Positions 1-64,000 of a stretch of DNA of 64,000 nucleotides are shown here, piece after piece. The position numbers and the translations under genes were made by a program. Origin of the DNA: Capsaspora owczarzaki ATCC 30864 (taxonomy: Eukaryota > Opisthokonta > Filasterea); the NCBI RefSeq assembly GCF_000151315.2, contig NW_011887302.1:801108-865107 (forward strand). Reading direction: 5' to 3'. Under the pieces are notes generated by a model. That model was not told the DNA's origin. It worked only from the letters and a program-made list of their open reading frames with translations, and searched no databases. The number at the start of each line of letters is the position of its first letter. The first letter of the stretch is position 1.

Positions 1-189
1 CAAAAAGACATTTTTTTTGTACTTATGCGATGATGCTTTTTTGATAGGTCGGCGCGCGGGATACAAAAACTGCTGGCTTTGCAGTACTACTGAATGCCAG
101 ACTACAAGTGTCACGGCCCCTCCTAGACATCAATAGCCACTGATCTAAGTGGAGACTACAATGATATCGGGATCGACGACAGCAGCATA

Positions 190-345
190 GTAAACAGCAG
201 CATCAGCAACAGCAGCATCGAAACCAGCAGCATCGAAACCAGCAGCATCGAAACCAGCAGCATCGACACCAGCAGCATCGACAACAGCAGCATCGACAAC
301 AGCGCCAGCATCGACAACAGCGCCAGCATCGACAACAGCAGCCGT
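190..345. repeat. 15-bp minisatellite
   Basis: About ten tandem copies of a 15-bp unit close to cagcagcatcgaaac. The first copies carry gaaac, later ones gacac and then gacaac. Two copies near 300-330 are lengthened to 18 bp by an extra gcc. Because every unit is a multiple of three, any reading frame through the array stays open, which explains spurious ORFs on both strands. Confidence 0.85.
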
Positions 346-495
346 CCTAGAAAACGTGTAAGTTCCCGCCCGTCAGCTGTAGTGCACGAGAAAGAACAGT
401 GACTAATGTGTGATTCCTGGTTGAACAGGCACGAGTCAGCACGGAGGAGCGAAGCGAAGTTCCGATCCGCCCACCGAGTGCTCGAGTCCAACAGC

Positions 496-543
496 GTGCC
501 CAACCGCGTGGCCAACCGCGTGGCCAAACGCGTGGCCAGCGTG
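496..543. repeat. 12-bp tandem repeat
   Basis: Three to four imperfect copies of a 12-bp unit close to gtggccaaccgc, some with aaacgc or agcgtg endings. This is a short minisatellite in sequence without a recognised gene. Confidence 0.7.
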
Positions 544-639
544 TTGTCAGGCAAGCCGTCCAATCCGGGTAAAAGCATCAGGAGGTGCAGGCGGGGGCGA
601 TCTGAGATTTTTGTATTTTCGTCCAAATGTAGCAACGCA

Positions 640-846
640 AAAAAATAAAATAAAATATTAAAAATATTTTTATTAATATTTTAGACAAGAAAAAGTCATT
701 TTCCACCAATCAAACGTCGCCAAACCATGTCGGACAAGCATGTCGAAATCCGGTCGAAATCCGGGGCAAAAGAGAGATTCCGCGGAATTCTAATTTTTCC
801 GGTGCGGATTCCGGTCGGATTCCGGTAAAAAAATTTTCCGCTGTGC
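640..846. other. AT-rich block and TCCGG-rich stretch cutting an LRR exon
   Basis: Bases 640-690 are nearly pure A/T with short inverted stretches. Bases 740-846 contain several near-copies of a tccggtcggattccgg-like motif unlike any other sequence in the window. On the minus strand the last LRR-like exon runs straight into this stretch at about 846, and the expected splice donor is absent there. It could be an insertion or deletion junction, or a short mobile sequence. No terminal repeats or target-site duplication were identified. Confidence 0.4.
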
Positions 847-1076
847 AAGGCCGTGTTCACTTTGAGTGCCTCAGCAATGGCCTGTGCTTCTGCGTCGCCA
901 ATTAGACCCAGACTGTCGGTCCGTTCCATTCAATCAGCACTTTGAATACCCTCTGCTACCCAATCCCATGCATCAGAAACTATGATATGCCTGACCTGAG
1001 ATGAGTCAGCGTCGTGTTCATTTGGAGTACTTCAGCCATTGTCTGCGCTCCAGCGTTGCCAATCTTGTCCAAACTG
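847..1076 (-). pseudogene. Degenerate LRR exons 3' of the LRR gene
   Basis: Two further LRR exon-like blocks lie downstream of the last complete exon of the LRR gene. The first (about 999-1076) encodes a repeat that has lost the two residues before the Ile-Gly core but keeps an acceptor, a gtcagg donor and a length divisible by three. The second (about 847-925) has the core GDAEAQAIAEALKVNT, but its 3' end is replaced by unrelated sequence. The preceding exon has GG where its GT donor should be, so these blocks are probably no longer spliced into the transcript. They are relics of a longer array. The alternative is that a non-canonical splice still includes them. Confidence 0.5.
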
Positions 1077-2518
1077 TCAAATTGCTCCATCGATGAGCCT
1101 TTTGCTGACAATATTCCCACTGACAAGTGCCAGCAAAAGTGATGGAACTTCCCCGAGCGTTCGCAAGGACGTGTTCACTTTGAGTGACTCGGCAATTGCG
1201 TTCGCTCCAGCGTCGCCAATCTGATTCCTGCCCAAACTGTCCATCTCCTCCACGCTAAATGTCATTGCTGACATCACCATTTACAAATATCAGTTAATGT
1301 GAGATGCCTTACCCGAGCGAAGTCAGCATCTTGTTCACTTGGAGCATCTCAGCAATCGCCGTCGCTCCAGCATCGCCAAGCTTATTATTGTACAAACTGC
1401 TCAGTCAATAGTAAGCACTCTGGGCACCTCTGCTGGATCATCGACTCACATCAAAGTGAGATGACTTACCTGAGGCGAGTGACTGTTGTGTTGACTCTGA
1501 GCGTTTCAGCAATCGCCTGTGCTCCAGCATCGCCAACCTGATTCCCATTCAGACTGTACATCCCCTCCATCAATGAGCACTCTGAATTCACCCTGTTGAG
1601 TGAAAGTGACACCCCTTACTCGAGGTCGGTCATCGTCTTGTTCACTTTGAGTGCCGCAGAAAGTGCCTGGGCACCAGCATCGCCAATCTGATTCTTCCAT
1701 AGCCTGTCCGTCCATCAGTGAGCACTCTAAATGTCCTCTGCTGACATCACCCACTCACACGCATCAATCGAAGCGAATTGCCTTACCCAAGGTCGGTCAC
1801 TGTCGTGTTCACTCTGAGTGTCTCAGCAATCGCCCGCGCTCCAGCATCACCAATCTGATTCTTAGTCAGACTTGTCCGTCCCATTCACCACTGAGCACTC
1901 TGAATGCCTATGCTGAAACCACCCACTCACATGCACTAGTCAATGTGAGACGACTTACTTGATTTTAGTCAGCGTCGTGTTCACTTTGAGTGTCTCAGCA
2001 ATCGCCCGCGCACCATCTTCGCCAATCTGATTGTCGTACAGACTGTGCATTCCGTCCTTCCGTGAGCACTCTAAATGTTCTCCGCTGACATCACCCACTC
2101 ACATGTTCTTGTCAAAGTGAGACGACCTACTCGAGTACAGTTACCGTCATATTGACTTTGAGCGTCTCAGCAATCGCCCGCGCTCCAGCATCACCAATCT
2201 GATTCCAGCCCAGACTGTCCGTCCCCTCCAATAGTGAGCCACTCTTGATGTCCACTGCCGAAGCCACTCACGCTCCACACTCGAAGCGAGATGACTCACA
2301 AGAGTTTCTCCACGTTCGGGTTGCCTTTGAGTCCCTCAGCAATCGCTTGTGCGCCGGCATCGTCAATATGCTCGAACGGCTGGCTGTCCTCCATTTCATC
2401 AGTAAACATGTTGTCGTCCAATACTTCCGGCTTTTTCTTACAAGAACCGTTCATTCGCATTCTTGACTTTGTCGAACAACTCGCGCTGTCTCGCGCTCAT
2501 ACTCTGGTACGACAGCAT
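1077..2518 (-). CDS. RNase-inhibitor-type leucine-rich repeat protein
   Basis: Nine-exon model giving about 274 residues. Exon 1 (2518-2442) encodes a 25-residue head beginning MLSYQSMSARQRELFDKV. It is followed by exons 2300-2383, 2131-2214, 1959-2042, 1787-1870, 1620-1703, 1470-1553 and 1313-1396, each 84 bp and bounded by phase-2 introns. A final exon starts at 1236 and reads through to a stop at 1077. Each 84-bp exon encodes one 28-residue LRR with core NQIGDAGAxAIAExLKVNTT, the RNase-inhibitor/NLR class. The product is probably a horseshoe-shaped protein-binding scaffold. There is no signal peptide, transmembrane segment, NACHT or kinase domain. The start is chosen because exon 1 matches the first exon of the LRR-kinase gene at 38,696. 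The 3' end is the weak point: the donor of the last repeat exon carries GG instead of GT, so read-through to the stop is assumed. Confidence 0.75.
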
Positions 2519-4357
2519 TGTTGATTTTCGATCTATCGGAACAACGCGGTTCTTTCAGTCAGTCTTATTGGTTGTGCTTTCACAAATCATCTCTCAAACG
2601 CAGAGTGCAGACTCCAGGCGGTGTCAAACGCACGAAAAGTGCGGCAGCGACGCAAACAAAAGCGCCGCCACAACAACGAACAAAGACTAACATCAAGAAG
2701 ACTGAGAAACACAACAACACAACAATGGCATAGACGAGGATGACAAGTACGGACGCCGACATGAAACATGAAAGAGAGGGAAATCAAAAACAAAAAAAAA
2801 ACAAAACATTGCCCAAAACGAAGCTGCTCGGACCTTGGCGCACACACCGATACGAACTGCTCATTGTGGACAAGAAGCACGACCACTCCCGCTCGTGTCT
2901 GACCATCTTGTTCCACCTGGCCAGATGGACACTCTGAACGTTGCGGTGCCGAGCTCGCTTCGATCACACAACCATCCACCCGACTCATGTTGTTGCGCAC
3001 TTCCGAAGCCTTGTTCTCAATCGCGCGAGGCAAGACACTCGAATTGTATTGGAGTGTTGCGTCGGACTCTCGAAACCATGATCCATCATCGCGATTTGGA
3101 AAAAGGGCGAAACCCAAAAAAACCCAAAAAAAAAAACAATTGGGTCATTTTGATAGCCTGTAGAGTGAACAGCCAAGTGCCCCGCGCCATGACACACCTC
3201 AATCCAATTCATAAATATGATTCTTTGTGTGCTCTCCTCCTTGGCTGGTGGATTACTATGCGACGTCCACTCGACTCAGCACCTTCGCTTTCGCACGAAC
3301 TCGACGCCACTGCACGCTCTCACCAACTCACGAGAACGCGTCTCGGTTAAAATATTGATTGATGACATGAATTTAAAGCCATCGAGCTGTGTTGTCAACG
3401 AATAGCACGACGTTGGCGTGTTTTTGAGGACCAAAGCAGAAAATTAAAAACCAGCAACTGAAAATCGGACAAATGTCAGTGAGTCAATCGTGATCACGAC
3501 TTTTCGACCACCTGTCTCAATAAATCGATACAAAGGCATATACATCATCACAATATGAAGGTTTTCATATCGTGATGCTGCTACACAGCGAGGGGAACGT
3601 ATTTTTGATTTGTGTGCCGGGATCGATCGCTCGTGCTCGCTCCCATTCACTGACCTTGCCATCTAACCACAATAAAAACCTCTGAAATCATATTTTTAGT
3701 CTCTTTAATATCACTGCGCGGACATAAGACGAGTACCTTCTTGCATGTGGGCCTCGAAACACACCCTTTGTTTCGGGGGTTTTTTTTTTTTTTTTTGTGT
3801 TCGATGCGACTGCTCCGACACAAGGGCTGAATTCTGCAGTCATACACGTTGATGACTCAACCACCAATCGAGACCAAGCCAGTGCAACGAACAAGAACGA
3901 AGTTATCGTACACGCTGCATTTTGCGTTGTTTTTCACTTCACAAAATCCACATCAATGGAGAACTCACTTTGAAAGGTGTCGGCTCAGCGTTTTGCCTCT
4001 GTTTCGACCCAGAGTCGATTTCGATTCATCGCCGAAGGTAGTTGGTGGTTTGCTCATGGAAATTTATTGTGCATCGTAGCAATGGCACATTTCGTATCAA
4101 TCAATCATCAGCACCTGGCCAATAGCCCTAAAGACGCAACCCGCGGGATTCAGAGCATCACGGCTTTACCCATTCGGCAGTTTTACAGTTACCAACACGA
4201 ACAAGAAAACAAACAAACAAACAAACAAACAAACAAACAAAAAAAAACAACCCCGAAAACAAACACCCAGCGACGACTTCCAACTAAAAAATCAAACGAA
4301 TAGTGAAAGATTAGCCGTAATCAGTACCAGTAAATCATCAACAGAGAACCGATAAAA
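2519..4357. other. Intergenic, no gene recognised
   Basis: About 1.8 kb upstream of the LRR gene and downstream of the GNAT-like gene. Open frames here (for example minus-strand 2587-3117) are Cys/Leu-rich without domain resemblance or splice support. I found no tRNA-like B box or rRNA. An A/T-rich part around 3,480-3,860 includes a 17-nt T run near 3,780. Confidence 0.5.
4204..4249. repeat. (CAAA)n microsatellite
   Basis: About seven tandem aaac units followed by an A run, in intergenic DNA. Similar aaac arrays occur at 21,065-21,084 and 40,640-40,710, all in non-coding sequence. Confidence 0.9.
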
Positions 4358-5421
4358 CTACTCAATAGGAGCTTGCATGAGCTTGCGCAGGTCGGGACAC
4401 AGCCTGTCCTTGCAGACCGCGGTTGCGGCAAACATAATCTCTTGGCCGGCGATGGTGCAGCCGCTTGCGAGAAGCTCTTGCACACTCGAATGGAGCTTCA
4501 AGTGCTCACATGGCTCCAAGATACCGGTGTCGATGCATTGGTTACAAGCGGGTACCTCAACTGGTGTGATGGTGCCCTTTTGAAGAACCATCACAGTCGA
4601 CGTGTCCTCCTGCTGCGCCGGCGGCACGGATCCAACTTGAGGGTAATGGTGGAACAGTTGCTTGGCCGATGGTACCCCCAGCTTTTTGTGAACAAGACCG
4701 GCTCCTGCCAAGCTGACTGCGAGTGCAGAAAATCCAGTCATTCGCAAGCATTTCTGTTCGAGCACTTTGCGCAAGTCGTCCAGCCACACGTTATAAAATG
4801 CGCAATCCTTATACACAGCGGCGAAGGCCGTACGATCGACGACTTCCACATGGTACAGGTGAAGGCCAAGGTCGCCCTCATTCGCGGTTGGTGAGTTGGG
4901 TTGTTCTTGCAGAGCGGCTTCGCGTTCGGTTGTTTTGCCGCTGATCAAGTCCAACCACGTCGTGTGACACAGTGGGATGAAGCAGCATACGGCCACAATG
5001 CGATTCGGCGCGCTCGAGCCAATAGCGGCAGTCGTGGCGGGACTTGAGCTCTCGTTCTCACATGTCTCCTCGTAGATCATGCCCAGCTCCGGATGGCGCG
5101 CGTACCACTTGGCGAGTACAGCTGGCGTCGCACCGATCTCGTCGGGCAGCTGTTGTGTCGCAGGTGCAGACATTGACGCGCAATCCGCGGTCCAGACCAA
5201 AGCCACATGTGTGTGAGCGAGCGAGAACCGCAACAAATGCCACTCAGCGCCGATGAGCTCCATCATTGCGTCAGCAGCGACGGCATGGCAGAGTCATGCG
5301 CGCAGTGTGACTTGGACAAAGCAAGGGTGTGTGTGCTTACAGGATAGAGCGCGCGATCGAGCTGCACGACCGTCTCGTAATCGCTGGGCCGTATGGGCCG
5401 CATTGTCACCGTCCGCGTCAT
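4358..5421 (-). CDS. GNAT-like acetyltransferase-like protein
   Basis: Two exons (5421-5341 and 5257-4358) joined in phase 0 give 326 residues. The N terminus, MRPIRPSDYETVVQLDRALYP, has the look of the first strand and helix of a GNAT N-acetyltransferase fold (an I-R-P-x-x-x-D-Y start followed by a helix). After an Ala/Glu-rich segment there is a plausible central sheet around RIVAVCCFIPLCHTTWLDLI and a VWLDDLRKVLEQKC helix. The classic acetyl-CoA binding Q/R-x-x-G-x-G/A motif is not obvious, so activity is uncertain. The C-terminal part carries several Cys residues, including a CNQC pair and a later CxxxxxCP, but no clear zinc-finger spacing. ATG 5403 is an alternative start six codons in. 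It is divergent from the SH3-adaptor gene, with 405 bp between the starts. Confidence 0.5.
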
Positions 5422-5826
5422 CCCAGCACTACAAACACAAAAAAAGAGAGGAGTGGGATTGAATAGGGATTTACTTGCTGTAGTGTGGTCTTGCTCTACA
5501 TTTCCATCCGCTGCTGCTGCTGCTGCTGCTGCGTGGAAAGTCAAATGTGCGCAATGCAATGGACTTTGACAAGCTGTGGCGTTTGCGTTGATTGATGCGG
5601 TTTTTACATTGTTCTCGATCTTCTTGTTCTTCTTCTTGTTCTTCTTCTTCATCATTGTTTTGGGTTGCTTATTCGAAGGTGATTCTTGTCGAGTGAGTGA
5701 GTGAGCGAGTGAGTGACGGTTGCTTGGTTTTTCCAATCTCAATGCAAATCTAATCGCAATGCAAATCCCAATGCAAAAATCCCAGTCTTTTTTTTTTTTT
5801 TTTTTTTTTCTTTTAACTCTCTCTGA
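5422..5826. promoter_or_regulatory. Divergent intergenic region, GNAT-like / SH3 adaptor
   Basis: The 405 bp between two divergent starts should hold both promoters. It contains a gct(n) run near 5,510-5,533, a ctt(n) stretch near 5,615-5,650, three near-copies of an aatgcaaatc octamer-like word at about 5,740-5,775 and a 23-nt T run just upstream of the SH3 gene. No TATA box was identified, and function is inferred from position only. Confidence 0.35.
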
Positions 5827-6465
5827 ATGTCGGATTCCGCTGCGCCGACGCCGACGCCTCGCCCGCGCCCGCCGCCGCCGTCCAACTACAAGCCGAGCGT
5901 CGTTGCCCCAGCGTCTGCCGAAGCAGCTGCACCGCCATCGCAGGCACTTGCGCAGTGAGTTCCTCTCTGTCTCTGTCTCGCTTGTTCGTTCGTCGTCATC
6001 ATCGCTTTAGCTTCTCTCTCTCTCTCTTGCTCTCTCCCTCGTTCGCTCTCTCGTTCGCTCGCTTCCTTCCTTCCTTCCTTCCGTTTCGTCCTTCTTTCAT
6101 CTCACACTTTGTTCCGTTTCTGAATCGCTGATCACAATACATCCAAACTCAAACAACTCAAATCACTTTTTCAATGAGATCTTTCGATTTTTTTTTTATT
6201 CTTCTTCCTGTTTTTTTTTTTTTTCTCCATTTTCCATTCAATGTTCGTTCCAATGAACACTTCAATCAAACACAAACACAAACACAAGCAAACACAAAGT
6301 CAAATCAACTGAAACTTGCTCAGCATCCAAAGTGAAAAGTTTGGTAGGAACTGAATTTTCACAGTGGTTCACTTTGCACTGTGGTACTGTGCATCATCAT
6401 CATCGTCATCATCATCATCATCATCATAGTGAGGGTTGACTTGGAAGGTGACACATCTGCGACTG

Positions 6466-6497
<32 letters not shown>

Positions 6498-8668
6498 ACG
6501 GACGGCGGAATCAAACCGACGCTGAGCGGAAAACGATTCTAATGCAAATCTCACTCATTGAATGCTGTCCTTGTTTTTGCACTTTATTGCTCCACCTCAC
6601 TCATGGCTCAATCTCTCCTTTTCTTTTTAAAATGATATTCTTGGTCTGTTTGTTTCACAGTGACGATTCTGGTGGCCCACCCAAGCCGGTGCGCGCTCGA
6701 CCACCGCCGCCTGCTGCACCCAACTCGGCTGCTGCTCTGGCCGCCGCCGCTGCTGCTGTTGTGCACGAACATCACGCGCATGACTCTGAAGATGCGCCTG
6801 CTGCGCCAGTGGTGCACAAGCCACCGCCATCGCGACCACCGCCCACTGTGAGTCCGCCTGCCGCCGCTGCCGCAGCCGCTGCACCAACGCCAGACGCACC
6901 CAAAGCTGCACGGCCGCATGCTCCAACACCGCCAAACAAGCTGTCGACAGGAGGACCTGCCGCTGCTGGCGAGCACTCCACGTCGCCACCGCCTGCTTAC
7001 ACGCCAACAGCAACGCCTGCTGCTGCTGCACCTGCAGCACGACCCTCACGGCCAACTCGCCCACAGTCCTTGTACTCGAGCACGCCCAGCTCGGCGTCCG
7101 AGAGTGCAAACAGTCTTCCGCCACCGTACGAGGCAGACTCTGGCGTTTCTGTTCCCGCCGTCAAGGCACCTGCTGCTGCCAAGCCTCGTCCGCCGCGTCC
7201 AGCCACCGTGGCGGCCAAGCCGGGTGCGCCCTCTCCGGTTGCCGCAGCAGCCGCGGCCGCTCCTGCGGCAGAGACGGTTGCCCCTTTCACAAACCCCGCT
7301 GTCGCACGCCCGCCACGGCCGTCCCCAGGGGCAATTGCCGCGGTTTCTGCCTCTCCTGCAGCAGCCATGGCGGCCGCCGCAGCACCACCCAGTGGCGGTG
7401 CAAAGCCACGTCCGGCACGCCCGCCGACTTCCACCAACGCCCCTCCTGGCCACCCACCACCGCCCGGCCACGCACACCCTCCAGGACACCCGCCTCCACC
7501 AAGCCACTCGCCTGTTGTCCATGGTCCGCCACGCTTGCCGGCGCGACCGGTTCGCGGCCACATTCTGTACCATTACATGTTTGAAGGCCCTCGCGCAGTT
7601 GCCCGCGAGGAGCACACCGGCGAGGGTCCTGAGGATTTGATCTTCTCGCGTGGCGATGTGATTGAGCTCAAGGAGGTCGTTGACGATTATTGGTACATGG
7701 GCGCCAGCAACGGGAATGTCGGCATGTTCCCCGTCGCCAAGGTCCGCATCATTGTGGATCTCCCAGATGGCTCGCAGAAAAAGCTGCAAGCAGCCGCCGC
7801 AGCCGAACTGAGCGGCGAGCCGACCTTTGTCGCTGTCGTGGCGCCTGGTGCTCACATTTTCGCGGCCTTCCCATTCACTGGCGACGCACCGACGGATTTG
7901 ATCTTCAACGAAGGCGATGAAATTGAAATTGTGCGGCAAGTTGACGCCGACTGGGCCGAGGGCATTCATGTCAAGTCTGGACGCATTGGCACCTTCCCAC
8001 TTAGCTTTCTCGATTTGCCCGGCGATCACGCATCGTCGTCAGCGTCGTCGTCGTCGGCGGCTGCACCAGCGGCAGCAAGCGCTGCCAAGTTGCCTACAGT
8101 GCCTTATGCCGTTGCAACGTTCGATTACGAAGGCGAGGCCGAGGAGGACCTGTTCTTCCGTTACGGCGATGTTATTCTGCTGACCAAGCGCATTGATGCC
8201 GATTGGCTGGTTGGCGAGCTGGAATCCGTGCCTGGTCTGGCCGGCCAGTTCCCTGCCAACTTTGTCGAGGTCAAGATTGACTTGCCAAGCGAGGCAGAGA
8301 CCAAGCCTGCCGTGGCCAGCAAGCCTGCGGTTGCCAGTAAGCCTGCAGTTGCTGCCTCAACCAAGCCTGCTGTCGCCGCCTCAACCAAGCCTGCTGTCAG
8401 CGCCAAGCCCAAGGTCGAAACCAAGCCAGAGCCAGCAGCACCTGCGCCTGCACCGGCCCACGACCCGCTGAGCGACTCGTACGGCGAGGCCGTTGCTGCG
8501 TACGAGTTTGCAGGCGAAGCTGAGGGCGATTTGCCCGTCCACCAAGACGAACAAATTGCGATTGTGGAACGAGTGGATGCCGATTGGCTGCGTTGCAAGA
8601 ACAGTGCTGGCGCTGTGGGCATCGTTCCGGCTTCATTCCTTCTGATTCTTCGTGAGCCCACGGCATAG
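5827..8668 (+). CDS. Proline-rich adaptor with four SH3 domains
   Basis: Two exons (5827-5954 and 6661-8668) give 711 residues. The first 330 or so are Pro/Ala-rich with many PxxP, KPRPxRP and PPPY-like motifs that could bind SH3 or WW domains. Four SH3 domains follow at about residues 340-407, 430-490, 524-585 and 650-708. All keep the ALYDY-equivalent start, the acidic RT loop, a conserved Trp (YWYMG or ADW) and a GxFP-type ending. The last two are separated by a linker of KPAVAS/KPAVAAST repeats. The layout resembles metazoan multi-SH3 scaffolds such as SH3D19 or CIN85, but no catalytic domain or coiled coil is present. It probably scaffolds actin or endocytic proteins. ATG 5827 is chosen because it gives an in-frame splice over a canonical gtgagt donor. 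The 706-nt intron carries CAT(n) and GACT(n) microsatellites. Confidence 0.85.
6391..6428. repeat. (CAT)n microsatellite in an intron
   Basis: About 12 tandem cat units with one cgt interruption, inside the intron of the SH3-adaptor gene. Confidence 0.9.
6461..6503. repeat. (GACT)n/(GACG)n compound microsatellite in an intron
   Basis: About seven gact units followed by four gacg units, with a clean switch between the two, in the same intron as the CAT array. Confidence 0.9.
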
Positions 8669-9192
8669 TTTGCCAGTGGGGGTTGTTTTTGTTGCTCGCT
8701 GTCATTGGTCTTGTTGTCGCGTTTTTTTTTTCGTTCTGGGTTTCGTTGCTGTGAGTGAGTGAGTGAGTGTGTGTGTTTGTGGCTCGCAGTGCTTCTTTTG
8801 TGATTTTTTTTTTTTTGTTTTTCTCTCTCGTTCTTTTTGTTTTTGAAGTTGAATGAATGCGATCTCGCAGCTCCATCTACTGCAGACATGTTTTCATACG
8901 TGGTTTCTCTCCCCCCTTTGTTCCATTGACAAGCAGGATGCGATGGCTGCGTGAGCTGACGTGATCTGAGCTCCAAGTGCGTTCGATCTGTTGCTCTTCC
9001 GCCTTGCTTGCGTCCGATTTAAAAGAGCTCAGTCCTTTGGTGTTTTATGACTCTTCAATCCATTCTTGTTCTTTGTGCTGCATCGGCTGGCTTCCGAACA
9101 CCCCTCCCCCTTTCCCCGTTGATCGCTACACAATACGAAACGCGAATTTCAATAGGACGTCCATACAAAAAAACAAAAATCAATTCTGAATC
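8669..9192. other. Intergenic between SH3 adaptor and C-CAP gene
   Basis: It contains 3' UTR-like T-rich sequence, a gtga(n) run near 8,752-8,770 and the presumed promoter of the downstream gene. No further gene was seen. Long minus-strand frames here are continuations of antisense frames in the SH3 gene. Confidence 0.5.
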
Positions 9193-10011
9193 ATGGCGCA
9201 GTCTTCCTCTTCTCGCTCGTACCGAATGCCGTCCGTTGCCGGTCAGACGCAGCCCGGCGGCCGGATTCCCGACTCTGCGCAGTTCATGGCTGCCCTGACG
9301 AGCCGCAAGCCGCGCCACCAGGTCGTCGGCAGGACGCAGGCGAGCGGCGGCGACCTCGTTCTGGACGAGCTTCAGCCGCTGCAGGCGCTGTTTCTGGGCT
9401 CGTGCGAGGGCATCAAGGTCACCGTGCCGGGCAAGGCTGCACAAATCACACTCGATCGCTGCAGTGATCTGACGCTCGAGTGCGCGCTCGTTGCAGGCGC
9501 CGTGGAGCTGATCAAGTGCTCGAACGTCACCATCAAGTCAACGTACCGCTGCTGCACCATTACAAGCGACATGTCCACAGACTGCTCCTTTGAGATTACG
9601 CATCACGTGTCGCAGGAGGACATCCAGTCGGAAGCGACGGCTCGCAAGCGGGTCGCGGATGTCAACGCGTACCTGCAGTCGCACCCGTTGCCCCCGCGCG
9701 ACGCCTCTGCGCCTGCACCGGCACCTCAGGCTGCTCCAGCGTCCGGTGGCGCACGTCCGTCAGAGAGCGAGCTGTTTGTCAAGGAGGCCAGCCACCCCTG
9801 GGTGATCTTCTCGTCCCGGTCGAGCGGCCTGAAGGTTCGGTATTCAAGTGTGCCGCTCGCCGATTCCGGTGCAGAGCCCACCCAGCCTGCCGACTTTACC
9901 ATTCCGCGCGATGCCGTGCACGAGCTCGGCGACGGTGCTCGCTTTGCCACGCGCATTGTCGCAGGCAAGCCCGTCACGCTGGAGTGCGTCAACAACTATG
10001 GCGATGTTTGA
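9193..10011 (+). CDS. C-CAP/cofactor C-like domain protein
   Basis: A single exon of 272 residues. Residues about 50-135 form a right-handed beta-helix-type CARP repeat region, seen as short alternating strands such as LFLGSCEGIKVTVPGK, ITLDRCSDLTLECA and VELIKCSNVTIKS. This is the pattern of the C-terminal actin-binding domain of cyclase-associated protein (CAP/Srv2) and of tubulin cofactor C. The N-terminal CAP helical domain is missing and no TBCC catalytic-arginine motif was identified. A Pro/Ala-rich linker (about 170-190) leads to a C-terminal beta-rich segment of unknown class. A role in actin or small-GTPase regulation is plausible from the family but not shown. The next gene starts only 57 nt after the stop. 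Confidence 0.7.
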   Translation: MAQSSSSRSYRMPSVAGQTQPGGRIPDSAQFMAALTSRKPRHQVVGRTQASGGDLVLDELQPLQALFLGSCEGIKVTVPGKAAQITLDRCSDLTLECALVAGAVELIKCSNVTIKSTYRCCTITSDMSTDCSFEITHHVSQEDIQSEATARKRVADVNAYLQSHPLPPRDASAPAPAPQAAPASGGARPSESELFVKEASHPWVIFSSRSSGLKVRYSSVPLADSGAEPTQPADFTIPRDAVHELGDGARFATRIVAGKPVTLECVNNYGDV

Positions 10012-10068
10012 AGAGCACAGGTTTCGGCGCCGTTCCCCAGCAGTTTTCGGTGAATACGACGCTACAAA

Positions 10069-13000
10069 ATGGGAGCTCCATGCGCTAGCGTTGTTTTTGC
10101 TTCTCGCCTCGCGCTGTGTGAGTCAGTGGTCAAGTTGTTCTCGTCGCTTTGTGAATTTGTATCAATAGATTGTTGGTTTTCGTTGCGCTCCACCAAGCTT
10201 CCTTCCTTTCTTTCTTCCTTTCCAAACCATCTGCTTTTCTCTTCCTCAACCACAGTCAAAGTTGCTTGCAATCAGTCGTTTGTTTCAACTTTTGTAGCAA
10301 CCGTGTCTGGCCCAGCAGCTGCTCCCGTCGCTCCACCACCACCAGCAGTGTCCGCTGCGGCGCCTCCTCTTCTGCAGCACCAGCAGCAGCAGCAGCAGTC
10401 GCTGTCGTCGGTGGTTGCGACGAGCGAGCGCGCCGTGCAGCACTGGCTGAGTTGGACGACCGCCGCACGCTCACCACTCTCCTCACTCTCCCGCTCAGCC
10501 AGCCAGAGCGACCTCGACGCCCTCGCCGTCTTCCTCGCGCGGCTGCACGTCTGCCTGCTCGACTGGGTGAGGCTGTCTGTGACTCGTCATTTCGACCTTT
10601 CTAAAGCCAGTCTCGCTGTGAAACAATTGGTTTTTTTTTCCCGCCAAAATATCTCAACGTTGTTCTCGTTCTCAGAATCTTGTGTCTGAGTTTTGTTGAC
10701 AATGGATTTTCATTGAACGGCCTGCCTTTTGTTAAATCTATGCATTGATGATGATTCAACACATGTTGGCTTTGGACAGAAATCACCGCAAATCGCGCTC
10801 CTGCGTTTGCCGTCGTTGGGAAAGCTGCTAGCAAGCCTCACCCAGAATGCACCTGCTGCCGTGCTCGTCTCGGAAACAACCTGCGAGCTTGCGATTCGGT
10901 GAGAGCCACTTGGAAATGTGCCAATGTGCGCCATCAACTATATTGCTCACCCTTTGGTTGGTTTTTTGCTTCAGATGTTTGGTCGCGTTCGCCTTGACGA
11001 CTCCCGCGACTAGCGACTTTGAGCGAGAAGCTGCCGACTGGGCTGCAGCTCGTATTCGTGCAATGATTGCACCACCAGACTTTGACCATGCATCGGTACC
11101 AGATTGGCTGTTCTCATTCATCTGAGTCTCGTCGTTTTTCTCCATTCTTTTGTTTCACGCTTGCTCGCTCACACGACAATGTCAAACCTCGTACTCTACT
11201 TGTTCAGGGCGCTGCCATTGAATTGTTGGGGTTCTCGCTCGGGGAAGCAAATCGCATGATGCGCGACTTTGAGTTGGCGACACTCGATGGCCTGCTTCGC
11301 GAGTCCTACCAGAGGTACAATGCCCTGTTTGCTGTTTGATTGAACTCTGACCAGTTGTTGTCGCGGACGAGAGGTATCTGAGCCGCAAGTGGAACCCCCT
11401 GATGCATCTTTTGTTTTTTTCTCCTCGCGCCAGATTGCTTTCGTCCAGTTCCTGCAACGCTCCGGCACCTGCAATCGGCTTCGTCCCAAGCTCAGTGATA
11501 CATGCATTTCATCGAAGCTGCACAGTGGTCGATCCGCTCATTCATGTGCCCGAAGCGCTCCCGCAGTTGGAGAACTGGGTGCTCGCATCTTGCGCGTTGC
11601 TCTCGGGCCACAGCAACATTCCAGTCTTGCCGGCCGCGGCATCGAGTTCTCTGGCGGATTCCGCTTCTGTGTTGGGCAGCTCTGCTGCTCGTACAACAAT
11701 ATCTGCAATGCAACCCGATCTGAGCGTCTTCCAAAAGCTGCTCTTGATCCGCGGCGCAGAAATGTCCTTGCATGCCACTCGAGCGCTCTGGCGCACCTTC
11801 CCAGTCACCTTTGACTTTAGCGTGCTGGCTGTTGCGTGCCGTATTGCCGGCGACGATGTTGCAAGTCAAGGACACGGCGGCACCGAGTCACACGCTTCAT
11901 CGCTGCCTGGCCTTTCTTTGGCGCCATTGTCATCCATCAGTCGCGCCATCGCATGCGCAGGCCGCGTCTGCGTCGATGAGCCGCTTCTGCACGGTCGCTT
12001 TGGTCTGTTGGTCCGCAGGTGGTTGCGTACATGCTTCCCAGAAGCTCCGTCGGAGCAGCCACCCGACTCGAGCTTGCTTCTTCCTAGCCCCTCACTATTT
12101 GCTGCGCGCCGCTTTCTTGGGGCCTTTGGAAGCGCGCTGGTCAGCCGCCTGGAGAGGACCGAGCCTGGTCTCCACACACCTCGACTCTCTGACTTCTTTG
12201 CCGCCGAGATCCAGCCGTCGTTCATTGCCAAATTGGCCGCCCTCGATGTTCCGCCGATGCCACCACTGAATCTCGGCCGCTCAGCAACAGCAGCAACGTC
12301 TGGTCGAGATGGCCTTGCTTCTTCTGCTACAACGGCTCCCATGCTGAGCTCGTTTGCCGAAGTAGTGGCTGCGGCTCGTCAGCTCGATTTTGTGACCGAC
12401 GCGCTTGCCATTTCTCTCGGAGCGTCTCCCCCGACGCAGCTCGCGGAATCTGGGCGCGACGCATGGCAAGTGCAGCTGGATCTGGACCATTGGGTGGCAG
12501 TTGCGCATTTCCCCAAAGTTCGCCGGCTGGCCATCTGCTTCTTGGCGAGCCATCTTGTGCATGTGCAAGCGGGAGATTTGTCTGCACCACTTGGAGCTGC
12601 GCAGGATGCCTTTGGTTCTTTTGCAAACCCAAGCATTCCAGCATGGACCAACCCAGCTGTCGCATCACAGTCACACACGCAACTGCAAGAGTCTCTGGCC
12701 AACGTGTGTCGTTTACTGCCTTGGATTGAGCATCCTCTGTCAACTGATCAGCAAGCACAGCTTGAAAGCGACATATTTGCACTGCTGCGGTAAGTGTGCT
12801 TGGTTTTGTTTTGTTGGGTTTCTTTCACCTCCTACTCTTCCGCCTTCACACGCTTCACGCAGCCGCGTTTTTGATCTAGTTATTGTTGTACTTTGTCCTT
12901 GTTGGCTCATCCTTTGCACATGCTGCTCGCTTTTTCTTTGTGGCAAAACAGAGAGGCTGTCGCTTGGCCAACGGCATCCAGTCCTTACATTGTGGCCACT

Positions 13001-13447
13001 CGGTGGAAGGCCTGGCTCGACGCCTTTGTGAACGCCCCATTGCTGCTAGAGATTGCATTTGCCATCATTCTGCAGCGCAATCGACCCGATTCGCTGGTAG
13101 CTACGCTTGTTGGCAGCATGCTCTCTGCCATCGCCGGAAATCTCGACGCCACAGCCACGCGGCTCGACTTTCGCTCGTCAGTGGCTGTCGACGCTTGTCT
13201 CGAGGCCGTGGAATTCAAGGCTGCTGCATTGCAGCGCTCTCTCGAGGCGACATTTGGTCAAGCGCTCGCACTCGCAACGAGCACTGCACTCGAATGGGTG
13301 GAGTCGTTGCGATCCGCATGCGCGGAGGCTACAACTCGGCTTTCGGCGTTTAGTTTATTGTCTGAACAGCAACAAATCGTCCAGCGCGTCGAAGCCATCC
13401 AGGCGACGCTTCACAGTCTTGTGGAACGGCTGCAACACACATGCTAA
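10069..13447 (+). CDS. Helical-repeat protein, tentatively FANCC-like
   Basis: Seven exons (10069-10117, 10298-10566, 10780-10898, 10975-11095, 11208-11314, 11434-12789, 12952-13447) join in frame to give 838 residues, mostly predicted alpha-helix with an Ala/Gln-rich N terminus. Several stretches line up in order with remembered Fanconi anaemia group C protein: LPSLGKLLASLTQ with its FPTIGQLLAKAC, a CTVVDPLIH with its LTDVDPLVE, and MQPDLSVFQKLLLIRGAEMS with its LQPEFFEAVNEAILLKKIS. FANCC belongs to the Fanconi core ubiquitin-ligase complex in DNA crosslink repair. The present protein is longer than human FANCC (about 560 residues), with extra Ser/Ala-rich inserts. The identification rests on memory, not a search. 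Exon 1 is the least certain part. Confidence 0.5.
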
Positions 13448-13918
13448 AGTCGCTGCATCAACGTCAAAAGTTGCGTACGCTAGCTTCTTGGCCCTATGCC
13501 ATCATGTTCGACGCAATTTGTCCAGAGACGCTACTACCTTTGTTTTTTCCTCACGCGACCGCACTTTGAGGGTGCTGTCCTCCTTGGTCGTTTGATTTAT
13601 TTATTTACTGTTTCTTGCCACCCAAGTTCAGCCCACGACGTTTTCACTTTCCGCAATTCGTCCAGCGCCCCCGCCCCCTCAAACAAGAAGAGTCTCCGCT
13701 CGGTGAGACAGTGCAAGTGCCAACATCTGGACTTTGTGCACAACAACAGCAACATCAACAATCCTCAAAGTAGGAAAAGGCGGGTCCAAATTAAGAATTT
13801 GACATTCCCACTTTTTGTCGTTTTTTTTTCCCTTCGCTTTTTCGTTTTTGCGTTTTGCACTCCCGGTGTTTTTTTCCCTTCACCTTTTCGCGCACTCTCC
13901 GAGTTGTGTCTTGTGTAC
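13448..13918. other. Intergenic, presumed promoter of the CAMKL kinase
   Basis: 471 bp, T-rich towards the kinase start, with no open frame showing domain character. Confidence 0.45.
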
Positions 13919-16711
13919 ATGTCGACGGTCATCAATATGGCTGATGCCGCGCCACCAGTAGCAGCTCCCAGCGCCGGATTTCCACCAGTGTACGCCGCGC
14001 ACGCAGACGGCGCAATCCGAGCAGGGGTGGAGTCGCAGCGGCAACATGCACTTCCTTTCACGTCCGAGTTTCCGTTTGTGAGCGGCACCCTGTACGATGC
14101 GACGCGCCGCCATGTTTCCCAGGGCGTTCAAGGCAGCACGTACACACTGGGCGATTATCACGTAAAGTGCCCCCCCCCAACACGACCATCGTTTTGCAAG
14201 TGGAATCGATGATGGAAGGGGTTGCAGTTCGACCTGGGTTTGTTTTGAATGCTTGGATTTGTTTTTTTGAGTTTTCTTTTCGAGATCGCCGTTCAGGTTC
14301 GTCTCTTCGCAGAAAAAGTCAGAAAAAAAGTGGGGCATGTGCTGGATTTTGTTCGCGTGGTGAGAAGAGTTTTCTTCTTTTCTGCTGGGCTTCAGCAAGG
14401 AACAAAAAAAAAGTCTGAAAATAGGAAAAAGGGTGGCCGGTGTGATTTTTTGCGTTGGTTCTTGGCAACCATCGTAACAGTTTGTGGATTTTTGTCAGTG
14501 AGTTGTTTTTTTCCCCACCCTTGAGAAATGCATTTGCCCCGCCTCACGCACCCCCAACCGATGAAGGCCGATGCGGATGAAGGCGAATGGGGGAGGATGG
14601 CGATTGTACTCATTTTGCACTGGCCATCGTGTGCACAAAACAGATTGACATTAATCGGGCGCCTCTTGGCTCTGGTACTTCGGGAGAAGTGCGCCTTGGC
14701 GTGCATGTTTTCACTGGACGGCAGGTAATTATGATTTTTTTTATTTTACCACTCCGACTTGAGCTCGTGTTCGGGAAAGAAGAGCAGAGTGCTGGAAAGC
14801 GACATTCAATGTGTTCACCGGGTTTCTGCGCCATCGCGTTGATTCAGCAACTCGTTGTGAACAGCCGATCTGCCGTTCGGGTTTTGAAACAGCTCAGAAT
14901 GCATGACGTGCGGGGCTGAACTTACGATGGGAATGATTGGAAAGGATGACAAACAAAAAGAATAGGAACTCACAAAAAAAAAACAAAAAAAACCACTGCG
15001 CACAAATCGATGTGCAAATCGAAACGACAGAGCAAGAACAGCCACGACGCCAGCAGCATTCGGCATCTGTGCGCACGGTTGGCAACGTTGGGGGGATTTC
15101 ATCGAATATGGGTTGGTTGACCAGCAGGGCAGCGGAGGTCGTGGACGAGCGGGCTTTTCTGAAAAAAAAAAAAAAAACAAACAAAAAAACCCAACAAAAA
15201 CAGGAAAATCAAACAAAGAACGCCCATCGCAGATTCTGCTCCTCCCATCAAAACTGCAGTCGCCCCCGTCCACCAAAGCCTGTATGCTTCATGAAGTTGT
15301 GTTCTGCACATCATCTAACCCGTTCAAATCTGGGACTCTCCGCTTGATACTGCCTCCACGTAGGTCGCGTTGAAGTTTATCGCAAAAACTGCCAAGCCAA
15401 AGCAGCTGCTTCGAATACGCAAAGAGGCCGAGTATCTCACCGTGCTCCACCACCCTAATATTGTTGAGCTGGTCGAGTGTCTCGAGACGGAAACACACAC
15501 GGTTCTCGTCATGGAATTTGTGTCAGGCGGTAAGTCAGCGTTGAATGTTTATTCTGGGAGCAACTGCTCATCAAAAATCTCACGCGCGTTCTTTATGCAA
15601 CCTCTCCTCCGTCCCTATCGGACACACCGTTGTTGCAAATTGCAAATTCACATGCTACAGGAGAGCTTTTCGGCCTCATCAAGGGGCACAAAAATCAAAA
15701 GCTGCGTGAGCGCGAGACTCGACCGTACTTTCGGCAGTTGCTGGCTGCAATCCATTGCTGCCACGCTCGCGGAATTGTTCATCGTGACCTCAAGCCCGAG
15801 AATATTCTGCTGGACTCGACCAAGTAAGACGCCTGGTATTTTTTTTGAATCGTTTGGTGGCGAATCGTTCTGACTCTCTTGCTTTTTTTTTTGTTCACGC
15901 GCGTGTGCAGGACTTGCATCAAGCTGATTGACTTTGGGTATGGGAACACGGTTCTCCCAGGTCGATTGCTCGAATCGCAGTGCGGATCGCCACATTATAC
16001 GGCTCCGGAGATTATATCCGGCAAGCACTACAGCGGTCCCGAAACCGACATCTGGGCACTTGGAGTGATTCTCTTTGTCACCGTCACAGGTACGACCGCA
16101 TTTGAGCCGGCGATTTTTCCAGTGCAAAACTATTGCAAATACGAAACACTCAGTCGGCCTTGTTGGATATTATAATTTTTTGGCGGCTTCAGGTCGTTTT
16201 CCCTTTGGTGGACGATCCACGCACGAAGTCTACAATACAATTTTGACTCGAGAGCCCGTCTATCCTCCGCATCTGTCGCGATGTAAGACACGCAACGAAC
16301 GCATTTTCGCGCGCTTGCATCTCGCTGGCGATGATTCTCATCATCCGCAACCCCCCTTCCCTTTTTTGTGCCTCGGACAACAACAGCGTGTGTAGATCTC
16401 ATCTCGAAAATTCTAGTCAAAGATTCGCGAGGTCGCATTTCTCTTGCCGAAATCTCGCGACATAAATGGATCAACAAGAACTACGACTTTTACGTCGACA
16501 TGTCCACCGCAGATCCCATCAACGTGCGGATTGTTCGAGAGCACGACGACGAAACTGAGCCGGCCGCGCTTCCACTGGCGCCGCATTCAACCCCAGACAT
16601 TATCCCACCAAGGCATGTCGGATCGGCTCCTGCACTGGCCATGCTCAATCACCATCCACTGCCGACCACCGCGGCGATGCCCAACCAGCACGGAGTGCGA
16701 CAACCACTCCC

Positions 16712-16744
<33 letters not shown>

Positions 16745-18407
16745 CCACCAGCAACAGCTGCAATACCAGCAACAGCAACAGCAATACCAGCAAGAACACC
16801 CCACCTTTCGAGGCGCCGCTGGCGTGCACATGGCTACTGGCATGAGCGTCGCGTCCCCTCCGAGTGTGGCCGCCGTGACTGGCTCTCCCGATACAGCGCC
16901 AATGCAAATCGATCAGCACCACGCTGCGCGACAACCGGCGTCGGCAGTTCCCATCCGATTAGGCCAAGTCCCCAAGTCTTCCTCAACCCCAGCACTTCCG
17001 GTCATGGCTGCCGCAGCCATGGAAGCAGGCCGTGCCCGCGTAGTTGGCCATGTGAGTCAGCCTGTGGTTTCCGAGATTCCTCCTTTCAGCCGAAGAAACG
17101 CAGTCGTGTACGGCGCGCAAACATTGACACCCGAGGAGCAGGTCAAGCGGCAAATGACGGCAATGCATATCGCGGCCCTTCAAGGCATGGATCCATCGGG
17201 GCAACGCACCGCCAACCCGCGCGAGGACAAGAATCAGCGCGCGCAGCCGCGACTGCGAATCCCTCAGCCAGAGCCGTTCAAACCGGGCACAGCCGCCCCG
17301 AATCCTCCACCCGTGCAGCCGGCTGTATTTCCTGTGAAACTCCCTGACGGCAGTCGCCCTCCAGTCTCTCCGCTGCACGAAAAAGCCTTGCGTCGGCGCC
17401 ACGAAGAATCCGTCTCAAAGCGTTCGTCCGGACTTGCTCGCCGAAGCATGTCTGAGAGCTACGACAAGCTGATGCGCTCGGCTTCGACGTGCGATATGAG
17501 TGAGGCCATCAGCGGCACTGCACCCACCCCAGCCAATGCGAGCAATGAGGCTCGGACTCGCGGTTTGCGGGGACATGGCAGCTCGCCGACGTTTGGTGGC
17601 CATGTCGTGCCCACAGTCCCCACAGTCCCCACAGTCCCCAGTCCAGGTGTCCAGACGACGGCACGCGGAAGTACAGCAGCAAAGTTGATGGACCGCTACC
17701 AGCCAGTCGGCTCTGTTGAGCACACCCCTCCGGCTGCACCAGGGATTGCGCATCGCCGCATGAGCGGCGCCACCCCAATGACAGTGCATGCGCCTGGCAA
17801 CGATGTGCCCGAGGAAGTTCATTTTGCGCGACCGCATATGACGTACGACAGCGCTGCACACGATGCAGCTGCACAAGCGCGGTTTTACGAGGCGGGCGCG
17901 GCTGTGCGCGAGGATTCCCACCTTCGCGAAGATGACCAGCACGAAGAAGCCGGCCACCACGCTGCTTCACACCAGCCCATGGTGAGCGACGACAGCGAGT
18001 ACGCAGATGCCTTGGACGACGAGGACGACGATCCCGACGAAACCGACGTGCACGAGAATCTGTCTTCGGACGAAACCGAGTCGATGGTGATGGCCCTGAG
18101 TCGGTCGGCAACCAGCACATCCGGCAGCGCGTGCTCCAACCCCATTGTCGCAGCAGACAATGCGCACTTTCATCAAGGGCGACATCACCACTCGACTGTC
18201 GAACACCAGCACAACCATCGTCGCTCCTCCACCTCCAAACAACCACAGGCATCTGGCGAGGCGATGGCCATGAGCACTTCTCACGACCATCGGGATCTCG
18301 GTCATTCCCCAAGCTCGTCCAAGCCAGCCTCGGGCAAGCGCTTGGTTGCCCAAAAGCTGGGCAAAGTCAAGGAGCAAGTGAGGAAAATGTTCAAGTTGTT
18401 TGGCTGA
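13919..18407 (+). CDS. CAMKL-family (SNF1/AMPK-related, BRSK/SAD-like) Ser/Thr kinase
   Basis: Seven exons (13919-14161, 14644-14724, 15364-15529, 15661-15823, 15911-16089, 16193-16282, 16387-18407) give 980 residues. The kinase domain spans about residues 80-345. It has glycine loop [17 protein letters not shown] lysine, catalytic loop [14 protein letters not shown] in IDFGYGN, and activation segment [15 protein letters not shown]. That last motif is closest to BRSK/SAD and fungal Hsl1/Gin4 kinases, but the usual LKB1-target Thr is Ser. A 600-residue low-complexity tail follows, with a long CAG/CAA-encoded Gln tract (about 16,704-16,800), TVP repeats (about 17,610-17,640) and an acidic stretch. 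It ends in a basic amphipathic helix ([13 protein letters not shown]) that may bind membrane or act as a KA1-like end. MADAA at 13,937 is an alternative start. Confidence 0.88.
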
Positions 18408-18782
18408 GTGTTTGCATTTTCGCACACTTTTTGCATTTTCGCACACTTTTTGCGTGCGTGGCCGTGTCTCTCCCGCTGTTGCTTTGGTCGTTGTCCGCTT
18501 CACCCAACGTTTACACGAAATAAACGAACAACAACGGCAACCCCCTTGGCTTTCGCGATTTGTTTTGTAAGAGCCAAAAAAACAAAACAAAACAAAAAAA
18601 AAAAAAAAACCCTCACCAAATCACAAAACAAAGCAGAAGTGCTCATCTTCAAACCATTGACAGCTGGGTGCATTCCAAAAGCAATATACACACCCCACAC
18701 ACAAACATACACGCAAAATAAACACAACGACTGTTGTAGGGGTGATTGCGACAAGACATCCACAGAACAACAGTTGTGCCGG
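18408..18782. other. Convergent 3' region, kinase / DOCK
   Basis: Convergent gene ends. It includes two copies of a tttttgcattttcgcacac-like 23-bp unit just after the kinase stop (18,413-18,460), an A-rich run (18,580-18,610) and AATAAA-like aataaa at about 18,717. No extra gene was seen. Confidence 0.45.
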
Positions 18783-21700
18783 TTACACTGGCGTACGACC
18801 CGACGGTGACAGCAGCCGACTTGCATCAGGTGTTTTGCTGCCAATAATCTCCAAGACTTTGTTGATCTGCCCAAGGGACGGCTCGGTAGAATCATCGAGC
18901 GAGTCGCCATCGGGATTCGAGTTTTGACTAATGATGAGTGAGCCAAAAACAAACAAAAAAATCAGAGTCAGTTTCGACAGCGCAACCTTCCCACAACAAT
19001 CAGCAAAAATTCGGCTTACTGTGCGGCTTTATCAACAACCAGGAATGGGGCAAGTTTGGCCTTGAGATCCTTGTATTTCGCTGCCAAGTCCTTTTGGTAC
19101 TCGACTTGGTCGGGCTTGATGAGCTCAGCATTCATGTTAAGTGCTTGTCCGCAATACTTGATGAACTCGCTGCATGAGAAACGTGAGGAGCAGAAAAGGT
19201 TAGTCGGATGGGACATCACAACAACTGCCCAAGCAACCCTCTGTCAACAACGCACCGGAATTGCTGCTTGAGACGACGAACGTGCTTGGTGGGCATGTCC
19301 TTCACAAGACGACCGAGGAAAACATTGGCCATTTCCAGCGGGCCACTGTTGACCGTGACGGAAACAGAGCCTTGGAGCTGCAGCTGAAGCATCTTGAGAT
19401 TCGGGGGTTTTGTCTGCACAGTGTTGGCCAGCTCCATTGTCTTGGACTGAATCTCTTCGATTGCCACCTCGATCGGCGTGAGCACCACCGTTTGACTGTA
19501 TCAAGCACAGGAACACGGCGGGGGGGGGGGAGACGAAACAATGAGCAACGCAAGCGCGCTGACCAAAGCAACTACAACATGCTCATTCATCCAAAGCTAG
19601 TTCATTCATACCGGTCGACAATCAACAGTCGCTTCTTCAAGTACGGGAAGAAGGCCTCGGTTGTCAGGATGGTTTTGCGCTTTCGCTGATCCTCGATCGA
19701 GCCACGCGCTTTGCCGCTCTCGGTGAAAGGAGTGTCATAGATGAACCTACCAAAGATGATGGAGTGCAGAGTGAATATAAGGCCATACGCCACCACGTTT
19801 CTCGACGAATGACACTGACCTGTTGATGTTGTTGCTGCGCTCAAAGGACGTCACGCGTTCCTTCAACTCGTACTCGGTAAAGTAGGGCTCCACGTAGGTC
19901 AGCTGAATGTACGCCTTGAGAGGATCCAGCTTTGAAACATCGACATCGACCGAGTCGGTGATGAGCTCAAAGTTTCGCTCTCCAAAGCGTTCCTTGTACA
20001 CGGTCTGCAGGCGCAAGCTGATTTCAGCCAAAGGAGTGATCTTGGGCTCCTTGTAAATATACTCTTTGCCGTTCTGCTCGCCAAACTTTTCGCCGTAGAA
20101 TCCCACACGGTAGTACGAGCCGAGAATGCGCTTGCCAGACTGCATAACGCCAACAATCAGCTGGAAAATGTCTTGGAGTTTTCCGTGATGTTCAGCGAGC
20201 TATTCAATCCCGCCCCCCCCCAAAGAATTCGATAAGGCACAACAAACAAACCACAAAACAACAAACAAACAAGTGGAGTGAGCGATTGTTAAATCAACAA
20301 ATCTTTTAACTGTCACGGCGCACTCTGAGGCCTTACCTTCTCGAATGAGCGGTTCTTCTCCAAGATGGGCAACAGGAGTTTGTACATTTCGTTCACAGTC
20401 TCGTAATACTCGGCCTTCTTGAGGAAGGAGATGGACTTTTCGAGCAACGCCACCAGGCCTGCCTCCGAGAAGGACTTGGACTCGCAAATGCCCTCCTCGT
20501 CGGCCGACTGAGCATCTTCCGAGACGGCTGTCTCCTCGGCAATGTTTGGCGACACGCCCTGGAAGGCCGCGCATCCCGCCGGCATGCCTTTCTTGTACTC
20601 GATCATGTGCATGTACTCCGACACAAGAGCGGCAGTGTGAATGTAGCACTGCGCGGCTTCAGCCCAATTCTTCTTCTCAAAGTGGAAGTTGGCCATGTTT
20701 TCCAGCCAGGTCACACGGAGATCGGGCGAGTTGGCGTAGCCTTTCGCCAGACGGTACTGCAAATCGATCAGCATGTCGCTGTCCTTCTCGTGCATCTTCA
20801 TCTTGACCGTGTCGCGCAAAATCGTGTACAAGCGAGCAGAAAGGTCCTTGACCTGCTCGGCAAAGGTCGACGCAGTCATCTCTTTATCCTGGGCGGCATA
20901 CTCGCCACAGGTAGCAAGGGCGCGTTGCAAGAAGACGTCGTTGATCTTGATGCCACTGCCAACAAGGCGCGAGAGAGCGATAGTGGCTTGCACCTACATC
21001 ATGCGACAAAGTAGAGGTGAGAACAATCAAGCAACAACACACGCAGAAGAGGTGCTCTCGATCAAACAAACAAACAAACAAACAAAGCAATCCTCACCTT
21101 CACGCGCGAAAAGGTATTGCTGGTGAACTGATAGTTCTTCTTCATCATCAGATAGAGGAAGGCAGTCGCCTGGGTGCGCGTTGCTGCAAACTGGGAATTG
21201 CACAGCTTGAGCACCTCGCCAACGAGCTCTGCACAGAAATCAGTCACTCCTTGGAAGAAGAGCTCGGGGAACTTGAAGAGGAAGGAGCGCAAGGAAGCAA
21301 AGATGTGCAAGTACATGGCACGATCTTGATTCGTGCGCAGGAAGGCCATGAGCAACTTGAAGACCACCTCCGAGATCTCGCTCGAGTTGTCGTCGCCTCC
21401 AGAGCCGTCCAGCGAGCTCAACACAAAGTCCTCGGCAACATCGAGCACAGTGAGACAGACCTCGCATGACAAGTTGCCCTCGACACGAGCATCCTACCAA
21501 AAATAATCGAGCAAAAAACCAAAAACCATCCGTCAGCACATTCATCAAGCAAGACGAAAACCGCAACCCCCCAGCTGCAAATGCGCCATCAAACAAAAAC
21601 AGCAAAAAAAAACCCGATCACGCACTCGTTCGACATCGCGGGCAAGCTTGTAATCGGAGGCAATCCGCTTGGACTGCATTGACTGCCCGAAACGACGCAG

Positions 21701-24700
21701 CGAGTTGTCGCGTTGGGGACCGGGGCTCAGTGTTGGGTTGTCGATCTGTGGGCGGCTTCGGACACTGCGTTGTTGCACCGAACGCGACGAAAGAGACGAG
21801 TAGGTCTCTTCGAGCATACGTTTGGCGTCCGAGGCACCAACGGTCGTCGGGGTGCTGCTCGCACGAAGCCCAAGACGACGCTTGCCAACGTACTCAAACA
21901 CGCAAACAGACTTTTCAAGCACTTCAAAGAACGAGAGGATGCGATTCGGGAAGTCTTTGTTGCACTTCCACCAGAAGCGGACCAACTCAGGATTCGCATC
22001 GCGCAGGATGTGCAAGAAGCACACCAAGAGATCACGCGTCTCCTCAAAGTCGAGCACGTCGCTCGGGACTGCAGCCGACCCAGCCGCAACGCCAAACGTT
22101 CCGCCAGTGACCACCGACATGGTTGCATTGTTTGTTCCACGGATGGTACCGCCGTCCTTCAACTCCTTGGCTTGGGCCTCCGTCAAGGTGCGAACCGTCG
22201 CAGTGCCATCGGCGACACCTTCGCGATCCACAATGTTGTCGGACGTGGCTAGGCGCTTGACGTTCTCGAGAACGATATGAATGAGCGGGAAGTGCAAAGC
22301 CGCGATACGGGCACGGCACTCGGCATCGGCATACCGTTCGTCTGAGTCCAGCTTGGCCAACAGGTCTCGCACAGTGGTGATTGCGCGCTTTCGGAGCGTC
22401 TTTTCCGTGTGCTCGAGCATGAGGGACAACTCGTTGAGCAGAATGCCGCTCAGAATATGACGCTCGCGGTACTCTTCCGTGAGCATCAGCATGCGCTCGT
22501 TGTACGCCTTGGGCATGAGCGGCAAGTTGAGCGCAACATAATGCTCATAGTTGCACAGGATGCGGATAAACTCGAGCTTGAACTCGAGCAGCACCTCGGC
22601 ATCGTTCGGAGCAGTCTCATTCAAGTGACGCTGCACAAGCGACAGGATGAAGCCACGGTCGTAGAAGGCAAGGGCATCGCGCAAAAAGTAGGCAACAGAC
22701 TGGTTGAGGCGCTTGCCAATCGTGTGACCCGACTTGGAGCGCTTTTGAATCTCGAATGTGAGCAGCTCCAGCAATGCGCGAATGTTATTCGACAGAGCTG
22801 CGGGCAGTCGGTCTGCGCGTGGCTTGCTCAGCGCCTTTTGCGACGCAAGGAACTGCACCATGCTCTTGACGACAACGTCAAAGAAGAACCACGCATGCTC
22901 AAAGAAGAACCACGCATGCTTGAGCAGGTCCGTCATGCTGGGCTCGTTCTCCTTGATGAATGTAATCCAGAGGCGAATGATCTCGTCAAAGACGTACTGT
23001 GCGTGCGTCGGGGGTGGTGAGCAAACATTTTTTTTTTTTTTTTTTTTTTTGCAAAAAGCACAGCCGAGTAGAACCTTCTTCAACTCTCTCCCTCGAACAA
23101 GACATACCTTTTTGGTGTTGGTGGGATTCTCAAACATAAACTGCACAAACGAGTGCAGGGTGGGGTTGCGAGTGAGACCAACCGCGTCCTTGTGGCTCAC
23201 ATTGACAATATGCACCAGGGCGCGGAAAGTTTCTCTGCACGAAAAGCCAAGCCACACACAACAAAAAGGTTTCATCATTTTAGCACCATGAAACATCCTG
23301 GTCAAGCCCCATCCCATACCTGCCGCTCACGGCAAGCGCTTACCGGGAGAGATTTTCGGACGCGGTCGGCCGAACAAGAATGGAAAACAGCTGCGTGAGA
23401 AGAACAGAGGTGAACTGCACGACATCGGCATCGGTCGCCTTGAGGAGCTGCTTGACGCTTGTCAACACGGCCTCATCAGCGACAGCGGGCTGACGCGACA
23501 GGGCCAAGAAGCTATGGAGCTCGTTGGATTGGGTCGAAACGGTCGAGACGAGGCGCGTGGACAGCTTGAACAGGGTGCGCTTGCCATCGACCCACTTGAT
23601 GTCGGGCGAATCGGCGAGGTAGTTTGGAGCAAGCGTCGCGGCAACGGGTATGATTGACTCGACACAGACGTTGATGCGGCCGTCGAGGCGCAGCAGGGGC
23701 AAGAACGCCTGGCCGACCAACGTGTCGACCGGCTCGACCGTGCCTGGCTTTTTCGGCGGCTGGCAGCTGACGTGGTAGAACGAGAACAGGAGGTGGTGGT
23801 GTTCGGTCAGCTTTGTTGGAAGGGAAACCTTGATTTCCTCATACCAATCAGGCGACTTGTTGTGGTAGGTGACGGCCGTGGTTGAGCTCGTCACCAGGGC
23901 AGGGCCGGGCGGCTTGCCATAGATGCACTTGAGCGGCGTCGCTGTCATCGAATCGGACGCATACAGCTCGACTTTGCAAGCAAGGTTGCGCGCCTTGACG
24001 GTGGCGCCTCGGTTGTTAAAGTTGAGTGACGACGGGTAGACGTAGAGGTGGTGCGTGTACGTGGCGTTGGCGACCAGTGCAGGATGCACGGGGAACTCTT
24101 CAACCTCTCGGATGAGCTCGGCGGCGTTCAGCTTGAACATTGGCGCGACGGCAATGAGCGACGTGGTCAGAACGGACGGCGGCAGGTCATCCACGGTGGC
24201 TGCGGTGAAGATGATGCTGCCAGGGATGGCCTTGAGCTTCTTTTGAACGGTTCCCTTGCGGAACTCGACCAGGTAGCGGAAGAGATCGTCCTCGGAGAGC
24301 TTGTCGCCTTCTTGGCGGAAGAGGAGGCGAATGGCCAGGTCCTCGGCAGCGTCCAGCTCGCCCTTGGAGTTGAACAGCGGCGTTGCCGACCACGCCCAGG
24401 GCATGCGGTAGGCGCCGAGGCGCTTGGCATCGTCCTGCACGCTTTGTTTGGCTTTCAGCGTGTTCTTGTCACTGATGGTAATGTAGGGCTCGCTGGTCTC
24501 GTTGATGTCGCCCTGCAGAATCTTTTCGATTCGGACGACAAGGTAAATGTCCTGGTGCGGCGCAGTCACCGAGAACAGGGCCTTGCGCGCCTCCGCCGTG
24601 GGTTCACGCGGACCGGCAAAGGCAGGGACGAGCGACTTGACCTCGTCCTTGCTCAGTTCAAAGTGGAAGGTTTCGGAAATCTTGCGGCGCTCCTGTGCAT

Positions 24701-26892
24701 CGTACAGCGCAATGGAAACAAAGAACGGCTCAATATCCTCCAGCTTGAAGGAGAGCTCCTTGGGGGTGACGACGAAGCGCGTGCCAAAGCGCTCGTAGAA
24801 GGGCTCGGCCTCTGGGCGATCGCCGCTGTAACGCGAGCGCTCGAGTTGGGGATCCAGCTCTTGCTGGACGACAAACAGTCGGTTGCGGTCCAGCTGGCGA
24901 GCGCGCGTGTTTTGCTTGTCCGTTTCGCCGACCGTGTACTTGAGCAGCTCGGGCTGCGTGCCGTCTGACTCGAGCCGAGCAAACTCTGCGCGAATAATGT
25001 CAGCCGAGTTGTTGACCTTGCTGTTGCGATCACCTGGCCTGGGCGAGCTGTTGGAAACGGCGGGCGAGGAGGAGCGTCCTGCACGAAGGATGGCGTCCAT
25101 GTCGTCCGTCAGCGAGAGCGTTGGCGTCGACGCGCCACTGTTGCCGGATGTCGCAGGTCCAGTGCTGCTGGGTGCCGATGAGATCTTGTCGCGCTCGTCC
25201 ACCTCGAACGTGCGCTCGGCCAGCACCACACTACCCTCGTCCGCTCGCTCGGTGCGGCGCGAGTTGAAGGCGTTCTGGAAGTTGACAACATTCCAGTCTG
25301 ACACGTACGAGTTGACGCACGCCACCAGCACCGGGTCGGCGGCCTTCTCGTCGTAGCCAGCAGGCACGGGCGAGTGCACGGTGCGGAACTCGCGCGGGCG
25401 TGTTTCGACGACAATGTCGTCGCTGGGAACGACCAGGATGGACTTGAGCTTGTCAGCGTCCACCTCCTTTTGTCGTTGCGCCAAAATCCCTTCAAAGTTC
25501 ACCTCGACGAGGCTCGAGGAGGTGGTCGAGCTCGCTGCAAGCGGGTTTGTGCTGAACGCAGACGCGGTGGTGCTCGCCGCAACGGACGACGGCGTGGATC
25601 CGCTCGACATGATGGAACCCGATGTTGACGAGCGGTCATCGGATGCCGGCGCAGGGCTAGCGGCGGTCTGTCAAAGGGGTAAGATTTTTTTTTTTGGTCA
25701 GTGCTTTCAATGTCGACGGACGGCAGAATGTTACAAAACAAAAAACCAAGATGCATCGATTGCCAATCTCCCTCATTCCATCCCTCCCTCCTTTGCGTAA
25801 GCGTCAGCGGCTCCGCTGGGTGTCCAAAGACGATGGACGTACCTTTTGCATCATGACGGATTGGCGTTGCGATTCCGAGATGGAAGAGACCTCGCTCCGC
25901 ACCTCGCCTGGCGTCATGTTCCTGCACACACACATGCACACACATCCATACATACATGGCCAGCACAAGTGAGAAAATGACAGCGATGCTAAACGGGGGC
26001 AGTTGCTCCGAATCCAAGACAACAAGAAAGTGTGGTTTTCTATTTTTTAGTGATATTCGCGTGTACTCGCACGATTTCCGGTCGTGTGCAGAGTTTTGCA
26101 CTTCTCATCAACGCTTCCTTCAACATTCGATCTTGGTCAGAAAGCACAGGGGGGAGGGGACACGGATGTCTGTCGCCAAGAAGCGAGCAGCTCAAGGAAA
26201 GGAAAAAAAAAAAAAAAAGCAAGAATGTTCGAGTTTAGGCGAAGCCTTGTTGTTTTGCGGTCGAAGCATTGAAGGTCGGCTGCACTGGCTCGCGAGACCC
26301 GCGCGGCCAACTTGAATGCACACAATCGCGCTCAGTCCCACGGGAAGGATCCCTCCGACTGGCACACTGCCTGCGTCCGATCAGGCAGAAAAACAAGGGG
26401 GGGGGGAAAACCAGAAAATTTGACCTTTTTTTTTTTTTTTTTTTTTGGAGGGTTCGCTTTCTGATCAAAGGGTTGAGAGGGAATGGCAGGACGGCCTCCG
26501 CCCCGGTGGCAGAGACAAGAGCACCGTCAAGAAGCGAATCCACTTGGCAACGGATGCATCGGTGCGACAAAACGCGCCGCGGCACTCCGTTCGGAAAGAA
26601 GCAGAGGGCGCTTTGGGTGTATGAGTTGAAAAAAAAAAAGAAAAAAAAAAAAAGACCGCAAACACTCGACGTTGCATTCAAAAAAAAAAAAAAAAATAAC
26701 AAAGCACGTAATGCCAATTCCATTGAACAAAAGAAAAAAAAAAGAAAAAAAAATAACAAGGAAAAGAAAAATCCATTCCTTCCAATTGACTTGCTCAACG
26801 GGGTGGAGAGGAAAGACGCATGGCAGTAAAAGTCGATGGATACAAATCACGCACTTGTTGATGCGCTTGGCGAAAGCGCGCACGTCCGACAT
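18783..26892 (-). CDS. DOCK6/7/8-like guanine nucleotide exchange factor
   Basis: About twelve exons give roughly 2,000 residues matching DOCK-C (zizimin-related) proteins end to end. Exon 1 (26892 down to about 26856) encodes MSDVRAFAKRINK, like the RAFAQKI start of DOCK7. The large exon 25670-23346 holds the DUF3398-like region and the DHR-1/C2 domain (YPSSLNFNNRGATVKARNLA; LTEHHHLLFSFYHVSCQ). Exons 21494-19019 hold the DHR-2 catalytic domain (YYRVGFYGEKFG, YIQLTYVEPYF, RKTILTTEAFFPYL, VVLTPIEVAIEE, LQLQGSVSVTVNSGPLE). A last small exon (18927-18783) adds an acidic Ser-rich tail, reached by a donor at the apparent stop of the previous exon. Family knowledge says DHR-2 loads Rac/Cdc42 with GTP and DHR-1 binds phosphoinositides. 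A 7-residue duplication lies in a conserved helix near 22,900. Intron 1 is about 930 nt and full of homopolymers. Confidence 0.92.
22878..22919. repeat. 21-bp in-frame tandem duplication inside DOCK coding sequence
   Basis: Two perfect adjacent copies of a 21-bp unit (22,878-22,898 and 22,899-22,919). On the minus strand the frame duplicates HAWFFFE, so the product reads KHAWFFFEHAWFFFD. Family members such as DOCK7 have this motif once (QQAWFFFELMVKSM), immediately before the same MVKSM-type helix. Confidence 0.95.
23026..23050. repeat. Homopolymer T tract in a DOCK intron
   Basis: A run of about 22 T on the plus strand (A in the sense of the gene), in the intron between the exons ending PTNTKK and starting YVFDE. 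It is a likely sequencing-length uncertainty but does not touch coding sequence. Confidence 0.85.
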
Positions 26893-26960
26893 GATGCAGG
26901 AGGGAGGAAAAGCCAAGCAAAGGAAAAAAAAAAAAAGAAAAAAAAATAAGAAAAAAGAAA
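26194..26960. repeat. Cluster of A/T homopolymers in DOCK intron 1
   Basis: At least seven runs of 9-22 A or T are spaced over 770 bp, with a 9-nt G run at 26,398-26,406. Lysine- or phenylalanine-rich open frames here are products of the homopolymers. On the gene's sense strand most are T runs. Confidence 0.8.
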
Positions 26961-27457
26961 TGGAAAAAGAAACTGGACTGGAATCTGAATGGAAAGCGAG
27001 TTGAGCATTGTGTTTTGCTTGGGTTTGATTGAGTTGGTTGGTTGGGGTGTGCTTTACTTTACAATTGAGACCACTCATCGAGAGGGAGATGGCGTGTCGC
27101 AAGCGTTCGAGACAGAATTGGACTCGAGTTTGGCACGAAACTAGAAGCACTCACTTTGCACTCAACCCCAAATCAACAACCAACTGTAGGGTATGCAGAA
27201 TCTATGTACCAAGCTGCTCGTGAAAGCGTTAAGCATGCACGAAAACACCAAAAGGCCACCCCGCTGCAACTCACAATGAAAAAACCCAAAAATAAAAAGC
27301 ACATCAATACTTTGTGATTGTTTACAAAAAGAGTCAAAACCAAGCAAAGCATCGGAGCGGACAAGATAGAGGAGCATCTAATCTACCGTTTGCCCGCCTC
27401 ATGACATGTGGAGAGGGACGGGGGACCAACAACAACAACACGCAAAAACGGTGCTGC
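26893..27457. other. Intergenic between DOCK start and eS28 3' end
   Basis: 565 bp that should include the DOCK promoter and the eS28 3' UTR. A-rich, with no recognised gene or RNA. Confidence 0.45.
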
Positions 27458-28378
27458 TTAACGAAGGCGGCGAGCCTCGCGCTCAGACTCCATAAGGGTC
27501 AGGATGTCGTTCTCGCGAACGGGGCCCTTGACGTTGCGGATGATTGAGCGGCTGGGGTCGTTGAGGAACTCAACGCGGACCTGTAAAGTGAGAGCGACAA
27601 GAAGGAGCGAGGCCAGTAAGTAAAAGGGCAATTCGATACAAGCCAACAATCTAATCCATTCGCATCAAAGACGCCTCGAAGCATGTCAGAGTAGGTGGGA
27701 AGATGGAAAAAGGTGGACGAGGGACGCAGGGCACAGAGACGAGGTCACAAAGCCGTACACAAGCGCAAAGCAACAGAAAGGGGAGAAAACCAAACATCCA
27801 GCCAGATCTAGCCCGAAACTTCAGCTGCGAGCGTTGCGCACGCACAGCAGGGAGAAATACCAGAGCCAGCAAACCCAAAGCCACATGCATTGGAAGGAAA
27901 GCAAAAAATAAAAAATAAAATAAAATAAAATAATAAAAAAAAAAAGACCAAAAAAAAAGTTGTAAAGCCGTCCATCGAGCAAACCTGTTCCCGCGCTCTC
28001 AAAACCCAGCAAAACTGACACGCCCGACCACCGGAAAAAGATACCAGCGGGAGAGAGCCGATACGCTGGGCTCAGGGCTCAGACGACGACGAGAGCCAAA
28101 AACCAAGCGCAAAGAGCGACCACGTTTTTTTTTTTTTTTTTTTTTGCTCTTCAAAACCGTTCTCCATCTGCTGCAGCTCCTGTTCTCCCGGCGACAGCGC
28201 CGCCACACCAAAAACACGATGGGGAACTTGCCTGGGTGGCCTGACCCTGGGAGCCAGTGCGACCGAGCACCTTGGTGACGCGGGCGAGGACGATCTGTTG
28301 GGTGGCGCCAGCGGCGGCGACGGCCTCGGGGCCGGGGGCGGCGGCATCAGCGGTGGCCTTGGTTGCCTTGGACGACAT
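27458..28378 (-). CDS. RPS28: Small ribosomal subunit protein eS28
   Basis: Two exons (28378-28232 and 27580-27458) give 89 residues. The core is near identical to eukaryotic eS28: [19 protein letters not shown] across the splice into [19 protein letters not shown] and [10 protein letters not shown]. It is a component of the 40S subunit near the mRNA exit channel. The N terminus carries an extra roughly 25-residue Ala/Pro/Thr-rich stretch where most eukaryotes have about six residues before the conserved core. The intron after the Gln codon begins with gcaagt, a GC-AG intron: the conserved Gln-Val junction leaves no room for a GT donor. The intron is about 650 nt, long for this genome and full of homopolymers, as often seen in ribosomal protein genes. 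Confidence 0.95.
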
Positions 28379-29774
28379 TGTGTCTGGCAAGAGGCAGGGC
28401 GCAGCCAAGGTGAGTGATGGATGAAGAGGGGGGGGGTTTGGGCCAGCAGGGAAAGGTTTGGAACAAAAAAGCGAGGAAAAAAAAAAAAGAAAAAAAATCC
28501 AAGATCTTTTTTTTTTTTTTTTTTTTCGTTGCTGCTCGCTCTGCATTGCCGTTTGAAGGCGAGACCTGCCCTGCTCACAGACGACGCACTCTGGCGTGCT
28601 CTCCACGTAGGAGCAAACCGCCGGGCTGCAGCACAGACGCATTCAAAAGCAAAACGCCTGAAACGAAAACGAAAAAGAAAACGAAAAAGAAAAAAAAATC
28701 ACTTCAATGCCTTTTGGCTTACAATAAAAAGAGGAGAGAAAGAACAAAAACCGCGTGGCTCGAATAAAAAAAAAAAAAAAAAAAAGCCAAAAAAAAAAAA
28801 AAAGGGCTTTTGCGTAGAAAAATTCAATGGCAATTGGGGATGACGTTCAATGGACTCGGCGAATCGAGCAAACGCGGGTACTTGCACTGCAAACAAGAAG
28901 AATGGCGCACACTTAAATACGGAATGGGCGAACATCAGTGGGGCTGGCTGGCGTTCGAGATGCCTGCGCAGCGTTTATCTTGTCGGCGTCTCTTTCTTCA
29001 GTGTTTTTGATGATTCATCCAAGGAACATCCTCAACAGCAAACCCTTTTGTAACCTTTCATCCTTGATAAATCTCAAGAGCACACTCTCTTTTCAGCTTC
29101 CTCTTTCGTTTTCGTTGCGGGTGGATTTTTGATTTTTCCAGCGAGACTGCATTGGTAGAGTTTTTCCAGCCTTGGCAACATCCACATTGCCCTGTTTGAC
29201 CGTCCCCCTTCGTCGCTGTCCCGCCTCGACTGTGACCACCCACCCCCCGTTCTATTCACCTCTTCGTTGCGTGCCTTGCCCTTTCTTCGACCGCCTTCCT
29301 TCAACCGCGTCCTCGTCCGGCAGCCGCTTCCGTTGATTCATCCACCATTTTTTTATGTTTTTTTTTTTTTTCAATTTCGTTTTGTATGGGTTTTGCATTA
29401 GAGAACGACTTTTTTTTTTTTTTTTTTTTTTCGGTGGCTTTTTTTTTTTTTTTTTTCCAATTCAATGCTGAGATCTCGTTGCTGCGTGCGTTTGCGTCGC
29501 GGCAGCCACCTGCTCGCTTTGGCCTCCATTGCCTCACACTCGTCCCTCGGCGTCTCACGGGCCCCTCCTCGTCCGCCTTCCTTCCTTCTCCACTCGTCTC
29601 GGCACTCCATTTTGTGGCTCACCAAAAAACGATATTCTTTCCTTTGTTTTATTTTATATTTTATTTTTTTTTCTACTTTTCCTTCTTCCTTCTCCTTCAC
29701 ACAACAGGCTTGCCTCCACCACCACCGCCAGGAACAACCTCAAATCTCTTACAGCTCACATCCACACAGACCAA
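28379..29774. promoter_or_regulatory. Divergent promoter region, eS28 / PP4R1
   Basis: 1.4 kb between two divergent starts. It holds at least eight A or T runs of 10-23 nt (for example 28,507-28,526, 28,767-28,785, 29,410-29,431 and 29,439-29,456). Part of the left half is A-rich on the plus strand, the right half T-rich and C/T-rich towards the PP4R1 start, where a 5' UTR intron is possible. No additional gene was recognised. Confidence 0.45.
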
Positions 29775-32700
29775 ATGGCCGCCATTCCGCAAGGGTTTGG
29801 CGACTTTTCGTCGAGCGACAGCGACCTGAATGGAGGTTACAGCGACCTCAATTCATACTCGTCCCACTACGCCGGGACGCTTGGCGACGACTCGGACGCG
29901 AGCGGCGAGATGGAGGACTCGATGCCCACCATGGAGGAAATGTCCATCGACGACTCGCTCACGCCCGTCGAGCGGATGCTCAAGTACGCGCGCAGCGACC
30001 TGGTGCTGCACCGATTGTTTGTGGCCAAAGACATTGTCGACACGCTGCGCTCCAGCCTGCAGGACTCCAACATGGACAGCATTCTGCAAGTTGTCGGCGA
30101 CCTGATGGCCGACCCCGAGCCGCTCATCCGCCAGGCGATTCTCCAGCAGGCCGCCCCGCTCGCCAAGGTCGCCTTTGCCCACCCGCAGCTGCCCAACCCT
30201 CGCGCTGCCGTTGTCGAGTTGCTCCGATTATCAAGCGCCTTGCTGCCCGACTCGATCGAGTCGGTTCGTCAGGTTGCGCAGACGGCCTTTTTGAGCATCC
30301 TCGAGCTCGGAGCCCTGCTGCCGTCCGACATTGAGACGCTCGTGTGCCCCGTCCTGCTGCGTTTGGCCACCGACGATCTCGAGGACGAAAACCGCATGAA
30401 CGCCATCACGCTGATGAGCAAGAGCACGCCGTTTGTGAGCCGTTCTGTTGTGGAGCGGTACGAATTCGATTTTTTTGTTTGTTCCTTCCCCTCCCCCATC
30501 GTCTTTTGTGGATGTTTCTTTTGAAATATTTCTTTGCGCTGACTCACATCCTGTTAACTCTCTTCCTCTCTCCCCCTCTCTCTATTCCGCTTTGTGTCTT
30601 GACCAGCATCTTTTTGCCCCAAATTTGCATTCTGTCCGAGGACGCCATGTTCCGCGTCCGAAAATCCTGCGCTTGCGCCATCGGCCCGATCTCCTTGGCC
30701 ATCGGCACCAAGCTCACTGTTGACCGCTTGTTGCCAAAGTACATCCGCATGTGCTCGGACAAGATTTGGGGTGTGCGGAAAGGCTGCGCCGAAAGCCTGC
30801 CGGATATCGCTCAAGTGGCAACGCCCGAGATTCGCGAGACTGCTCTGGTTGGCATCCTCGAGTCGTTTGCCACTGACGTGTCGCGCTGGGTGCGCAGCTC
30901 GGCCTTCCAGTTCTTGGGCCCGTTCATTGCCACCTTTGCCAACACTGCCGAATGCGTCGAGTATCCCGTCCCGCCGCCCGAACTCCGGGAACAGCATGGT
31001 CTCGACGCACCGTCGACTGATGAGTCCTCCGAGGCGGAAGTGAACGCGACCGCAATGACCCTCGGCGGAGTCACCATCGACGAGAGCGCTGACGACGCAG
31101 CTTCTTCATCGCGCACCACCGAGGACGAAACCCCCGCATCTCCCCCGCCAGTCGTTGCCAGTCCCACTGCCGCTTCCGTTTTCACCATCGCGTCTCCTGC
31201 AAAGCCCGTCTCCGAAATGAACAAGGTCGAGGACTTTAATGCGTTTAATTTCTGGCGGGCACCCATCCCTGCGTTCGAGATTGACGCTGCCTTGCTCTCT
31301 CCTGCCAAACCCTCTCCTGCCAAGTCTGCCGCAGCACCCGCACCCGCACCTGCAGCACCCGCCACCACAGCGCCCGCTACTGCCGCACCCATCGCCACCA
31401 CCACGCCAGCTTCAACGGCCTCGCCCGCGCCAGCTGTTTCTGCGACACCCGTCCCCGCCAAAGAGGTATGCGCCGCTCGTTTCGACAATAGGGGGGCACG
31501 TGCTTTTTCCTCCCTAGAAGGCACCGACCCTGCTTTCATGTGCTCACACTGTTCTGACATGATTTTGTTTCTGCATTGTTAGGTGGAGCTGCCGTACAAG
31601 CTTCTAGAATTTTACATCCAAATGGCCGAGCCCAGCAGCACTCGAAGCATCGACAACGACATTGGCTTCCATTGCGCGTACAGCTTGCCCGCAGTGGTGC
31701 TTATTTTGGGTGCCTCCAAGTGGCGCCTCGTCCGCGACACCTTCTTGACGTTGTCGCGCGATTTGCAGTGGAAGGTCCGACGGTCTCTTGCGCATTCTCT
31801 GCACGAGCTGGCTGCCATCATTGGCCCCGAGCTGACCGAGACGGATTTGCGACCCGTTTTCGACGTCTTCCTGAAGGACCTCGACGAGGTGCGTGTCGGC
31901 GTCGTGAAGCACTTTGCCGACTTTTTGACCCACCTTGCGCCAGAAGCGCGCGCCCAGTACCTGAGCATGCTCGAAGAGCTCAAAAAGACGGAGAACACGC
32001 AAAACTGGCGCTTCCGTCGCCTGCTCGCCAAGCAGCTTGACAAGCTCTCGCAGCTCTTCTCTGCACACGAAGTCAAGAAGCACATCAGCCCTGTCACCCT
32101 GGCTCTGGCGGCGGACGACGTTGCCTCCGTCCGTGGTGTGGCCCACCGCTCGCTCGCCTTCATGGTCAACCGCCTCTTGCAAGAAGGCGCCACATCTAGC
32201 ACCACTGGTTCGATTGCGGCCTTGGCGTCCGATCTTTCCAACCACGTTATCGAACAGTTTGCCTGCGGCCCAAGCTTTGTTAGCCGCATGAAGTGAGTGT
32301 TCGAGAGGCCGGGAGGGGAGGGTGGCGCGCGGAAGGTGGTGCAAGATGGATTTGTCTTGATTGCGTGGTGCTGATTTTTCTGCGTGTGCGTATGTGTGTT
32401 TTCGCATCTAGTTATGTGCAAATTTGCCAGCATTTTGTCGAAGTGGTTGCTCCCGAAGCCTTCACCACTCGCTTTTTGCCAAGTTTGCTCTCCCTTGCCA
32501 ACGATCGCGTTGCGAACGTGCGCCTGTCGCTCGCGCGCCTGATCACCCAAACATTGCTTGTTCGAGGTGAGTTTGTTCGGAGCATTGCTCAGTCAAGGTT
32601 TTGCGGAATGCTCACTGTGTCTTTTTTTTTTTTTTTTAATTTTCTTTGTGTTTTTCTCGCCAGACTATTTTGTGGCACTATCCACTTCCGACGCAGTCTT

Positions 32701-32923
32701 CCAAAGCACGCTTCAGCAACTACGGACGGATCGGGACCGCGATGTTGCCTACTATGCCAACCTCGCGCCCGGCTCTGACTCGACCAATCCCCTTGTTCTG
32801 GAGATTCAGGCCGAAGAAGGTGAGTCGCTTTTCTGGCTGTTTGCTGTTCGTCGTGGATGGTTTTGACTCACTTGCTCTTTTTTTATGGGATTAGCTGATG
32901 ATTTGCTAGATGGCGTGGCATAA
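29775..32923 (+). CDS. PPP4R1: Protein phosphatase 4 regulatory subunit 1 (PP4R1) homologue
   Basis: Six exons (29775-30457, 30607-31465, 31583-32292, 32412-32566, 32664-32819, 32895-32923) give 863 residues, close to human PP4R1. It is a HEAT-repeat regulatory subunit that binds the PP4 catalytic subunit. Diagnostic stretches include LTPVERMLKYARS, VCPVLLRLATDD, SEDAMFRVRKSCA, CSDKIWGVRKGCAE, SRWVRSSAFQFLGPFIATFA, HCAYSLPAVVLIL, LQWKVRRSLAHSLHELAA, FLKDLDEVRVGVVKHF and LLSLANDRVANVRLSLA. As in the human protein, a Ser/Ala/Pro-rich disordered insert (about residues 330-510) separates two HEAT blocks, and even its FNAFNFWRAPIP motif has a human counterpart (FHFWRTPLP). ATG 29775 is preceded by a T-rich leader. 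No truncation is apparent. Confidence 0.95.
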
Positions 32924-33390
32924 TCACAATTCGTCTTGTATTGTTGTCGCCCTGCATGCATCTTGGTTTGTTTTGATGTTCGTTGTTTTTATGTCATTCC
33001 CCCTCCCCTTTCTTGTTAGGCTTTATTTTGTTCCTGCCTCTTTCCTATCTACCCCTTCTTTTCATCTCATTTGCTGCTTTTTTTTTTTTTTTTAAAATCG
33101 GTTAATTCCCTCCCCTCTCTGCGCCCGGGCGCTTGCGATGTACATGAAAGCGTGTGCCTCGCAGATAACTCTTCCTGTTGGTACTGTATGGCTTGATCAT
33201 GTTTTGATTTTCAGTACACTGTGTTCCAAATCCACCCGTTTGACAATGCTTTAGCTTGAATCACAGTGCAAACAAGCAGTTCACTTTCAATACACATAAC
33301 TTGCATGGACAGGCAATCACTGCCACCCAAAACAACGACACGAAGATGACCATGTGCCCGACGAATCACCAAAAAACGTGATTGACACGC
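32924..33390. other. Convergent 3' region, PP4R1 / M43 protease
   Basis: 467 bp, T-rich, with a 17-nt T run near 33,080. No gene was recognised. Confidence 0.45.
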
Positions 33391-35943
33391 TCAGAACAGT
33401 GCGAAAACGAGCATGCTGGAGAGACAGAGAAGGACAAGACTCAAACCTGGAACCAGCGTTGTCACACCGTTGCCCTTCACTTTGCCATCGTTGACAACCT
33501 CGAGCTGTTGACTGGGGACTCCAGCGCCCGCGCTGTTGAGGCCGCGCACGTAATACGTGTACGTGCTGTAATTGTGCGCTGACTCGTCCACGTAGGACAT
33601 GCCTGTGACTGTCCATGTGACGGTTGTGGTGGCGTTGAAGCGCGTCAGTTCGTAGCTTGTCGGGGGAGCAATGGCGCTGACAGAGGACAAGGAGTTGATC
33701 GGTGGCGTCCAGTACAGCTTGAGCGCCGTCATGTCGCTCTTGTCGATGGTCAGGTAGTTGCCAGACGCAACGAGATTCGTCAGGCCCTCAACCGTGTGCT
33801 GACGCAAGTACCGATCAATCGAGCAACGCATGCGGCTCATTTGCAGCTTTGAGAACTGCGTCATGCAGTAGAATTGGCTGTAGCCCATAATGTTGCGGTT
33901 TGGCGGGTTGACAAAGCTGGAGCCGTCGCACATGGCGTTTCCATAGCCGTAGTTGGTGCAGGATGTGGTGTAAAAGCTCAGCTGGTTGGAGATGGGGTTG
34001 GTGTCAGAGATGCTAGAAGCAAAAGGCAGACGAGTAGAAGAAGATGTGGAAAAAGTGAGCGACGCCCAATTCAGCGACTAATGAATCACCTGTGATCCAA
34101 CCGTTTCATCAAGAAAACATACAAATCACCAGTATAGGCCTGACCAACCCGAGGAGAGCACGTCTGGCAGTCTCGGGTTGTGAAATCATCGTTGCCCGCG
34201 TTTTGGAAGGTGTGGAACAGTGTCAGGGTATGCCCAATCTGTGTTACAACAGACAGCAAGAAAGGCAGGAAAACGTTAGCCTTCGTGTCTGGCATTCTGA
34301 AAGGACGTTTGCCTTGAAAAAAAAAATCAACGGAGCACTGACCTCATGCGCCAAAGTGGTACCGTTTTGACCAGACATGCCGCCAGCAATACCGGCAGGA
34401 TACAGAAAGTCGTATCGAATCAAAATAAAGCTGGGTGCATCCCAGTCAACAACGCTGGCAATTTGCTCGTGCGGTGGGTAACCAAGTCCCACGATATTCC
34501 CGGCCATTGGAATGACACACACATGAATGTAATTCGGGTCCGTGCCATCCCAAGCCGGAACATTCAGGTCATTCCTGCTCATTCATTCATCAAAAACAGA
34601 TGCACAAGGATGATGGCGCAAAAGATTCAAGGGTGAACAGTGAGCTTCTACCAACTGCGTGCGACAAACCGGAGCAGTGCTCAAAAACGAGCAACATCTT
34701 ACATCACGGAATAGTCAGGGTCGGCCGCATTGAAAGGGGTGTTGGTCCACTTGGTTTTCAGAGCGGTGCTGTGGATGGGCGCATACGAGAACGAGAAGCG
34801 GATTTTGGAATCTCCCGCAGGACTATGTTGATAGTACTCGGCGAGCTTTTCGAGAAGAACGGCGGATTGACTCGAGTCCATTTGCGGATTGGCACCGCTG
34901 GTGTCTGCAAAGTAGTGGAATTTGATCTTGATGGTCGCGGTTGGCCAATCCGAGTCCAAATCCGAGTAGAGGTTTGTAATCTCGCTGAGGAAGCACTCGT
35001 TGTTCACAAAGCCAAAGAAATCCGCTCCTTCCTCCTGCAGGCACGTCGGGACTGTGGGTGAAAACACGGGAGTGCGGTATTCCGGGTATGGCAGGGCTCG
35101 GCGGGACAAAAACCCGTCCTCTGAGCGCCTGTTGGCGTCTTGGAAGGCCTTTCCTCGGAAAAGTTCTTTGGCAAAACAAAAACAAGCACCAAAACCAGCG
35201 CAGAGTAAGTTTGAAACCTCAACGACAGGTTGAGAGATGGGTGAATGTTGGTATCAGCCTTTTGCCGGATGCCCCATTACTCGTATCTTCGTGGAACGAT
35301 CTCTGATCATCACACTCAATGCACCACAATTGTAACTTTGGATCAATGTTACGATTTTACGAAACTGCGAACATGATTTGCGCACTTTGTTTTCTGGGAA
35401 CTGTACTGTTGTTGCCTGCCCTCAACGGAGCAAGCAAGCAAGCAATTCGAATTCCAGGACACTGCAATAGTGATTATGAATTCGCTGACTCTTCATGTCC
35501 ATCAGTGCCACAAAATCGTCCTCCTATTCACTGTTTCATGCACAAAGCTTGTGAAGTGGGACTTTGTTCGATCATCGCGGTTTTTTTTTTCCCCATTTTT
35601 TTTTTTTTCCCATGAGCGGTTTGGCATTGGACGAGGCTTTTTGGTGCGTTGTGCGCTTACTGGCTGCTTCGTCCAGGCCGCACGCATGCTGGTTGAGCAT
35701 GGGGCCAGCTTGCTCGACGAAGGGCTCCTGCGCAACGGCATCCGCTGGGCCAGCGACGCGGCGGAGGAAGGCCGACTTGACCGCGGCCAACATTGGGTCA
35801 CCGCTTCCCTCTGCTTTGGTAGCGACGCCCTTCGCGCGCTGCACTTGCTGAGGGAGCTGCAGTGCGATAACACTGTCCATCGGCGTCATGGCCACCAACA
35901 GCGCCAGCACTGCGACCGCCACAACCTTCGCACTTGGCTGCAT
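33391..35943 (-). CDS. Secreted M43 (pappalysin-like) zinc metalloprotease, likely GPI-anchored
   Basis: Five exons (35943-35661, 35165-34703, 34574-34343, 34238-34090, 34012-33391) joined in frame. Residues 1-28 are a signal peptide (VVAVAVLALLVAM core). A prodomain-like region is followed by the catalytic domain. Its zinc site is built across an exon junction: exon 3 ends LAHE and exon 4 starts IGHTLTLFHTF, giving HExxHxxxxxH. The Met-turn is NIMGYSQFYCMTQF. Cys-rich spacing around DCQTC and SCTNYGYGNAMC fits family M43. A fibronectin-III-like beta-sandwich follows (WTPPINSL, TYYVRGLNSAGAG). The C terminus is a hydrophobic tail (LVPGLSLVLLCLSSMLVFAL) after a small-residue site, which suggests a GPI anchor. 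Its job is probably extracellular protein cleavage or matrix remodelling. Confidence 0.82.
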
Positions 35944-36277
35944 GTCAAACGAATCAGAATCAGACTGAGCTGTACCAGAAAGTCTCAGAATGATGATGTA
36001 CATTGTGTGAGAGAGTAACAGAAAAGTATTGCACTTAGCAAGCTGGAGCTGAAAGATTGATGAGGTGTGCTCGCTGAAAGGCTCTCAGTTTTTTGTTTTT
36101 TCAGGTAAAAAAAGATGTATTGAAAGGATGATTCTCCGCATCTCGGATCTATGCAAGAAGCAACTGGTACAACCTGTTCAGGAAAAATGAATTGAATGAG
36201 TTTGGGGGGGGGGGAAAGGCAGTGAAGAACGAGGAGAAAAGAACGTGCTGAGCCCTGATCATATCTTCAATTTGCCA
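35944..36277. other. Intergenic, protease start / LRR-kinase 3' end
   Basis: 334 bp holding the presumed protease promoter and kinase 3' UTR, including a G run at about 36,204-36,213. Nothing else was recognised. Confidence 0.45.
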
Positions 36278-38696
36278 TCAAGGATCCAATGTAGCAAGGA
36301 GGCGTCCAAAAGACGGACGCTCATCGGCATCGTCATCAAGACACTCGAGCGCGAGGGTGACAATCTCGGTGATGCTCTGCTGCTCTGCCTCGGTTGGTTT
36401 GAGCGCCGAGTCCAGCATCTCAACGAATTTCTGCGTTTTTACAGCCTTTCGCGTATCAAGCTTCAGACGGCTGGTAGGCTTGAGGGCAGTTAACAGCTCC
36501 AGTAGAATCATGCCAAAAGCATAAACGTCCGTTTTGACCGTCATTCTGCCATCGATAAGGAACTCGGGGCACATGTAAACAGCAGTGCCTTGAACGGTCT
36601 GTGTACGAAGGTAGCTCTTCTCATCGAGGTGTTGGGCAGCGCGGACGAGACCAAAATCCGAAACTTTTGCGTTGAAATGCTCATCCAAAAGCACATTGTC
36701 CGTCTTGAGATCGAGATGGAACAGTGCATGGTCAGGGAAGGCTGTCTGGACGTAGTGCATGCCGCGGGCGACATCAGCGGCAATGCCATGGCGCTGAGAC
36801 CAGGTCAGCGGAGGCGTGTTGCTCTTGCGATCCAAGCGATCACGAACCGATCCGTTTGGCATGAACTCGTACACCAGGCATCGCTCGTCGCCTTCCTCTG
36901 CATAAGACAGAATGGCAATAATGTTTGCGTGACGGAATTTCGACAAGGAGTCCAGTTCCGACTTGAATTCGACCGAGCCCTGCTTGGATTCGGCGGACAG
37001 CTTTTTTATGGCAACGCGAGGGCCAGGCAAACTAGCGCCATACACGCGACCAAATGCTCCTTCGCCGAGCAGAGAATCATCAGCAAAATTGTTCGTGGCG
37101 GAGACGAGAGTTGCGAGAGGCACTTGTGGGACGGGTCCGTCAAAGTTCGATGCGGATCCATCAGTAGGTTGATTGTGCTCAAGCACGTCGATCCGATCAA
37201 GGGCTGACTTCAGCTCAAGATCTTTGGCTGTAAGCTCCTGGTCCTTGGCAGCGAGATTTGAACGAAGTTGTTGCAGCTCCTGGTTTTTCGTGGCCAACTT
37301 GCCGCGCAGTTGCAGATTCTCAATTGCTGCGCTTGCTGCGGCACGAGCTGCAATTTGAAAGTTGGCAGGGGACGGAACACGCTGATTGTCAAGGCTATCA
37401 CAGCCGCCACCCAATTCGCAAAGCAGATGAGTCGCTTGTTGTTCATACAAGAATCCAATAAACAAGCAGTCTTACCTAGAGTTACAAATGGTATTGCCCG
37501 TTTGCTTGAGTGCATTTATTCCAGTGTTGGTAAGGAAATTATTGTGCAAACTGTTCACGTCAGATACATCGTCATATTGGAGCCTGAGTCTAACGGCTGT
37601 CAGAGCATCGTGAAGCGATCAATATTTACTCAAGCCTTGTCAGCGTCTTGTTCACTTTGAGTGCCGCAGCGATCGCTTGCGCTCCCGCATCGCCAATCTG
37701 ACTCTGGCGCAGACTGTCCATCCCCTTCATCAGTGAGTACAGTGAATACCCAGCTTCCATGCATCGTGAAGCGATCGATATTTACTCAAGCCTTGTCAGC
37801 GTCTTGTTCACTTTGAGTGCCTCAGCGATCGCTTGCGCTCCCGCATCGCCAATCTGATTCTTGCTCAGACTGTCCGTCCCCTCCACCAGTGAGCAAGCTG
37901 AATTCTCTCTCTGCGGGATCACCCAATCGCATGCAACAGTCAAAGTCCGATGCGTTACTGGAGCTCCTTTAGAGGCTTGTTCACTTTGAGTGCTTCAGCA
38001 ATCGCTGTCGCTCCAGTATCGCCAATCTGATTCGCCCACAGACTGTCCATCCCCTCCATCGGTGAGCACTGAATGCCCTCGGCTGGATCACTCTCTCACG
38101 TGCATCAGTCAAAGTGAGATGCTTTACTAGACCCAGGTCAGCGTTGCGTTCACTTTGAGTGCTGCAGCAATCGCCTGTGCTCCAGCAGCGCCAATCTGAT
38201 TGTTGTGCAGACTGTCCATCCCCTTCATCGGTGAGCCACTCTGAATGCTCTGCCGGTGTCCCTCACTTCAAAAAATCATTTAAAGTGAGATGCCTTACTT
38301 GAGCAGAGTCAGCGTCTTGTTCACTTTGAGTGCTTCAGCAATCGCCTGTGCTCCAGCAGCGCCAATCCGATTCTCAGCCAGACTGTCCACATCCCCCTCC
38401 ATCAGTGAGTACAGTGAATACCCCACTCACATGCATGTTCAAGCGAGATGCCTTACTGGAGCCCAGTCAGCTTCGTGTTCACTTTGAGTGCCTCAGCAAT
38501 CGCCTGCGTTTCAATATCGCTAATCTGCTTGTCATTCAGACTGTTCCCTCCATTCTCGTCAGCACACACACACACGCTGTCAACAACTGTGTTCCAATCA
38601 ACTCGGGCTTTTATCTTACTGGAGCGTTCCACTCGCACTCTTGACCATGTCATACAACTCGCGCTGTCTCTGATTCATATTCTGATACGACAGCAT
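36278..38696 (-). CDS. LRR / coiled-coil / non-RD TKL protein kinase
   Basis: Nine exons give 590 residues: 38696-38620, then six 84-bp LRR exons (38457-38540, 38299-38382, 38128-38211, 37959-38042, 37786-37869, 37630-37713), a short capping exon (37550-37476) and the kinase exon 37394-36278. All internal introns are phase 2. The LRRs are RNase-inhibitor type (NQIGDAGAQAIAEALKVNKT). A coiled coil of about 45 residues (QLRGKLATKNQELQQLRSNL and on) precedes a TKL kinase of the IRAK/Pelle/plant-RLK group: LGEGAFGRVY, VAIKK, Tyr gatekeeper in CLVYEFMPNGS, catalytic loop HLDLKTDNVLL, SDFGLVRA, GTAVYMCPE and KTDVYAFGMILLELL. HRD is replaced by HLD, making it non-RD but with catalytic Asp, Asn and DFG intact. 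There is no signal peptide, and the only frame-compatible splice into the kinase exon skips a hydrophobic stretch, so the protein looks cytosolic. Confidence 0.85.
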
Positions 38697-39037
38697 GGTT
38701 GAACCAACTCAGCAACCAACAATAGACTGTCCCCCCCCTTTCTATTTCCAAATAAACTCAAATCCGCTCAGTTTCAAAGTGACCTGCTTTCGCATCGACT
38801 CTTTCTAGATTCGTGCTCGACATTCATGTTTCATCGTCGGTGAGCAAAAGCAGCGCGAAAACTGAAAATGCTGCTGCCAAGCGCTTGTTGATCTCATTGC
38901 ATTGCCTCCAGTTTCTGAGTGCAGGAACCAAGTGCAAGTATTCTCAGTTGTGTTGCCTACTGTATTTGTAAATCTACTACTGTTATTCCAATTGTCTCAG
39001 AATCATTCCTTTTTTTTTTTCTTTCTTACTTTGCACA
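38697..39037. promoter_or_regulatory. Divergent promoter region, LRR-kinase / Acinus
   Basis: 341 bp between two divergent start codons, with a C run at 38,731-38,739 and a T run just upstream of the Acinus ATG. No TATA box was identified. Function is inferred from position. Confidence 0.45.
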
Positions 39038-40561
39038 ATGCTCGACTTGGCTTCGCTCAAAGTCGCCGACTTGCGACGTGAGTTGCAGGATCGCGGATTG
39101 CCAACGACTGGCTTGAAGAAGGACTTGCTCGACCGACTGACCGAGGTGAGGCGGGGGTGGGGGCGGTTAGAGGGTCATAAATGGTTGAGATCTCGACTGC
39201 AGACCATTGCAGTTGCATTGGTGATCCGTTTCTTGCTGCTTGCTTGCTGCACTTTGCGTTGTATGAGAGTTTGATTGACTGTTCCTGTGGTTAGCATCTG
39301 GCACAGCACCCAGAAGAGGCAGGCGCGGCCGCGTCCAAGACCGAGTCCGAATCGACCGAGTCCGAGTCGACCGAGTCCGCGACTGAGACACAGGGTACCA
39401 ACGACGACCACGCCAAGTCCATCACTCATCAGGAGGCTGAAGAGCAGCCCAATGTCCAGTCAAAGTCAAGCAGTAGCGCAGCCGCCGAGGAGGCACCTGC
39501 ACCAGTGCTAATGAACCAAGGTTTGGATTGCTGTCAATGCAGCTCCAGTGAACCGAGTCTCCCACCTTCCTTCCTCACTTGAAACCTTGTCACTTGTAGA
39601 TGATGATGCTGCTGTCGTGCAAGCACCGATCTCTGCAGATCCGGTCCAGCCAGCTGCTGCTCCCGCTCCGGTATCGCTCAAGCGAGCTCGCGAGGAGGAC
39701 GACGACGACGCAGGTACGATCTCGCCGTTCGAACTAGAACAATCTCTCATCGTGCACGATGACGCTCATCCTCCACTTTCTTTTGTGCAGAGGGCGGAGT
39801 CAAATCCAGCTCCAGTGGCCGCACGTTGCACATTGCCAACTTTTCCAGGCCGTTGACACTAAACCAAGTGAACGAACTGCTTGCACGAACCGGAAAGGTT
39901 GTGCCAGATACGTTCTGGATGGACTCGATCAAGTCTCAGTGCTACGCAACCGTAACTATCTCACTGGCTTGTTTTGTGTGTCCAACCTTCCTCGGTGCAA
40001 TGCATTCACATCGCTTTTTTTGCTTGTGGTTTTCTAGTTTGAAACTGTCGAAGAGGCCAACGCTACCTTTGAGGCCTTGAACGGCATTAACTGGCCTGCT
40101 CACAACATGAAAAAGCTGGTTGTGCAACGTGTGGCCGATGATGCTCGCAAAACAATCGCTCTCACGCCGCCCGTCCAAGGGGCTGCTCCATTACGCGCGC
40201 CTGCAGAACCTGTGGCCCCGAAGACTACGGCAGAGGCCATCGCCAATCTCCCAAAGAACATTGCAAGTCGTCTGGGTCAGGCCTCGGATGCGCCTGTCCA
40301 GCCCACCGCACCTGCAAAGCAAACTGGTAAAGGAAGAGATCGCATTGTTTTTTTTTTTTGCATTTTCTTCATTTTTCTCTCCATCTCACGCTCGCATTCT
40401 CTAATGTACCTGTTCCTGCGTTGCTGCTACTAGGTTCCACCCTTTCCAAGCTCGATTCACTCTTTCGCAAGACCACGGCAGCTCCTCCGATTTACTGGCT
40501 GCCTGTTTCTGATGAGAAAGTGGCAGAAATTCGTGCCAAACGAGAGCAACAAGTTGCCTAG
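39038..40561 (+). CDS. ACIN1: Acinus homologue (SAP, RRM and RNPS1/SAP18-binding motif)
   Basis: Six exons (39038-39145, 39295-39520, 39600-39713, 39791-39951, 40038-40326, 40434-40561) give 341 residues. Residues 1-36 are a SAP DNA-binding motif (SLKVADLRRELQDRGLPTTG). An acidic Ser/Glu-rich linker with TESES repeats follows. The RRM begins RTLHIANFSRPLTLNQVNEL and continues through VPDTFWMDSIKSQCYATF, like the Acinus RRM. Near the C terminus is the RSB motif LDSLFRKTTAAPPIYWLP, which in animals recruits RNPS1 and SAP18 to form the ASAP complex that joins the exon-junction complex. The protein keeps only the functional modules: the long Arg/Ser-rich regions of vertebrate Acinus are absent. 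It is convergent with the COE gene, with 204 bp between stops. Confidence 0.9.
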
Positions 40562-40648
40562 TTCGCCTTTTGAAAATTTGTGTTGTGTTTCCCCCTCCTA
40601 GTCGCTTTGAACAGTTTTAATACCAACAAACCATTTTTTTGACTTTTC

Positions 40649-40702
40649 AACAAACCAACCAAACAACCAACCAAACAACCAACCAAACACCCAACCAAAC
40701 AA
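40649..40702. repeat. (CAAC/CAAA)n microsatellite
   Basis: A run of aacc and aaac tetranucleotides with an apparent 12-bp higher-order period, in the short space between the convergent Acinus and COE genes. Confidence 0.85.
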
Positions 40703-40765
40703 AAACAAAAGACAACCCCCGAAAAGCAATCGCTCGTATGTTGAATCAAGATGCACCAGACACAT

Positions 40766-43700
40766 TTAGCGCGGAGGCGGTTGCATAGGCTTGGCTTGCG
40801 GAGGTCCACTCGGCATGTGTGGCATGGCGCCTGGCATGCCGTAGAACGGGTACATTTGCATCATTGCACGCTGTTGACTGGCATCCATCCCCATGGGAGG
40901 CATGTATCCAAATGCAGGGAAGCCAGATGGCATCATGGCCATTCCCGGAGGAAACCCGGCAACGTTTCCCACAGGCATCATCACGACATGGCCGGGCGGC
41001 GGTTGCATGTGTGCAGGCCGGTCCATGTGAGTTTGCTCTGTCGGTGATGCTGTCGTTCTTGGCATTTGCTGCGAGCGAGGTGCTTGGTGCACACCGCCAT
41101 TTCGTACATCCGGTGAGAGGAATGGCGCAGGTTCCGACGAGGCCAAGCGCAGCGTCTTGGACGGCGGTGCAGCGGGACTGTCGTCGGCAATCTTGGCAAA
41201 CCCACGTTTCTTGGAAGTCGAATCATCCCGCGAAACGAGCTGCGATTCAATCATCTCCACAGTGGCGCTCAGGAGATCCGCCTGTTCCGGAAGGAGACAG
41301 AGAATACCAAAAACCAAGACGCAAAAGCACAAACACACCGAAAAAACAAAATCATAATCAGCATTTCATATTCCTCAACAACATTGCCCCAAGAGACACT
41401 CCGCTCGCCGCGACACATACCGTGTTGTCAAAAGATCGCCGAGAGACACTCTGCACTGCAAGCCTCAAGCGTTGAAGCTGGTAGTCCACAGGGGTCAAGT
41501 TGTACTGGAAGCGAGCAAGCGAGTGGTTTTCACCGCCAAGCTCGTGCGTTTGCACGCCATCAAACAGGACAAGTCGCACGTTGCACGCGGTTCGGCTGCT
41601 TGGCATGGCAACAGAGATGCAAGAGCTCGAGACAAACCAGGTGGAGAGCTGAACAACCTGTTGCATCGAGCTGTTTGCCGCCGCCGCGAGCTTTTGCCGC
41701 ACTTGCATCAGCTCGCTTTGGTCGTTGCTCGTGTCGATGCCGTGATCGACCGCACCAAACACGCCAAAGGCAGACATTTCGGGCGTAAAGCCCTCTCCAA
41801 GCAGCGCGAGCACGGTTCGAACGCTGGTCGGACCCTCGCCTGGAATGAGCGTCGAGCAGGTAACGTGCGCAGCATCTGTCCAAGCAATGAACGAACGAGA
41901 ATCAAAAAAACAACTTGTCAAACGAGCAGACACAAAGCAAACCCACCGACCAACGCGCACAACTTACTCGAGGAAGCAGCGCCCGCAACAGTTCTGCTGT
42001 TGAAAGGTCCAAACGAAGACGGCGCAGATGATTGAGGCGACATTTCTCCAAGTCTACTCGCTCGTGCAAACAAGCTGACTGGGGTGGGTGGCACGTACTG
42101 CGGAACAACGTGGCTCGACGGAGGCCTGGGACTGCTGTGGACCGCGGCGAAATTGGAATGACCACCACTCGGACCACTCGGACGCAAGCCCTGGGCCGGA
42201 GCATGGCTTGCTCTTCTACCCGAGGATCGCTCAAAGCCGTCCTCGTCGTCAAACTCTGCACTCGACTCGTCGCTATCATCATCGTCGTCGTCGCCGTCGC
42301 GGTTGCGGCGGCCAGTCTTGCGACGCAGCGGTACGCGAGACACAGATCGGGATCCAACGGAGGATGGCTGGGGCGATGTCGGCGCGGGATAGGACGCGGA
42401 AGCCGATGGGACCAGCTCCTGCAAGTAAGTGGCTGCTTCGTCAGCTGGCATGCGTGTGAGCGCCTTGCACACGACCCGTCCGACAAAGTCATCGCGTGGC
42501 TTGTGCTTGGAGTTGTTGTGCACAAAAATACCCGGAGTCATGAACGCCACCTCTGACTTGCGCTCGGGGCTGCCGTCCGTCAGGCCGCCGCAACCCAGCG
42601 GGTGTGAGACGAGCGCAAGGCGGAAGCGCCGCGGGTTGCGCGGATTACCCGCAGCCTTGATGCAGTTCTGGTTGATGCGGAACGAGAGGCTGAGCGTGGT
42701 CGGTTCGCGAGCCACGTTGAACGCAAAACTGCTCGGAGGGTTGAGAATGGTTGGGTCTTGTGGCGTGTCTTGACGATTGCCGCATGCCTTGCCTTCCAAG
42801 CATCGCACGCACGTCATTTCGTGGGTGGTTAGCACGCGGCGGGCCGAGTCGAACTTGTCGGTGCCCTCGTACGGAACGAGGCACAACGTGCTTGACTCGA
42901 CGACATACAGATAGAGGCTTGCCGTCGTGGCCTCAAAGCGCAGCGGGCCCCGACGATCGGGGTCTGGGTGGTCTGGGCTGGACGCACAAACGTGAATACT
43001 GAGGTCGTACTTGATGCCGTTTCTGAACACCTCCTCCCCAGTGTGCTGGACGAAGGCACGATCGTCCGCTTGGCGGCGCCTCTTGATCGTCTGCGCGTCA
43101 AACTGGTAGCATTGGATCACGTCGGCGCTGCTCTTGTCGGTCGACTCTTCGATCTGCTCTCGCGTAGCGCTCATGAACGCGGCACATTCTTGCACAAGCC
43201 GAGGAGCGATTGAGTTTTTGAGATACAAAACAAATAAAAAAGAAGCAAAAGACGGGGAAAATCACATACTGGCGTGCGTGACAAAGATGGGCAGCCCAGA
43301 AGCATCGCGGAGTTGGAATCGGAGGAACAGAAAGTTTGACTTGCGCGCTTCCGGTCCAGGATAGGCAGAAACCGAAATCAGACCGATTGCCCGCGAGGTG
43401 TTGAGCTCCGAAGGCTCCGTGATGTGTTCAATATCCTGGAATGTAGAATGATTGTCAGATGAACGTTGACATTTGGGGATCAACAACAGCAACAGCAATG
43501 AGACTTACCGGATGACGAATATCGCCCCTTGGGATTTCTTCCCTGTTGCCAAGTAACAAGACAAACGGAATTCACGATGTAAGCCAACGAAACCACCAGT
43601 ATTTTGGCAAGTTTCATGTTAAAGGTTTTTACATTGGAATCTTGGACGAGTGCGGCCCGCGATCGGTATCATGGGTCTCAATGGTCTCGGCCTCGTCGTT

Positions 43701-43907
43701 TGGAGGCTCCGCAACCACTTGCGCATCAGCATCGTCAACCTCCGTCTCCTGCAGACTACTGCACCATATTTCGTCAGTTCTCGCGTGCTGTGGTACATTG
43801 TTCCATGAAACCCGAGTTTTCTCTTACCTGAGCTGTCCACTCGTATTCCTGAATTTGTCATGCATCTCTCGCTGTTTTGCAGTCATATTATTCTGATCTG
43901 TCAGCAT
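40766..43907 (-). CDS. COE/EBF-family transcription factor with LRR-derived N terminus
   Basis: Seven exons (43907-43828, 43758-43633, 43542-43509, 43435-43270, 43188-41968, 41875-41421, 41281-40766) join without frame breaks to 865 residues. The COE DNA-binding domain (about 105-390) starts ARKSNFLFLRFQLRD. It keeps the zinc knuckle HEMTCVRCLEGKAC with the exact EBF spacing H-x3-C-x2-C-x5-C, then GNRQDTPQDP, NQNCIKAAGNPRNPRRF and FVHNNSKH. A 150-residue disordered acidic/Ser/Pro linker follows. An IPT/TIG domain (about 545-660) starts CSTLIPGEGPTSVRTVLALL. A helix-loop-helix-like segment has VDYQLQRLRLAV and ADLLSATVEMIESQL, parallel to IDYGFQRL and AADLVEAL of EBF1. The tail is Met/Pro-rich. 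Exon 1 matches the first exon of the two LRR genes in this window and exon 2 resembles an eroded LRR. The frame is open upstream to 44030 (acidic, no ATG), so an extra 5' exon is possible. Confidence 0.9.
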
Positions 43908-45920
43908 TGAACGAGAGTTTGCTTCGAGTGCATCAGCTGCTTGTGCGTCCTCCAAGTGTTCCTCCTGCTCCTCGTGCTGGTGCTCGTCCTCTAACTCGTC
44001 ATCCTCGGTGCTTCTGCCAAGACACGTCAATCACATACACACATACGCGCGCAAGACAGGTCTCGAACGGTGAGTCGCGTTCCGAGGGGAGCTGCGAAAT
44101 TTCTTTGGTGCGGCTGGCCCCCAGCCAAATTCACTCCATCCACAAGTGACCGCGACGCGTGCGAAAACGAGTCAACTCGCACTCGGAAAGAGGCCTCGTC
44201 CACGCCAAGGTGAGCGAGTTGTCGGTGCGACTCCAAAAAACCCAGCAGCGTTCTCAACGTTGTGACAGTGATGAGCTCACTCAGCTCACGGAGGGGTCGA
44301 TCATTTTTCTCACCGTCATCTCAACTTCTCAATAGGACATTGATGTCGCATTTGTGACAGTCTGAGAAATCTACTCGTCCCAGCGATCAGGGAGTTTCCA
44401 GAGACGACGAGGGAACTGCCAGTGTCGCAGAGTCGACATTCACTGTTTCGTCCCTCACTGAGACTTGTCACAAAAGGGTAAGCACACCCCCAGCATCGTC
44501 GACATGTTTGTCTGAGCAACGATGCCTTGGTGCTCTCTTGCGACTTTATCCACACAGAACGAAAAAAGGGGTTTACCGCTCAAAAAAGCTCGATTCAGCT
44601 CAAACTGGCGTTGACGTCGTCGACACCTGACAATCGTCGAAACTCCGACGCCGAGCATCGATCGATCGGAAAGACACACGCGAGAGAGAGAGAGACGGAA
44701 CGGAAAAAAAAAGACAGGTTGTCACTTCATTCACTTCATCAAATTGACAGCTCCCTCGTTTACCCAGCAACAGCCTGTTGCAGCCAAGCCACCACAGACA
44801 TGATGGTGATGCAATGCGAGGCTGAATCGCAGTGCCGCACGGCGGGAGTCTGACAAGCGGCGTCGGGACAAGCGGCGACGGCGACCCTGAGGGAATGAAC
44901 ATGGCGCTTTGATCGTGTGTGTTCAATGTCGTTGGCCCCACATCGCCGACTCCTCATCGACAGCCCGATTCCACCCCGCCTGCAGCCACGCATGCGACCT
45001 TTGTTGCGCGCCTGTGGTTCCTTTGGGCTCTGACACACCGTCACCTCTGAGACTCGAGTTTGTCTGCTGGGACTGGGCTTATTTTTTTTTTCTTTTTCCA
45101 CTTTGTTTTTTGTTCTTTTTCGTTGAACAGCTTCGTCCGTTGAGAGGAGGGAATGGTGGGCGAGGAGGAGGAGGTGGGACACCCGCAACCCGCCTGCTTC
45201 AACTCACTCTAGGTTCGGCACGGGCACAGTTGCAAACCGCGGGCTCGCATCGTGGGCGTGGGGGTCGCGGGGCGGCGTCTCGTCCGCGTCAAGCGTGTCG
45301 CTCGAGTTCATTTGGGAAAAATACTTCTCGAGCTGTCAAAGATATAAAAGTGAGGTTTGAGCTTTTGACAGGTCCGTTCTCCCCGAGCTCGCAGCAGCAG
45401 CAGGACGCTAAAACCCCCGACGGTTCCGATGCATTCTCCGACTATACCGCAGCATAGTAAAATGAAATGAGATTTGCTCGCGAGGGAGCGAGGTTGGTCA
45501 CAGGTGGGTGCACAAAAAAACGGATCCGATCGTTGTTGCTCTTCAACACAAAACCCCCCTTCTTTTGTCAAACCGAATATGCTTCTCCAACACACTCTTG
45601 TCAAATCGAGTATTATTCTATGATTAAAGTGGCAAGGGAGCCCATGGGGAACAGGAGGGACAGAGAGTTCCGCTTGCTTTGTCGTCGATGCACAAGAAAT
45701 CAGGGTCACTATCAAAGCGTCAAGCTCAACAGATAGTTACACTGCCACAACCAATAGACCGGTCAGAACGGCATGGGATGAGGGCGATCCAACTCGGTCG
45801 CAAGCCAGCACAGCAATGGCCGGTGTGCTTTTCTCTGTCGCGAGCGCCCGCGTTAAGCCTGGCATTCAATGGACAGAACAAACCAAGACCAAACACCTTT
45901 TCGTTGAGTAATTGCACAGA
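43908..45920. other. Two-kilobase stretch without a recognised gene
   Basis: It lies between the COE start and the DPH6 3' end, and should hold the COE promoter. An acidic open frame (43,908-44,030, minus) precedes the COE ATG and is bounded by a tcttggcag acceptor-like site, so an unrecognised upstream exon may lie here. A plus-strand frame at about 45,120-45,457 is Gly/Arg-rich then Ser/Gln-rich and has no known domain. No tRNA, snRNA or LRR-like sequence beyond the COE exons was found. Confidence 0.45.
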
Positions 45921-48900
45921 TCAAACAAAGCGCATCGTCGTTATTGAGACAAACGCCCACTGACTTTCAGAAATCTGGGGGCTTGTTTTCGGACCCAAGG
46001 AATGGAACACTCGCAAGCTGACAGCTTGTGCACAGGTCGGCGTCAAATCAGCGCGCTCGCGGAACAACGAGAGCCGAGCATGCGGCGCATTGCGAGAGAC
46101 CGCGGTCCAGCACTTGGCAGTGAGTAGGGCGACATGCTCAACATCAACGGTTGTCTCGGCATCGTGCTCTGCACAGAGACAAACAAGTACAGAAAATGAG
46201 AGCAATTTCATGAAAAAAGAGAGAGACTTTCAATGAAGCAATGCCACTCCAAATCAAAGATCGCGAGCATGGTACCGATGGTCAAGACAACAAACAACCA
46301 TCCAAGTGGCACGTTGCTGCAAATTTCCAATGACGCGGTCAAGTTTTCATGTTGGACTGACTGCTTGGATTCTGACGACAATTGTGCAAGCCAATACAAC
46401 CAAGGCATAATGAGAAATGAGCAATTCACGCACGAAAGCGAGACGAAATGCTCTGTTGATCATACTTGTCCATCGAGTTGCAGCAATGACTGCCACCGTT
46501 TCCAGTTCAACACTCGCAGCTCGAGGTAATGCGGGGACTTGGGCTAGCAACGTCAACGGCGGCGTTGCCGTTTCGTCCGCCTGAAAGAGAGCTGTGAGCA
46601 AACATGTCAAGTTCCACCCTAAAACCATCCCAACAAACTTACCTGACAGTGCTGCCGAACAAAGGCTTGGAATAGTTGAGAGGCGAGAAGGCCATACTGA
46701 ATGTCAAGCACGTAGCAGATCAAGAATGGCACACGCGCTAGGTCGCACGAGGTGGCGCTCAAGACTTGATGAAGATGACCCAGGGCCAGCCACGTCTGCT
46801 CAGCGTACTTGGCAAGTGGAGACTCGGACGAGCGCAACAGTGTCATGGTGCCAGGGACGAGCGGGATTTGGCCAGCAACAAAGTTGAGATTGCCAACCTA
46901 TATTGTTGAAGATGTGAAGGTGAACTCACACCGAATTTCAAGACAAAAAACAGACAGTGCCAGCACGAGCATACCTGAACACTTTGACTATAGGGACCAA
47001 TGTTGGCAGGAGCCCAGTGTGACATGCCTTGGACGTGCATTACGCGGCGAGATCGGACGAGCTTTGACGCAGCCTCGCAAAGCTCCCGACGTGCTTGTTT
47101 CCGCCGAGTCGGTGTTTCATCCTCACCATCAGAGTCTGCCTCTGAATCGGAAAGATCTGCAGGAACCGCAAATGTCGGGTTGGGTACGGACGCGACGCAA
47201 TCGAGTTGCGCGTGAATTCCTGGTGGCAGCCGCACTTGGATGCAGATGCTATTGGAGAGCAGCAGAGTTAGAAACACCCATGCCAGAGCAATCAGCAATA
47301 GCACCAACCAAAAAAAAACATACCGAGAAGCAGGACTGACATCAAAGTATCGCCCATACACGGCGTTGACGCGACCAAAGTTGGCGAGGTCCGCGACATG
47401 CAAGTGCATCACCGACACATGAGCGAGAGATGTTCCAATGGACCGAAGACGATCTGGCAGAGAGGTAAGTGAGGCATCCGACGAGTGCAAAGGTAGAAAA
47501 CATCGTCTCGAGCACGTACCAACGAGCTGTTCAAAGAGAGAAACAATCTGATCGTCAACGGACGATGCCACCGAGATGTCCGGGGTGATCAAGCCAACCC
47601 ACACATGGCCGTGTGCCTGCTGAAGGTGAGACGGTGCATCTAAACACGATAGCAAAATCCAGAGTTAGCATCCCGACATGACAAACAGAAACACGAGATG
47701 CAGCAAAGTTACAATGCTCCGATTGGCTGGCATTAATCACGGGCTCCGAAGTCGAGGCTGCGAGCGGCGCGTCTTCACACAAAGTGAGGTGTTGCTGAAG
47801 AGTTTCATATGATTCGACCTACGGGAGCGTGAACGATGAGAAGAAGTTCTGTCGCATGTTCAATCTTGCTCGACCAGTTACCATTTGGAACGGATTGGAG
47901 GTGGAAATGACAGCACGAAGCCTCTCTGCATCCAGCGCCCAATCGCGCTGAGAAGGAATATTGTCCTTGGGCTCCAAATGCAGCTTCTTAATGCGCAGGT
48001 ACGCCACAGGTGCAATCGGGTCGTGGCTGTGGACGACGATCTCCGTCTCATCTCTGTGATAGATTCATGCAACGTGAATGAAGCGCGGATCGTTGACGAT
48101 GATCGTGGTGGGTTTTCAGCGACAGCATTCTGCTGCTGCCTTTTCTTCTTACACAACGATGCGGTGACGGAAGAGTGGGCAATCGACCGTGAACGACTCG
48201 TATTCGCCGCCTTCACCGCAAATATGAAGCCCGTACATTTCATTCTGACCACAGGACGGGATGCACATGAGTACTTGTTCAATTCTACAACTACGCCATT
48301 CGCATCAGAGCCTACCATGCGCTGCAAGTGACTATGGACTTGGCCGAGCGTTTTGCCGAGATGTTTCCTGGGCTCAAGACCTGCAACAATGTGTGCATGA
48401 GCGCTCGCTTTCGCACAAAGCCGACGAACGCTGCTGAACGCTCAACGCGATACAACGCATAAAAAAACCAAAACAAGGTGGCTACTCACCGACAGCCGCG
48501 ACTTTGATCAAAATGGCCTCCAAGCCGGCATCAATCATCTCACGCATGAGGTCTGCCTGAGGTCTCCTCCACATGAATGCAAGTGACGTTAAACCAAGTC
48601 GCTTGCAGACATGCTCCACACGAAGTCGCTGATAATCCGACGCGATCGCACCAACCGAGACAGCCTCGACTTCGGGATGCAGTTCCTACATCGAATGAGA
48701 TTGAAAGCCCCCCAAAATGCAAGGGAAATTGAATCGGCCATGGCTCAAAGTCAGCATTCATCCCAACCTAACAGCAGTAAATAATCCTTCCCACAGCACA
48801 AAGTCTGAGAAGTCTCGCTTTCAAAGGAGCCACACCTTGACTTGCTGGAGCAAGGCGAACAAGTCCTCGACCTCGTCCGGGCCGCCGCCGACGGTCGATG

Positions 48901-49325
48901 GAGCGCCCGCAGCAGCCGCAGTGACAGAAGGGTCGTAAGCGAGCTCTGTGTGGAGCGATGTGCCCAGAATGGCCCGTCGGACGAGCGGGAGTTCGAGCGC
49001 GCGTGCAATCGCATCGACTGCCTCGTGGCCCACCGTCTGGTACATGAAGCTATCGAGCTCGTCTGAACAGGGAAATGCCAAGACAATGCAAAGTCAAGCA
49101 TGGAATATACTGAAAACAACAATCAATAAAGCAAAAGAGCTGGTCGAGAAGTCGGATATTGCAAATTTCCAATGGACAATGCTGTATACGAGTCGTTCAC
49201 GCACCTGGAGCACTGGCGGCAGGCATGAGGTTGGCGAGGGCAACCAGTTCATGGCCCATCGCTACACAGTGCATCATGTTGAAGCAGCTGTCCTTCCCGC
49301 CACTCAGCAAACCGACCACTTTCAT
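45921..49325 (-). CDS. DPH6: Diphthine-ammonia ligase with two C-terminal RidA domains
   Basis: A multi-exon gene, start ATG 49325. The N-terminal domain is a PP-loop ATP pyrophosphatase: [88 protein letters not shown] and [18 protein letters not shown] all match DPH6. This enzyme makes the last amidation step of diphthamide on elongation factor 2. Two YjgF/RidA-like domains follow: one with [20 protein letters not shown] and [13 protein letters not shown], the second with [18 protein letters not shown] and [13 protein letters not shown]. The last exons (46168-45921) complete the fusion. This is the fungal/plant-type architecture (yeast YLR143W), whereas vertebrate DPH6 lacks the RidA part. 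Intermediate exon limits were not all fixed to the base. Confidence 0.9.
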
Positions 49326-49497
49326 TTTTGGATGTTTGGTTTGGTTTCTGAGAACAACCCAAAAGAATGAAGTGTCAAAAATAAAGACTGGGGCTGGCTA
49401 TACTTGGCAATTGCAGTAGCAAAAAATCAATACATGTACATTGGGATAGATTGCAGTACATTCAATGGGCCTTGCAATGGAATCAACCGTTCAACAG

Positions 49498-50826
49498 CTA
49501 CCGCGGTCCGCTGCTGCTTGGAACCATTTCGTGGTAGACTTCGGCGATGTCGGCGCGAACTTGCTCGGAACGAGACACACGGTCGGTTCGCCGAGGTAGA
49601 TACCACACACGCCAGCCAGCCTTTTCGAGGCAGTACTGCTTGAAAATGTCGCCGGGCTGGCGCGAGCGCACGGTGCGCAGAGTAAATGCTTGCGACATTT
49701 GCTGCACGGTCGGCGGCCGCGCCGTCCACTCATCGAGCGAGGAGAAGGCAAAGAACGTCGTTGGCGCTGGCGTTGTCCGAAGCAAAGTGGGTCGCTCCCA
49801 AACATGGGCCTGGGTATCGGATTGGATTTCCAGGGCGCACTGTCGCGAGGTCAACGCCATATCGACCATGAATGGGCCAACAGAGTATTCGCTGACAAAC
49901 GGATACCGCAGCTGCTGGGCAGCACGCATGTAAGCCAGATGCAGGCTCGACGACTGGATTGTGCCCAACGAGCGGGCATTTGTGTACTGCGACCAACGCA
50001 GATTCGGGATGCACTCAGGATGGAGTTTCTGCAGCAAGTAGCTAACGGTGGCCAGACGCTGTTGAGCTGCCACGTCTTCCTTCAAGGACGAAGCAGCAGG
50101 AAGAGGCGAAAACCCAATCGCAGCCAAGTCGCGCACAACATCTCGAAAATCCGGGTCGTCAAACCAGCAGTTCCGCCCTACCGCCCAGAGCATATCTTGA
50201 GCGAGCCGTTGCGTGCTGGGCTTTAGTTTCGTCTGTCTTTGCCATGCCTGCATTGCCTTGATCAACTTGACAGCGACGTGCTTCATTTCCTTCTTGATCG
50301 TCTCGCGCGGGTTCAGATCGTGGCTGTGAGTATGATTGTTATTACGCGCAGCCGCATGAGCCCATTGAGTAGCATGCCTCATGAGCAGCGTTGCCTGAGC
50401 TGTTCCCTTGTTCGTTGAGGTGTCTATGGCATCGCATTGAGCATTGAGCGATGCCGCGCTCAGTCGCTGGAGTTCCACGAGCGGAGCGTTCAGCGTCCGC
50501 TCGCACGTCTCGAGGGCCAGCCGGCCATCCACCACCGCGCTGACCTGCTCTGGTCCAATGAGGCTCACTGCGCCTGCCAGCAGCCGGCACCCGAGCGCGC
50601 GCGTCTCGGCGCTGGGACTGGCGATCGCATGGCCAAGAAACGCAGGCGTCACTCGCTGCTGCCGGCTGTCCTGGCTGGCATCGTCATTGCTGGGAGTGGA
50701 CGGCGTCGTTGTCGCCAGCATTCTCATCAGTGTCGTCGCAGACGGACGGACGGCGGGTAAGGCGGCAGCGGCGGCAGGCGAGAATGATGACAATCCGCCA
50801 TTTCTCAGACAACGCAAGACTTGCAT
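49498..50826 (-). CDS. RAP-domain protein, probably mitochondrial
   Basis: A single exon of 442 residues. The N terminus (MQVLRCLRNGGLSSFSP) lacks acidic residues and is rich in Arg and Ser, as expected for a mitochondrial presequence. The middle is helical. The C-terminal 110 residues have the RAP-domain pattern: a hydrophobic strand FMVDMALTSRQCALEIQSD, then GDIFKQYCLEKAGWRVWYLP and a closing helix. RAP proteins (FASTK family, apicomplexan and algal OPR-like proteins) act in organelle RNA processing. The usual FAST_1/FAST_2 domains are not obvious, so it is a divergent member. It sits 172 nt upstream of DPH6 in the same orientation. Confidence 0.7.
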   Translation of the reverse strand: MQVLRCLRNGGLSSFSPAAAAALPAVRPSATTLMRMLATTTPSTPSNDDASQDSRQQRVTPAFLGHAIASPSAETRALGCRLLAGAVSLIGPEQVSAVVDGRLALETCERTLNAPLVELQRLSAASLNAQCDAIDTSTNKGTAQATLLMRHATQWAHAAARNNNHTHSHDLNPRETIKKEMKHVAVKLIKAMQAWQRQTKLKPSTQRLAQDMLWAVGRNCWFDDPDFRDVVRDLAAIGFSPLPAASSLKEDVAAQQRLATVSYLLQKLHPECIPNLRWSQYTNARSLGTIQSSSLHLAYMRAAQQLRYPFVSEYSVGPFMVDMALTSRQCALEIQSDTQAHVWERPTLLRTTPAPTTFFAFSSLDEWTARPPTVQQMSQAFTLRTVRSRQPGDIFKQYCLEKAGWRVWYLPRRTDRVSRSEQVRADIAEVYHEMVPSSSGPR

Positions 50827-50935
50827 GAAGACTGCACCAACAATACAAATGGAGGTTGAATAAGAACTTGCAAATACGAAGCAGTGCAGAATCGGGCGGT
50901 GATTGTATTGCTGTACAAGTTCCCAAATGCATCAA

Positions 50936-52363
50936 TCAAAACTGGCCGCCTCGACCTTTGCCTTGAGCAAACGATAGAGCGCCGGCTTGAGCTCCAGCAG
51001 CAAGAGAAACAAGCCCGTGTTGAAACTCGTTGTGGAGGGCGTCCTTTTCCGACATGCCCCATTGTTGCAGGGCGGACGCGCGATCGCGGCGCATGCACTC
51101 TTGCGGAAACGCACTGATCTGCTCGGCCAGTTGTTCGGCAGCCGTGCGAACGTCTTGCGATTTGGGTACCAGCTTTGTCACTACGAAGTGGGGGTATAAG
51201 CGTCAGTTCGTACGAACATACAGCAGAATACAAAAAAAAAAAAAAATCGGGCAACTCGCAAAAACCCAAGCTCCAAGCGTACCAAGTCCCATGCCGAGCG
51301 CTTCCTTGGCATCCACTGCACGTCCGGTAAGAATCATGTCCATTGCGCGACCGTGTCCGACAATTCGCGGCAGTCGGAATGTTCCACCGTCAATCAACGG
51401 CACGCCAAATCGGCGACAAAAGACGCCAAACACGGCATCCTCGTGCGCAACCCGCAGATCACACAACAGTGCGAGCTCCAGGCCACCCGCAACGACATGC
51501 CCAGTACACGCAGCGATGACTGGCTTGGACAATTCCGTCATGCGCGTCGGTCCCATCGGTCCATCGCCGGTTTCTTCCAGTCTGTTGTAGCGCTGCGGAT
51601 TGCCTAAGAGAGTCCACGCCCAACATTTCACCACAACATCGTGCATAGTAGACGCCACGATTTACCGTTGCATACGGAAGTGAGACAGTGCAGATTAGCC
51701 CAAACTCAAGCCCCAATTTCCAGCCTTTCGACTCGCAGCCCTTTGTCATCACCGAATCAATTGCAGGCCATCAAACCTGATGCAAGGGCCTTGAGATCAG
51801 CTCCTGCACAGAACGTGCCGTTGGCGCCAAACAGGACCGCGACATGCATCGTTGGGTCTTGGTCGAACGCTCTGAATGCGTCTGCAAGCGCTTCGGCAGT
51901 GGGACGGTCGACTGCGTTCCGTGCGACCGGGCGACTCAGAATGATGGTGCAGATCTTGCCTCGCGTCTCCATGGACACGGACGGCGTGGCGTCGGGGTTG
52001 TACGCAAACACACGCGCCGTAGTCGGCTGCGAATTGCTCCCAATTGCTCCAAATTCGGTTGCTCCGGCTCCGATTCCTGTTCCGGCTCCAGTGCCCGTTC
52101 TCGCGCCAGACCCAGATCCAGGTCCAGATCCAGGTCCAGATCCGCCAGCAGCACCCGTCGATGCGAATCGGACGCTGCGCACGGAAGGACTCGCGCTCTT
52201 CTGAAATTTGAAATTTGACAACCAAAATCCAGATTGTTCAGATTGTTCCCAGCCACCAGCCATCCGACTTGCATTCACATTCAACACGACATGCACTCCG
52301 CTTCGTTTGATCCCTTACAGAGTGCGACGCCAAGTGTCGGAGCAAGACAGCCGCGCGATGCAT
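50936..52363 (-). CDS. Enoyl-CoA hydratase/isomerase-family protein, mitochondrial
   Basis: Four exons. Exon 1 (52363-52319) encodes MHRAAVLLRHLASHS, a textbook mitochondrial presequence, spliced in phase 0 to exon 2 starting at 52200. A Gly/Ser/Ala linker of (GSGPG)-type repeats follows. The crotonase fold has TIILSRPVARNAVDR, LFGANGTFCAGADLKALA (oxyanion hole), VIAACTGHVVAGGLELALLC (first catalytic Glu present) and FCRRFGVPLIDGGTFRLPR. The second Glu of the hydratase pair (usually in FGxPE) is replaced, as in a bacterial subgroup with the FCRR-x-GVPL motif, so it may be an isomerase or another crotonase reaction rather than a hydratase. It is divergent from GPAT, 229 bp apart, consistent with a lipid-metabolism pair. 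Confidence 0.82.
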
Positions 52364-52592
52364 GAATGAACGAATGACGATCTGCTTTCAAACAAACAGC
52401 AACAGTAAGACGACTGCAGTTGAACAATGGATCAAGTTCAATTGAAAACTCAGAGTCTCTGTTTCTGAGATTTCCAAGCTTCTCAGTCTTTTAGTTTCAT
52501 CCTTCTCTCTCTCGTTCTCGCTTTCTTTCTCTCTTTCTTCCTCGTCGGCTTTGTTGGCTTCTCATATTTTTTTCCTTGTCTTCTCGTCTGCA
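52364..52592. promoter_or_regulatory. Divergent promoter region, enoyl-CoA hydratase-like / GPAT
   Basis: Only 229 bp separate two divergent start codons, so both promoters must overlap or lie close together. The right half is a C/T-rich tract (52,500-52,585) directly before the GPAT ATG. Shared regulation of two lipid genes is possible but not shown. Confidence 0.5.
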
Positions 52593-55500
52593 ATGTCCAT
52601 CCAGCAGGGAGGACAAGCCGAGCAGCAGCAGCAGCAGCAGCAGATGAGGGAGGAGCGCTCGTCGTTTGGCCGCCTTCGCAACCTGCTGCTGGACGACGAC
52701 GTTGACCAACCTCAGCAACCACCACTCGATGGTGATGCTCATGCTCGTTCTGCTGGTGATGGTGATGGTGATGATGGCGGTGAGGCAGTGGTGGTGGTCT
52801 TGGCGCACAATCCGCTGCTCGCCATTCAGCGTGTGCGCTGGTTTAGCGACGTCCGCTTTGCCCTCTCCCGCCGCCAAGACGCACATCGCTACATTGCTGT
52901 CGATCGCCTGACATTGGAGGACCCGCTCGTGCGCCTGGCGATCGACCAGGCAACCGACTGCGACGCCGCGTCCTCCTCGCTCACTTCTTCTTACCCTGCT
53001 TCCTCTGCTTCCTCCTCGTCGACTCCCGCTCCAGCTGCCACGACTTCAAATGTACTCGTCAGTCTGGTTGCCAACGCTATCGCAATGGTCGAATTATTGT
53101 TCAAGTGTTTGATTTGCGTTTTTTGACTTGTATTCTCAGAACGCTCAGATTTCTCGGCTTCGCAATGAAAACATGCGCCGCGCATCGAAAATCCTGTCAA
53201 ACATGGCCTCACGTTTGTCCACAGTGCTCATCCGCTGCGTTGGTTGGACGCTCAGAAAGTGCCTCCGCGCCTTGTTCTCTGCCGTCTATGTCCGCGTGGA
53301 TCAGAACGACCGGCTGCGCGAGGCTGCGCGCGCACATCCGAATGCGCCAATCCTCTTCTTGCCATCGCACAAGTCGCACATTGACTACCTGCTCGTGTCG
53401 TACCTCGCGTTCGACGCCGACATTTCCGTGCCACACATCGCTGCTGGCGACAACTTGAACATTTTCTTTTTCGGAGGGCTCGCACGTCGTGCAGGCGCCT
53501 TCTTTATTCGCCGAAAGCTCGAGTCGGTGATGCGAAGCGGTGCAAGACAGTCAAACACAAACGCGGATCGCGGCAGCACCGCCGACCTGCTCGACCAAGG
53601 TAGCCAGGATGGCACTGATCCGACTTGGGAAGTTGGACTGGATGAAAGTCCGATGGGCTCGGCATCACGGTCGCGCTCAGCATCGGGCCCGTTGCTGCCG
53701 TGGCTGTTGCCTTCCCCGGTCGGATCTGTGGTGTCCTTGACCGGCCAGTTGGAGGTCGCCGCTCCTTCTGGTGAGCAACAACAACAACCATCACAACAAC
53801 ATGCCAACAACACTCCTCCCCGACGACGCTCAGATTCCCGAGCGACTGCGGCAACGCGGGATACCGTGTACCGAGCTGTTCTCCGGTCCTATGTGCGGAA
53901 CTTGCTCCGTATCGGTGGCCATCTCGAGTTCTTCCTCGAAGGAGGCCGATCGCGCTCTGGCAAGGTTGCCATGCCAAAATATGGCCTGCTGTCCCTCGTT
54001 GTGGACACCTTCCTCGACAATGAAGTCGATGATGTTCTGGTTGTTCCCATCAATGTCAGCTACGATCAGATTGTCGAAGGCGACTACGCTCGAGAGCTGA
54101 TGGGTGCTCCCAAGCAGCCAGAATCCTTCTTTGGCACGCTGCGCGGTCTGGCGCGCACTGTGATGCGCTCCTACGGCAGTCTGTACGTGGATGTCGAAAC
54201 ACCATTCTTGCTGACCGACTTTTTGCGCGCAGCCACACGTCCCGAACAAGCACAACATTTGGCGCGCACTGCGTCCGTCGATTCGCTGCACGCAGGTCGT
54301 CCTCACGACCTGGTCTTGACCCCTGCTCCAGCCTCGGCTTTCCTCGGATCTTCTTCTTCTGCTTCTTCTTTTCCATCATCGAGCAATACTTCGATTGTTC
54401 CAGTCGCTTTGGCAGATTTGCGGACGACGGTGCTGCCTGCTCTCACCCGCTCGCGTCGTCGCGAAATTGTGGACGAGCTGGGACGTCGTGTCCTCCATTC
54501 AGTCTCCAACCTGGCCACGCTTACAAGCACTGCGATGGTGGCCTTGCTGTTTACAACACGTTTCCGCAAAGGAGCCTCGATGTCTGAACTCACCAACGGC
54601 TTCAACTGGCTTGTTGCCGAGGCCTCGGCGCGCGGCCGAGCTGTTGGATATATTCCTGGAGGCGATGCAGGTTTGTACACGCGACTTGGCATCGGTGCAT
54701 GGCATTTTTTGATTTCCTGACCTGCGTAAATGCTTTCGATTTTGTTTGGCATGTTTGAGCAGAAGACGCAGTTGTCTACGCCTGCACTCTGCTTGGCGCA
54801 GATCTTGTCGATGTCAACGCCGAGGGATTGATTGTGCCCACGACCTCTGTTCCGAACGTGTGTTTGCCCATGCTTTATCCTTTGCGATTGCTTTTGTTTT
54901 GCGCCGGTTGTGGCTCACTGCTATTTGTCTCCTCAGATTTTCACCATGTGCTTCTACGCCAACCAAGCCGCATCCATGTTCCTCATTGATGCTGTTGTTG
55001 CTTCCGTCATTCATATGCATTTGAAGCGCGAGCTTGGTCTCCAGAACGAGCAGGAGGATGAACTTCCCGTGCTTTCGCAACGACGGCGGAGCGCCAGCGT
55101 CTCGGGCGCGGTTGCTGCTGTAAAGTCCAACCCAAGTACACCCAATCGCAAACGAGCCGCGTCGGTCTCGTCGCTCGAATACGGCTTTTCAATATCGCAC
55201 GACGAGCTGATTGCTGGCGCGCAAGAGGTGTGCTCGATTCTGGCCCACGAGTACATTTTCCATCGCCCTCACGAGACTCCGTTGGTCGAGCTGCTCAACC
55301 ACGCCATCGCCGGGCTTGTGAAGAACGACGTATTGACCCTGGAAGAGACACTGCGCCCTGACTCTCCGGCTCGCTACGAAGTGTCGTTGGACCCCGCGTC
55401 GATGGAATTGGTTCGCTTCTTGCGATTCACCATCAAGCCCGTAATTGACTCGTACTGGATGTCCGCATGTGCCTTGCTTCCGTTGCTGCAAGGGGAGCAG

Positions 55501-55924
55501 ACCGAGTCCGCCTTTGTTCGCAACACTCAGCAGCTGGCGAACGAGTATCTCCAGGCGGGAGTTCTCGAGTGCCCAGAGACAGTAAGTCCCGACGAAGAGT
55601 TGATTGTCTGAGTAAAGCGAGGGACTGAAGAGGAGAGCGGTTCTTTGGCTTGATGACTGTAAACTTGATTTTTTGTCGCGTCCAGATTTCGCGCGAAGCC
55701 ATCAAAAACGCCATTCAATTGCTCGAATCTTGGGGTGTTGTGACCGTCCAAGTCGCATCTGACGTTCGTGTAAGACTGTGCTCGAGCACGGGGGATGGGG
55801 TGTGACATTGCCTTTTTCTCATCATCTTGTGCTTCCGACTTGTAGACGCTTGTTCTGCGAGAACGCTACCAGTCGAGACCGGCACTTATCGCCATCGCCA
55901 AGTCCATTGCCCAATTTAGTTAAT
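52593..55924 (+). CDS. Glycerol-3-phosphate acyltransferase (PlsB/GPAM type)
   Basis: Six exons (52593-53051, 53140-54670, 54764-54856, 54937-55581, 55686-55769, 55846-55924). Acyltransferase motifs are present in order: LPSHKSHIDYLL (HxxxxD at about residue 230), AGDNLNIFFFGGLARRAGAFFIRR, FLEGGRSRSGK (about 420) and VPINVSYDQIVEGDY. The C-terminal part continues the PlsB/GPAT helical region (FTMCFYANQAASMFLIDAVVAS). It makes 1-acyl-glycerol-3-phosphate, the first step of glycerolipid synthesis, at the outer mitochondrial or ER membrane. A Ser/Gln-rich insert of about 120 residues splits the acyltransferase domain between motifs II and III, and the N terminus is a Gln- and Asp-rich low-complexity stretch. 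Closest family by motif spacing is GPAM. GNPAT is the alternative. Confidence 0.9.
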
Positions 55925-56183
55925 ACTTTCCCAAAAGTCAAAACGATACACCAACACAAGAGTACATGTGACTTGTACTCGATTGAAAAACACAAGATGA
56001 GACTAAAACCTAAACCCCAGTCGTGCAAAGTCAATCCAGGAAAAGCATGGATTCGAGTTCAAAGCCACATCAACGATTTTCATTTCAACAAAAGAACGAC
56101 TTGGGGAAAAGCCCAACCTTTTCCCCGAAATTCAGAAATTCAGAAATTCAGATAAAACAGAAGAACACGACCAACGGACGGAT

Positions 56184-57779
56184 TTACGCAAGTTCGTCAT
56201 AACTCGGTGGTGGCGGTTCGTCGTTGTCGCCAGCGCCGGGAGTGTTGGGTGAGGATGGTGCGGATTGTGGCATGCCAACGGCAACTGCATCGCGAGGCAC
56301 GCTTGATCGTGTGACGGAAGCTTCTCGAGCAAGCGACGTGCTCGAGAACGACCCGTTCGTTGTGAGAGGAGCGGTTGTCATTTCGGGGAGGCGAGCAACA
56401 CTCGCGCGGCCGCTGCCTGCGCCAGCTGAAGAGCCCGGTGGGGAGCCATGCTCATCCTCGCCGTCATGATTTTGCCCGTCGTCACGATCGTCATCATCAT
56501 CACCATCATCGCCGTGCTCCGAGGGCGCATCATCGTCTGCGGCTTGCTGCTGACGAACAGATCGGCCATAGCAGCTGAGGACGCAAATCAGCAGACAGAA
56601 GAGGACAAGGATGCCGCCGAGGATCAAGTAGAATGTTGTGACAATCCAGAATGTGAACAGGAAGAGCGTTTTGTCGCAATTCGCATAGTCGTCGCCAGTA
56701 TCGTAGCTGTAGACCCACACATTGCCGACGATAAACCAGCCGAGCTCAAACACCTCCGTGAGGGTCATCAGGCGGCCGAGAAGCGTGGGTTCCTCGGGAA
56801 TCAGCTCGCCATTCTCGTCTCGCCGCTTCTTCTTGCAGCACAGCGAGTACAGGTTGGTGGCCAACCCGCACGTCCCGCCGACAATGAGGAAGATTCGGAA
56901 GTGATCCGTGTCGCAGGGTGCGTCCCACTTGACCGCGCCAATGACAATCATTGAAATTGGAATGCCAAGGAAGAGCGCGCCCATGACGGACACGCCGATC
57001 GTTCCAATCAGCAAGATGACGACGCGCAGGATAAAGTTGGCACCAATGCCCGATCGGTCTCGCTCGTCTCGAATCCGGCCAAACAGCGACTCGTACGTCG
57101 GTGGCGGGGCATCTGTAGAAAATCAGGTGAACGACATTACGACAGAGTAACTCAGTTAGCCAAAATGTTTTGACTTTTCTACGTCTCAGAAATGCAGCTT
57201 TCCCCCTCGTCAAGAATAGCAACTTCTTCGATGCGACGATGAGCACAAGAATTCCAAACCAAATCGTCCCTTCTTCTTTCTTTGAGATATTCCAATCTCC
57301 AATCTGCTCAGACTGGGACCCCGTCTCAGACTGATGACACGATTGTCGAACGCGATCCAATGCGAATGTGCGACTGATCGCAAAGCAAACAGGAACTCAC
57401 TGCCAGTGACTGTCTCATAGGACGGGAGGGGTTCGTCAGGCACACCACCACTACCACCACCACCACTCGCGGCGGCAGCAGCAGAAGTGGCGCCACTGCG
57501 ACGGCTGCCGGGAATCGAGAGTCGTGCAGCAGAAGCAGAGTTCGACGTCGCCCTCGACAGCGGCGGACCGCTCCGTCGGCCTGTTGCTGCTGATGCTGAT
57601 GCTGATGCTGATGCTCCTGCATTGCCAGCCGCGGCGGCAGCGGTGGTGGTGGTGGTGGCGGCAGATGCAGCAGCAGCAGCGGAGGACGACGACTGCCGCT
57701 GGTACGACGCCGGCGGATTGGCAATGGCAAAGTTCGTAGCGTGTTCGTCTTGTTCCATCAGCGGCGACCGCTCAGTCAT
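56184..57779 (-). CDS. TMEM272-like four-pass membrane protein with PPxY-type motifs
   Basis: Two exons (57779-57401 and 57112-56184) give 435 residues. The first 130 are Ala/Ser/Thr-rich with a PLPSYE motif at the end, followed by APPPTYESLFGRIRDERD at the splice. Four hydrophobic segments follow (around ILRVVILLIGTIGVSVMGAL, IPISMIVIGAV, FRIFLIVGGTCGLATNLY and LFLFTFWIVTTFYLILGGIL), a pattern seen in TMEM272-like proteins. The acidic, Asp-rich C-terminal tail ends PPPPSYDELA. Three P-P-x-Y-like motifs suggest binding to WW-domain proteins such as NEDD4-type ubiquitin ligases. Function is unknown. Confidence 0.65.
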
Positions 57780-58101
57780 GATATCGCTTGCTTCAAGATG
57801 TAATAGTAAGGAACGAAGGAAGGAGCGAGAAAGAGAGAGAGAGAGAGGGAGAAGGACAAAAAGAAGGAGCGGATGCGGAACAAATCGAACGGAAACGCTA
57901 AGAAATGAAGATTGGGACAAAGTGAAGGAGCGGATGCGGAACAAATCGAACGGAAACGCTAAGAAATGAAGATTGGGACAAAGTTCGATTTGCATTGGGA
58001 AAAATAAACAAAAAGAGACATCGTACAGTATTATTGCAGTTGTAGCAGCAGTAGAAGCAACAAACAGCAAACAAGCAGCACAACAAACCTCCTTCTTTCT
58101 T
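57780..58101. other. Intergenic, TMEM272-like start / SDR 3' end
   Basis: 322 bp containing a GA-rich run (57,820-57,850) and a perfect 61-bp tandem duplication. No other feature was seen. Confidence 0.5.
57863..57984. repeat. Perfect 61-bp tandem duplication
   Basis: Copies at 57,863-57,923 and 57,924-57,984 are identical base for base as read by eye. They lie 84 bp upstream of the TMEM272-like start codon, in its presumed 5' UTR or promoter. Confidence 0.97.
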
Positions 58102-59618
58102 CTAGTTGGTCTTCTTGTTGGCGATCGGGGGAACGGCAACCTTGGGCGCCTTGTGGATCGACCAGCCAGTCAGGCGGATGCTTGCATTGATGAGCCCGGG
58201 TGCCCAGCTGTGCACGTACATGGCGGCAGCAAGGCGCCAGTTGTAGCACGTCACCGGCTCGCCGGACAAGATGGCACGGACAACATAGCCTGCCGCGTCG
58301 GTCACAGTCAGCACGCCAAACAGCGCGGCAATCTTGGGGATGCGCTCGAGCGAGTTGTCGTTGGTGGAAAAGTAGTTGGAGGCAGTCTCCGCCAGAATGA
58401 CTTCTTGCACATTGATGCCAGTGTTGTGGAGGTCTGCGCGCAAGGCCTCACAGAGCCCACGCAGCGCAAAGCGCGTGCAGGCATAGCCGGTCGAGCCACT
58501 CCATGGCGCGTAGCCTGCAGGCGACTGGATGTTGACGAACGTGCCAGCATTGCGCTCCAAGAACACTGGCAGGAACCCGCGAGTCACGAGCGCTGCGGCA
58601 AAGTACGGGGCTGTTTTGCAAGCACAGGCAAAACAGAACAGAACAGTGAGAGCGCTAGTTTGACACAGTCAGCAGCAATGTTTGCGAATTCTCAGAAGGC
58701 GTGCTGTTACCATCCATGCAGCCTTTCACTTCCTCGGCAGACATTTCATGCAGATAGCGCCAGCGACCAGCTCCAGCGCAGTTGACAATGGCTTCGGGAA
58801 CGCCAATCGTCGTAATGCAAGTGTTCACGAGGCGATCGACGTCCGCAGGGTTGGAGCAATCGGCAGCAATCGTGTGCGCTACAACTTGCCCAGCACCGTG
58901 CTGCGCATTCATTTCGCTGGCAACCTTGCCAAGCAGCGTCGCGTTTCGTGCGACCAGAATAACGCGCGCACCGCGGGCGACCAAATCACGCGCCAGTGCT
59001 TCGCCAATACCGCTCGAGGCGCCTGCAACACAAAAATCAAACCAAATAACTGGTGAGTTTCGTACATTTAAATGCTCCATTCTGAGTTTTTTTTTGTTTC
59101 CGTCTCAAATCGTCATTATTCACCAATAACAATAATAATAACATGTCACACCACATGTCAAAACCACGTGTCGAAGCGTTCGTGCCTGTCAATTTCCCCA
59201 ATTCAAAATCCCGCTCTCGCTCACTTTCAACTCACTTCAACTCACTTTCAACTCACTTCAACTCACAACAACCGACCCTCCCGTTCCATCCAAAACAAAC
59301 CCAACAATCGAGGTTTCCAACGCAAACGCGCCTGAAACTGACTGAAACCGACTGAAAAGGTCGATCTATGCGAATTGGATTGTTGAGTTAGTTGGATTGA
59401 CTTCCACCAAACTCACCAGTGATGAGGAAGAGCGAGCTACGGACGCGGATGCCGCGGGGACCAATGATGGAGCGCTTGAGGAAGCGGAGGACGTGCCAGG
59501 CGCCCAGGGACCAGAGGAGGATGCCTGGGATGGCGGCGGACGAGCACCACTCGATTGAGCCGTCGGCGACGCTGCGGGGAAGCCGAAGCCACTCGAGCAC
59601 GGTCTGCATCAGCTCCAT
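58102..59618 (-). CDS. Membrane-anchored short-chain dehydrogenase/reductase
   Basis: Three exons (59618-59417, 59022-58711, 58610-58102) give 340 residues. An N-terminal hydrophobic stretch (AIPGILLWSLGAWHVLRFL) probably anchors it in a membrane such as the ER. The Rossmann cofactor motif TGASSGIGEALARDL is formed across the first splice, and IVNCAGAGRW stands for the NNAG motif. The catalytic region has NIQSPAGYAPWSGSTGYACTR: Ser and Tyr are present, but the usual Lys of YxxxK is Arg. A C-terminal hydrophobic tail follows. The overall layout resembles 3-ketodihydrosphingosine reductase or DHRS7-like enzymes. The substrate cannot be told. It is co-directional with the next, extended SDR gene (297 bp away). 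Confidence 0.82.
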
Positions 59619-59915
59619 TGGGAAAAAAAAAAAAAAAAAGAAAAGTGAGTGAATGAGAAATGAGAGAGAAAAGTCATCTGAGATAAATCATAGTGATAAG
59701 AAATATAAGAAGGAAAATTCTGGATGCAGAAAGACTCGGACAACGAAGACAATACTGCAGGATGAACACTGTTTCAGCTTACAAAGTGGTTCTACGAGAG
59801 GCGACAAGAGTAACAACAGCAACAATAACAACAACAGTAACAGCAAACAGTCAAAGAGGAACACACAAAAACAAATCATTAGCGCTGCTCAGACATTCAA
59901 CCCAAATTCAAAGAT

Positions 59916-61494
59916 TCATGCAGCTTCCCCTCGCTCGAGGCGGCTGACAAGCTCTTCGTTGTCTCGGAGCCACTGGAGCGTGTCGCGGACAGTCTCGCGA
60001 ATGTCGCGCGTTTTCCAGCCGAGGTCACGGCCTGCACGCGATTCGGCTCCAATCGATGCATACCAGAACAGAGTGCCCATTCGAGCGTAGGCAGGATCGA
60101 TGCTGGGGTCGCGACGACCAGTGAAAAGCCGCACAAGACCATCAAGAACGACTGCTCCAGCAATCGCCATCCAACCAGGCACTGAAAGGCGTGGCGCATG
60201 CACTCCCGTCTCTGTTTGCAAGAGTTGGAAAAAGTCGCGCACGCTGCTGTTGTATCCATTCAGCAAGTATCTAAAAGGCCCAGGAGAACGCAGGTACAGA
60301 CAAATGTAGTGAGATGCACAGCTGACTCCTGGGATGAGAAGCGCAAAGAGGGGGGTGGGGCGGCGCGCGCGGAACAAACAACTTACGTGTTGCCAACTGC
60401 TGCCGGGCTGGTCATGGCAGAAATAAAGGCGGTCGCGGCATCTCGCACATCAACAGCACTCAGTCCACCGCTGGGAGTGAATGGAATGTTCCGCTTGACA
60501 AAATCACGCACGGTGCGCACCGAGCTGAGCCGAGCGTCGCCGGGTCCGAGGACCAACGTGGGTCGCATCATGACCACTTCAACGTTTCGCTCGCGAGCCA
60601 ACTGTTGCACTTGTTGCTCTACCATGCATCAAGCAGATCAGAGTGAATGAAAAAAAAAAAGGCTGGGAAGACCAGGAGGAGACGGCCGGAGCCCGAGGCC
60701 TTACCAACGGCAATCTTTTGCTGGTAGTAAGGCAGGTTGGCAACGGCATCTGTGCAGTAAGGAGAATCATCGTTGGCGACTTGCGTCGAGTCAAAGCTAC
60801 ACGCCACAACTCCCGAGGTCGAAGCAAGCACGACCCGGCAATTTCTGCTTCAAAAACATCCACAAAGTCAAAAAACAAGCCGCAACACGAGAATTCTCAG
60901 AGAATAAGACACAAAACCCGTACCCGAGGCGAGCAGCAGCATCAATGACAGCGACGGTGCCATCCACGTTGGTCTTGAACATGTCTGCAACGAGCGCGGG
61001 ATTGTTTGAATGCGTGACGACGCCGGCAAGGTGGAAAATCCCGTCGAGCTGGATGTGCTCGGAGCTCGCCGGACTCACTTCAGATGTGCTTGCAGCAGCA
61101 TTGTCGCTCGTCTGTGCTTGTGCCAGAGCTCCAGCGGCATTCTGAGCGGCGGGGCTGGGCTTCTGGACGGCCGCCAGAATGTCCGCAACCGAGGTCACTG
61201 AGCCCTTGTGGAAGGTGACTGTGCCCGACCCCGCAGAGCCCGACCCGGCTTCCGACGACGCGGGTCCTGCACTGCTGCCACGCGAGCGAGCCAGAACGTG
61301 CACTTGGTGTCCGGCTTGGACGAGCTGCGACCAAAACCCCGCGGCAACAATATTCGCATTGGGGATCAAGTCGAGTCAATCATGGAGGTGGTCTCACGAG
61401 CAAGCATTGGGACAATCACACTGAATCAACAAACCTGCTGCACGACGTGGGTGCCGAGGAAGCCAGTGCCGCCAGTGACGAGGTAGGTTGGCAT
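59916..61494 (-). CDS. Extended SDR (NAD-dependent epimerase / 3-beta-HSD-like)
   Basis: At least five exons. Exon 1 (start 61494) encodes MPTYLVTGGTGFLGTHVVQQ and splices to LVQAGHQVHVLARS, giving the TGxxGxxG Rossmann motif of extended SDRs. A Ser/Ala-rich insert of about 60 residues follows. Next come LDGIFHLAGVVTHS, NVDGTVAVIDAAARLG, VVLASTSGVVACS, LPYYQQKIAVEQQV (YxxxK present) and MMRPTLVLGPGD. The last exons hold GLSAVDVRDAATAFI and a C-terminal DLGWKTRDIRETVRDTLQWL, typical of dihydroflavonol-4-reductase and sterol dehydrogenase relatives. It is probably an NAD(P)-dependent oxidoreductase of a small-molecule substrate. The exact reaction is unknown. Confidence 0.85.
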
Positions 61495-61728
61495 TGAATG
61501 AATGAATGAATGAATGGGCGGCTCAGCAATTTAACTGGAGACTGAACTGCAGGCGACTCGAATGGTAGAAAATGAGACATTGAAGTGGTGAATCAATGCA
61601 AAAGGGGAAGGAAGGGGGAGGGGAGGTGGGATGGAGCTGAAGTACATGGACAAACGGAAACCAAAAGCGAAAGTTTTGACAATGTCGAATCTATTGCTTG
61701 AGACAAAAACACCACATCATTCTGCTTT

Positions 61729-62798
61729 CTACAACTCTTGAATCAAAGGCTTATTGGTGCGATGCTTCGCGGTGATCTGCGGGCTTGACTGTGGTAGCTC
61801 TGGTTGGACCCGCATTGTTTCTGCTGTTAGTTCGTTCTGCTGCTCGATAATACCGCACGACAGGTCCTGCACATGTCAAAGCACAAGGCAAAACAAAAGC
61901 ACCGTCAGAATCTCTTCCACAAAGAGATCAGTCTCGTCGCTCCCTCAAGCAAGAAGCACGCAGATTTTACCATCTCAACATAAGCGCCTTCTTCGTCGAC
62001 GGTTTCAATATCAACCGCCTTCTGGCCTTGGGTAGCAATGACCCGCTCCAGCTGCACGTTCGCAGCCTTCATCTGCGGCAAAAAGTTTGCTACTCGGTCC
62101 AGCACGGACGATACTATCAAACGTTGTGTTTGGCGGCAAACAACCACTTTGTGAGTTCAACTGAAAAAGCTTTCTGGCCCACCACCGCCTGCAACGTCCA
62201 CCTACACGACGAGTTGTCTCCATTCTTGAAATTAGGAATCCGCCTTGGGAATGGGAATTCGGGCAACCCGGCACCAGCAGACGCCGATTCTTGGTCTGAT
62301 TCGTCGTTCTCCTCGTTATCATCGTCATCGTCGTCGTCGTCGTCGTCCTCATATTCATTATCATCATCTTGATCTTGATCTTGATCTTGATCATCATCAT
62401 CATCATCGTCGTCGACGTCCATTGCGCTCGATTCGCTCAGTAACAACGACAATCCTATTGACAATACAGTCAGTCAGGCTTTCCCCCCCCCCCTTGCATC
62501 GAGCACCACTGCAACAGCTTTTTGCACTGCCTCTCCATGTTTGGCAGGCTGTTTTCGCTTTACCAGGGCGCGCTGCAGTCTGGCTGGTGCGCGTGGGCTC
62601 GAGCAGCTCACTCGAGCGCGACACGCGGGACGCCGACGACGACGACGAGGGCGACCCCGACGAGGACGACCGTCCAACTGCTGCTGATGCTGCTGATGCT
62701 GCTGATGCTGCTGCTTGGGCAAACGGAGTCGCACCGGCTGCTGCTGCTGCTGCTGAGGAGGAGGAGGACGAAGACTTGGCTGGTTGTCGCTTCACCAT
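61729..62798 (-). CDS. NOPCHAP1 (DUF4598) homologue, box C/D snoRNP assembly chaperone
   Basis: Four exons (62798-62564, 62454-62206, 62113-61971, 61866-61729) join in frame to 254 residues. The conserved DUF4598 core is split by the last introns: SSVLDRVANFLPQMKAANVQ and IETVDEEGAYVEM then DLSCGIIEQQNEL. This matches human NOPCHAP1/C12orf45, which has LLDQVQTFLPQMARANE and VIQMDVALFEMNQ at the same spacing. In humans the protein links NOP58 to the R2TP co-chaperone during C/D snoRNP assembly. Before the core lies a Ser/Ala-rich start and a long Asp/Glu tract (62,310-62,420, encoded by gat/gac runs). The acidic tract lies N-terminal of the core here, unlike the C-terminal acidic tail of the human protein. 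Confidence 0.8.
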
Positions 62799-63219
62799 CT
62801 TGGTTTGTCAGACAACAAAAAAGGACTGTCGTCTAGTATGGTACTGAATATAGGTATGTGAGTAGTCCATATTGCATTGTTGTTCTGTATGTTGAATCGC
62901 TGTGCAGATGCCAGTCTCACTTTGAAAATGAGGAATATTCGACTTTGTGATGGGAAGCTTCAATACCGTATGTTTGACGCTCTCCTTCAAAGAGCAATAA
63001 TATATTGAGATATACATCTCAGTAACTGATCCAGGTGTGCATCAAAATCGAGTCGCCGTGGCTGCTCAGACAGCCAGTCCGTTTGCTCACATCCAGCGAG
63101 CCTTCCCCTCTTTAGCGCTGATTTCACTTCTTTTTTTATTTGAGTTTGAGGCTCGTCTTGTCAGTCTTTTTCTATTGTATTTGCGATTGTTTTGTGCGCG
63201 GCGTGTGTGTGTGTTGTGA
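62799..63219. promoter_or_regulatory. Divergent intergenic region at right end
   Basis: 421 bp between the divergent starts of the NOPCHAP1 homologue and the partial gene. T-rich near the right-hand ATG with a short gtgtgt run. No other feature was recognised. Confidence 0.4.
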
Positions 63220-64000
63220 ATGGAGCAGCAGAGTGACTTGCATTCAACTGCATCCACTCAACCACACCCCGCCAACAACCTCAACAACGACAATACCAAT
63301 CACAGTAACAACCTCAATAACAACAACCGCTCGAAGGACAGCGACGGAGCACCGACGCTCACGACAATGCGACCTCAGCCAGACGATCCGGATCGCACCG
63401 GCCTGACGATAGCCGGAGGGACGCCCGCTGCAGCCCAGCTGAGCAGCAGCGACACGGACACGGAGACTGCCGACATCAGCCACAGGCACAGCCACAGGCA
63501 CAGCCACAGCAGCAGCAATCCGAGTCAGAGGAAGAAGAAGGAGGACGCGTTCACTGCGCACCGCTCCGACGCAACGCCCGCCAGTCTCAATGACAATGAC
63601 AATCTCAATGACAATGACAATCTCAGTGACAATACCACGAACGCAGACTCGACGCAGAGCGACGGGACAGAGACCGACACGAGTCTCGGCGGGCTCGTCG
63701 GCGCAGTGGTCGCAGCCGCTGTCGGCGCTCCGTCGCAGATCATGTCCGCGGGGCCGCTCGACCCAGACTCGGACGTCATGAAGCTGAGCCACCACAATAG
63801 CAATAGCATGATGGATGACGGACCTCATCGGAGCGGGTCGCAGGCAGAGGTCAATGCACTGACGCACAAAGTAGGAGATTCAAGCCAAAGCCAAAGCCAA
63901 AGCCAAAGGACGGGCGACGTGCACTTGACACTCGCAGCAGCGGATGCTCCTACTTCCGAACCGGTGATTGTATCGACGAGGACGAGCAGCACGCCAATCA
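63220..64000 (+). CDS. Low-complexity protein, 5' part only
   Basis: An ATG at 63220 opens a frame of 260 codons that runs off the window. It is rich in Asn, Asp, Ser and His, with NDNDNL repeats (about 63,586-63,632), an SHRHSHRHSHS stretch and SQSQSQSQSQ near 63,890. A short Gly/Ala/Val-rich segment (LGGLVGAVVAAAVGAP) is too short and weak to call a membrane helix. No domain is visible yet. Such N termini are common in this genome before conserved domains, so identity awaits the sequence to the right. Confidence 0.65.
   Translation, partial: MEQQSDLHSTASTQPHPANNLNNDNTNHSNNLNNNNRSKDSDGAPTLTTMRPQPDDPDRTGLTIAGGTPAAAQLSSSDTDTETADISHRHSHRHSHSSSNPSQRKKKEDAFTAHRSDATPASLNDNDNLNDNDNLSDNTTNADSTQSDGTETDTSLGGLVGAVVAAAVGAPSQIMSAGPLDPDSDVMKLSHHNSNSMMDDGPHRSGSQAEVNALTHKVGDSSQSQSQSQRTGDVHLTLAAADAPTSEPVIVSTRTSSTPI

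Follow-up and report, generated by a model that had tools for sequence, protein, structure and literature searches.

Does the genome of Capsaspora owczarzaki, which NCBI places in Filasterea, encode a genuine transcription factor of the COE (EBF) family, and how much of the DBD-IPT-HLH order (DNA-binding domain, IPT/TIG domain, helix-loop-helix) does its product retain? The locus that raises this question lies on the minus strand of a stretch of 64,000 nucleotides, here called the window; all positions refer to it unless a contig is named. The gene, running from 45311 to 40766 (minus strand), has eight coding exons whose spliced translation is a protein of 935 residues. This model was built from the DNA before comparison with any public protein, and a script comparison then found it identical, without a single difference over 935 of 935 residues, to the public 'transcription factor unc-3 [Capsaspora owczarzaki ATCC 30864]' (P0001). 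The first-pass annotation had proposed seven exons and 865 residues from the ATG at 43907, a model that we reproduce but which lacks the first 70 residues, since it misses a 5' exon (45311-45208) and the second exon is longer than was thought (44013-43828). Each of the seven introns begins with GT and ends with AG (the acceptor of intron 5 being the less usual AAG); the first measures 1194 bases and the remaining six between 69 and 139. We regard this, with a probability of roughly 0.93, as the COE-family gene of C. owczarzaki, whose protein public databases already list as 'transcription factor unc-3', and its product as a proposed DNA-binding dimer. Its features are as follows.

40766..45311, minus strand: complete coding span of the gene; the spliced translation equals public protein P0001
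45208..45311, minus strand: coding exon 1, residues 1-34 (spliced model)
43828..44013, minus strand: coding exon 2, acidic N-terminus, containing the ATG at 43907 (spliced model)
43633..43758, minus strand: coding exon 3 (spliced model)
43509..43542, minus strand: coding exon 4 (spliced model)
43270..43435, minus strand: coding exon 5, in which the DNA-binding domain begins; RKSNF forms residues 181-185 (alignments and spliced model)
41968..43188, minus strand: coding exon 6, remainder of the DNA-binding domain and bulk of the long low-complexity linker (PF16422 match and alignments)
42782..42823, minus strand: zinc knuckle within exon 6, residues 328-341, H-x3-C-x2-C-x5-C (read from the sequence; 4 of 4 ligands invariant in the alignment)
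41421..41875, minus strand: coding exon 7, candidate diverged IPT and putative first helix of the HLH (weak profile match, no Pfam match)
40766..41281, minus strand: coding exon 8, putative second helix of the HLH, followed by a Pro/Met-rich tail and the stop (spliced model)

Membership in the family is carried by the DNA-binding domain. The Pfam model COE1_DBD (PF16422) matches the 935-residue protein with 97.2 bits (E 1.4e-27, cut-off 27), and in a search of the genome (27.46 Mb in 29 contigs) the match at window 42494-42925 was the sole one to this model. Among PDB sequences, the top three matches were all COE1 (3lyr, 3mln and 3mlp, E 2.6e-21 to 1e-20) and covered the DNA-binding domain only; the further three matches listed had E values of at least 0.026 and aligned with the acidic linker. 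The zinc knuckle is complete (H328-x3-C332-x2-C335-x5-C341), in agreement with what had been read from the DNA alone, and the three short stretches earlier singled out as diagnostic, GNRQDTPQDP, NQNCIKAAGNPR and FVHNNSKH, are all present in the protein. For comparison, the DNA-binding domain was aligned with those of five of the 12 other COEs found, namely P0003 and four named proteins from animals; among these five, 92 columns are invariant. At 53 of these 92 columns, the four zinc ligands included, the Capsaspora residue is identical, and these columns, together with the domain itself, are what the protein has in common with the animal COEs (EBF1-4, Collier, UNC-3). It differs from them in having insertions in the DNA-binding domain, absent from the other COEs aligned, as well as a long linker after the domain, a single intron in the region encoding it (against six ancestral ones in animals) and IPT and HLH domains that Pfam does not recognise. 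According to PMC8339956, residues S65, R163, P177, K193, N197 and R209 of EBF3 contact DNA, are linked to such contacts or have been found mutated; when mapped on our alignment by manual count, five of the six are identical in Capsaspora (S183, R334, P348, N380 and R392), and K193 is replaced by R376.

Could such a domain have been mistaken for a COE domain, or be an intruder in this genome? Factors of the Rel/NF-kappaB, NFAT and CSL types also combine a DNA-binding domain with an IPT-type domain that follows it. The fold of EBF has been likened to that of Rel DNA-binding proteins, to judge by the title of Siponen et al. (2010), so that assignment of the Capsaspora domain to Rel/NFAT or CSL instead of COE deserves consideration. 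The profiles speak against it, as the first-pass annotation had expected: at E up to 10 Pfam lists for the protein COE1_DBD and one unrelated sub-threshold model, with no match to Rel (PF00554), CSL or NFAT. The zinc knuckle, which sets the Capsaspora protein apart from these factors, is present, and the PDB sequences matched at E < 0.01 are three in number, all of them COE1. A Rel/NFAT origin was rejected on these profiles, and we attach next to no probability to it; a genome-wide RHD search also gave no match, but, like a genome-wide COE1_HLH search, it lacked a positive control and is uninformative about the genome. Equally far-fetched, in our judgement, is the idea that the gene is animal DNA, either a contaminant or recently transferred. 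In favour of this idea, some short stretches, FVHNNSKH among them, are identical to animal COEs. The domain as a whole, however, shows only 35.1-38.0% identity with the five other COEs, compared with 52.0-84.5% between members of that set, its single intron contrasts with the six ancestral ones of animals, and its third-position GC (0.65) falls inside the range of five ORFs of the window (0.56-0.78). Since the protein belongs, in addition, to the public Capsaspora proteome, animal contamination was rejected, and the earlier surmise that the genome is that of a protist is borne out by the identity of the protein with a public C. owczarzaki one.

The window and the genome hold other features that we record in passing. 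On the minus strand, three successive ORFs at 20316-25670 resemble a single gene for a DOCK C/D-type (zizimin-like) exchange factor, two of them matching DOCK_C-D_N, DOCK-C2 and DHR-2 lobe A and the middle one (21548-23326) having no match. The same strand carries a protein kinase domain at 36281-37471 (PK_Tyr_Ser-Thr, 157 bits), with no LRR found by Pfam at E up to 0.001 in this single ORF, its neighbouring exons being unjoined, and a sub-threshold match to Ribonuc_L-PSP at 46846-47664 (20.4 bits, cut-off 27.3), which would fit a DPH6 fusion. On the plus strand there are an ORF of 725 residues that matches SH3 four times (6491-8665) and two ORFs matching glycerol-3-phosphate acyltransferase, probably parts of one gene (53113-55608). 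Elsewhere in the genome, two pairs of TIG matches on contig C10 (546301-546819 and 552031-552549) are 5.7 kb apart and have the same two scores, 55.2 and 49.0 bits, which suggests that a gene bearing TIG domains has been duplicated in tandem. Profile searches of the genome also returned two matches to Runt and six rows each for T-box and integrin-beta, where rows are not to be equated with genes, as one gene can give separate rows for its exons; these results are in keeping with C. owczarzaki.

The C-terminal half of the COE protein is another matter. IPT and HLH domains had been proposed to follow the DNA-binding domain, but neither is matched by its Pfam profile: IPT/TIG (PF01833) and COE1_HLH (PF16423) gave nothing at E up to 10, either with the whole protein or with isolated segments, and the same scan detected both domains in the two other COEs it included, P0003 and one from a fish (the HLH of P0003 scoring 26.7 against a cut-off of 27). 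There is a weak match to a home-made profile, constructed from the IPT-HLH regions of the five COEs used in the alignment of the DNA-binding domain. Against residues 613-790 this profile scores 4.2 bits, equalled by 2 of 1000 shuffles, and under a second scoring scheme the score of the segment was reached by 10 of 2000 shuffles with gap settings of 11/1 and by 1 of 2000 with 12/0.1. Scores so seldom reached by shuffling speak against the view that COE-like sequence is confined to the DNA-binding domain, with no true IPT or HLH in the C-terminal half, and that the full architecture either arose on the animal stem or has been lost from Capsaspora. The same can be said of the best-placed match within residues 435-935, which, poor as it is in mid-alignment, extends collinearly from 622 to 762 through the IPT-HLH junction, where DYQLQRL of Capsaspora is aligned with DYGFQRL of the other COEs. 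What that view can claim, besides the unmatched Pfam models and the weak home-made scores, is a probability of just 2.2% when hhalign compares the IPT-HLH profile with the Capsaspora segment, two windows among the 127 drawn from other ORFs that outscore this segment under the second scheme, and a comparison of the candidate segment with PDB sequences that recovered no EBF chain and whose sole match was unrelated (E 0.17). Among COE chains in the PDB, 3MLP, 3N50, 3MUJ and 3MQI span all or some of the IPT-HLH region of protein P0002. Both outscoring windows come from the ORF at 29472-30521 and match the HLH part of the profile, a resemblance that we judge to be due to chance. Taking these observations together, we consider an absence of true IPT and HLH domains rather unlikely; the sequence of the C-terminal half probably includes a diverged IPT-HLH region, albeit one that is unproven. 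Because the IPT and HLH assignments depend on a weak match to other COEs, the complete architecture is likewise unproven, and the proposal that the whole of it predates animals exceeds the evidence, in which profiles recognise the DNA-binding domain alone and the IPT and HLH are just suggestive.

The intron structure provides a further view of the history of the gene. The aligned part of the Capsaspora DNA-binding domain is interrupted by one intron, which splits codon 206 behind its first base; the remainder of the domain, including the zinc knuckle, is encoded by a single exon. In animals, as reported in a 2008 study (PMC2394523), six introns occupy the same positions and phases in the domain across deuterostomes, protostomes and cnidarians, and Drosophila and C. 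elegans have lost introns secondarily. The difference may reflect loss of introns in Capsaspora or their gain on the animal stem. A tentative scenario, to which we would give slightly less than an even chance, is that the pre-animal COE gene encoded the full DBD-IPT-HLH series with a DNA-binding domain hardly split by introns, and that animals inherited this gene; most, if not all, of the six introns they share would then have been acquired on the animal stem, where the IPT and HLH domains would also have become tighter. This scenario is made less probable by the hhalign value of 2.2% and by the option of intron loss. If it is true, COE would no longer belong in tabulations of core animal-specific families, of which Table 1 of PMC6040629 is an example.

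By analogy with EBF1 and EBF3, the Capsaspora protein most likely forms a dimer that binds DNA by means of the COE domain. The knuckle would, as in EBF1 and EBF3, be shaped by a zinc ion coordinated by H328, C332, C335 and C341, and conserved residues around R181-N184, R334, N380 and H429-H434 would, on the same model, make the contacts with the site. The diverged C-terminal IPT/HLH segment probably aids dimerisation, and the acidic N-terminus and the Pro/Met-rich tail probably contact the transcription machinery. A palindromic DNA site and a role as activator are also predicted from the two animal proteins. The sequence TCCCNNGGGA, which we take to be the EBF-type palindromic site, has a single occurrence in the window (expectation 0.48), a number reached by 39 of 100 shuffles and thus near chance.

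The presence of a COE gene in Capsaspora is already known, but it has been unevenly recorded. The 2008 study cited above found no COE in Monosiga and terms the coe genes metazoan-specific. Fortunato et al. (2016; PMC5064789) state that COE is present in Capsaspora, citing the Capsaspora genome paper. A later survey, of 2018 (PMC6040629), nevertheless enters 'transcription factor COE 1-4' in its Table 1 as one of 39 families that it regards as core animal-specific, although C. owczarzaki was, by its own account, part of the original analysis; the record is therefore inconsistent, and the COE domain found here at window 40766-45311 contradicts that entry of the table. As whole words, COE and EBF are absent from the main text of PMC5560861, PMC8061703 and PMC4739763, and a literature search whose coverage left out most subscription papers returned no title on the function of the Capsaspora gene. 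Regarding its distribution, the largest return of a protein database search for COEs comprised 13 proteins, namely the Capsaspora one, 11 from animals and P0003; this search needs shared five-letter words and can miss animal COEs, so that absence elsewhere is not implied.

These findings mean that a regulator of neurons, muscle and B cells has a DNA-binding part that predates animals. Moreover, Capsaspora has been both transfected (PMC6001378) and genome-edited (PMC9170242), according to the titles of the two reports, and what a COE factor does in a unicellular relative of animals is thus directly testable.
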